Assembly: GCA_022826125.1 (NCBI GenBank)
Contig: JAJDVM010000188.1
Span: forward strand, 1-34,926
Length of the DNA stretch: 34,926 bases
Direction of reading: 5' to 3'
Origin: Defluviicoccus sp.
GTDB taxonomy: Bacteria; Pseudomonadota; Alphaproteobacteria; MPNO01
Part shown: positions 1 to 34,926 of the stretch, piece after piece
How the letters are laid out: every line of letters starts with the position of its first letter
Position numbering within the stretch: position 1 is the first letter of the stretch
Position numbers and translations under genes: made by a program
The notes under the pieces: model-generated
What the model was told of the DNA's origin: nothing
The model's input: only the letters and a program-made list of their open reading frames with translations
The model's database searches: none

Positions 1-239
1 AGTCGGTCAAGTGGCTTGAGGAGCGGCGTGCGAAGGAAGAGAAGGAAATGCTGGCCGCAGGGGTCAAGGACATCGCGCTCCAGGGTGACGCGGCGGCGAG
101 GTATCTCGACATCGCCCACCAGGAGATCTGGAAGCAGCTCAAGGAGCGGTCGGAGTACCACGACAAGCTCAAGCCGCTGATGTACATACCCGGCAAGCCC
201 AACCGGCAGGTCGATATCGGGCGCGCTCTCCGGAAATAG
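1..239 (+). CDS. TRAP transporter solute-binding protein (DctP family), C-terminal part only
   Basis: The frame is open from base 3 and runs off the left edge of the window, so only about the last 78 residues are seen. They match the C terminus of the next gene almost residue for residue, including ARYLDIAHQE, QLKERSEYHDKLKPL and YIPGKPNRQ. By that similarity this is a periplasmic DctP-type binding protein that delivers a ligand, probably a carboxylate, to a DctQM permease. The ATG at 48 is internal, because the homology continues upstream of it. The two genes form a head-to-tail tandem pair separated by about 180 bases; only the second is followed by permease genes. Family assignment is firm; the ligand is unknown. 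Confidence 0.8.
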   Translation, partial: SVKWLEERRAKEEKEMLAAGVKDIALQGDAAARYLDIAHQEIWKQLKERSEYHDKLKPLMYIPGKPNRQVDIGRALRK

Positions 240-419
240 AAGATTGCCCGCAGGCTGCGTCGCCGGGATTCGGAGACCGCGAGGAAGGGACGCCGATCGT
301 AGCCGGTCGACGGCCCGGCATTGCGCCGGTCGGTCATTGTCGGTATCGACTGCGCAGGGCGTTGGCGCGGACCGTCGCGCTTGCCTGTGTTGGATAAACC
401 AAGACTGGGAATGAGGAAC

Positions 420-1457
420 ATGAAGACAGGATTCGCACTCACCGCTCTCGCCGCGGTCACCGCCGTGGCGGCGGGCGCCGGCACGGCGGCAGCCATGACC
501 GACAAGCTCAACGCGGTCACCTCGCTTGACCAGAACAACGTTCTGGTGGTGAGCTTCAAGACCAACTATCTCAAGCCGGCAAACGAGCGGTTCAAGGGCA
601 AGGTCGAGATCAAGTATCTCGGCGGCCAGGAGATCGTTCCGCCGCGCAAGGCCGTGACCGCGCTGAGGCGGGGTCAGTTCAACGTCTTGCACAGCCCGAC
701 CGCCTACTATATCGGGACGGTGCCCGAGGGCTACGCCATCCTCGCCGCCAACCAGGGCCCCAAGGCGCTCCGCGCCAACGGCGCCTGGGAAATCCTCCAG
801 GAGGTCTATCTCAAGAAGGCCGGCGCCCATCTGCTGGCGTGGGGCGAGAACATGACGTCCTACAACACCTATCTCCTGAAGGAGCCGAAGTTCGACAAGG
901 ACGGCGTGCCCGACCTGACCGGGTTGAAGATGCGCGCGACCGGCACCTACCGCCCGCTGTTCCGGGCGCTCGGCGCGACCACCATCAACATCAAGTCGTC
1001 CGAGGTGTTCACCGCGCTGCAACGCGGGACGGTCGACGGCTTCGGCTTCACCGACATCTCGATCGTGCCGCTCGGCGTGCACAAGATCATCAAGTACCGG
1101 ATCCAGCCCAACTATTACCAGACCAACACCGTGGTGACGGTCCACGCCGACACTTGGAACAAGCTGGCGAAGGAAAAGAGGGCGGCGATGACCGAGCTCG
1201 CCAAGGAGTACGAGACCACGTCGGTGCACTGGATCGAGAAACAGCGCAAGGCGGAGGACAAGATGGTCATGGCCGCGGGGGTGAAGGACATCGTCCTCAA
1301 GGGCAAGGCGGCCGCGCGCTATCTCGACATCGCGCACCAGGAGGTCTGGAAGCAGCTCAAGGAGCGGTCCGAGTACCACGACAAGCTGAAGCCGCTGATG
1401 TACATCCCGGGCAAGCCGAACCGTCAGGCCGATCTCGGCCGCGCGCTCCGGCAATAG
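420..1457 (+). CDS. TRAP transporter solute-binding protein, DctP family
   Basis: This is a periplasmic binding protein of 345 residues, the usual size for the DctP family. The ATG at 420 is preferred because it starts a Sec signal peptide: Lys2, then a hydrophobic Ala/Val/Leu stretch to about residue 26 ending GTAAAM. Extensions to 411 or farther upstream add sequence that does not look like signal. The mature part has the family features: an early ligand-domain strand, MRATGTYRPLFRALGA with the conserved Arg that normally holds the substrate carboxylate, and EVFTALQRGTVDGFG. DctQ and DctM follow at 1506 and 2031, giving a complete PQM set. It is paralogous to the truncated gene ending at 239, so the locus has probably duplicated and diversified its receptor. 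The ligand cannot be told from sequence. Confidence 0.9.
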   Translation: MKTGFALTALAAVTAVAAGAGTAAAMTDKLNAVTSLDQNNVLVVSFKTNYLKPANERFKGKVEIKYLGGQEIVPPRKAVTALRRGQFNVLHSPTAYYIGTVPEGYAILAANQGPKALRANGAWEILQEVYLKKAGAHLLAWGENMTSYNTYLLKEPKFDKDGVPDLTGLKMRATGTYRPLFRALGATTINIKSSEVFTALQRGTVDGFGFTDISIVPLGVHKIIKYRIQPNYYQTNTVVTVHADTWNKLAKEKRAAMTELAKEYETTSVHWIEKQRKAEDKMVMAAGVKDIVLKGKAAARYLDIAHQEVWKQLKERSEYHDKLKPLMYIPGKPNRQADLGRALRQ

Positions 1458-1505
1458 GTCCGGCCCGGGCTATTTCGGCGCCCGGCAGGAGGGGCGGGAG
1501 CGGCT

Positions 1506-2027
1506 GTGTCGCTTGAGGCGTTCGACAGGGGTCTCGAACGGTTCGTCGGCGCGCTGGTATGGATCGCCTGCGCGCTGATCCCATGCATCTTCACGATGAT
1601 CGTGATCGACGTGTCGATCCGGACCATCGGCCTCACCCCGCCGCTCTTCACCTCCTCGGTGGTCGAGTATGCGCTGCTCTACGTGGCGATGTGCTCGGCC
1701 CCGTGGCTGGTGCGCCAGAAGGGCCATGTCGCGATCGAGGCGGTGGTCTCGCTGCTGCCGCCTGCGATTCGCGAGCCTTTGGCCAAGGCGGTGTATCTGG
1801 TCTGCGCCGTTCTCTCGGCCTATTTCGCCTATCTCTCGGTCGAGTTGTTCGTCGAGGCGATCGAGACCGGCAATCTCGACGTGCGCGGGATCGACATGCC
1901 GTACTGGCTTCAGTTCCTGCCGATGCCCTTCGGCTACGGGTTGGTGTCGCTCGAATTTCTGATGCTTCTGGCAGGGCTCCGGCACTATTACACCTATGAC
2001 CTCAGCGAAGTGAAGGACAGCGTCTGA
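1506..2027 (+). CDS. TRAP transporter small permease, DctQ type
   Basis: This encodes a 173-residue inner-membrane protein with four hydrophobic segments (about residues 15-38, 53-70, 90-115 and 130-155), the usual layout of the small TRAP permease. The segment SSVVEYALLYVAMCSAPWLVR followed by KGHVAIE (about 50-80) is typical: a charged residue in the second helix and a conserved GH before the amphipathic stretch. The start is GTG at 1506, with a purine-rich GGAGGGGCGGGAG just upstream. It lies 48 bases after the binding-protein gene and 3 bases before dctM, so it is translated as part of a PQM operon. DctQ pairs with DctM to form the sodium-dependent permease. Confidence 0.88.
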   Translation: MSLEAFDRGLERFVGALVWIACALIPCIFTMIVIDVSIRTIGLTPPLFTSSVVEYALLYVAMCSAPWLVRQKGHVAIEAVVSLLPPAIREPLAKAVYLVCAVLSAYFAYLSVELFVEAIETGNLDVRGIDMPYWLQFLPMPFGYGLVSLEFLMLLAGLRHYYTYDLSEVKDSV

Positions 2028-2030
2028 GTC

Positions 2031-3338
2031 ATGGAATGGTATGAGGCAGGAGCGGTTCTTCTCGGCTGCGTCGTCGCGGGGATGGCGCTCGGCTTTCCCG
2101 TCGCGTTCACCTTCCTGATCGCCAACGTGATCGGCATGTTCGTGTTCGCGAACGGCTGGTCGAACCTGATCCAGATCGCCGACAACGCGCCGCAGCTCAT
2201 CACCACCTTCACGCTTTCGCCCATCCCGATGTTCATCCTGATGGGCGCGCTGTTCTTCCATACCGGGCTGGCGATCCGGGTGTTCGACGCGCTCGACAAG
2301 CTGCTCGGCAAGATTCCGGGCCGGTTGTGCTTCCTGACGGTGATCGGCGGGTCGCTGTTCTCGACGCTGACCGGCTCGACGATGGCCAACACCGCCATGC
2401 TGGGCTCGCTGCTGGTGCCCGAGATGACGCGGCGCGGCTACAACAAGCGCATGTCGATGGGGCCGATCCTGGGCACCGGCGGGCTCGCGATGATCATCCC
2501 GCCGTCCTCGCTCGGCGTGCTGCTCGCATCGATCGCGGGCGTCGACGTAGGCGCGCTGCTGATCGCCGGCCTGCTGCCCGGCTTCCTGCTCGCCGCGCTC
2601 TACGCGGCGATGATCCTGCTGCAGCTCAAGATCAATCCCAACGCCGCGCCGAGCTACGACGTCGAGCCCACCACCTGGAAGGAAAAGCTCTACCAGGTGG
2701 TCGTCAACATCCTGCCGATGGGCCTCGTCGTCTTCATGGTGATCGGCTTCATCGTGCTCGGCTGGGCGACCCCGTCGGAGTCCGCGTCGTTCGGCGTGGT
2801 GGGCGTGTGCATCCTCGCCATCGCGTTCCGCGCCTTCACCTGGGAGGCGTTCAAGACCTCGCTGGTCGGCGCCATCCGGGTGGTCGGGATGGTGTTCTTC
2901 ATCCTGATGAACTCGACAGTGTTCAGCCAACTGCTCTCGATGTCCGGCGCCGGGCGCGGGCTCACCGAGTGGGCCACCGGGTTCGAGGTCGCGCCTCTGG
3001 TGATTCTGTCCGCGATGTTCCTGGTCCTGATCCTGCTCGGCATGTTCATGGACCAGGTCTCGATGATGCTGATCACGGTGCCGATCTTCTACCCGATCGC
3101 GCAGACGCTGGGCTACGACCTGATCTGGTTCTCGCTGATCGTGCTGATGTCGCTGGAGATGAGCGCGACTACGCCGCCCTTCGGCCTGCTTCTCTACATA
3201 ATGATGGGGATGGTGCGGGGGACGACTCTGTTCGAGGTGGCGTCCTATGCGATTCCGTTCCTGTTCTGCGACCTCATCCTGATCATCATCCTTGTCATGG
3301 CGCCGGGGATCGCTCTCTACTTGCCCAGCCTGATGTGA
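2031..3338 (+). CDS. TRAP transporter large permease, DctM type
   Basis: This 435-residue protein is hydrophobic throughout with about 12 membrane segments, the normal size and profile of DctM, the transporting subunit. Family signatures are visible: ILMGALFFHTGLA near 75, the STLTGSTMANTAMLGSLLVPEM segment near 112-133, IIPPSSLGVLLASIAG near 154, and ATTPPFGLLLYIM near 380. The ATG comes three bases after the dctQ stop, which indicates translational coupling. It works with the upstream DctQ and the DctP encoded at 420. The substrate is probably an organic acid connected with the hydrolase genes that follow, but that is inference from position only. Confidence 0.93.
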   Translation: MEWYEAGAVLLGCVVAGMALGFPVAFTFLIANVIGMFVFANGWSNLIQIADNAPQLITTFTLSPIPMFILMGALFFHTGLAIRVFDALDKLLGKIPGRLCFLTVIGGSLFSTLTGSTMANTAMLGSLLVPEMTRRGYNKRMSMGPILGTGGLAMIIPPSSLGVLLASIAGVDVGALLIAGLLPGFLLAALYAAMILLQLKINPNAAPSYDVEPTTWKEKLYQVVVNILPMGLVVFMVIGFIVLGWATPSESASFGVVGVCILAIAFRAFTWEAFKTSLVGAIRVVGMVFFILMNSTVFSQLLSMSGAGRGLTEWATGFEVAPLVILSAMFLVLILLGMFMDQVSMMLITVPIFYPIAQTLGYDLIWFSLIVLMSLEMSATTPPFGLLLYIMMGMVRGTTLFEVASYAIPFLFCDLILIIILVMAPGIALYLPSLM

Positions 3339-3387
3339 GACGGACGACCGCGGGCGAAGTGCGCCCGAAATCGGGGGAGGAGGGATC

Positions 3388-4257
3388 GTGGACCCACGCG
3401 AGCGCATCGAATACAGCGCCATCGTCGACCGGCCGCCGCTGAAACTGCCCGACGGGGCGAGGATCGTCGTCTGGCCGGTCTACAACATCGAAAACTGGGA
3501 CACCGACAAGCCGATGCCGCGGACGGTGCTGACCCCGCCCCGCGAGACCCTGTTCATCCCCGACGTGCCCAACTGGAGCTGGCAGGAATACGGCATGCGC
3601 GTCGGGTTCTGGCGGATCAAGGACGCCTTCGACCGGCTCGGCATCAAGCCCACCTTCTCGCTCAACGCGTCGGTCTGCGACGTCTATCCCAGGGTCGCCC
3701 AGGCCGCGCTCGACGCCGGCTGGGAGTTCCTGCCGCACACCTACCACCAGGGGCCGATGCACCTGCTGGAAGACGAGCGCGCGACGATCGAGGAGACGGT
3801 CGCGCGGATCGAGGCGTTCACCGGCACGAAGCCGCGCGGCTGGATCGGCCCCGGCCTCACCCAGACCTACGAGACCTCCGACCTGCTCAAGGAAGCGGGA
3901 CTCGACTACGTGGCCGATTTCGTCTGGGACGACGAGCCGACCCTGGTGAAGACCCGTGCGGGCGATCTGGTCAACGTGCCCTATTCGGTCGAGCTCAACG
4001 ACATCGCGATGATGATCCTGCAGCATCACGAGAGCGCCGAACTCTACCGGCGCACCATGGACCAGTTCGACCGGCTCTACGAGGAAAGCGCCGACCGCGC
4101 CAAGTTCATGGGCTTCGGCATCCACCCCTATATCAGCGGCGTGCCGCACCGGATCGGGCATCTCGAGGCGATGCTGGCGCAGATGGCGTCGCGGCCCGGC
4201 GTCGTCTTCTGGTCGGGCGCCGAAATTACCGACTGGTACAAGTCGACCTTAGGCTAG
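3388..4257 (+). CDS. Polysaccharide deacetylase family hydrolase (allantoinase PuuE-like)
   Basis: A 289-residue cytoplasmic protein with no signal peptide, starting at GTG 3388 behind a strong GGGGGAGGAGGGA ribosome site. It has the NodB-homology fold in the form seen in PuuE-type allantoinases and related amide hydrolases: VVWPVYNIENW near the N terminus, WSWQEYGMRVGFWRIKDAFD near 60-80, THAT-type secondary strands, a metal-site-like HTYHQGPMH at about 118-126, and a conserved HPYISGVPHRI near 256. Members of this group hydrolyse amide bonds of small cyclic or acylated molecules as well as sugar acetamides. It follows the TRAP operon by 50 bases, so it probably acts on the imported compound. 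Its 3' end overlaps the convergent decarboxylase gene by 9 bases. Confidence 0.8.
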   Translation: MDPRERIEYSAIVDRPPLKLPDGARIVVWPVYNIENWDTDKPMPRTVLTPPRETLFIPDVPNWSWQEYGMRVGFWRIKDAFDRLGIKPTFSLNASVCDVYPRVAQAALDAGWEFLPHTYHQGPMHLLEDERATIEETVARIEAFTGTKPRGWIGPGLTQTYETSDLLKEAGLDYVADFVWDDEPTLVKTRAGDLVNVPYSVELNDIAMMILQHHESAELYRRTMDQFDRLYEESADRAKFMGFGIHPYISGVPHRIGHLEAMLAQMASRPGVVFWSGAEITDWYKSTLG

Positions 4258-5250
4258 GCCCAGCAGCCGCTTGGCGTTGCCCGACAGGATTTTCTCGCGG
4301 GCCGATTCGTTGATGCCGCCGTGTCCGGTCACGACCTCGACCGGGCGTTCGTACCCCATGTCGAAGCAGTAGTCGCTGCCGAGCATCACGCGGTCGGCGC
4401 CGACCAAGTCGATGAGATAGGCGAGCGCCTTGTCTGAGTGGCTGACGGTGTCGTAGTGGAAGCGCCTGATGTACTCCATCGGCCCCATGTCCGGATCGCG
4501 ATGCGCCATTTCCGGCCGCACGTTGTGGCCGTGCTGGAGCCGGCCGACGACATAGGGAAAGACCCCGCCTGCATGCGGCAGACACACGTCGAGATTCGGG
4601 AACCGGTCCAGCGTGCCGGAAAAGATCAGGTGCGCCGCGGCGATACCCGATTCCATCGGATTGCCCAGCAGGTTGGTGAGGTAGTAACGCGCCAGTCGCT
4701 CCGGGTCGACCACGTGAACCGGGTGCAGGAACAACGGCAGGCCGAGCCCGTCGATGGCCTCGAAGATCGGCAGGTACGCCTCGTCGCCCAGTTCGCCCCC
4801 GCGCACGCGGGTCATCGAATAGACCCCTCGCATGCCGGGCAGCGCGGCGGCGCGCTCCAGCTCCTTCACCGCCAGCGCCGGCTCATGCCAGGGAAGCATC
4901 GCCAGCCCCACCAGCCGATCGGGAAATCGTTCGTGGGCCGCGACGCAGCCGTCGTTGAACGCTGCCGCCAGGGCAAGCGCGTCCTCCCCGTCGGCGAAAT
5001 CGACCATCGGGGCGGTGAGCGAAAGCGCATGGATTTCGACGCCGATCTCATCCATTTCGGCGACACGCAACTCGACATCCATGAACTTGAAGGGCAGGGG
5101 CCCCATCGAGACTGCACCGCCCGTCACGGTGAATCCTTCGGCGCCGGAACTCACTCCGCCGCCGTAGCGATGGCCGTTCCGCTCAAGAATCTTGAGATAT
5201 TCGGGCGGATAGAAGTGGGCATGGATGTCGATGGGCGAGTGGGCGTGCAA
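4249..5250 (-). CDS. ACMSD-like amidohydrolase (metal-dependent decarboxylase/hydrolase family)
   Basis: The start is TTG at 5250, 333 residues. GAAGGAGAT lies six to seven bases upstream, and the protein then begins right before the metal-binding HxH; longer open frames add basic, unconserved sequence. The ligand set of the ACMSD branch of the amidohydrolase superfamily is present and almost equally spaced to the Pseudomonas enzyme: His10, His12, His176 (LHP), His226 (PHAGG) and Asp293 (GSDY). The arginines around residues 47-51 that hold the carboxylates of aminocarboxymuconate semialdehyde are not seen, so the substrate is probably different. Relatives include gamma-resorcylate and isoorotate decarboxylases and some hydrolases. 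It is convergent with the deacetylase-like gene (9-base overlap) and divergent from zur. Confidence 0.82.
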   Translation of the reverse strand: MHAHSPIDIHAHFYPPEYLKILERNGHRYGGGVSSGAEGFTVTGGAVSMGPLPFKFMDVELRVAEMDEIGVEIHALSLTAPMVDFADGEDALALAAAFNDGCVAAHERFPDRLVGLAMLPWHEPALAVKELERAAALPGMRGVYSMTRVRGGELGDEAYLPIFEAIDGLGLPLFLHPVHVVDPERLARYYLTNLLGNPMESGIAAAHLIFSGTLDRFPNLDVCLPHAGGVFPYVVGRLQHGHNVRPEMAHRDPDMGPMEYIRRFHYDTVSHSDKALAYLIDLVGADRVMLGSDYCFDMGYERPVEVVTGHGGINESAREKILSGNAKRLLGLA

Positions 5251-5342
5251 CGCGGGATCTCCTTCTCGGGAGGGGGTGGAGTCTCGGGCCGGCGGCACCA
5301 TAGACGGGTTTTCCCGCACCGTCGAAGCGCCGTGCTCTCGGT

Positions 5343-5371
5343 TTGATCGGCGCATCCGCCGCCGATAAACT
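5343..5371 (+). promoter_or_regulatory. Possible sigma-70 promoter of zur
   Basis: TTGATC at 5343-5348 and TAAACT at 5366-5371 are separated by 17 bases and lie about 20 bases before the zur ATG at 5393, with GGGGAGGGGG as ribosome site in between. Each box matches four of six consensus bases, so this is only suggestive. No clear Zur operator dyad is seen beside it. Confidence 0.3.
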
Positions 5372-5392
5372 CGGTGCTTCCGGGGAGGGGGA

Positions 5393-5902
5393 ATGGCAGA
5401 TACCTCAGCGCACGCATTCAAGCCCGGCGGGCACGATCATGCCCTCTGCGTCGACGACGCGTTCTCCGCCGCGCAGCGGATTTGCGCGGAGCGCGACCTG
5501 CGGTTCACGCCGCTGCGCCGGCGCGTCCTCGAGATCGTCTGGGAGCAGCACAATCCCATCGGTGCCTACGAGATCCTCGACCGGTTGCGGGTGGAGCGCG
5601 GGAAGGCGGCTCCGCCCACGGTCTATCGCGCGCTCGACTTCCTGCTGGAATGCGGCCTGGTCCACCGGATCCATTCGCTTAACGCCTTTATCGGCTGCCC
5701 CGACCCGCATGCCGTCCATTCCGGGCAGTTCCTGATTTGCCGCAGCTGCCGCACGGTGGGCGAGCTCGACGACCGGGAGATAGAGGAGACGATCGCCGGT
5801 CGCGCCGAAGCGCTCGGTTTCTCGATCGAGCGCCAGACGATCGAGCTGCTCGGGCTCTGCCCGTCCTGCCGCGACGGCCCGGTTTCGCGAGACGCTGCCT
5901 GA
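5393..5902 (+). CDS. zur: Fur family transcriptional regulator, Zur type (zinc uptake regulator)
   Basis: A 169-residue protein with the Fur fold. The winged-helix DNA-binding half runs to about residue 95 and contains RFTPLRRRVLEIVW and the recognition-helix region APPTVYRALDFLLECGLVHRIHS; the PPTVYRALDFLL..G.VH pattern is much closer to Zur than to Fur, PerR or Mur. The dimerization half carries the structural zinc cysteines in two pairs, Cys116/Cys119 and Cys156/Cys159, plus Cys102 and His91/His109 available for the sensory site. The family uses zinc-bound dimers to repress zinc import and zinc-sparing genes. No znuABC genes are near; the neighbours are catabolic and hopanoid genes, so its regulon must be elsewhere. 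Confidence 0.87.
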   Translation: MADTSAHAFKPGGHDHALCVDDAFSAAQRICAERDLRFTPLRRRVLEIVWEQHNPIGAYEILDRLRVERGKAAPPTVYRALDFLLECGLVHRIHSLNAFIGCPDPHAVHSGQFLICRSCRTVGELDDREIEETIAGRAEALGFSIERQTIELLGLCPSCRDGPVSRDAA

Positions 5903-5984
5903 CCTCGGCCGCCGTCCCGCGATTCGAACGCACCGCAAAATGCGCTAGACTTCGCCGCGCAGCGAGAGCCCGGGAGGCGAAGCC

Positions 5985-7049
5985 ATGACGTCGCACGTGC
6001 TGGGCGGTGCGTTCGTTCCCCATGCGCCGCAATTCTTTACGATGCCCGAAACCGAGGATCCGTCCACCGTGAAACGCGTGCGCGAGGTCGCGGGCCGGAT
6101 CGGCGAGGCGCTCGCCGCGCTCGAACCCGACATCTGGATCGTTATCGCCAACGACCATGTCAACCAGTTCTTTCTTCACTGCACACCCGCCTTCGCGCTG
6201 CACACCGGTGCCGAGGTCAAGGGTTCGTTCGCGGGGCGCGACTTCCGCTACGAGGTGGCGAGCGGAACCGCTCACGCGTTGATCCGCCACCTCCAGGCGG
6301 AAGGGTTCGATCCCGCCTTCACCTCGACCGCCGAGATCGACTACGCCTTCGGGATTCCGCTCGCGCATCTCGGGGTCGACGCGCCGATCGTGCCGATCTA
6401 CGCCAACGCCTACGTTCCGCCGCAACCTTCGATGGAGCGCTGCTACGGCTTCGGTCAGGCACTGGCGCGCGCGCTTGCCGCCATCGACGTCCGTGCCGTC
6501 GTCATCGCAAGCGGAGGCATGTCCCATTTCCCGGGGACCGAGCGATATTCCAATCCCGATCTCGACTTCGACAAGGCCCTTCTTGAGCCCCTGAGCCGGG
6601 GACGGTTGAGGACGCTGCTTTCTCTCGACGAGAAGCGGCTGGACGAAACCGGCAACGTCGAACTGAGGTGCTGGGCGATCGGCGCCGGCGCGCTGGGGGA
6701 AAGGGTGCCGGACGTGGTCCAGCTCGACCCCAGCTGGCACCATATCTACGGCTCCCTCGGCTGGTTCGCGCCGCAACCGGCGTCGGTTCACAGGCCGCAT
6801 TACCCGCCCGTCCACGCCGAAAGGGTCGAGCTCACCCGCATCCTGCACCTTCTTTCCAACAGCGCCGCGGAGCGCGCGCGGTATGTCGACGATCCGGACG
6901 GCTACGCGGCGGCGGCGGGTCTCGGGGCCGATGAGACCGAGGCGCTCGCCAGCCTCGACATGGACCGGATGCGCACGCTCGGCGTCCACCCGATGGTGCC
7001 GTTTCTCACCCGGCTGCAGATCGACCACGAACGGGCCAAGACCGCCTGA
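5985..7049 (+). CDS. Class III extradiol ring-cleavage dioxygenase, LigB-LigA fusion
   Basis: This 354-residue protein joins a LigB catalytic domain (about 1-270) to a LigA-like helical domain (about 280-345, with SNSAAERARY, GLGADETEALAS and LGVHPMVPFLTRL). In protocatechuate 4,5-dioxygenase these are separate subunits; gallate dioxygenases fuse them in this order, but are longer (about 420). Catalytic candidates by analogy: iron ligands His13 (VPHAP), His58 (NDH) and Glu226 (NVELRCW), and base His181 (GGMSHFPG). The ATG at 5985 has GGGAGGCGA upstream. Expected role is opening an aromatic ring between or beside hydroxyls with O2 and Fe(II). It sits alone between zur and hopanoid genes, with the next reading frame overlapping its stop. 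The substrate is not predictable. Confidence 0.85.
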   Translation: MTSHVLGGAFVPHAPQFFTMPETEDPSTVKRVREVAGRIGEALAALEPDIWIVIANDHVNQFFLHCTPAFALHTGAEVKGSFAGRDFRYEVASGTAHALIRHLQAEGFDPAFTSTAEIDYAFGIPLAHLGVDAPIVPIYANAYVPPQPSMERCYGFGQALARALAAIDVRAVVIASGGMSHFPGTERYSNPDLDFDKALLEPLSRGRLRTLLSLDEKRLDETGNVELRCWAIGAGALGERVPDVVQLDPSWHHIYGSLGWFAPQPASVHRPHYPPVHAERVELTRILHLLSNSAAERARYVDDPDGYAAAAGLGADETEALASLDMDRMRTLGVHPMVPFLTRLQIDHERAKTA

Positions 7050-7255
7050 TGATCTGGACCGTCCTGGCGGCGATGGCGCTGGCTGCCTATCCGACCGGCC
7101 GGCCCTACGAATTGCGCCCCTGGGCCGGCTTCGTCTTGCCGGTCGTGGCCGCCCTGTTTGTCGCGATGACGGTCGACTCCGCGCGCTGCCACTGGACCGG
7201 CGGCGGCCGCGCGTGGAAGTCGCGCATCTACGTCCCGGGGCGAGGCGGTGCCTGA
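7049..7255 (+). pseudogene. Short membrane ORF resembling the C-terminal tail of hopanoid glycosyltransferase HpnB
   Basis: A 68-residue frame whose ATG overlaps the dioxygenase stop (TGATG) and whose end overlaps the hpnC start by 8 bases. It has a tryptophan/proline-rich lead, one hydrophobic segment (about 24-43) and a tail with AMTVDSAR and RAWKSRIY. From memory, that ending resembles the C terminus of the hopene-associated family 2 glycosyltransferase HpnB, which sits directly upstream of hpnC in other hopanoid clusters. The catalytic glycosyltransferase domain is absent. The likeliest reading is a 3' remnant left after most of hpnB was deleted, but translation coupling on both sides means it could still be expressed as a small membrane protein. 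Assignment rests on pattern recognition, not alignment. Confidence 0.5.
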
Positions 7256-8114
7256 AGCGGCGACCAGGGAAGGGACGCTGGAAACCCCGTCGGGCAAGTG
7301 GTCGGGGGACGAGAACTTTCCCGTCGGGTCGTGGCTGCTGCCCGCCCGGCTGCGCCCGCACATCGCGGCGTATTACGCGATCGCCCGGACCACCGACGAC
7401 ATTGCCGACAACCCGGACCTGTCGCCGGAAGAAAAGCTCCGCCGGCTCGATGCTTTCGAGGCGGCGGTCAAGGGTGAGACCGCGGGCGAGGCGGTCCCCG
7501 CTTCGGTCGAGCGAATGCGCGAAAGCCTGGCCGAGACCGGTCTCGGCCCCCGCCACGTCATCGACATCATCGCCGCCTTCAAGCAGGACGCGACCAAGCT
7601 GCGCTATGCCGATTGGAACGATTTGATGGGCTATTGCATGCTTTCCGCGTCGCCCGTCGGGCGGTACGTCCTCGACCTGCATGGCGAGGACCGCTCCACC
7701 TGGGAAGCGTCGGACCCGCTGTGCAACGCGCTCCAGGTACTGAACCATCTACAGGACTGCCAGGACGACTACCGCGCGCTCGACCGGGTGTATCTGCCCG
7801 AGCCCTGGTTGCAGGAGGCCGGTATCGGTGTCGAGGCGCTGGACGCCGACCGTTCGAGCGACGCCCTGCGCTCCGTCCTCGACCGGCTGCTCGACGGTGT
7901 CGACGATTTGATGGTGAAGGCCCGGCAACTGCCGGGCGTCGTCGGGAACCGGCGGCTCTCGATGGAAACCGCGATCATCGTCCGTCTCGCCGACCGGTTG
8001 CGCGTGCTCCTGAGGGCCGACGACCCGCTCGCCAGCCGCGTGGCGCTCGGCCGCTGGGATTTTGTCCGCGCAGGTATCGGCGGCGTTTTCGGCGGATTGC
8101 TGTTGGGTAGATAG
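7248..8114 (+). CDS. hpnC: Hydroxysqualene synthase HpnC (squalene/phytoene synthase family)
   Basis: A 288-residue trans-isoprenyl diphosphate synthase starting at GTG 7248. HpnC converts presqualene diphosphate made by HpnD into hydroxysqualene, which HpnE then reduces to squalene for hopanoids. The two Mg-binding aspartate motifs are visible: DDIAD at residues 50-54 and DCQDD at 170-174. The N-terminal ENFPVGSWLLPARLRP and YCMLSASPVGRYVLDLHG segments are typical of HpnC rather than HpnD. It starts inside the preceding short frame and converges with hpnM, leaving 27 bases between the stops. hpnD is 5 kb away on the other strand, so the usual hpnC-hpnD-hpnE order is broken here. Confidence 0.92.
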   Translation: MPEAATREGTLETPSGKWSGDENFPVGSWLLPARLRPHIAAYYAIARTTDDIADNPDLSPEEKLRRLDAFEAAVKGETAGEAVPASVERMRESLAETGLGPRHVIDIIAAFKQDATKLRYADWNDLMGYCMLSASPVGRYVLDLHGEDRSTWEASDPLCNALQVLNHLQDCQDDYRALDRVYLPEPWLQEAGIGVEALDADRSSDALRSVLDRLLDGVDDLMVKARQLPGVVGNRRLSMETAIIVRLADRLRVLLRADDPLASRVALGRWDFVRAGIGGVFGGLLLGR

Positions 8115-8141
8115 GGGTTGCGCCGGACCCGTGCGCGGCGT

Positions 8142-8822
8142 TCAGGAATTGCGGTCCCTCGGCGGCGGCGCGGGCTTCATGCCGTCCTCCGCCTTGAGCG
8201 AAGCGACTTTTTTCCTGATTTCCTTCACCAGCCCCTTTACGCCCCGTTTGCGCAATATCGTCGAGTATTCGGAACGCTTGATCGTCACCTCGCTGATCGA
8301 GCCCTTGAGATAGATGTCGATCGCGCGCCAGCCGTCGTCGAAGCGGCGGACGAGGTAGTTCAGTTTCGTGTTCCTTCTTCTCGGCCGGATCTGTTGCGTC
8401 CCGTCTATGCGCGTCTTGACGAGAGAGGTCCCGGGACGCAGCGAAGCGGTTTCGAGAACCCGGAAAGACTGGCCGGAATACCCATCGAAGCGATAAGCAT
8501 AGGTCGCGACGACAAGATCGGAGAACGCGGACGCGAAATCGTCCTTTTCCGCGGCCGTGAAACGCTTCCAGTTGCGCCGTCCCGCGACCATCCGGCTCAT
8601 AGACCGAAGGTGGAAGGCTTTCTCGATTGCCGGGGCAAGCGCTCGATAGCGGCCCTCGTAACCCAACGTCTTGGCGTCCTTCATCACCTGCAAGAGCGTG
8701 GCATGAAATGTCTCGACGACCGTTGCCGGTTCCGGTGGGGCGGCACTTGCCGGCGCCCCGAGAACTACCGCGAGGCTCAGCGTTCCGACCGCCAAACTAA
8801 ATGAGAGGCTCGGAACCGTCAT
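8142..8822 (-). CDS. hpnM: HpnM/MlaC-like periplasmic protein (toluene-tolerance Ttg2D family)
   Basis: A 226-residue exported protein. Residues 1-27 form a Sec signal peptide ending PASAAP. The mature domain has the MlaC fold signatures: VVETFHATLLQVM at the start, APAIEKAFHLRSMSRMVAGRRNW, F..AFSDLVVATYAYRFDGYSG, and near the end KLNYLVRRFDDGWRAIDIYLKGSISEV. MlaC proteins shuttle phospholipid across the periplasm; the hopanoid-linked HpnM version is thought to serve hopanoid transport with the RND protein HpnN. The location between hpnC and hpnH supports the hpnM name over a general mlaC. GGGAG stands five bases before the ATG. It is divergent from hpnH; no mlaEFD or hpnN is in the window. 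The C terminus is Pro/Lys-rich and probably disordered. Confidence 0.8.
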   Translation of the reverse strand: MTVPSLSFSLAVGTLSLAVVLGAPASAAPPEPATVVETFHATLLQVMKDAKTLGYEGRYRALAPAIEKAFHLRSMSRMVAGRRNWKRFTAAEKDDFASAFSDLVVATYAYRFDGYSGQSFRVLETASLRPGTSLVKTRIDGTQQIRPRRRNTKLNYLVRRFDDGWRAIDIYLKGSISEVTIKRSEYSTILRKRGVKGLVKEIRKKVASLKAEDGMKPAPPPRDRNS

Positions 8823-8953
8823 CGGAACTCCCTGACGTCAAGGCGGCTGCCCGTCGCGTCCCCGCATCGTACCGTCGGCCGGACACGAGCGATATCCTGG
8901 CCGCACGGTGCGCCCGGCGCGGCGTGCCGAATCGCTCTCCCGGTATCGCGCGA

Positions 8954-8982
8954 TTGGTAAACGGTCCCCCCGATGGTTTAAT
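8954..8982 (+). promoter_or_regulatory. Probable sigma-70 promoter of hpnH
   Basis: TTGGTA (8954-8959) and TTTAAT (8977-8982) are exactly 17 bases apart, matching four and five of six consensus positions in an AT-richer pocket of an otherwise GC-rich 252-base divergent spacer. Start of transcription would fall near 8990, about 85 bases before the hpnH ATG. The hpnM side of the spacer shows no comparably good pair. Nothing else is recognised in this spacer. Confidence 0.5.
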
Positions 8983-9074
8983 AGTCTTCGGCGGGTGCGC
9001 GAGTCATGGATACCGCGAACGGAAATTCGTGGCGGGATGCCATGCCCGGGGCATGTGCGAGGGGTGAATACCGC

Positions 9075-10220
9075 ATGGGCGTAGCGCTGTCCCAACAGTT
9101 GCGTATCGGCGCCTACATCGTGAAGCAGCGGTTGCGCGGCGTGCGGCGGTACCCGCTGGTCCTGATGCTCGAACCGCTGTTCCGCTGCAACCTCGCCTGC
9201 GCCGGCTGCGGCAAGATCGACTATCCCGCCTCGATCCTGGACAAACGAATGAGCGTGGAGGACGCGATCGGCGCTGTCGAGGAATGCGGCGCTCCGGTGG
9301 TGTCGATCGCCGGCGGCGAACCGCTGATCCACCGTGAGATCGACAGGATCGTGGAAGGCATCGTCGCCCGAAAACGGTATGTCTATCTGTGCACCAACGC
9401 GCTGCTGCTGGAAAAGAAGCTTCACCTGTTCGAACCGGGTCCGTTCTTCTCGTTCTCCGTCCATCTCGACGGTACGCGTGAGGTCCATGACCGATCCGTC
9501 TGCGAGGAGGGCGTTTACGACAAGGCGGTACGGGCGATCGCCAAGGCGCTTGCCCGAGGATTCCGGGTGTCCATCAACTGTACCCTTTTCGACGGCGTCG
9601 ACTCCGAAGAGGTGGTGGAGTTCTTCGATACGATGACCGAGCTCGGAGTCGACGGCGTCACGGTCTCGCCCGGCTACGCCTACGAGCGCGCTCCCGACCA
9701 ACGGCATTTCCTGAACCGCCGCAAGACCAAGGAGTTGTTCCGCGCCGTGTTCGAGCGCGGCCGCGGGAGGAAATGGCCGCTCAACCATTCTCCGCTCTAC
9801 CTCGATTTCCTCGCCGGCAACCGGGACTATCGCTGCACGCCCTGGGGCAACCCGACGCGCAACATCTTCGGCTGGCAGCGCCCGTGCTACCTGCTGGGCG
9901 AGGGCTACGCGTCGTCCTTCCGCGAACTGATGGACGAGACGGACTGGGAGTCCTACGGAACGGGCAATTACGAAAAATGTGCCGATTGCATGGCCCATTG
10001 CGGGTATGAGGCGACGGCCGTGGACGATCTGGCCTCCAACCCCTGGAAAATGCTGACATTTGCCCGGTCGGGAGTGCGGACCGAGGGGCCGATGGCCCCC
10101 GAAATACCGCTCGGCGATGCCCGGCCCGCGCAATACGTCTTCTCGGAACTGGTGCGCCGGCGCGCGGTGTCAGGCGAAGAAGCCGAAACGGAACCCGCTC
10201 CGCGCAGCGACGCGGCGTAG
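9075..10220 (+). CDS. hpnH: Adenosylhopane synthase HpnH, radical SAM enzyme
   Basis: HpnH adds the 5'-deoxyadenosyl radical from S-adenosylmethionine to diploptene, giving adenosylhopane, the first step of C35 hopanoid side-chain building. The protein has 381 residues from ATG 9075, chosen over the upstream ATG at 9006 because GAGGGGTGA is eight bases before it and HpnH proteins begin with this short lead into QQLRIGAYIVKQ. The radical SAM cluster motif is CNLACAGC (Cys38, Cys42, Cys45), followed by the SAM-binding SIAGGEPL. The segments RYPLVLMLEPLF and the C-terminal CADCMAHCGYEATA are characteristic of HpnH. It is divergent from hpnM; its last 51 bases overlap the convergent hpnG, so the two stops lie inside each other's genes. 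Confidence 0.95.
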   Translation: MGVALSQQLRIGAYIVKQRLRGVRRYPLVLMLEPLFRCNLACAGCGKIDYPASILDKRMSVEDAIGAVEECGAPVVSIAGGEPLIHREIDRIVEGIVARKRYVYLCTNALLLEKKLHLFEPGPFFSFSVHLDGTREVHDRSVCEEGVYDKAVRAIAKALARGFRVSINCTLFDGVDSEEVVEFFDTMTELGVDGVTVSPGYAYERAPDQRHFLNRRKTKELFRAVFERGRGRKWPLNHSPLYLDFLAGNRDYRCTPWGNPTRNIFGWQRPCYLLGEGYASSFRELMDETDWESYGTGNYEKCADCMAHCGYEATAVDDLASNPWKMLTFARSGVRTEGPMAPEIPLGDARPAQYVFSELVRRRAVSGEEAETEPAPRSDAA

Positions 10221-10865
10221 CGAGCGGAGCGCTCGCCGATAATCCCAGGACAGCCGGACCAGAGCCGGGAGGTCCGACGGCCGCCCGAGGGATTCCATCA
10301 ATATCCGCCCCGCGCGCGGTCCGCCGTCGGAAGAGAGTGCCGAGAGAAGGGCGGAAGGGAGAGGCCGTTCCGCCGGGTCCACGATAGCCCGGACCGCGGC
10401 TACCGGCAGCCCCGCCGCGGCGCCTATCCGCGCCACGGCGGGGCTTTCCATGTCGACGGCCGCCGCGCCCGACGACTTGCCAAGGGCTCTCTTGGCCTCA
10501 ACGTCTCCCACGGGTCCTTCCGTTCCCGCTATGGGCGCGCTGACGGTGTCGAGCGCCGGCCTCAACTCGGAGTCGAGGCGTGCCGTCCAATCCCCGTCGA
10601 CCTCGAACGTTTCGCCCGCGGTGCCGACGATCTCGCTCGCGATGACCACGGTCCCCGGGGAAAGTCCCGGCTGCAACGCTCCCGCCGTGCCGAAGCTGAG
10701 GAGTCCGGCCGCACCCTGGTCGACCAACGTCCGGGCAAGGGCCGCCGCCCGCGCCGTGGAGGCACGGCAGCACACAATCCGGATGTCTTTGTTCTTGCCG
10801 CCGCGCGCGGCCCTGGCTTCGGCCGGCAGGCCCGTGACGATCCCCAGCCGCCGTCCCGGGGTCAC
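10170..10865 (-). CDS. hpnG: Adenosylhopane nucleosidase/phosphorylase HpnG
   Basis: HpnG removes adenine from adenosylhopane to give ribosylhopane, the step after HpnH. The fold is that of purine nucleoside phosphorylase/MTA nucleosidase: LGIVTGLPAEA at the start, LLSFGTAGALQPGLSPGTVV around residues 55-75, and VDMESPAVARIGAAAGLPVAAVRAIVDPA around 140-170, where the ME(S) glutamate binds the ribose. The start is GTG 10865, which shares GTGA with the shc stop, so it is coupled to the cyclase; the longer open frame upstream is shadow of shc. The product is 231 residues. Its end overlaps hpnH by 51 bases. It is the last gene of the hpnD-shc-hpnG unit. Confidence 0.9.
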   Translation of the reverse strand: MTPGRRLGIVTGLPAEARAARGGKNKDIRIVCCRASTARAAALARTLVDQGAAGLLSFGTAGALQPGLSPGTVVIASEIVGTAGETFEVDGDWTARLDSELRPALDTVSAPIAGTEGPVGDVEAKRALGKSSGAAAVDMESPAVARIGAAAGLPVAAVRAIVDPAERPLPSALLSALSSDGGPRAGRILMESLGRPSDLPALVRLSWDYRRALRSLRRVAARSGFRFGFFA

Positions 10866-12856
10866 AATCCGAAGGGCGAGGTCTTCGCGTTGCCGCCGCG
10901 CAGGCGACGGTAGCGGGCGAGCGCCCAGACGGGAAAATAGGCGCTGTAGCCGTGATACTTGAGGTAGAAGACGCGGGGAAACCCCACCGCGTTGTAATAG
11001 TCTTCCCGCCAGGATCCGTCCTCGCGCGGCGCGTTGAGCAGGTATTCGATGCCGCGCCGGACCGCGGTGCCGTCGACCTCTCCCGCGGCCATCAGGCCGA
11101 GCACCGCCCAGGCCGTCTGACTCGGCGTGGAGGATTTCGCCTCGTCCCGGCGGTCGGGCCAATAGGTCGCCCCGTCCTCGCCCCAGCCGCCGTCGTCGCG
11201 CTGCCGTTTCTCAAGCCACCGGACGGCGCGCCGGATGTGCGGCGACGCCGGGTCCTCGCCGACCGCGTTGAGAGCCGTGAGCACGCTCCAGGTACCGTAG
11301 ACGTAGTTGGTCCCCCACCGCCCGTACCAGGAGCCGTCTTCCTCCTGCTCGCCAATCAGGAATTCGATGCCGCGCGCCACCGAAGGATTGTCGCGGGAGC
11401 GGCCGAGCTGAGCGAGCATCCCGACGCAGCGCGCCGTCACGTCCGACGTCGGGGGATCCAACAGCGCTCCATGGTCGGCGAAGGGAATGCTGTCGAGGTA
11501 GTGCTTGTTGTTGTCGACGTCGAAAGAGCCCCAACCGCCGTTGGAGCTCTGCATGCCGACGATCCATTCCGCGCCGCGCCGGACGGGTTCGTCGACGCCG
11601 GTTCGTCGCGCACGGTCTATCGCCATCACGACGACCGCCGTGTCGTCGGTGTCGGGATAGTAATCGTTGCGGTATTCGAACGCCCAGCCTCCGGGAGCGA
11701 GCCCCGGACGGGTGCGGGCCCAGTCGCCCTGTACGTCCGTGATCTGCTCGTTCACCAGCCATCCGGAGGCGCGCTCCGCCGCGGCTTCGTTATCCGCCCC
11801 GCCCGCTTCCATCAGCGCGTGCGCCGCGAGCGCGGTATCCCAAACCGGAGACAGGCAGGGCTGGCAGAATGTTTGCCCTCTCTGCGCGACAAGGAGCTTC
11901 CCGATCGCGCTAAGGGCGTCGGCATAGCGCGGATCGTCTTTCCCGTAACCCAGCGTATGAAACGCCATGACCGCGTTGGCCATCGCGGGGAATATGCCGC
12001 CGAGTCCGTGATCTCCGTTGAGGCGATCTCCGATGAAGTCGACCGCCCGGTCCAGCGCGCGCCGACGGAGCGCGGGAGGACTCAACGGGGCGAGCAGCCG
12101 CAGCGCGCGGTCGACCGCGAGAAAGACGGTATCGAGGAGTCCGCCGGTCGGTTTGACCAGCGGGGGACACCGTGTCCACGGGTCTTCACGGAAAAGCTCC
12201 GCGACGGTCACGCGTCGCGGATTGGCCGCATCCGGCCTTCGGTCGAGAAGTACCAGAAGGGGTACGATCACCGTGCGGGACCAATAGGACATCTTGTCGA
12301 GATGGATGGGGAACCAGCGCGGCAGCAGCATGATTTCGAGCGGCATAACCGGCACCGCCCGCCACGGCATCTGTCCGAACAGCGCCAGCGTGATGCGGGT
12401 AAATACGTTGCATTGCGCCGCGCCGCCTCGTTCGAGGATCGCCTCGCGCGCCCGCCGCATATGAGGGGCTCCGGGATCGTCGCCCACGCATTTGAGCGCG
12501 AAATAGGCCTTTACCGATGCGCTTACGTCCGCGTCGCCCCCGTGGAACAGAGGCCAGCCGCCATCCCTTCCCTGGCGGTCCTGGATGTAGTCGGCGAGCC
12601 GGCTCTCCAGGGCGGGGTCGATGTCGTCGATGAAGTGCTCGAGAAGGATGTACTCGGCCGGAATCGTCACATCGGCTTCGAGGGGGAACACCCAGTGACC
12701 GTCGGAAGACTGCCTTCCGCGAAGCGACGCTCCGGCCGCTTCGATGACACGGTCGACGCGCGATTCCAGCTTTTCCGTGCGGTCCGGTCCGGTCGGGGCG
12801 ATGGGCACGCTTGCCGAGCTTTCAACGGCAACGCGTTCCCATGTGGAACCTTCCAC
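10862..12856 (-). CDS. shc: Squalene-hopene cyclase
   Basis: A 664-residue class II triterpene cyclase that folds squalene into hopene/hopanol at the inner membrane. The acid motif DTDD is at residues 402-405, after FEYRNDYYP. Several QW-type repeats are visible, for example RQSSDGHWVFPLE (48-60), QDRQGRDGGWPLF (92-104), QSSNGGWGSFD, EQEEDGSWYGRWG and KRQRDDGGWGEDG, which make the double alpha-barrel. The membrane-channel region PPTSDVTARCVGM and the C-terminal FPRVFYLKYHGYSAYFPVWALARY are typical of bacterial SHC. The length is normal for the family. It lies about 100 bases after hpnD and overlaps hpnG by four bases (GTGA). Also named hpnF. Confidence 0.97.
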   Translation of the reverse strand: MEGSTWERVAVESSASVPIAPTGPDRTEKLESRVDRVIEAAGASLRGRQSSDGHWVFPLEADVTIPAEYILLEHFIDDIDPALESRLADYIQDRQGRDGGWPLFHGGDADVSASVKAYFALKCVGDDPGAPHMRRAREAILERGGAAQCNVFTRITLALFGQMPWRAVPVMPLEIMLLPRWFPIHLDKMSYWSRTVIVPLLVLLDRRPDAANPRRVTVAELFREDPWTRCPPLVKPTGGLLDTVFLAVDRALRLLAPLSPPALRRRALDRAVDFIGDRLNGDHGLGGIFPAMANAVMAFHTLGYGKDDPRYADALSAIGKLLVAQRGQTFCQPCLSPVWDTALAAHALMEAGGADNEAAAERASGWLVNEQITDVQGDWARTRPGLAPGGWAFEYRNDYYPDTDDTAVVVMAIDRARRTGVDEPVRRGAEWIVGMQSSNGGWGSFDVDNNKHYLDSIPFADHGALLDPPTSDVTARCVGMLAQLGRSRDNPSVARGIEFLIGEQEEDGSWYGRWGTNYVYGTWSVLTALNAVGEDPASPHIRRAVRWLEKRQRDDGGWGEDGATYWPDRRDEAKSSTPSQTAWAVLGLMAAGEVDGTAVRRGIEYLLNAPREDGSWREDYYNAVGFPRVFYLKYHGYSAYFPVWALARYRRLRGGNAKTSPFGL

Positions 12857-12957
12857 CGAGCCCCTCCGATCGCTGCCGTTCTTCCGAACCGGCTACGCGA
12901 CCGGCCCGTGGGAAAAACTAGTTTCGACTCTCCGGTTTGTCCAGAATCCGCGGTGAA

Positions 12958-13830
12958 TCAGGCGAATACGCCGTGTCGAAGCGCAATCAGAATCTTCTCC
13001 GGCCTGGAGATTCGGACGGGGATGTCGAGCCTGGTCCAGCCCCGCTTCTCCAACGCGTCCAGAAGCCGCCGGTAGTGCACCATCATCACCACCGCCGGCC
13101 GAAGCGCGCGGCGGTCGCACTCCTGCAGCGCCGCCGTCGCACCTGCGAACCTGTCTTTCGCGATCCGCGCCAGCGCGTCGCACACCTTCGGGATCGCGGG
13201 GTGGCGTAGAACGTCACGCGGCTCCGAGGCCTCTATGCCCGCCCGGTCGAGCAATTCCTGCGGCAGGTAGAGCCTGTCGCGTTCCGCGTCTTCCAGCAGA
13301 TCCCGCAGGATATTGGTGAGCTGGAGCGCCGTTCCGAGCGCGAGGGCGAACGCTTCGGCGTGCGCGCCCCGGGCACCGAAGGCGCGTATCGAGAGAAGAC
13401 CCACCGCACCGGCCACCCGATGGCAATAGAGCTCCAGCTCGTCCAGGTCCGGCGCCTTCAGGCCGTCACCGAGGTCCATCTGCATGCCGTCGATCACCGC
13501 GAGGAAATCCTCGCGGCGCATGCCGAAGCGGCGGACCGGTTCGGCGAGGGCGCGGGCGGTCAGCGTTTCGGGATTGCCGGCGTAGAGCGCGCCGATCTCT
13601 TCCCGCCACTTGTCGAGGCGCCGCCGCTTGTCGTCCGGCGAGCCTTCGTCGTCGGCGATGTCGTCGACCTCGCGGCAAAACGCATAGATCGCGAACATCG
13701 CTTCTCGTCGGGCCCGCGGCAGGAAGCGCATCGCCCAATAGAACGAAGTGCCGGAAGCTACGGTGACGGCGCGGACATGCGCCTTCGCCTCGTCGTTGGC
13801 CACGACCCCACGCTCGGGTCTGTTCCGCAT
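12958..13830 (-). CDS. hpnD: Presqualene diphosphate synthase HpnD
   Basis: HpnD condenses two farnesyl diphosphates head to head into presqualene diphosphate, which HpnC takes further. From ATG 13830 the protein has 290 residues; a TTG at 13839 is an alternative, and neither has a strong ribosome site. Family marks are SGTSFYWAMRFLPRARREAMFAIYAFCREVDDIADD with the first aspartate motif at about 56-60, then YCHRVAGAVGLLS near 135-147, and NILRDLLEDAERDRLYLPQE with the second motif at Asp177-Asp181. It leads the hpnD-shc-hpnG unit. The usual downstream neighbour hpnE, the FAD enzyme converting hydroxysqualene to squalene, is missing: shc follows after 101 bases holding no gene. Confidence 0.93.
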   Translation of the reverse strand: MRNRPERGVVANDEAKAHVRAVTVASGTSFYWAMRFLPRARREAMFAIYAFCREVDDIADDEGSPDDKRRRLDKWREEIGALYAGNPETLTARALAEPVRRFGMRREDFLAVIDGMQMDLGDGLKAPDLDELELYCHRVAGAVGLLSIRAFGARGAHAEAFALALGTALQLTNILRDLLEDAERDRLYLPQELLDRAGIEASEPRDVLRHPAIPKVCDALARIAKDRFAGATAALQECDRRALRPAVVMMVHYRRLLDALEKRGWTRLDIPVRISRPEKILIALRHGVFA

Positions 13831-13871
13831 GAAGCACAACTATCGCGGCACGGAGCGCCGCGCAACCGACG

Positions 13872-13919
13872 CAGGATTGACCCGAATTATCTCAGGTCAT
13901 ACCGTGAATCCTGTATACA
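13872..13919. promoter_or_regulatory. Divergent control region with nested dyads upstream of the catabolic operon
   Basis: The 120-base spacer between hpnD (-) and the operon at 13960 (+) holds CAGGATT (13872-13878) mirrored by AATCCTG (13907-13913), an inner TGACC (13878-13882) mirrored by GGTCA (13895-13899), and the perfect 8-base palindrome TGTATACA (13912-13919). TTGACC (13877-13882) with TACCGT 17 bases on could be a plus-strand promoter, which the dyads would overlap. GntR/FCD regulators often bind TGTATACA-like sites; that link is inference. No regulator gene is adjacent. Confidence 0.4.
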
Positions 13920-13959
13920 CCGTCCGAATTCCGCGCCCGCGGCGCGCAGGAGGCCTGCC

Positions 13960-14193
13960 TTGCCCGTTCCTTACGACGAGCCGGGAAATATCCGGCACCA
14001 GACGCAGGTGGGTGCGCCTCCGGATGCCTACGCCACGGAGTTGGCGGACAGGCTGGGAGAGATTTTCGGGCGGGGGATCCACGATTTGGAAGGAGTTGTC
14101 GCCGCGCTCAACGAGGCAGGTCCCGCTCCGGAGGGCGCGGACAGGTGGACCGCCGAGGTCTTCGAGGCGGAGATGATCCGTCTCGGCCCGTAG
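13960..14193 (+). CDS. Small helical protein preceding a Rieske oxygenase (recombinase-like helix domain type)
   Basis: Seventy-seven residues starting at TTG 13960, chosen because CAGGAGG stands six bases upstream; the much longer frame through this region is antisense to hpnD. The protein begins PVPYDEPGNIRHQTQ, then has an amphipathic helix rich in Glu/Leu (YATELADRLGEIFG), a second around GIHDLEGVVAALNEAG and a third WTAEVFEAEMIRLGP. This pattern resembles the short proteins annotated with a recombinase-like helix domain that accompany Rieske ring-hydroxylating oxygenases; that is from memory. It is 9-21 bases from the Rieske gene. It may stabilise the oxygenase or help with its redox partner, but no function is established. 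It has no membrane segment or cysteine. Confidence 0.65.
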   Translation: MPVPYDEPGNIRHQTQVGAPPDAYATELADRLGEIFGRGIHDLEGVVAALNEAGPAPEGADRWTAEVFEAEMIRLGP

Positions 14194-14214
14194 CGGCGCA
14201 GGATGGAGATGGGT

Positions 14215-15252
14215 ATGTCGGCACATCATGACGCGGTGGATGCGCTCGTCGATCTCGGCGTCCGCAACCGCTGGTACCCGATCGCGTCGAGCTGGATGAT
14301 CCGCGACAAGCCGGTCGCGCTGATGCGCCTCGGCGAGCGTATCGTCGTCTGGCGCGACCGAGAGGGCGAGGTCCACGTGCTTGCCGACCGCTGCCCGCAT
14401 CGGGGCGCGCAACTCTCGAAGGGCTGGAACCTCGGCGACCGTCTGGCCTGCTGGTATCACGGGCTGGAGGTCGACGGCAGCGGCACCGTCCTCGCGATGC
14501 CCGCGATCGGCGACTGCCCCCTGGTCGGCACGCAGGCTGTGAAGCCCTATCCCGCCTTCGAGCACATGGGCGGGATTTTCGCCTATTTCGGCGATGAGCT
14601 GCATCCCGAGCCCGCGCCGTTCGACTATCCCGAGGAGCTCAACTCGCCGGAGTGGAGTGCGATCCTCTGCACCTCGCACTGGCGCTGCAACTATCGCTAC
14701 GCCATCGACAACGTCATGGATCCGATGCACGGCGCCTACCTGCACGCCGAGTCGCATTCCATGGGGCGCGGCGACAAGGACGCGCGGATGCGGATCCGCG
14801 ACACCGAGCACGGGTTGATATTCGAGAAGACCAATCAGCGCGGGGTCAATTTCGACTGGGTCGAATGGGCCGATACCGGCGCGCACTGGATGCGGCTGTC
14901 GATCCCCTACCAGAGCAACGCCGGACCGGGCGGTGCGTTCGGTATCGTCGGTTTCGTGACCCCGATCGACCGGGAGAATTGCCGGGTCTTCTTCTGGCGT
15001 ACCCGAAAGGTGGAAGGGTGGGAGCGCGAAGTCTGGCGCTTCATGTACAAGCACAAGCTGGAGACGCTGCACTGGGACGTGCTCGAGCAGGATCGGATCA
15101 TCCTCGAAGGCATGCCCAACGACGCCCGCGACCGCGAGTTCCTCTACCAGCACGACACCGGACTCGCGCGCATCCGGAGGCTGATCCAGGAGGAAGCCGA
15201 ACGCCAGGTCTCCGCCCTTACGGCGATCGAACCCGCCGCGGCCGCAGAATAG
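14215..15252 (+). CDS. Rieske non-heme iron oxygenase, catalytic alpha subunit
   Basis: A 345-residue ring-hydroxylating or demethylating oxygenase. ATG 14215 is preferred over 14203 because GGAG is six bases before it. The Rieske [2Fe-2S] ligands are Cys60 and His62 (CPH) and Cys79 and His82 (CWYH). The catalytic iron site follows in DNVMDPMHGAYLH: Asp165/Asp169, His172 and His177, with Asp293 in EQDRIILE as the likely third ligand. Length and motif spacing fit the single-component-alpha group (vanillate demethylase, phthalate-type) better than the alpha-beta dioxygenases, and no beta-subunit gene is present. No ferredoxin or reductase is encoded nearby, so electrons must come from elsewhere. 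It is the second gene of a seven-gene operon. Confidence 0.9.
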   Translation: MSAHHDAVDALVDLGVRNRWYPIASSWMIRDKPVALMRLGERIVVWRDREGEVHVLADRCPHRGAQLSKGWNLGDRLACWYHGLEVDGSGTVLAMPAIGDCPLVGTQAVKPYPAFEHMGGIFAYFGDELHPEPAPFDYPEELNSPEWSAILCTSHWRCNYRYAIDNVMDPMHGAYLHAESHSMGRGDKDARMRIRDTEHGLIFEKTNQRGVNFDWVEWADTGAHWMRLSIPYQSNAGPGGAFGIVGFVTPIDRENCRVFFWRTRKVEGWEREVWRFMYKHKLETLHWDVLEQDRIILEGMPNDARDREFLYQHDTGLARIRRLIQEEAERQVSALTAIEPAAAAE

Positions 15253-15266
15253 AAGGACGAGACTGG

Positions 15267-15779
15267 ATGAGCACCGAGACGGAAGCCGCCGCGCGCAACC
15301 TCGCGGACTGGATGGAGACCCGGATCGCACGGTACGAGACCCGGCGCTACGACTGGGACGCACTCAAGTTCCAGGCCGATTTCGATCCGAAATACCGGCG
15401 GGCGCAGATGCGTTATCTCGGCACCGGCGGCACCGGCGTGGCCGACGACTCCAACGCCGTGCCGTCCGAGCACTTCACCTTCTCGACCATGGTGCTTCCC
15501 CCGGGCTGCGAAGGCCCTCCGCACGTCCATGACGACGTGGAGGAAGTGTTCTTCATGCTTCGCGGGAAGATCAGGCTTACGCTCGAACAGGACGGCGAGA
15601 CGTTCGAGACCGAGCTCGGCGAGCGCGATCTGATCTCGGTGCCGCCCGGCGTCTATCGCGGCCTCGTCAACGAGGGCGAGGAGGAAGCGCTGATGTGCGT
15701 CATGCTGGGCGCCGCCAGGCCTCGCATTCCCACCTATCCGCCCGAACATCCTTTGGCGAAGATCAAGCGCAAGGCGTGA
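15267..15779 (+). CDS. Cupin-domain protein
   Basis: A 170-residue protein with an alpha-helical lead (about 1-50) and one cupin barrel (about 68-150). The first cupin motif is present as PPHVHDDVEEVFFMLRG with His86, His88 and Glu92/Glu93 as metal ligands. The second motif, normally P-x-G-x-x-H, reads PPGVYRG, with Arg131 where the last histidine ligand is expected, so the metal site may be three-coordinate. Single-domain cupins in catabolic operons include dioxygenases, isomerases and binding proteins; I cannot choose among them. It lies 14 bases after the Rieske gene, and its stop overlaps the next gene's GTG start (GTGA). Confidence 0.8.
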   Translation: MSTETEAAARNLADWMETRIARYETRRYDWDALKFQADFDPKYRRAQMRYLGTGGTGVADDSNAVPSEHFTFSTMVLPPGCEGPPHVHDDVEEVFFMLRGKIRLTLEQDGETFETELGERDLISVPPGVYRGLVNEGEEEALMCVMLGAARPRIPTYPPEHPLAKIKRKA

Positions 15780-16585
15780 CCCTCCCTCCGCTAGAGACCG
15801 TCAGGCGGAACGGCCGCGCCATCGCCTACCGTGCGGCCGGCCAGGGGCCGCCTCTGCTGTTGCTGCACGGGATCGGATCCGGCTCGGCGTCGTGGGAGGC
15901 GCAGTTCGACGGGCTTTCCGGGCGATTTCGGGTCATCGCCTGGGATACGCCCGGCTATGGGAGCTCGGACCCACTGCCCGGCGAGCGGCCGGAGTCCCGC
16001 GCCTACGGCGATGCGGTCGCCGACCTTCTCGACGGTCTGGAGCTTGAGAAGCTACATGTGCTGGGCCATTCCCTCGGCGGGTTGATCGCGGCCGCGTTCG
16101 CCGCCTGGCACCCCCGGCGACTGCTGAGCGTCACCCTGTCCGACGCCGCGGCGGGTTACCTGAACAGTCCGAAGGAACTTCGCGTCGACCGTCTGAACGC
16201 GCGGATCGAGGCGATGACCGCGCTCGGACCGGCGGAGGTCGCCAGGAGGCGGGCGCGCGAGGTCCTTTCGCCTTCGGCCTCCGAAGAAACCTACGAGAAA
16301 GTCTTCCGGGTACAGAGCAGGCTTCGGCCCGATGGATACGTCCAGGCGGCCCGGATGCTTCACAACTCCGACATCTTCGCGGACGCGGCTATGATCGCGG
16401 TGCCCGCGCTGGTGATGTACGGCAGCGAAGATACGGTGACGCCCGAGGCGATCGGTCGCGACATTGCCGCGGCGATAGGCGGAGCCCGCTACGTCACCCT
16501 CCAAGGGCTCGGGCATGCCAGCTATGTCGAGGGGCCGGAGGCATTCAACGCCGCTTTCACCGGTTTCCTCGACGGTCTGGAATGA
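15776..16585 (+). CDS. Alpha/beta hydrolase
   Basis: A 269-residue enzyme beginning at GTG 15776, which shares GTGA with the cupin stop and has AAGG just before it; the in-frame extension to 15695 is inside the cupin gene. The fold marks are complete: oxyanion segment LLLLHGIGSGSASW (27-40), WDTPGYGSSD, nucleophile elbow GHSLGG with Ser99, acid Asp219 in YGSEDTVTP and His247 in GLGHASYVEGPE. It has no signal peptide. In aromatic catabolism such proteins often cleave ring-fission products (C-C hydrolases) or enol-lactones, for example PcaD-like enzymes; which reaction applies here is not visible from sequence. It is translationally coupled within the operon. Confidence 0.88.
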   Translation: MTLPPLETVRRNGRAIAYRAAGQGPPLLLLHGIGSGSASWEAQFDGLSGRFRVIAWDTPGYGSSDPLPGERPESRAYGDAVADLLDGLELEKLHVLGHSLGGLIAAAFAAWHPRRLLSVTLSDAAAGYLNSPKELRVDRLNARIEAMTALGPAEVARRRAREVLSPSASEETYEKVFRVQSRLRPDGYVQAARMLHNSDIFADAAMIAVPALVMYGSEDTVTPEAIGRDIAAAIGGARYVTLQGLGHASYVEGPEAFNAAFTGFLDGLE

Positions 16586-16632
16586 GCGCCGGCCGCCGGC
16601 CGGGTCGGGCTGCGCAGGGATAGGACCGCGAG

Positions 16633-17427
16633 ATGGATCTCGGGCTTTCGGACAAGGTAGCGGTCGTCACCGGCGGGTCATCGGGCATCGGGCTGGCAGC
16701 GGCACGGATATTTCTCGAAGAGGGCGCCGGGGTCGCGATTTGCGGCAGGTCGGGGGACCGGCTGGCCGCGGCGGAGCGATCGCTCGCCGGGCCGCACGGC
16801 GCCGACCGCGTGCTCTCCGCGGCGTGCGACGTGCTCGACCCCGCGCAGGTGGCGGATTTTCGCGATCGCGTGGCGGAACGCTTCGGCCGTGCGGACATTC
16901 TCGTCGCCAACGCCGGGCAGGCGCGCCGCGGAGGGATCGAAGACCTCGGTGACGACGAATGGCGTGCCGAGCTCGACCTTAAATTCTTCTCGGTCCTGCA
17001 TCCCGCGCGCGCCTTTCTGCCGCTGCTGGAATCGGCCGCACCGTCCGCCATCGTCTGCACGAACGCCCTGCTGGCGCGGCGTCCCGAGCCCTGGCTGGCG
17101 GCGACCTCCGCCGCGCGGGCCGGGGTTCTCAACCTCGCCAAGACGATGAGCCGGGACTTCGCGCCCAAAGGAATCCGGGTCAACTCGATTCTGATCGGGC
17201 TGGTCGATTCGGGGCAGTGGAACCGCCGTTTCGAGCAGGGCGAGGCCGGCGGAAAGAGCAAGGAAGAATGGTTCGCCGAACTCGCCGCCGAGCGGGGAAT
17301 ACCGCTTGGCCGGCTGGGCGAAGCCGACGAGGCGGCGAGGGTGATGGTTTTTCTCGCCTCTCCGGCGGCGAGCTACCTGACCGGGGAAACGATCGAGATC
17401 GCGGGCGGGCAGGGGCACCATGTCTGA
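16633..17427 (+). CDS. SDR family protein with degenerate catalytic site
   Basis: A 264-residue Rossmann-fold protein of the short-chain dehydrogenase/reductase family. The cofactor part is intact: TGGSSGIG at 13-20, CDV near 65-67, and NAG at 93-95. The active site is unusual. In the stretch WLAATSAARAGVLNLAK (154-170) the places of the catalytic Tyr and Lys (YxxxK) are taken by Thr158 and Arg162, and the preceding serine position reads CTN. The C-terminal GETIEIAGGQ is typical of the family. It may use other residues, act on an easily reduced substrate, or not be a dehydrogenase at all. The ribosome site is AGGGATAGGA. Its stop overlaps the next gene's ATG by eight bases. Confidence 0.87.
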   Translation: MDLGLSDKVAVVTGGSSGIGLAAARIFLEEGAGVAICGRSGDRLAAAERSLAGPHGADRVLSAACDVLDPAQVADFRDRVAERFGRADILVANAGQARRGGIEDLGDDEWRAELDLKFFSVLHPARAFLPLLESAAPSAIVCTNALLARRPEPWLAATSAARAGVLNLAKTMSRDFAPKGIRVNSILIGLVDSGQWNRRFEQGEAGGKSKEEWFAELAAERGIPLGRLGEADEAARVMVFLASPAASYLTGETIEIAGGQGHHV

Positions 17428-19066
17428 GCGGACTTCCGCCGGCGACCTCGTCGCCGCGTTTCTCGAAGCGGCCGGCGTCGACACCGCCTTCGGGGTGATC
17501 TCGATCCACAACATGCCCATGCTCGATGCGATCGGGCAGCGCAATCGCATCCGCTTCGTGCCGGCGCGGGGCGAAGCCGGCGCGGTCAACATGGCCGACG
17601 CGAATGCGCGCGTCTCGGGCGGGCTCGGCGTCGCGTTCACCAGCACCGGGACCGGGGCCGGCAATGCCTGCGGCGCGCTGGTCGAGGCGCAGACCGCGGG
17701 CACGCCGGTCCTTCACCTGACGGGCCAGATCGAAACCGAATACCTCGACCAGGAGCGCGGTTACATCCACGAGGCGCGCGACCAGTTGACCATGCTGCGC
17801 GGAGCGTCCAAGGCGGCATTCAGGGTAAGAACCGTATCTGACCTGCCCGGGACGCTGCGCGAGGCGGTGCGCATGGCGCAGAGTCCGCCCGCCGGTCCGG
17901 TCAGCGTCGAGATACCGGTCGACATTCAGGAATCCTCGCTCGACAGGCCGGCATCGCTCGCGCCGGTCGCGCCGTTGCGTCCGGAACCGGACGGAGCGGA
18001 GCTCGATCTCTTGGCCGATGCGCTGGCGGATTCGCATAGGCCGATGCTCTGGCTCGGCGGCGGCGCGCGCGGCGCGTCGGGGGAGGCCCGCATGCTCGTC
18101 GGGCTCGGCTTCGGCGCGGTCACCAGCATCCACGGCCGGGGCGCGGTCCCGGAAGGCGACCGCATGTCTCTCGGGGCGTACAACTTCCAGCCGCCGGTCG
18201 AGGCGTTCTACGGGACCTGCGATGCGATGCTGGTAGTGGGTTCCCGGCTGCGCAGCAACGAGACGCTGCAATACAAGCTCGCCCTGCCGCGCCCGCTCTA
18301 CCGGATCGACGCGGACCCCAGGGCGGACGGGCGGTCGTTCGCCAACGAAATCTTCGTTTGCGGCGACGCGGCGAAGGCAATGGCGGGTCTCGCGGACCGG
18401 CTCCGTGGCCGAATGTCGGTGGATTCGTCGCTCGCCGCGGATATCGAAAAGGCGCGGAAGGACGCCGAGGCCGCGCTCCGCGGCACCCTCGGACCCTACG
18501 AACGGCTCATGGACGAGCTCCAGGACGCGGTTCCCGACGACGTGGTGTGGGTACGCGACATCACGCTGTCCAACAGCACATGGGGCAACCGCGCGCCGCG
18601 TCTTTCAGGAACGCGCAACGGCGTGCATGCGGTGGGCGGCGGGATCGGACAGGCGCTGCCGATGGCAATCGGCGCCGCGCTCGCCGCCGAGGGCCGGAAG
18701 ACCGTCGCGCTGGCGGGCGACGGTGGGCTCGCTCTTTCCCTCGGCGAGATTTCCACCATGGTCCAGGAGCGCGCGGACATCGCGCTGATCGTCATGAACG
18801 ACGGCGGCTACGGCGTAATCAGGAATATCCAGGACCGAAAGTTCGCCGGCCGGCGGCTCTATGCCGACATCGTGCTTCCCGACCTGGCCACGCTGGCCGG
18901 CGGTCTCGGCCTGCCTTTCCGGCGCGTCGCGGACACCGCCGGGATGCGGTCCGCCATCGACTGGGCGATCTCGGCGGACGGCCCGGCGATGGTCGAGATC
19001 GACATGAACGCGGTCGGCCCGTTCGCGGTCCCATTCGCCGGCCCGCCCGTCCGCCCGAAGGAATAG
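17420..19066 (+). CDS. Thiamine diphosphate-dependent enzyme (acetolactate synthase/benzoylformate decarboxylase-like)
   Basis: A 548-residue three-domain ThDP enzyme. The N-terminal pyrimidine domain holds the activating glutamate Glu52 (PARGEAGAVNMADA). The central domain follows at about 190-330, and the C-terminal pyrophosphate domain has the ThDP/Mg motif starting GDGG at 434-437 and ending N460-D461 (VMNDGGYGVIRN). Relatives decarboxylate 2-oxo acids or join the resulting carbanion to another carbonyl compound. The FAD-linked features of true acetolactate synthases and a small regulatory subunit are absent, so a catabolic 2-oxo acid decarboxylase or lyase is more likely. It overlaps the SDR gene by eight bases and precedes the dehydrogenase by three, clearly within the operon. 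Confidence 0.9.
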   Translation: MSERTSAGDLVAAFLEAAGVDTAFGVISIHNMPMLDAIGQRNRIRFVPARGEAGAVNMADANARVSGGLGVAFTSTGTGAGNACGALVEAQTAGTPVLHLTGQIETEYLDQERGYIHEARDQLTMLRGASKAAFRVRTVSDLPGTLREAVRMAQSPPAGPVSVEIPVDIQESSLDRPASLAPVAPLRPEPDGAELDLLADALADSHRPMLWLGGGARGASGEARMLVGLGFGAVTSIHGRGAVPEGDRMSLGAYNFQPPVEAFYGTCDAMLVVGSRLRSNETLQYKLALPRPLYRIDADPRADGRSFANEIFVCGDAAKAMAGLADRLRGRMSVDSSLAADIEKARKDAEAALRGTLGPYERLMDELQDAVPDDVVWVRDITLSNSTWGNRAPRLSGTRNGVHAVGGGIGQALPMAIGAALAAEGRKTVALAGDGGLALSLGEISTMVQERADIALIVMNDGGYGVIRNIQDRKFAGRRLYADIVLPDLATLAGGLGLPFRRVADTAGMRSAIDWAISADGPAMVEIDMNAVGPFAVPFAGPPVRPKE

Positions 19067-19069
19067 GCC

Positions 19070-19867
19070 ATGCTGAACGTCGTCCTGATCGGCCGCGGCG
19101 CCATCGCCACCGAGGTGCTGAAACATATCCGTCCCGGCGGCGGGGCAAGCGTCACCGGCGTTATCGTCCGCCCCGAACGAATTGCCGAGGCGCGCGCGCG
19201 CCTCCCGTCGACGATCGAGGTGGCGAGCGCCATCGGGGATTTCGCGACGGCGCCGCGACTGATCGCCGAATGCGCCGGGCATGGGGCGGTTGCCGAGTTC
19301 GGCGAAGAGGCGCTGAGGCGCGGCATCGACTTCCTGGTCATTTCCATCGGCGCGCTCGCCGACGCGGCTCTCCGCACACGGCTCGAGGCGGCGGCGGAAG
19401 CCGGCGGGGGGAAGCTCGTTCTGCCGGCCGGCGCGGTCGCGGGCGCCGATGCGTTGGCGGCGGCTCGCATCGGCGGCCTGGAAAGGGTCGTCTATACCTC
19501 GCGCAAGCCACCGGGCGCGTGGCGCGGAACCCCGGCGGAAAAGGCGCACGATCTCGACGCGCTGGCCGAGCCGACCGTGCTGTTCGAGGGTGCTGCCGAC
19601 GAGGCGGCGACCCTCTATCCCCAGAACGCGAACGTGGCCGCGACCATCGCGCTCGCCGGCGCCGGGTTCGACCGCACCGACGTGCGGCTGATCGCGGATC
19701 CGTCCGCGGGCGGCAATATCCACGATGTCCGCGTGGAGGGGATGTTCGGGGCGTTCGACATCGAGGTGCGCGGCAGGCCGCTCCCCGACAATCCCAAGAC
19801 CTCGACGCTGGCGGCTCACAGCGTGGTCGCGGAGATCATGCGGCGCGCCGCGGCGGTGGAGATCTGA
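19070..19867 (+). CDS. L-aspartate dehydrogenase family protein (NadX-like)
   Basis: A 265-residue NAD(P)-dependent dehydrogenase with the nucleotide-binding IGRGAIA loop at 7-13, an ECAGHGAVAEFGEEAL segment around 65-80, and the aspartate-dehydrogenase C-terminal part: YPQNANVAATIALAGAG, then GNIHDVRVEG with the probable catalytic His, and NPKTSTLAAHS. Known members convert L-aspartate to iminosuccinate or run reductive amination. Biosynthetic nadX usually lies with nadA/nadC; here it is the last gene of an oxygenase-hydrolase-ThDP operon, three bases after the ThDP gene (AAGGA ribosome site). It therefore probably acts on an amino acid or imine made by the pathway, or on a related semialdehyde. 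nadX is avoided as a name for that reason. Confidence 0.85.
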   Translation: MLNVVLIGRGAIATEVLKHIRPGGGASVTGVIVRPERIAEARARLPSTIEVASAIGDFATAPRLIAECAGHGAVAEFGEEALRRGIDFLVISIGALADAALRTRLEAAAEAGGGKLVLPAGAVAGADALAAARIGGLERVVYTSRKPPGAWRGTPAEKAHDLDALAEPTVLFEGAADEAATLYPQNANVAATIALAGAGFDRTDVRLIADPSAGGNIHDVRVEGMFGAFDIEVRGRPLPDNPKTSTLAAHSVVAEIMRRAAAVEI

Positions 19868-19919
19868 CGGGAGGTCTCCTACCCGGAGAGACGGGCACGC
19901 GGCACCGTCCCGAGTGGCT

Positions 19920-20759
19920 TCAACTCAACCCGGCGAGGAAGGTGGCGACGGCCTCCGCCGTCTCCGCCGGCTTCTCGATGAACGGGATGTGCCCTCCGCC
20001 GGAAATTTCGGCATAGACCGCGCCGGGGATCGCGTCGGCGATGATCTTCGAGAACTTCGCCGGGATGAAATAGTCGTTGTCGCCGGTGAGCACGAGGGTC
20101 GGGCAGGCGACGCTCCGGATCTTCTCGGTCCAGAGCGGCTGGTCGTCCTGGCCGGGAAGGCGGCGGCCCCACGACAGGATGGAGTCGAGGAAGGCGGTGT
20201 AGAGGGCGGGGTCGTTGGCGCGGACGTTCTCCTGGTTGGCCCGCATGATGGCGAGCCCTTCGTCGGTGTCCATGAACTCCCGGGTCATGGTCGAGAGTCC
20301 CATGAAGTCGGCGAGCTCCTCGCCCATGCCGATCTTCGCGATGATCTTCTTGCGCAGCGAGAAGTTCATCTCCATCGCCCGGTCGAGCTCCGAGAACCCG
20401 CCGACCACGATCATCGAGCGCACCAGGTCCGGGTGGCGGACCGCCATCGCCTGGGCGGTGGAGCCGCCAAGGGAGGAGCCCAGGATGTCGACGCTCTTCC
20501 AGCCCGCCTCGCGCGCGAGGGCCGCGAAGTCGTCGGCCCAGAGTTCCGCCGAATAGACGACCTCCCCGGGACCGTCCTTCCGGGATTGCCCCACGCCGCG
20601 CGGATCGACGAGGACCGTCATGCAGCTCTCGCGGAGCAGCGGCTCGCCCAGCCGGTAGTAACGATGGTCCATACCGAGGCCGGGGAAGAGCATCAAAGGG
20701 TGGCCGTTCCCCTTTGCCTCGTACCAGATCTCGGTTCCGTTCACCGATGCTGTCGGCAT
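19920..20759 (-). CDS. Alpha/beta hydrolase
   Basis: A 279-residue enzyme with ATG 20759 behind GAGGAGGAA, eleven bases after the molybdenum hydroxylase stop, so it belongs to that operon. Marks are FPGLGMDHRYY (oxyanion region), VDPRGVGQS, the nucleophile elbow GSSLGG with Ser96, Asp229 (TGDNDYFIP) and His257 (GGGHIPFIEKP). The overall pattern resembles 3-oxoadipate enol-lactonase and haloperoxidase-type hydrolases. There is no signal peptide. It is different in sequence from the hydrolase at 15776, so it is not a duplicate. It converges with the NadX-like gene across a 52-base gap holding short inverted GTCTC/GAGAC repeats but no U-tract terminator. Confidence 0.88.
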   Translation of the reverse strand: MPTASVNGTEIWYEAKGNGHPLMLFPGLGMDHRYYRLGEPLLRESCMTVLVDPRGVGQSRKDGPGEVVYSAELWADDFAALAREAGWKSVDILGSSLGGSTAQAMAVRHPDLVRSMIVVGGFSELDRAMEMNFSLRKKIIAKIGMGEELADFMGLSTMTREFMDTDEGLAIMRANQENVRANDPALYTAFLDSILSWGRRLPGQDDQPLWTEKIRSVACPTLVLTGDNDYFIPAKFSKIIADAIPGAVYAEISGGGHIPFIEKPAETAEAVATFLAGLS

Positions 20760-20770
20760 GACTTTCCTCC

Positions 20771-23122
20771 TCAGCCCGCCGCCGCCCGCAACGCCTGCCA
20801 TACGCGGTGCGGGCTCGCCGGCAGCGGCAATTCCTTCACTCCTCGGGCCGCGAGCGCGTCGAGGACGGCGAGGATCACGGCGGGGTACGCGCCTCCGTTG
20901 CCGGCTTCGCCGCATCCCTTCACGCCGAGCGGGTTGGTCGTGCACGGGACCGGGTGGGTGGTAAAGTCGATCGCCGCCATGTGGTCGGCGCGCGGCATCG
21001 CGTAGTCCATGTACGAGCCGGTGACGAGCTGGCCGTCGTCGTCGTAGACGGTGTTCTCCAGCAGCACCTGACCCAGACCCTGGGCAATGCCGCCATGCAC
21101 CTGGCCCTCCACGATCAGGGGGTTCAGCACGGTGCCGAAATCGTCGACCACGGTATAGCGGTCGATTGCGGTCTCGCCGGTGTCGGGATCGATTTCCACT
21201 TCGCAGACGTGGCAACCGTTGGGGAAGCTGATCGGACTCGTGTCGTGCGAGCACTTTGCGCCGAGCCCGTCCGCGAGATCGTCGGGAAGGGCCGCGTTCC
21301 CGCGCGCCCGATCCGCGAGGCTCATGATGTCGATCGACCGGTCGGTGCCGGCGACCCGGAACACCCCGCCGGCGAACTCCATATCCTCGATTGCGGCCTC
21401 CAGGATATGGCCGGCGATCTTCTTGCCCCGTTCGATCACCGCCTCGCTCGCCTCCAGGATGGCGCCGCTCGACGCGATCGCCGAGCGCGATCCGCCGGAC
21501 CCGCCCGCGCCGGGGCTCATCTCGTCCGAATCGTGCTGGATCATGCGGATTCGCTCGAACGGCACGCCGAGCTTCTCGCTCAGCACCTGGGCGAACGGCG
21601 TTGCATGTCCCATACCGAAATCGCAGGTCCCCGTGACTAGCGTCACCGTGCCGTCGGCCTCGAAGCGGATGTCGGCGAGCTCGGTCCCGGGTGCGGCGGT
21701 GGTCTCCAGATAGGGCGCGATGCCGAGCCCGCGGAGCTTGCCGGACGCTTCGCTGGCGCGGCGTCTTTCGGCGAAGCCCCCGGTATCGGCGCGCGCCATG
21801 GCCTCGTCCATGATCGCCTCGAAATCGCCCGAATCGTAAGTCAGCCCGACCGGCGTCTCGAACGGCATCTGGTCCGGCCCGACGAGGTTGCGCCGGCGCA
21901 GCTCGATCCGGTCGATCCCGGTCTCGGCGGCCGCCTTGTCGATCAGCAGTTCGAGGAAATATTTCGACTCCGGCCGCCCGGCGCCGCGATAGGGGCCGGT
22001 CGGCACGGTGTTCGTGAAGACGCACTTGGCGCCGTATGAGAACAGCGGCGTCTTGTAGACGCTGATGATGTTGCGGCTCACCACCATGGTGACCGGCCAC
22101 GGACCCATCGCGGTGAGATAGGCGCCCATGTCGCCGAGCGCGTCCACCTTGAGCGCGAGGAAGTTGCCGTTCTCGTCGAGCGCCAGCGCGAGGTCGACCG
22201 TCATCGCCCGGCCCTGGTGGTCGGAGAGGAAGCTCTCCGAACGGTCGGCGCACCATTTTACCGGGCGGCCCAGCCGGCGCGCCGCGTACATGACGCAGAT
22301 CGCCTCGCTGTAGGCCGCGCCCTTCATTCCGAAGGAGCCGCCGATATCGTCGCTGATCACCCGGACGTTCTCGGGCGGCACCGAGAATATCGCGTTGGCG
22401 AGGGTTGCGCGGTAGCCGGTTACGCCCTGGCTGCCGACGTGGAGCGTGAACTTCTCCGCCGCCGCGTCGTATTGCGCGAGCGCCGCGCGCGGCTCCATCG
22501 CATTGACCACCATGCGGGTATTGTCGAGCCGGATGCGGGTGACGTGGTGGGCGTCCGCGATCGCCCTGTCGACCGCCTCTTCGTCGCCCATGTGGAAGTC
22601 GAGGAAGACGTTGTCCGGCGAGGACTCCCACAGCCGGGGAGCGGCGTCCTCGAGCGCGTGTTCGACGGAGGCGGCGACGGGGAGGGACGAGACCTCGAAG
22701 GGAATCGACTCCACCGCGTCGCGCGCTTCGGCGAGGGTCTTCGCGACGACCACCGCCACCGGATCGCCGACATGGCGGACTCGACCGACGGCAAGCGCCG
22801 GGCGCGGCGGCACGTTGGGCGACGACCCGTCCCGGTTCTTCATCGGCACCGGGCAGGGGATGTGCCCGATGCCGTCCGCTTCGAGGTCGGCGCCCGTGTA
22901 AACCGCGAGCACGCCGGGCGCGTCGGCGACGGCGGAGACGTCGAGCGCCGCGATCTCGCCGTGGGCCGTCGTCGAGCGCAGGAAGACGGCGTAGGCCTGG
23001 CCGGGCGCGTTGCAGTCGTCGGTGTAGCGCCCGCCTCCCGAGAGGAGGCGGGGATCCTCGGTCCTGGGAACCGGCTGCCCGACCCCGAATTTCAGCACTT
23101 CCTGTCCGTTGTCTCCGGCCAT
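20771..23122 (-). CDS. Xanthine dehydrogenase family molybdopterin-binding (large) subunit
   Basis: A 783-residue large subunit of a molybdenum hydroxylase (CO dehydrogenase/xanthine oxidase family). It begins with VGQPVPRTEDPRLLSGGGRYTDD, typical of the CoxL-like branch, and has DDIGGSFGMKG near 280, the TGPYRGAGRPES loop near 395, PGAGGSGGSRS near 555, and the catalytic glutamate Glu739 in GVKGCGEAGNGG. The loop is not the AYxCSFR signature of genuine CO dehydrogenase, so this hydroxylates an organic substrate such as an N-heterocycle, aldehyde or related compound. The FAD (medium) and [2Fe-2S] (small) subunits that normally accompany it are not adjacent. It lies between the cysteine hydrolase gene and the alpha/beta hydrolase gene, same strand. 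Confidence 0.93.
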   Translation of the reverse strand: MAGDNGQEVLKFGVGQPVPRTEDPRLLSGGGRYTDDCNAPGQAYAVFLRSTTAHGEIAALDVSAVADAPGVLAVYTGADLEADGIGHIPCPVPMKNRDGSSPNVPPRPALAVGRVRHVGDPVAVVVAKTLAEARDAVESIPFEVSSLPVAASVEHALEDAAPRLWESSPDNVFLDFHMGDEEAVDRAIADAHHVTRIRLDNTRMVVNAMEPRAALAQYDAAAEKFTLHVGSQGVTGYRATLANAIFSVPPENVRVISDDIGGSFGMKGAAYSEAICVMYAARRLGRPVKWCADRSESFLSDHQGRAMTVDLALALDENGNFLALKVDALGDMGAYLTAMGPWPVTMVVSRNIISVYKTPLFSYGAKCVFTNTVPTGPYRGAGRPESKYFLELLIDKAAAETGIDRIELRRRNLVGPDQMPFETPVGLTYDSGDFEAIMDEAMARADTGGFAERRRASEASGKLRGLGIAPYLETTAAPGTELADIRFEADGTVTLVTGTCDFGMGHATPFAQVLSEKLGVPFERIRMIQHDSDEMSPGAGGSGGSRSAIASSGAILEASEAVIERGKKIAGHILEAAIEDMEFAGGVFRVAGTDRSIDIMSLADRARGNAALPDDLADGLGAKCSHDTSPISFPNGCHVCEVEIDPDTGETAIDRYTVVDDFGTVLNPLIVEGQVHGGIAQGLGQVLLENTVYDDDGQLVTGSYMDYAMPRADHMAAIDFTTHPVPCTTNPLGVKGCGEAGNGGAYPAVILAVLDALAARGVKELPLPASPHRVWQALRAAAG

Positions 23123-23203
23123 CTCGTTCCATTCGTCGTTGTGTCGAAACGGGCCGGGCGGCCCGTGGACCGCCCGGCGGTGTCGCGTTTCGGGCGATCG
23201 TCC

Positions 23204-23914
23204 CTATTCGGCGGCGGCGTTCTCGTTGCGGCGGGAGGAGGCTTCCAGCCTCGCGATCAGCTCGTCGGTCTGCTGCACGTCGCCGAAATAGAGATAGAAA
23301 TTGCCGAGCGCCGCGGCGTGCTCGCCGTCGCTCATCGTTGCGCATCCGTCGGAGACCATCAGCGAGCGGTAGTTGAGCATCATCGCGTCGCGCGCCGTGG
23401 ATTCGCAGCACACATTGGTCGCCACCCCGGTGACGATGATGGTCTCGATCCCGTGGTCGCGCAGCACGATTTCGATATTGGACGACCCCTGGATGAAAGC
23501 GCTGTAACGCCGCTTGACGACGATCTCGTCCTCGTCGCGGACATCGAGGGTGGGCCAGAGCTGGAAGGCCCGCGAATCGCGCTGCATGGAATTCAGCCGC
23601 CGCTCGCCTTTCTCCGGCGTATAGCGCTCATGCGCGACCGACCAGCTGTCGAGCGACTCCTGCGTCGCGAGGTTCTGCAGCCAGATCACCAGCCCCCCGG
23701 CGTTCCGCACCGCTTCGGCGAGGCGGTTCACGTTGGGGACGATCTCCTGCGCCACGGGCGCCGCGCCGAGCTGGCCCTCCTCCATGAAATAAATCTGCAT
23801 GTCGACCACCACCAGGGCGGTCTTCGGGCCGTCGAAGGTCTCGCAGGTGTGGGGCCGGCCCTGGCGCTCGACCATACGGTCGACATACTCCTTGGGCATC
23901 TCGAAAGGGTGCAT
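23204..23914 (-). CDS. Cysteine hydrolase, isochorismatase-like family
   Basis: A 236-residue enzyme with the catalytic triad of the family: Asp38 (VVDMQIYF), Lys134 (VVKRRYSAF) and Cys169 (VTGVATNVCCESTARDA). The extended N terminus and the sequence around Cys169 are like N-carbamoylsarcosine amidase and ureidoacrylate amidohydrolase (RutB) rather than true isochorismatase, so amide or carbamoyl hydrolysis is likely. GGAGGCG stands before the ATG at 23914. It is the first gene of a minus-strand unit with the molybdenum hydroxylase and alpha/beta hydrolase, which suggests a pathway that oxidises and then opens or deamidates an N-containing ring. That pathway is inference. Confidence 0.88.
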   Translation of the reverse strand: MHPFEMPKEYVDRMVERQGRPHTCETFDGPKTALVVVDMQIYFMEEGQLGAAPVAQEIVPNVNRLAEAVRNAGGLVIWLQNLATQESLDSWSVAHERYTPEKGERRLNSMQRDSRAFQLWPTLDVRDEDEIVVKRRYSAFIQGSSNIEIVLRDHGIETIIVTGVATNVCCESTARDAMMLNYRSLMVSDGCATMSDGEHAAALGNFYLYFGDVQQTDELIARLEASSRRNENAAAE

Positions 23915-23940
23915 CGGCGCCTCCAGAATTTGCCGGCTCG

Positions 23941-23969
23941 ACTATAGGACCGCCTCACCCGGCCGGCAA
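23941..23969 (-). promoter_or_regulatory. Probable sigma-70 promoter for the cysteine hydrolase operon
   Basis: On the minus strand, TTGCCG (23969-23964) and TATAGT (23946-23941) are separated by 17 bases, matching four and five of six consensus positions. The transcript would start near 23934, leaving a short leader of about 20 bases with the GGAGGCG ribosome site before the ATG at 23914. The 203-base spacer toward the plus-strand dctQ holds no other clear signal beyond two copies of CCGGCAATC. Confidence 0.5.
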
Positions 23970-24117
23970 TCGCGCGGTGCCGGGCCGGTCTTGCAATGTC
24001 CCGGCAATCTCGCCACGATGACGGCAAAACCACTGCGACCGGCGTGTGCTCGGGATCTCGCGATCCCCGACGGCGACGGGTCGCCAATGACGACACAGGA
24101 CGATTGCGGGGACGGCT

Positions 24118-24723
24118 ATGAGCGATTCCAGCCAAGAGAACGGCTCGGCCTTGGAGCGGATTACGGATGCCTTGCATCCGTTCGTCAGCGCCGGGGTGGT
24201 GACCCTGCCGCGACTCATCATCGGCTCGCTGATCCTGTTCGGAATCGCGGTCAATTTCGCCAACGTCCTCGGCCGCTACCTGTTCCTCGCTCCCATAGTC
24301 TGGGCCGAGGAGATCATGATCTACTCGATGGTCTGGATGGTGTTCATCGGAGCGGTGCTGGTGAGTTGGGACGGCCATCACCTCAAGATGGACTTCTTCT
24401 CGATCATGCTGCCGTCGCCGTTCAAGGAGATCATGAATTTCACCGGCGTGGTGTGCTTTCTCCTCGTCGCCATCTTCGTGCTGCCGCAGACATTCACGGT
24501 GACCGAGCTCATGTTCCGGCTCGACCAGCGGAGCGTCGTCGCGGAGATCCCCATGGTGATCCCGCATTTCGCGATCCTGCTCGGCTTCATCATGATGTTC
24601 GTGGTGATCGTGTGGCGATTCAAGCGGCTGATACGCGGCGACCTCACCAGCGAGGTCGAAGACCTGGTCGCGGCGACCGAACAACAAGAGGACGTACCGC
24701 TCAACAGGGGAGCCTCCGGCTGA
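24118..24723 (+). CDS. TRAP transporter small permease, DctQ type
   Basis: A 201-residue inner-membrane protein with four hydrophobic segments (about 28-50, 65-84, 105-122 and 143-165) and a charged C-terminal tail (SEVEDLVAATEQQED). The second segment, WAEEIMIYSMVWMVFIGAVLVS, followed by GHHLKMDF, is the usual DctQ signature. It is paired with dctM 43 bases downstream. In contrast to the copy at 1506, no DctP-type binding-protein gene is adjacent: a TctC-type protein follows instead. It is divergent from the cysteine hydrolase operon and may share control with it. Confidence 0.88.
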   Translation: MSDSSQENGSALERITDALHPFVSAGVVTLPRLIIGSLILFGIAVNFANVLGRYLFLAPIVWAEEIMIYSMVWMVFIGAVLVSWDGHHLKMDFFSIMLPSPFKEIMNFTGVVCFLLVAIFVLPQTFTVTELMFRLDQRSVVAEIPMVIPHFAILLGFIMMFVVIVWRFKRLIRGDLTSEVEDLVAATEQQEDVPLNRGASG

Positions 24724-24766
24724 GCGCGGCGGGGAAACGCAGGACAGGGTTTCAGGGAGACAGGGT

Positions 24767-26041
24767 ATGGAGTGGGTGATGGTGCTGATGCCGGTCGGTC
24801 TTCTGATCCTCGGCTTCCCGATCTTCATCATCCTGCTCGCCACCTCGGCGATCATCCTCCTGTTCTTCATGCAGGTGCCGCTGACCGCGGTTCACCAGGT
24901 GATGTTCGGCAGCGTGGACAAGTTCGCGCTGATGGCGGTCCCGTTCTTCATCTTCGCCGGCGAGCTGATGGGCATGGGCGGAATCTCCCAGCGCATCATC
25001 GCCTGGGTGATGTCGGTGATCGGCGGGATGCGGGGCAGCCTGCCGCTGACCACGGTCGGAACCTGCACCATCTTCGGCGCGATCTCGGGGTCGAGCCCGG
25101 CCACGGTGGCCGCGGTCGGCCGGCTGATGTACCCGCCGCTGCGCGAGAAGGGCTACAACGAGAAATTCTCGACCGGCGTGCTGACCTCCTCCGGCGCCAT
25201 CGCCATCGTCATCCCGCCGTCGATCAGCATGATCCTCTACGGCGCGTCCGCCGAGCAGTCGGTGTCGCATCTGTTCATCGCCGGCATCTTTCCGGGCCTC
25301 CTGATGTCGCTGATGATGGGCGGCTACATCTACTGGTACGCCGCCCGCCGCGATATCCGCGAAGGCCGCCCCTTCGAGATGGGGGAATTCCTGCGGGCCA
25401 GCAAATCCGGCATCTGGGCGCTCGGCACGCCGGGGATCATCCTCGGCGGCATCTATGCCGGGGTCTTCTCGCCCACCGAGGCGGCGGGCATCGCCTGCGT
25501 CTACGCGATCCTCGTCACCAAGTTCATCTACGGGGACATCTCGTGGCGCGGGATCTGGGACGTCTCGATCAACTCGATGTATCTGACCGCGCAGGTGCTG
25601 ATCATCGTCGCCGGCGCGGGCGTGTTCTCGTGGCTGCTGACTGTCAGCGGCATCCCGCAGGCCGCGGTCGCCGCGATTCAGGCGCTTGAGGTCCCGCCCT
25701 GGGTCATCCTGATGATCATCAACGTGTTCCTGCTGATCGTCGGCTGCCTGCTCGACCCCGGATCGGCGATCCTGGTGCTGACCCCGCTGCTCGCACCGAT
25801 CGCGGCGGCACTCGGCGTCGACCTGGTGCATTTCGGCGTGATCATGACGGTGAACCTCGCCATCGGCATGTTCACGCCCCCCTTCGGGCTCAACATCTTC
25901 GTCGCCCAGGCGCTGTTCAAGGCGCCGTTGAAGAGCATCTATCCCGGGCTGGTGCCCTTTATCGTCATCAACATCATCGCGCTGGTGATCGTCACCTACG
26001 TGCCCGAGCTGTCGCTCTATCTGTTGAAGTTCCTGGGCTGA
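24767..26041 (+). CDS. TRAP transporter large permease, DctM type
   Basis: A 424-residue polytopic permease of normal DctM length, with about 11-12 membrane segments. Signatures: AVPFFIFAGELMGMGGISQRI around 55-75, TIFGAISGSSPATVAAVGRLMYPPL around 102-126, IVIPPSISMILYGASAEQSV near 145-164, FSPTEAAGIACVYAI near 235, and FTPPFGLNIFVAQALF near 366-382. These place it with DctM rather than TctA. It forms the transport unit with DctQ encoded just upstream; a periplasmic receptor must be supplied from elsewhere or be the divergent protein at 26189, which belongs to another transporter family. The DctM at 2031 is only a distant relative. Confidence 0.93.
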   Translation: MEWVMVLMPVGLLILGFPIFIILLATSAIILLFFMQVPLTAVHQVMFGSVDKFALMAVPFFIFAGELMGMGGISQRIIAWVMSVIGGMRGSLPLTTVGTCTIFGAISGSSPATVAAVGRLMYPPLREKGYNEKFSTGVLTSSGAIAIVIPPSISMILYGASAEQSVSHLFIAGIFPGLLMSLMMGGYIYWYAARRDIREGRPFEMGEFLRASKSGIWALGTPGIILGGIYAGVFSPTEAAGIACVYAILVTKFIYGDISWRGIWDVSINSMYLTAQVLIIVAGAGVFSWLLTVSGIPQAAVAAIQALEVPPWVILMIINVFLLIVGCLLDPGSAILVLTPLLAPIAAALGVDLVHFGVIMTVNLAIGMFTPPFGLNIFVAQALFKAPLKSIYPGLVPFIVINIIALVIVTYVPELSLYLLKFLG

Positions 26042-26065
26042 CCCGCGCATTCCGTGCCTGATGGG

Positions 26066-26097
26066 GCGGATCGGCGCTAGACCCCCGCCCGATCCGC
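26066..26097 (+). repeat. Stem-loop after the TRAP permease gene
   Basis: GCGGATCGG (26066-26074) is followed after 14 bases by its perfect complement CCGATCCGC (26089-26097), 25 bases past the dctM stop. A strong GC stem without a run of T after it is unlike a classical intrinsic terminator; it could end transcription with other factors or protect the 3' end of the permease mRNA. It separates the TRAP and TctC genes. Confidence 0.45.
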
Positions 26098-26188
26098 TCT
26101 CCAACTGCGCGAAAGTGTCGCGCTCTCTTCGCTTCTCCTGCCGGGCAGGCGCGGCTAGCATGACACGGTTCGAAACAGGAGGATCCGT

Positions 26189-27286
26189 ATGTCCTTGAAT
26201 AACAGCTCCCTCCGGCATGTGGCGGCCGGAATCGGAGCGGTTCTGGCCGCCGCTCTGCCGATGTCGGCGTCGGCCGACATGTCCGGCAAGACAGTCCAAT
26301 GGGTCATCCCGTTCTCCGAGACCGGCGGTTCGGCCAAATGGGCCAACTTCTTCGCGCCGCTGCTGAGCGAAGCGCTGCCGGGCAAGCCTACCGTGGTGGT
26401 GAAGTTCATGCCCGGCGCCGGATCGACGAAGGGCGCGAACTGGTTCCAGCGGCAGAAGCACAAGGACGGCACGCTGCTGTTCGGGTCCTCCGGTTCGACC
26501 CAGTTTCCCTACCTTCTCGGCGACCCCAGGGTGCGCTACGAGTACAAGGACTGGAACCCCGTCATGGCGACGGGTACCGGCGGCGTCGCCTATCTGGACA
26601 AGAAGAGCGGCGCCAGGTTCGACGGGACCGCCAACAAGCTGAAGGACATCGAGTTCATCTACGGTTCGCAGGGCGCAACCCGGCTCGACCTGGTACCTCT
26701 TCTCGCCTGGCGGATGCTGGGCATGAAGGTCGAGCCCGTCTTCGGCATCAAGGGGCGTGGCGACGGCCGCCTGATGTTCGAGCGCGGCGAGGCCAATATC
26801 GACTACCAGACCTCCTCGGCCTACCTCTCCGGGTCGATGCCGCTGGTCAAGGCGGGCACGGCGGTTCCGATGATGTCGTGGGGCGCGCTGGATGCGAACG
26901 GCAATATCGTCCGCGATCCGACCTTCCCCGACATCGCCACTTTCAAGGAAGTCTGCGAAGCGACGGCCGGCTGCGAGACCAAAGGCGATGCGTGGGACGC
27001 GTGGAAGGCTTTCTTCGTCGCCGGTTTCCCCTCGCAGAAGATCGCGTTCCTGCCGCGCGGCACGCCCAAGGACGTGATCGACACCTATGTAAAGGCGTTC
27101 GCCAAGGTGAAGGCGCGGCCGGACTTCGCGAAGATTTCGGCGAAGAGGGTCGGCAAGTACCCCATGTTCGTGGGCGCGGGCGCCAAGGCCGCTCTGGGCA
27201 CCGCTACTTCCGTGCCCGACAAGGCGAAGGCTTTCGTGACCGGCTGGCTCAAGGAAGCCTATGGCGTCTCGCTCAAGAAGAAGTGA
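26189..27286 (+). CDS. Tripartite tricarboxylate transporter substrate-binding protein, TctC family
   Basis: A 365-residue periplasmic binding protein. Residues 1-30 are a Sec signal peptide ending SASADM. The mature protein begins KTVQWVIPFSETGGSAKWANFFAPLL, where the family's usual P-x-x-x-GG loop is recognisable, continues with FMPGAGSTKGANW and RYEYKDWNPV, and ends with FLPRGTPKDVIDTYVKAFAKV, all TctC-like. It is longer than most TctC proteins (about 325), with an insert around 235-270 containing two cysteines (VCEATAGCE) that could form a disulfide. AGGAGG precedes the ATG. It supplies ligand, probably a carboxylate, to the TctAB permease encoded next. Confidence 0.85.
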   Translation: MSLNNSSLRHVAAGIGAVLAAALPMSASADMSGKTVQWVIPFSETGGSAKWANFFAPLLSEALPGKPTVVVKFMPGAGSTKGANWFQRQKHKDGTLLFGSSGSTQFPYLLGDPRVRYEYKDWNPVMATGTGGVAYLDKKSGARFDGTANKLKDIEFIYGSQGATRLDLVPLLAWRMLGMKVEPVFGIKGRGDGRLMFERGEANIDYQTSSAYLSGSMPLVKAGTAVPMMSWGALDANGNIVRDPTFPDIATFKEVCEATAGCETKGDAWDAWKAFFVAGFPSQKIAFLPRGTPKDVIDTYVKAFAKVKARPDFAKISAKRVGKYPMFVGAGAKAALGTATSVPDKAKAFVTGWLKEAYGVSLKKK

Positions 27287-27374
27287 CGACCTTGTCTTTC
27301 GCACCGCCTGAACGCCGTCGCGGGGTGCCGCCCATCTAGCGGGAGAGCGTTAACAGGCTGGAGGAGGGGCTTCG

Positions 27375-29405
27375 ATGGATCTTCTGACCGCGGCGCTGCC
27401 GGCGCTGGGCGAAGCCGCGAACCTGATCTTCCAGCCGGTCGTTCTCGGATATCTCGTCCTCGGCGTGGTGATGGGCCTCGCGATCGGCGTCTTCCCGGGA
27501 CTCGGGGGGATCGCGGGGCTCTCTCTGCTGCTGCCTTTCATGTTCGGGATGGAGCCGGTTCTCGGCCTCGCGCTGATGATCGGCATGGTGGCGGTGGTCC
27601 CGACGTCGGATACCTTCGCGTCGGTCCTGATGGGCATCCCCGGCTCGTCGGCGTCGCAGGCGACGGTGCTCGACGGTTTTCCCCTGGCGCGGAAAGGAGA
27701 GGCCGCACGCGCGCTGTCCGCGGCCTTCTCGTCGTCGCTTTTCGGCGGTCTGGTCGGCGCGACCTTCCTGACCTTCTTCATCCTCGCGGCACGGCCGCTG
27801 GTCCTCGCCTTCGGACTGCCGGAAATGCTGATGGTGACGATCCTCGGCCTTTCCATGGTGGCTATCCTTGCCGGGCGGATCGCGCTCAAGGGGCTGGCGG
27901 CGGCCGGGCTCGGGCTGATGGTGGGAACCATCGGCGAGGCTGACGCGGGCGGAAGCCTGCGCATGGCGACCTACGACATCCCCTATCTGACCGACGGGCT
28001 CAAGCTGGTGATCGTCGGCCTCGGTATTTTCGCCATCCCCGAGATCGTTTCCCTGCTGCGCCAGGACAAGTCCATTTCCAGTACCGCGACGCTCGGCGGC
28101 GGATGGCTGGACGGCGTGCGGGACTGGTTCGCCAATATCTGGCTCTCGGTTCGCTGCTCCATGATCGGCGTCGCGGTCGGGGTGATCCCCGGTCTGGGGG
28201 GATCGGTCGTCGACTGGATCGCCTACGGCCACGCCGTGCAGACCACGAAGGACAAGTCGCAGTTCGGCAAGGGCGAGATCCGGGGGATCGTCGGGCCGGA
28301 AAGCTCCAACAACGCCAAGGAAGGCGGCGGGCTGGTGCCCACGCTGCTGTTCGGCATTCCGGGCTCGGGCTCCATGGCGGTGTTCATCGGCGCGGTGGCG
28401 TTGCTGGGCTCCGGCGATATCGAAGTCGGCCCGTCGATGCTGAAGAACAATCTCGATATCACCTATTCCATCGTCTGGTTGCTGGCGCTGGCGAATGTCG
28501 TGGGCACCCTGCTTTGCATCGCCGCCTCGGGCGGGATCGCGCGGCTCACGACCATCCGCTTCACGCTGGTGGCGCCGTTCCTGTTCATGCTGATTGCCTT
28601 CGCGGCGTTCCAGTCGGGTCAGGATCTTTTCGATCTGGTGGCGCTCTTCGCGATCGGCCTCATCGGAATCTTCCTCCGCCGCTTCGACTGGTCGCGGCCG
28701 GCGTTCCTGATCGGTTTCGTCCTGTCGAACCCGGCCGAGACCTTCACCAATCAGGCCTACCAGATCGCGGCAAGCCGGTTCCGCAGGGGTTTCGAGGAAG
28801 GCATCGACTACATCTTCAGCCCGATCGTCATCGTCCTGATCGTCGTGACAATCGTCTCGATCTTCTTCGGCATCCGCCAGGCGAAGTCGATCCAGGCCGA
28901 GGGCGACGTCCAGTCGGGCTCGAAACGCGCGCCGCTGATCTTCCTTTTGCTGTTCACCGCCTATCTGGTGATCGCGGTCGTCGACGCCTCGACGATCCCG
29001 GACGACGTCTTTACCGACAAGGTGTTTCCGCTGACGATCGGCAGCATCTCGGTGGTGTGCTGCCTCTACCTGCTTTTCCGGATGATGATCCGGCCGGAGA
29101 CGGACACGATATTCGCCGACAAGGAGGTCGCCGGCGAAGACGCCGAGGCGGGCCGCGGGCTGTGGTCCACGCTCGCGTGGTTCGCCGGGCTTCTGGTGCT
29201 CAGCGCCCTGTTCGGCTTCATCATCGCGCTGGCGCTCTTCCTTCTCGCCTTCTTCCGGGTTCGGGCAGGTCTGGAATGGGTGTGGTCGGCGATCCTGACC
29301 GCCGCGGGAATCGCCTTCATGTGCCTCGTCGCCGGGCTGCTCAACCGGGATTTCCCGCCGGGCCTGCTGCAGTCCCTCGTCGAGCTTCCCTGGCCGCTGA
29401 CGTAG
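27375..29405 (+). CDS. Tripartite tricarboxylate transporter permease, natural TctA-TctB fusion
   Basis: A 676-residue membrane protein; TctA alone is about 500. Residues 1-505 are TctA with its two inverted halves: GVFPGLGG (38-45), then GVIPGLGGSVVDWIAYGHA (269-287) and GPESSNNAKEGG (308-319), and about 11-12 membrane segments. Residues 515-676 hold four more hydrophobic segments with FTDKVFPLTIG near 546 and NRDFPPGLLQ near 657, the layout of the small subunit TctB, which is a separate gene in classical tctCBA operons. No separate tctB is nearby, so the fusion supplies it. GGAGGAGG precedes ATG 27375. It works with the TctC protein 88 bases upstream, and probably imports a di- or tricarboxylate or aromatic acid. 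Confidence 0.88.
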   Translation: MDLLTAALPALGEAANLIFQPVVLGYLVLGVVMGLAIGVFPGLGGIAGLSLLLPFMFGMEPVLGLALMIGMVAVVPTSDTFASVLMGIPGSSASQATVLDGFPLARKGEAARALSAAFSSSLFGGLVGATFLTFFILAARPLVLAFGLPEMLMVTILGLSMVAILAGRIALKGLAAAGLGLMVGTIGEADAGGSLRMATYDIPYLTDGLKLVIVGLGIFAIPEIVSLLRQDKSISSTATLGGGWLDGVRDWFANIWLSVRCSMIGVAVGVIPGLGGSVVDWIAYGHAVQTTKDKSQFGKGEIRGIVGPESSNNAKEGGGLVPTLLFGIPGSGSMAVFIGAVALLGSGDIEVGPSMLKNNLDITYSIVWLLALANVVGTLLCIAASGGIARLTTIRFTLVAPFLFMLIAFAAFQSGQDLFDLVALFAIGLIGIFLRRFDWSRPAFLIGFVLSNPAETFTNQAYQIAASRFRRGFEEGIDYIFSPIVIVLIVVTIVSIFFGIRQAKSIQAEGDVQSGSKRAPLIFLLLFTAYLVIAVVDASTIPDDVFTDKVFPLTIGSISVVCCLYLLFRMMIRPETDTIFADKEVAGEDAEAGRGLWSTLAWFAGLLVLSALFGFIIALALFLLAFFRVRAGLEWVWSAILTAAGIAFMCLVAGLLNRDFPPGLLQSLVELPWPLT

Positions 29406-29654
29406 GCGGCGGGCGGAGCCGCCCCAGGCGCAATGGGGCGATGCGGGCGGTCCCGCCGAACTGTCTGGCCGCTTTCACTCCCGCACGGGCGTTGCCATCG
29501 GAAGTGGTTCGGAGTCATGCTGGCGCTTGACCGCACCCTCCGGCCTGTGCTCCGGCTTGAGGTCGGCACCGTCGAACCGGGCTGCTGCGGCGTGGCCGGC
29601 GCCTTCCGGTGGGAGGCGGCGAACGACGAGATAGCGATGGCGACAGGCGCTCCA

Positions 29655-30233
29655 ATGAACCGGTCCCGCCCATTCCTGGCCGTGGTGTTCCTGGTGGCGC
29701 TGTCGTTGGCACAAGCGGCTTACGGACAGTCAGGCGAGCGTTCGGAAATTCCCGACCAGGTGCGCGCCTACGCCCTTTGGGAGCGGGGCTACGTATTGCA
29801 CCTCAGCGGCCGATACCGGGAAGCGGTCGACAGCTTCCGCGAGTCCATCGAGATTCTGCCCACCGCCGAGGGGCACACGTTTCTGGGCTGGTCTCTCAGC
29901 ATGCTCGGGCATCTCGAAGAAGCCGTCGCCGAATGCCACAAGGCCATCGCGCTCGATCCGGACTATGGCAATCCCTACAACGATATCGGGGTGTACCTGA
30001 TCGATCTCGGTCGCCCGGTCGAGGCGATCCCGTGGCTGGAGAAGGCGATCTCCGCCAAGCGTTACTGCTGCTACCAGTTCCCCCACTACAACCTCGGTCG
30101 CGTGCGTTTGGTGCAGGGGAACTTCGACGCGGCGAGACGTTCCTTCGAACGGGCCTTGCGGCACGATCCCGACTATCTGCCCGCGCGAGTGGCCCTCGAA
30201 GTCCTCGACGCGGAAATCGGAAAACCGCTATAG
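29655..30233 (+). CDS. Secreted tetratricopeptide-repeat protein
   Basis: A 192-residue protein from ATG 29655, which gives a clean signal peptide (MNRSRP, hydrophobic core, AAYGQS cleavage region near residue 25); upstream in-frame starts add unrelated sequence. The rest is about four TPR units (approximately 38-71, 72-105, 106-139 and 142-175), for example ALWERGYVLHLSGRYREAVDSF, HTFLGWSLSMLGHLEEAV and NLGRVRLVQGNFDAARRSFERAL. TPRs form superhelical protein-binding surfaces; the partner is unknown. It stands alone on the plus strand after 249 bases in which I see only a GC hairpin (around 29406-29424) and no gene, and it converges with the AOR gene. Confidence 0.8.
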   Translation: MNRSRPFLAVVFLVALSLAQAAYGQSGERSEIPDQVRAYALWERGYVLHLSGRYREAVDSFRESIEILPTAEGHTFLGWSLSMLGHLEEAVAECHKAIALDPDYGNPYNDIGVYLIDLGRPVEAIPWLEKAISAKRYCCYQFPHYNLGRVRLVQGNFDAARRSFERALRHDPDYLPARVALEVLDAEIGKPL

Positions 30234-30273
30234 CCGACCGGATTCGACAAACGGTCCCCGCGCGCCTCAGGGC

Positions 30274-31995
30274 TCAGGCGAGCGCGTCGGCCAGCAGCTT
30301 GCGGACGTGCTCGTTGACTTCCCGGCTGCGGTGGCGGGCGATCTTGCCCGACGGGTGCAGCGGCTCGTCGTAGAAGAAGTCGGGAAGCTCGTCGTCCTCG
30401 TCGGTGAAGCCGGCCTGGCGGTTGAACTCCCACTCGTCGCGCAGGGTCTCGTGGCCGAGCCGCCGGTAGAACGATTCGTCCAGGTCGGTGCCGTGCGCGT
30501 CGTTGAGCGCGTTGACCATGAAATCGATGTTCTCGTTGGTCACGGTGCGCCCGAACACGCAGAGCCCCAGCGAATCCGCGGTCGCGCAAAGCGTCTGCAC
30601 GTCGAAGCTCGCCTCGGTCAGCTCCTCGGTCGTCTTGCCGTCGCAGACGAAGGCCGGGATGTTGCCGGTGGTGTGGTCGGCGCCCTGGGCCGTGACCATC
30701 ATCGAGATGCCCGTGACTTCGATGACGCGCGGGTCGTAGGCGCTGATCCCCTGCTTCTTGATTACCGGGACGCGGGCGACCTTGTAGTGTTCGCCGACCC
30801 TGGCGGTTCCCTGGGCGAAGATCTTGCCGCGCTCGGTTCCGTTCCGGATGTCCTCCAGCACGTCGGCCATGAAGGCGGGGTCGCCGAACTCGCCGAGACC
30901 GGCCTCCATCAGCACCCCGATGGTGGCGCCGATCTCGATGGAATCGACGCCGAGATCGTTGGCGATGTGGTTGAGCCTCGCGACGTCGTCCGGGTCTTCC
31001 AACCCGCAGTTGGTCCCCATCAGGCCGAGGGTCTCGTATTCGAGCGGCGAGACGATTTCCTCGCCCTCTGGCCCGGCGTAGATGTTCGAGCAGCGGATCA
31101 TGCAACCCGGCATGCAGGCATGGGTCGGCTCGCCGCCGCGCGCGAGATTGCGCTCGCGGATGTGCTCGCCGCCGAGCTTGAAGGTCTCCTTCTCCTTGTC
31201 GACCAGCTGGCCGGAGGAGAAATTGCGCGTCGGCAGCCCGCCGATGGTGTTGGTGAAGTCGCCCACCATGGCGGTGCCGAGGTTGCGCAGCGCGTTGATC
31301 GCCGCATCGGCGTCCAGCATCTTGTTGTAGTCGCGGACCGAGCCCATCAGCTTCTTGCGGTCGTGGAAGCTCGGCATCCTGTCGCGGTCGACGACGATCG
31401 CCTTGACCTTCTTGCTCCCCATCACCGCGCCGACGCCGCCGCGCGCCGCGATACGGACCGGCCGGCCCTCGGGATCGGTGAAGGAGATGCCGGCGATCAG
31501 CCCCATATACTCGCCGACCGGCCCGCACAGGCCGACGCTCACCTTGTCGCCGTATTTCTCGAGCAGCAGCTTCGCCGCCTCGATATTGCCCTTCCCCACA
31601 TAGGGTTCGGCGTCCTCGAAGGTGATCTCGCCGTCCTTGTGGATGTAGATCACCGTCCACTCATCCGACGCGCCGTAGAGATTCAACCCAGCGATCTCCA
31701 GCTGACCCAGGGCGAAGGCGAAGGTGCCGCCGGAATTGGCCTCCTTGACGCCGCCGGTGAGCGGGCTCTTGCAGCCGATGGAGAGCCGGTTGGCGTTGGA
31801 GAAGTTGGAGCCCGCGAACGGACCGGCGGAGAAGATCAGCGGGTTTTCCGGAGACAGCGGGTCCACCCTGGCCGCGCCTTTCTCCAGCAGCGTCCTGGCG
31901 ATGAGGTGGCGGCCGGCACGGACGATCGCCTCGCCGTGCAGCTCCTCGGTCTCGATCGACCGGTCGCCGAGGTCGATATGAAGGTATTTTCTCAT
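30274..31995 (-). CDS. Aldehyde ferredoxin oxidoreductase family tungsten enzyme
   Basis: A 573-residue member of the AOR family, which binds a tungsten or molybdenum bis-pterin and one [4Fe-4S] cluster. The N-terminal domain shows GPFAGSNFSNANRLSIGCKSPLTGG (57-82) and the conserved RGGVGAVMGSKKVKAI (185-200). Cluster cysteines are Cys294, Cys298 and Cys302 (CMPGCMIRC) and Cys479 (LGLCVFG). The C-x3-C-x3-C spacing and following SNIY recall YdhV-like members more than the archaeal CxxCxxxC enzyme. The family oxidises aldehydes or reduces activated acids with ferredoxin. The ATG at 31995 has GATGAGG upstream. The acyl-CoA ligase gene lies 83 bases upstream on the same strand, so an acid-aldehyde link is plausible. 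No ferredoxin gene is visible. Confidence 0.9.
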   Translation of the reverse strand: MRKYLHIDLGDRSIETEELHGEAIVRAGRHLIARTLLEKGAARVDPLSPENPLIFSAGPFAGSNFSNANRLSIGCKSPLTGGVKEANSGGTFAFALGQLEIAGLNLYGASDEWTVIYIHKDGEITFEDAEPYVGKGNIEAAKLLLEKYGDKVSVGLCGPVGEYMGLIAGISFTDPEGRPVRIAARGGVGAVMGSKKVKAIVVDRDRMPSFHDRKKLMGSVRDYNKMLDADAAINALRNLGTAMVGDFTNTIGGLPTRNFSSGQLVDKEKETFKLGGEHIRERNLARGGEPTHACMPGCMIRCSNIYAGPEGEEIVSPLEYETLGLMGTNCGLEDPDDVARLNHIANDLGVDSIEIGATIGVLMEAGLGEFGDPAFMADVLEDIRNGTERGKIFAQGTARVGEHYKVARVPVIKKQGISAYDPRVIEVTGISMMVTAQGADHTTGNIPAFVCDGKTTEELTEASFDVQTLCATADSLGLCVFGRTVTNENIDFMVNALNDAHGTDLDESFYRRLGHETLRDEWEFNRQAGFTDEDDELPDFFYDEPLHPSGKIARHRSREVNEHVRKLLADALA

Positions 31996-32078
31996 TATGT
32001 CCTCATCTCCGGGTCACACAGGAACGTTTGCCATATTGTGGGATTTTCCCCGTCGTGTACCAGTTCTTTTGCCGCCGC

Positions 32079-33665
32079 TCACGATTCGCCGGGCCCGGCA
32101 CCGGCGCGTTCCAGCCATATCTCCTTCAGCGCCTCGCGCCGGATCTTGCCGCGGTCCGACTTGGGCAGCGTGTCGATGAAGAACACCGACTTGGGCAGCT
32201 TGAAGTCCGGCAAATGGCGGGCGCAGCCCGAAATCACGCTCTCCGGGTCCGTCGACGCGCCCTTCCCGAGGACGACGAAGGCGGCGATCTCCTCGCCGTA
32301 GATCGGATCGGGAACGCCCACGGCGGCTGCCTCCTCCACCCCGGGCAGGCGCATCAGCACGCCGTCGATTTCGAGCGGCGCGATATTGACGCCGCCGCGG
32401 ATGATGAGGTCCTTGACCCGCCCGGTGACGGTAACGAAGCCGTCTTCGTCGGCGAAGCCGATGTCGCCCGTCCGGAACCATTCCGTGAGCCGGGTCGGGC
32501 GCATATCCTGGTATTCGCCCGTCGGCGCGATCGCGGCGACCGCCGTCTGGGGTCCGCGAATCGCGATCTCGCCTTCCACGCCGGACAGGCAGGGGCCGCC
32601 GTCCGGGCCGAGGATCGCGAACTCCATGTGCCGGGCGGGCCGGCCGACGGTTCCCAGCTTCCGGTCGTCGTGACGGTTGCCGCACAGCCAGCCGCCCTCC
32701 GACGCGCCGTAGAACTGGAGCAGGGCGATCCCGTAGGTTTCCTCGAACTTGCGCCACCGGTCGGGCGAAAGCGGGGCGGAGCTCGACGTCATCAGTCGCA
32801 GCGAATCGATCCGGTCCGGTTCGATATCGACCGGCCGGTTGAGCAGCATGTTGATCACCGTCGGCACGCCGATGGCGACCGTGATCCGGTTCTCCTCGAT
32901 CCAGTCGAAAAAGCGGCCGTGAGAGAACCGCCGCGCCATGTGCAGGGTCAGGCCCGTCTGCAGGAACGGCATCAGCGCGAGGATCTGCGGCGAGAGCCAG
33001 CTGAAGGTCCGGTATTCGAGCAGCCGGTCCTCACCGGTCATCCCGGTGAAGTCCAGGCTCGACAGGCCGCAGAGCCAGAGCCCCAGATGGTCCCATTCCA
33101 CGCATTTGGGACGATCCGTCGTCCCCGAGGTCGAGAAGATGCAGGCGGTATCGGTCGCGAAATTGGTGCCGCGGGGGGCGCCCCCGCCGTCCCGGGAGCG
33201 GACGGAAGCGAACAGTTCGCCCGGTTCGGGGCCGCCGTCGGGCCACGAGGAAAACCGCATCGACGGGTAGCCCAACCCGCCGACGATCTCGTCTCCGTCC
33301 AGGTCCGCGTGCCACAGCACCAGCCGCGGTTCGATATAGGTGACAATCGCGCGAAGGTGCTCGACGCTCATCTCCACGTGGAACGGGCACGCGATGGCGC
33401 CCACCCGCCAGACGGCGAGAAAGACGAGCAGTTTCTCGATCCGTTCGTCGGCCAGCACCACCACCTTGTCGCCGCGCCCGACGCCGGTGTCCTCGAGCCA
33501 GGCGGCGATTCGTTCGGCAGCCCGGCGCAGTCCCGCGAAGTCGATCTTCCTGCCGCCGTCGAGATCTACGATGGCGGTCTTTTCCGGATGCTCCCGCGCG
33601 TGCCGCGCCAGGAGTTCGGCGACGGTGGAAAACGGTATCGCGAGGTCGTCGGAAGTCTCCTGCAT
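32079..33665 (-). CDS. AMP-dependent acyl-CoA ligase, ANL superfamily
   Basis: A 528-residue adenylate-forming enzyme that activates a carboxylic acid with ATP and joins it to CoA. Core motifs are in order: A3 loop STSGTTDRPK (178-187), A5 YGASEG (319-324), A7 RTGDIG (398-403), A8 hinge GRVKDLIIRGG (415-425), and the catalytic lysine Lys507 in PKSDRGKI. The A3 loop departs from TSGTTGxPKG: Asp184 and Cys188 replace glycines, which is uncommon. The acid is unknown; the closest-looking relatives act on medium-chain or cyclic acids. It is directly upstream of the AOR gene on the same strand. An 8-base inverted repeat sits immediately before the ATG (see separate entry). Confidence 0.9.
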   Translation of the reverse strand: MQETSDDLAIPFSTVAELLARHAREHPEKTAIVDLDGGRKIDFAGLRRAAERIAAWLEDTGVGRGDKVVVLADERIEKLLVFLAVWRVGAIACPFHVEMSVEHLRAIVTYIEPRLVLWHADLDGDEIVGGLGYPSMRFSSWPDGGPEPGELFASVRSRDGGGAPRGTNFATDTACIFSTSGTTDRPKCVEWDHLGLWLCGLSSLDFTGMTGEDRLLEYRTFSWLSPQILALMPFLQTGLTLHMARRFSHGRFFDWIEENRITVAIGVPTVINMLLNRPVDIEPDRIDSLRLMTSSSAPLSPDRWRKFEETYGIALLQFYGASEGGWLCGNRHDDRKLGTVGRPARHMEFAILGPDGGPCLSGVEGEIAIRGPQTAVAAIAPTGEYQDMRPTRLTEWFRTGDIGFADEDGFVTVTGRVKDLIIRGGVNIAPLEIDGVLMRLPGVEEAAAVGVPDPIYGEEIAAFVVLGKGASTDPESVISGCARHLPDFKLPKSVFFIDTLPKSDRGKIRREALKEIWLERAGAGPGES

Positions 33666-33690
33666 CGTGCGAACCTAGTCGATTCGCACG
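33666..33690. repeat. Perfect inverted repeat abutting the acyl-CoA ligase start codon
   Basis: CGTGCGAA (33666-33673) and its exact complement TTCGCACG (33683-33690) are separated by nine bases, and the ATG begins at 33665. In the transcript the dyad would form a hairpin with the weak ribosome site (CTAGG) in its loop; as DNA it has the 17-base centre spacing of a dimeric repressor operator. Either would control ligase and AOR expression. Confidence 0.55.
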
Positions 33691-33782
33691 CCAAGTCGAA
33701 GCCTCCGCCGCAATCCGGGGTCGGGCGAATCGAACCTGGACCGGTTGCAGCAAAAAGGCGAAAGTCCAACGACGCCGGACGG

Positions 33783-33810
33783 TTGACTGGCGCGGGCGAG
33801 TCCCTATAAT
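33783..33810 (+). promoter_or_regulatory. Sigma-70 promoter of the rpsM-rpsK-rpoA operon
   Basis: TTGACT (33783-33788) and a perfect TATAAT (33805-33810) with a 16-base spacer, the best promoter match in the window. Transcription would begin near 33817, giving a leader of about 60 bases before the rpsM GTG at 33879. A strong promoter here suits a ribosomal protein operon detached from the upstream spc genes. Confidence 0.75.
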
Positions 33811-33822
33811 CCCGGCGCCCGG

Positions 33823-33851
33823 ATGGGGATACCCATTTTCGGAACCCCGAA
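33823..33851 (+). promoter_or_regulatory. Two tandem hairpins in the rpsM leader
   Basis: ATGGG-GATA-CCCAT (33823-33836) and TTCGG-AACC-CCGAA (33838-33851), each with a perfect 5-base stem and 4-base loop and one base between, lie between the promoter and the ribosome site CTGGAG (33865-33870). Ribosomal protein operons are commonly autoregulated through leader RNA, so this may be a regulatory structure, though the stems are short. Confidence 0.4.
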
Positions 33852-33878
33852 CTTCATGCTGAAGCTGGAGGCCGCGTC

Positions 33879-34241
<363 letters not shown>

Positions 34242-34268
34242 CCCCGGCCGGCGCATACCGAGGACGAG

Positions 34269-34661
34269 ATGGCACGACAGACCTCCAGCCGCGTTCGCCG
34301 GCGCGAGCGAAAGAACATCACCGCGGGCGTCGCGCATGTGAATGCGTCGTTCAACAACACCAAGATCACCATCACCGACGCCCAGGGCAACACGATTTCG
34401 TGGTCGTCCGCGGGCTCCCAGGGTTTCAAGGGTTCGCGCAAGTCGACGCCCTATGCCGCGCAGATCGCCGCGGAAGACGCCGGGCGGAAGGCGATGGAGC
34501 ACGGCATGAAGACGCTCGAAATCGAGGTCAAGGGGCCGGGCTCGGGGCGCGAATCGGCGTTGCGCGCGCTCCAGGCGGTCGGTTTCTCGATCACCTCGAT
34601 CCGCGACGTGACGCCCATCCCGCATAACGGTTGCCGTCCGCGCAAGCGCCGCCGGGTCTAG
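34269..34661 (+). CDS. rpsK: 30S ribosomal protein S11
   Basis: A 130-residue protein, normal for S11. The N terminus is basic ([24 protein letters not shown]), the core has [14 protein letters not shown] and [21 protein letters not shown], and the C terminus ends in [18 protein letters not shown], the signature of the family. S11 forms part of the platform that holds the mRNA near the Shine-Dalgarno helix. It follows rpsM by 27 bases and precedes rpoA, the standard alpha-operon order. Confidence 0.98.
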
Positions 34662-34681
34662 GCCGCGCACCCGTCTCAGAG

Positions 34682-34725
34682 CCGCGGTCGGTCCGCGGTC
34701 CGACCGGCGGCACCGGTGCCGCCGG
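34682..34725 (+). repeat. Strong intercistronic stem-loops between rpsK and rpoA
   Basis: The 92-base gap holds a perfect 22-base palindrome at 34704-34725 (CCGGCGGCACC and its complement). Before it, GGTCGG (34686-34691) pairs with CCGACC (34700-34705) across 8 bases, and CCGCGGTC occurs twice (from 34682 and 34693). The two hairpins overlap by two bases and are partly exclusive. Possible roles are mRNA processing or partial termination that sets S13/S11 output against RNA polymerase alpha. Confidence 0.5.
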
Positions 34726-34753
34726 GTCACAAACGCCTCTAGGGATCGAAACG

Positions 34754-34926
34754 ATGTCGATTATTCAGAAGAACTGGCAGGAACTGATCAAGCCGAGCAA
34801 GCTCGAGATCGTTCCCGGCGCCGACCCGAGCCGGTTCGCCAGGATCGTCGCGGAACCGCTGGAGCGCGGGTTCGGCGTCACGTTGGGCAACGCGCTGCGT
34901 CGCGTTCTCCTGTCTTCCCTCCAGGG
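34754..34926 (+). CDS. rpoA: DNA-directed RNA polymerase subunit alpha, N-terminal part
   Basis: The gene runs off the right edge; 57 codons are seen from ATG 34754. [18 protein letters not shown], then [30 protein letters not shown], is the start of the alpha N-terminal domain that dimerises and holds beta and beta-prime. Its position after rpsK is standard. Confidence 0.97.

What the first reader, a model, noticed from the sequence alone, without database searches (positions are those of the whole stretch)
13960..19867. Seven-gene catabolic operon of unknown substrate
A small helix protein, Rieske oxygenase, cupin, alpha/beta hydrolase, atypical SDR, ThDP enzyme and NadX-like dehydrogenase lie on one strand, mostly with overlapping or nearly touching ends (4-base GTGA overlap, 8-base overlap, 3-base gap). 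The set suggests oxygenation, hydrolysis, 2-oxo acid cleavage and an amino or imino acid step, as for an N-containing aromatic or phenolic compound. I cannot match this combination to a named pathway. It lacks a dedicated ferredoxin or reductase and a local regulator.
Basis: partly seen in the sequence, partly recalled or inferred. Interest (0 to 1): 0.75.

Follow-up and report, generated by a model that had tools for sequence, protein, structure and literature searches.

The report
Likely kynurenate-degradation operon, partly split up
Seven neighbouring bacterial genes belong to a widely conserved but apparently unnamed pathway that breaks down a nitrogen-containing aromatic compound, most likely kynurenic acid (a breakdown product of tryptophan), whose degradation was described in the 1960s but for which I found no published genes.

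Summary
In 299 sampled Pseudomonadota genomes the ThDP family occurs in 9; the same 9 are the only ones with an HTH_62 match below E 1e-10, and all carry the cupin or its two-domain form. Around 27 of 28 further non-redundant ThDP genes (alpha-, beta-, gammaproteobacteria, one Streptomyces plasmid) other cluster genes recur, often with parts the window lacks: second SDR, extradiol (VOC) dioxygenase, aldehyde dehydrogenase, IclR regulator, in some ferredoxin and reductase. So the missing regulator and redox partners are local. The parts fit the recalled kynurenate pathway step by step: dihydroxylation, diol dehydrogenation, extradiol cleavage, side-chain reduction, 2-oxo acid decarboxylation, aldehyde oxidation, picolinate ring opening to iminosuccinate, handled by AspDH. 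Substrate and all reactions are inferred; nothing was assayed. Tryptophan-dioxygenase genes are mostly unlinked. This genome may hold a reduced or scattered version: its best VOC is about 42% identical and no close aldehyde dehydrogenase was found.

The parts
13960..14193 (+). HTH_62 small helical protein (77 aa, TTG start; GTG at 13963 possible), companion of the Rieske oxygenase
   Evidence: Pfam PF20552; AlphaFold model: extended N-terminus plus three helices, mean pLDDT 75.7; only 2 matches in the own genome, both directly upstream of a Rieske gene
14203..15252 (+). Rieske oxygenase alpha subunit, VanA_C type, 349 aa; proposed ring hydroxylase
   Evidence: PF00355 + PF19112; iron-site motifs; groups with beta-, gamma- and other alphaproteobacterial cluster Rieske proteins in a FastTree tree of 55 sequences
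15267..15779 (+). Cupin, 170 aa; proposed ring-opening or hydration step
   Evidence: PF07883; 63-95% identical to 14 relatives, HxH..EE kept, place of the last metal His (recalled motif) occupied by invariant R, preceded by Y
15776..16585 (+). Alpha/beta hydrolase (GTG start), PcaD-like; proposed C-C or enamide hydrolysis
   Evidence: PF00561; NCBIfam PcaD models match far below their cut-offs; GxSxG present
16633..17427 (+). SDR of family NF005468 with YxxxK replaced by T and R; proposed side-chain reductase
   Evidence: NF005468 368 bits; alignment A2
17420..19066 (+). ThDP-dependent enzyme of family NF005470, 548 aa; proposed 2-oxo acid decarboxylase
   Evidence: NF005470 807 bits; GDG-N motif and Glu
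19070..19867 (+). NadX-type L-aspartate dehydrogenase, 265 aa; proposed iminosuccinate/aspartate step
   Evidence: PF01958, NF009828; matches solved AspDH-type chains 2dc1, 1h2h, 1j5p, with NIH aligned in the two alignments shown

Best explanation
The seven genes are the local part of a conserved pathway for aerobic breakdown of kynurenate (4-hydroxyquinoline-2-carboxylate) or a very close quinoline-2-carboxylate. Proposed route: (1) Rieske oxygenase with ferredoxin and reductase makes the 7,8-dihydrodiol; (2) the second SDR (not in the window) oxidises it to 7,8-dihydroxykynurenate; (3) the VOC extradiol dioxygenase (not in the window) cleaves C8-C8a to a picolinate with a 3'-carboxy-3'-oxopropenyl side chain; (4) the atypical SDR reduces the side-chain double bond; (5) the ThDP enzyme decarboxylates the 2-oxo acid; (6) the aldehyde dehydrogenase (not in the window) makes 5-(2'-carboxyethyl)-4,6-dihydroxypicolinate; (7) cupin and alpha/beta hydrolase open the ring and split it, chemically to glutarate plus 2-aminofumarate (= iminosuccinate); (8) AspDH interconverts iminosuccinate and aspartate/oxaloacetate. 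The small HTH_62 protein serves the Rieske gene as subunit or regulator. Shown: gene families, intact motifs, conserved clustering and co-occurrence. Inferred: every reaction and the substrate. In this organism the missing steps would have to be supplied elsewhere in the genome or differ.
For: Co-occurrence of ThDP, HTH_62 (E below 1e-10) and cupin in the same 9 of 299 genomes. Of 29 non-redundant ThDP loci with at least 6 kb on each side, window included: AspDH 27, hydrolase 26, Rieske 25, cupin or two-domain cupin 25, SDR1 24, HTH_62 23, VOC 22, IclR 22, SDR2 21, ALDH 19. VOC proteins of 9 of 9 aligned clusters keep H141, H196 and E247, which I read as the iron site. VOC-SDR1-ThDP-AspDH-ALDH run in that order in Paracoccus, Nitratireductor and Pseudosulfitobacter. 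Two pathway intermediates, 5-(3'-carboxy-3'-oxopropyl)- and 5-(2'-carboxyethyl)-4,6-dihydroxypicolinate, are named in print (passages in PMC11364965, PMC10543884, PMC12795275); going from one to the other is a 2-oxo acid decarboxylation plus an aldehyde oxidation. PMC5610271 (passages) says a degradation pathway was suggested in Pseudomonas fluorescens and cites Taniuchi and Hayaishi 1963. Molybdenum hydroxylase genes lie beside cluster Rieske or VOC genes in two betaproteobacteria and beside 42%-identical VOCs in two alphaproteobacterial MAGs, as expected if N-heteroaromatics such as quinaldate feed in.
Against: No assay, expression or growth data. Tryptophan dioxygenase (PF03301) occurs in 12 of 34 cluster-bearing genomes or records and in 14 of 17 genomes of family f13 with a ThDP match (G208 and G238 are in both sets), but lies near the cluster only in G208 (13 kb, unrelated genes between) and at 28 kb in G585; draft contigs limit this test. 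The SDR1 lacks the usual catalytic Tyr and Lys and is absent from 4 cluster loci of the 29, all betaproteobacterial (L014, L018, L023, L025), and not seen in the shorter loci L017, L019, L032, L034, so step 4 is weak. The Vibrio nigripulchritudo plasmid cluster has no Rieske, SDR2 or HTH_62 in 31.6 kb. In the own genome the nearest VOCs reach only about 42% and no aldehyde dehydrogenase passed E 1e-120. The cupin's reaction is unknown; its model is only moderately confident and matches many cupins. Step 7 products are my chemistry; a 1961 title (reference list of PMC11354673) speaks of glutamate synthesis from kynurenate, which is not a direct product of my scheme. The pathway steps beyond the named intermediates are recalled.
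Confidence: 0.5

Rival explanations
1. Same type of pathway for another bicyclic N-heteroaromatic carboxylate, for example quinaldate, xanthurenate or a plant or microbial quinoline, with kynurenate at most a side substrate.
For: Molybdenum hydroxylase genes next to VOC or Rieske genes and flavin monooxygenases next to some clusters (PRK08294-type in G208; others) suggest several entry routes. Two VOC subtypes only 23-29% identical could mean different catechols.
Against: ThDP, AspDH and ALDH are shared by clusters of both VOC subtypes, which argues for one common later route.
Confidence: 0.22
2. Carbocyclic amino-acid-type substrate (phenylalanine-like side chain): 2,3-dihydroxylation, extradiol cleavage, and a meta-cleavage hydrolase that releases aspartate, which AspDH then uses.
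For: The hydrolase could be a meta-cleavage-product hydrolase (2-hydroxy-6-oxo-7-methylocta-2,4-dienoate hydrolase 2d0d and 1iun among its PDB hits); explains AspDH directly.
Against: Gives no role to ThDP, ALDH and SDR1. No hydratase or aldolase of the usual lower route was named inside the annotated clusters (gene tables incomplete). Hydrolase scores higher with PcaD models than with BphD.
Confidence: 0.12
3. The window set is a decayed or repurposed remnant: in Defluviicoccus-like bacteria the trimmed seven genes act on a different compound and no longer form the full pathway.
For: The three Defluviicoccus loci with 6 kb flanks (L009, L010, L011) and the window all lack SDR2, VOC, ALDH and IclR nearby; no ALDH at E 1e-120 in these four genomes.
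Against: Motifs intact, high conservation (cupin 94-95% in two Defluviicoccus relatives, 63-70% in twelve others), same gene order in four relatives (L009, L010, L011, and L027 as far as it reaches), and an HTH_62-Rieske-SDR2 set on own contig C150.
Confidence: 0.13

Closest known systems
Bacterial kynurenate degradation (Taniuchi and Hayaishi 1963, seen only as a citation; step and enzyme names recalled)
   Same: Needs hydroxylase, dihydrodiol dehydrogenase, extradiol dioxygenase, 2-oxo acid decarboxylation and aldehyde oxidation on a picolinate side chain; the conserved cluster has a candidate for each.
   Different: I found no genes assigned to it in the papers searched; the window copy lacks three of the candidates; ring-opening enzymes and AspDH step are my proposal.
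Lumichrome (lum) pathway of Nocardioides simplex (PMC12746152; outline and passages read)
   Same: N-heteroaromatic breakdown with Rieske oxygenase, ThDP-dependent decarboxylase, extradiol dioxygenase and a cupin (LumY, a hydratase there).
   Different: Two-subunit ThDP enzyme acting on a ring carboxylate, alpha/beta Rieske enzyme, P450 and hydrolytic pyrimidine-ring steps; 'aspartate dehydrogenase' has 0 occurrences in that paper; HTH_62 was not looked for there.
Phenylpropionate/biphenyl-type meta-cleavage operons (recalled)
   Same: Rieske oxygenase, cis-diol SDR, VOC dioxygenase, alpha/beta hydrolase.
   Different: Those continue with hydratase and aldolase; here ThDP, ALDH, AspDH and cupin stand in their place.
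Pseudomonas aeruginosa PA3504-PA3511 (recalled, not checked)
   Same: Recalled order ALDH, AspDH, ThDP, SDR, IclR, hydrolase, cupin, SDR matches the betaproteobacterial clusters.
   Different: Sequence not searched here; full-text search for six of these locus tags found no paper holding two of them.

Membership tests
Kynurenate degradation pathway | Multicomponent kynurenate 7,8-hydroxylase | tested here: inconclusive
   Rieske oxygenase present in window and in 25 of 29 loci; substrate not testable here
Kynurenate degradation pathway | 7,8-dihydrodiol dehydrogenase gene | tested here: inconclusive
   SDR2 in 21 of 29 loci, not in the window; 53% match beside HTH_62 and Rieske on own contig C150
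Kynurenate degradation pathway | Extradiol ring-cleaving dioxygenase gene | tested here: inconclusive
   VOC in 22 of 29 loci, conserved H, H, E in 9 of 9 aligned; not in the window, own genome best about 42%
Kynurenate degradation pathway | 2-oxo acid decarboxylase and aldehyde dehydrogenase genes | tested here: inconclusive
   ThDP enzyme present; ALDH in 19 of 29 loci but no own-genome match at E 1e-120
Kynurenate degradation pathway | Growth on or turnover of kynurenate | not testable with these tools
   No wet-lab data
Kynurenate degradation pathway | Linkage to tryptophan/kynurenine genes (supporting, not defining) | tested here: not met
   Near the cluster in G208 only (13 kb, unrelated genes between) and at 28 kb in G585
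Rieske non-heme iron oxygenase (VanA_C type) | CxH-CxxH cluster motif, mononuclear-iron motif, Pfam above cut-off | tested here: met
NadX-type L-aspartate dehydrogenase | Both Pfam domains above cut-off, NIH motif | tested here: met
Classical SDR | Catalytic YxxxK | tested here: not met
   Replaced by invariant T158 and R162 in 10 of 10; glycine-rich nucleotide-binding motif kept
meta-cleavage operon with hydratase/aldolase lower route | 2-hydroxypentadienoate hydratase and aldolase genes | tested here: inconclusive
   None named so inside the annotated clusters; that gene table is stated to be incomplete

The most novel reading that the evidence does not exclude
This is the gene set behind the kynurenate pathway described in the 1960s, spread widely through Proteobacteria and into Actinomycetota, partly on plasmids, with a so far undescribed ring-opening step (cupin plus hydrolase giving iminosuccinate, captured by AspDH), an SDR that reduces a side-chain double bond without the usual Tyr-Lys pair, and HTH_62 as a dedicated small partner protein of one Rieske subfamily.
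Probability: 0.42. Interest if true: 0.8.

Novelty: new variant of a known kind. Interest (0 to 1): 0.62.

Why it matters
Kynurenic acid is a tryptophan metabolite with signalling roles in animals, and its bacterial breakdown has been known biochemically for sixty years. I saw no paper naming genes for it in ten searches whose listings were capped (open-access PMC papers only). If the reading holds, enzymes that I recall as lacking sequences get candidate genes, the capacity can be predicted from genomes (soil, marine and host-associated bacteria), and a long-standing question becomes a single growth-and-knockout experiment. Even if the substrate differs, a conserved pathway of about ten genes, for which I found no name in the models and papers searched, is defined here with a testable order of reactions.

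Tried and rejected
Riboflavin/lumichrome pathway: considered because Rieske, ThDP and cupin co-occur in PMC12746152; rejected as identity because the enzymes differ in kind. Homarine: the search listing showed nothing that fits (15 of 14,966 listed). Ordinary meta-cleavage (phenylpropionate type): leaves ThDP, AspDH and ALDH without a role.

Linkage to tryptophan dioxygenase: tested in 34 and 17 genomes or records, overlapping in G208 and G238; one close case (G208) and one at 28 kb (G585), so not used as support. A tblastn of the G208 gene over the loci then held found it in no cluster locus other than L071; contig lengths of six unclear hits differ from those of the cluster contigs. The XDH-like gene at window 20774-23122 is nearest to CO-dehydrogenase-type models, each below its cut-off, and only 27% identical to the cluster-linked XDH, so I do not count it as part.

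Rows dropped: six gammaproteobacterial ThDP hits at about 29-34% identity (L028-L031, L033, L035) fell under my 42% limit and show no cluster genes apart from generic hydrolase or XDH hits. L042 (Variovorax SRS16, ThDP 48%) has none of the other genes at my limits and is kept in the 29 as a miss. L039 is the second, partial set on pNK84 and is kept. Loci with under 6 kb on either side, L044 (same plasmid as L039) and near-duplicates at 90% or more were left out of the 29. Presence means a tblastn match above a family-specific identity limit anywhere in the stretch held, so stretches differ in length.

Of the 17 family f13 genomes with a ThDP match (15 over the cut-off), 14 were fetched; G208 and G238 had been fetched before and G409 (weak match) was not. 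In those fourteen: VOC, hydrolase and SDR1 14, Rieske and SDR2 12, ALDH 12, AspDH 11, HTH_62 11, cupin 2, two-domain cupin 6; L114 and L115 are truncated. The family is unnamed; I take it for Rhodobacteraceae from its likeness to Paracoccus and Pseudosulfitobacter.

HTH_62 fold search gave no significant match. Cupin fold search gave many cupins, no function. P. aeruginosa locus tags: no paper.

Full report
Observation. Families: HTH_62, Rieske/VanA_C, Cupin_2, alpha/beta hydrolase, SDR NF005468, ThDP enzyme NF005470 and NadX-type AspDH. Motifs of the Rieske, ThDP, AspDH and hydrolase proteins are intact. The window lies in a draft genome of 5.87 Mb in 377 contigs with 8% estimated contamination, so genes on other contigs are not certain to be from the same organism. 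Its nearest relatives among the loci are Defluviicoccus MAGs (ThDP 78-88% identical). The genome has 80 Rieske-domain matches.

Conservation. A scan for the ThDP protein in genome contigs gave 27 loci, and a tblastn search of plasmids 29 records at E 1e-60. I read 15 annotated regions with gene tables, two of them overlapping on pNK84, and one Streptomyces plasmid stretch without a gene table. The same genes recur in alpha-, beta- and gammaproteobacteria and in Streptomyces chartreusis. The fullest set, as in Caballeronia sp. NK8 pNK83, is ferredoxin, HTH_62, Rieske, SDR2, cupin, hydrolase, IclR, SDR1, ThDP, AspDH, ALDH, VOC dioxygenase, FAD-dependent reductase and MFS transporter. Paracoccus, Nitratireductor and Pseudosulfitobacter have an ABC transporter instead and add flavodoxin and a pentapeptide-repeat-type protein. 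Of 29 non-redundant loci with at least 6 kb on each side of ThDP, window included: AspDH 27, hydrolase 26, Rieske 25, SDR1 24, HTH_62 23, VOC 22, IclR 22, SDR2 21, small cupin 21, two-domain cupin 4 (never both), ALDH 19, reductase 11, ferredoxin 7. The IclR count uses a loose limit.

Co-occurrence. In an even draw of 299 Pseudomonadota genomes, own genome included, the ThDP family is in 9. HTH_62 matches at E below 1e-10 are in exactly those 9; weaker matches are in 11 others, five of them over the Pfam cut-off (20 of 299 in all). Cupin matches at E of 1e-19 or better are in the same 9 plus one more, G139 (12 of 299 at E 1e-10); in G004, G059, G208 and G238 they are the two-domain form as judged by frame length. 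AspDH (PF01958) is in all 9 and in 21 others. The chance of two sets of 9 coinciding is about 2e-17 if genomes were independent, which related genomes are not. In eight of the nine, HTH_62 lies on the same contig as ThDP within 13 kb; in G004 the two are on different contigs, the ThDP contig being 4.4 kb.

What the window lacks. SDR2, VOC, ALDH, IclR, ferredoxin and reductase are not found around the cluster of the window or of its Defluviicoccus relatives L009-L011 at the limits. In the own genome, contig C150 carries HTH_62, a Rieske gene (49%) and an SDR2 (53%) in a row; C177 carries two VOC genes at 41-42% followed by a Rieske gene. No aldehyde dehydrogenase reached E 1e-120 against the Caballeronia one in G000 or in G299-G301; three other genomes had 42-43% matches. 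In two Defluviicoccus relatives a VOC, HTH_62 and a Rieske gene lie together (L082/L098 and L084; the L084 VOC stretch reads through one TGA). So the pathway may be split over the genome, or altered.

Protein-level facts. VOC proteins keep two His and one Glu in 9 of 9, which I read as the iron site, and form two subtypes 23-29% identical. SDR1 keeps the glycine-rich motif but has invariant T and R where Y and K belong. The cupin keeps HxH..EE and has invariant R at the place of the last ligand of the recalled motif; it is 63-95% identical over 14 relatives. In a midpoint-rooted FastTree tree of 55 Rieske sequences the window protein groups with its Defluviicoccus relatives, then L012 and L020, then beta- and gammaproteobacterial cluster Rieskes; own-genome C150 paralogues lie outside that group, and the family f13/Paracoccus-type cluster Rieskes branch deeper still, so cluster Rieskes are not one exclusive clade (support values not read).

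Mechanism. The recalled kynurenate route is: 7,8-dihydroxylation, dehydrogenation, 8,8a extradiol cleavage, reduction of the propenyl side chain, decarboxylation, and aldehyde oxidation to 5-(2'-carboxyethyl)-4,6-dihydroxypicolinate. Papers name 7,8-dihydroxykynurenate and the 3'-carboxy-3'-oxopropyl compound (PMC11364965, passage) and the 2'-carboxyethyl compound (PMC10543884, PMC12795275, PMC13188826, PMC12007202, passages); these are metabolite listings, not proof of the route. PMC5610271 (passages) states that a degradation pathway was suggested in P. fluorescens. Each step has a candidate gene, and ring opening of a 4,6-dihydroxypicolinate carrying a 2-carboxylate would leave 2-aminofumarate, the tautomer of iminosuccinate, which is the AspDH substrate. 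That is the strongest single argument for a quinoline-2-carboxylate, and it is chemical inference. Molybdenum hydroxylase genes next to the second Rieske/ThDP/VOC set on Caballeronia pNK84 and next to the Rieske gene in L018, and next to VOC genes in G307 and G302, fit N-heteroaromatic feeding. The pNK84 one scores best with 4-hydroxybenzoyl-CoA reductase, then 6-hydroxypseudooxynicotine dehydrogenase, a CO dehydrogenase and quinoline 2-oxidoreductase among solved structures, so it does not single out quinaldate.

Tests against. Tryptophan dioxygenase is not generally linked; in G208 it lies 13 kb away beside a kynureninase gene but with unrelated genes between. SDR1 is missing from four betaproteobacterial cluster loci of the 29 and is not seen in four shorter ones. 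The Vibrio nigripulchritudo cluster shows no Rieske, SDR2 or HTH_62. AspDH is missing from one of twelve untruncated family f13 loci. One ThDP gene at 48% (L042) stands without the cluster. The HTH_62 model has no significant structural match and its role is open.

Literature. Ten searches of the open-access library, with capped listings, showed no paper that assigns genes to kynurenate degradation or describes this cluster. I saw search listings, and the outline or passages of PMC12746152 and passages of the other papers named here plus PMC11354673, PMC13151070 and PMC3534580. Subscription papers are not covered, so absence is not proof.

Verdict. Real, conserved and functionally coherent; kynurenate is the best single guess at about one in two.

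Noticed in passing
own genome (G000): 80 Rieske-domain matches in a 5.87 Mb draft genome, which looks like an unusually oxygenase-rich bacterium.
   Followed up: no
G000 contig C150, locus L096 6335-8422: Second HTH_62-Rieske-SDR2 set; both HTH_62 matches of the genome sit directly upstream of a Rieske gene.
   Followed up: partly
L097 5817-10457 and L099 73-4699; L044 39391-44232: A VOC dioxygenase gene next to the three genes of a molybdenum hydroxylase, in two alphaproteobacterial MAGs and on Caballeronia pNK84.
   Followed up: partly
L044 14268-14895 and 35785-36412 (pNK84): Ferredoxin and HTH_62 genes with the same protein accessions are present twice on the plasmid, each pair followed by a Rieske gene; a second ThDP and VOC gene lie with the second copy.
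   Followed up: no
L022, L040, L045, L046, L068 and others: The small cupin and a two-domain cupin of about 315 aa do not occur together among the 29 loci, as if one replaces the other.
   Followed up: partly
L048 7318-7734: A RidA-family gene (imine/enamine deaminase type, as recalled) between the Rieske and a VanB-type reductase gene in Caballeronia sp. M1242.
   Followed up: no
L071 17900-19864 (G208): Phenol 2-monooxygenase-like flavoprotein (PRK08294, 969 bits) directly before the hydrolase gene of the cluster, perhaps a second entry route from a hydroxylated substrate.
   Followed up: partly
window 19923-23914, - strand: Convergent set of a PcaD-like hydrolase, a CO-dehydrogenase-type molybdenum subunit and an isochorismatase-like hydrolase.
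   Followed up: partly
window 9006-13839: Hopanoid genes upstream: HpnH on +, squalene-hopene cyclase and HpnD on -.
   Followed up: no
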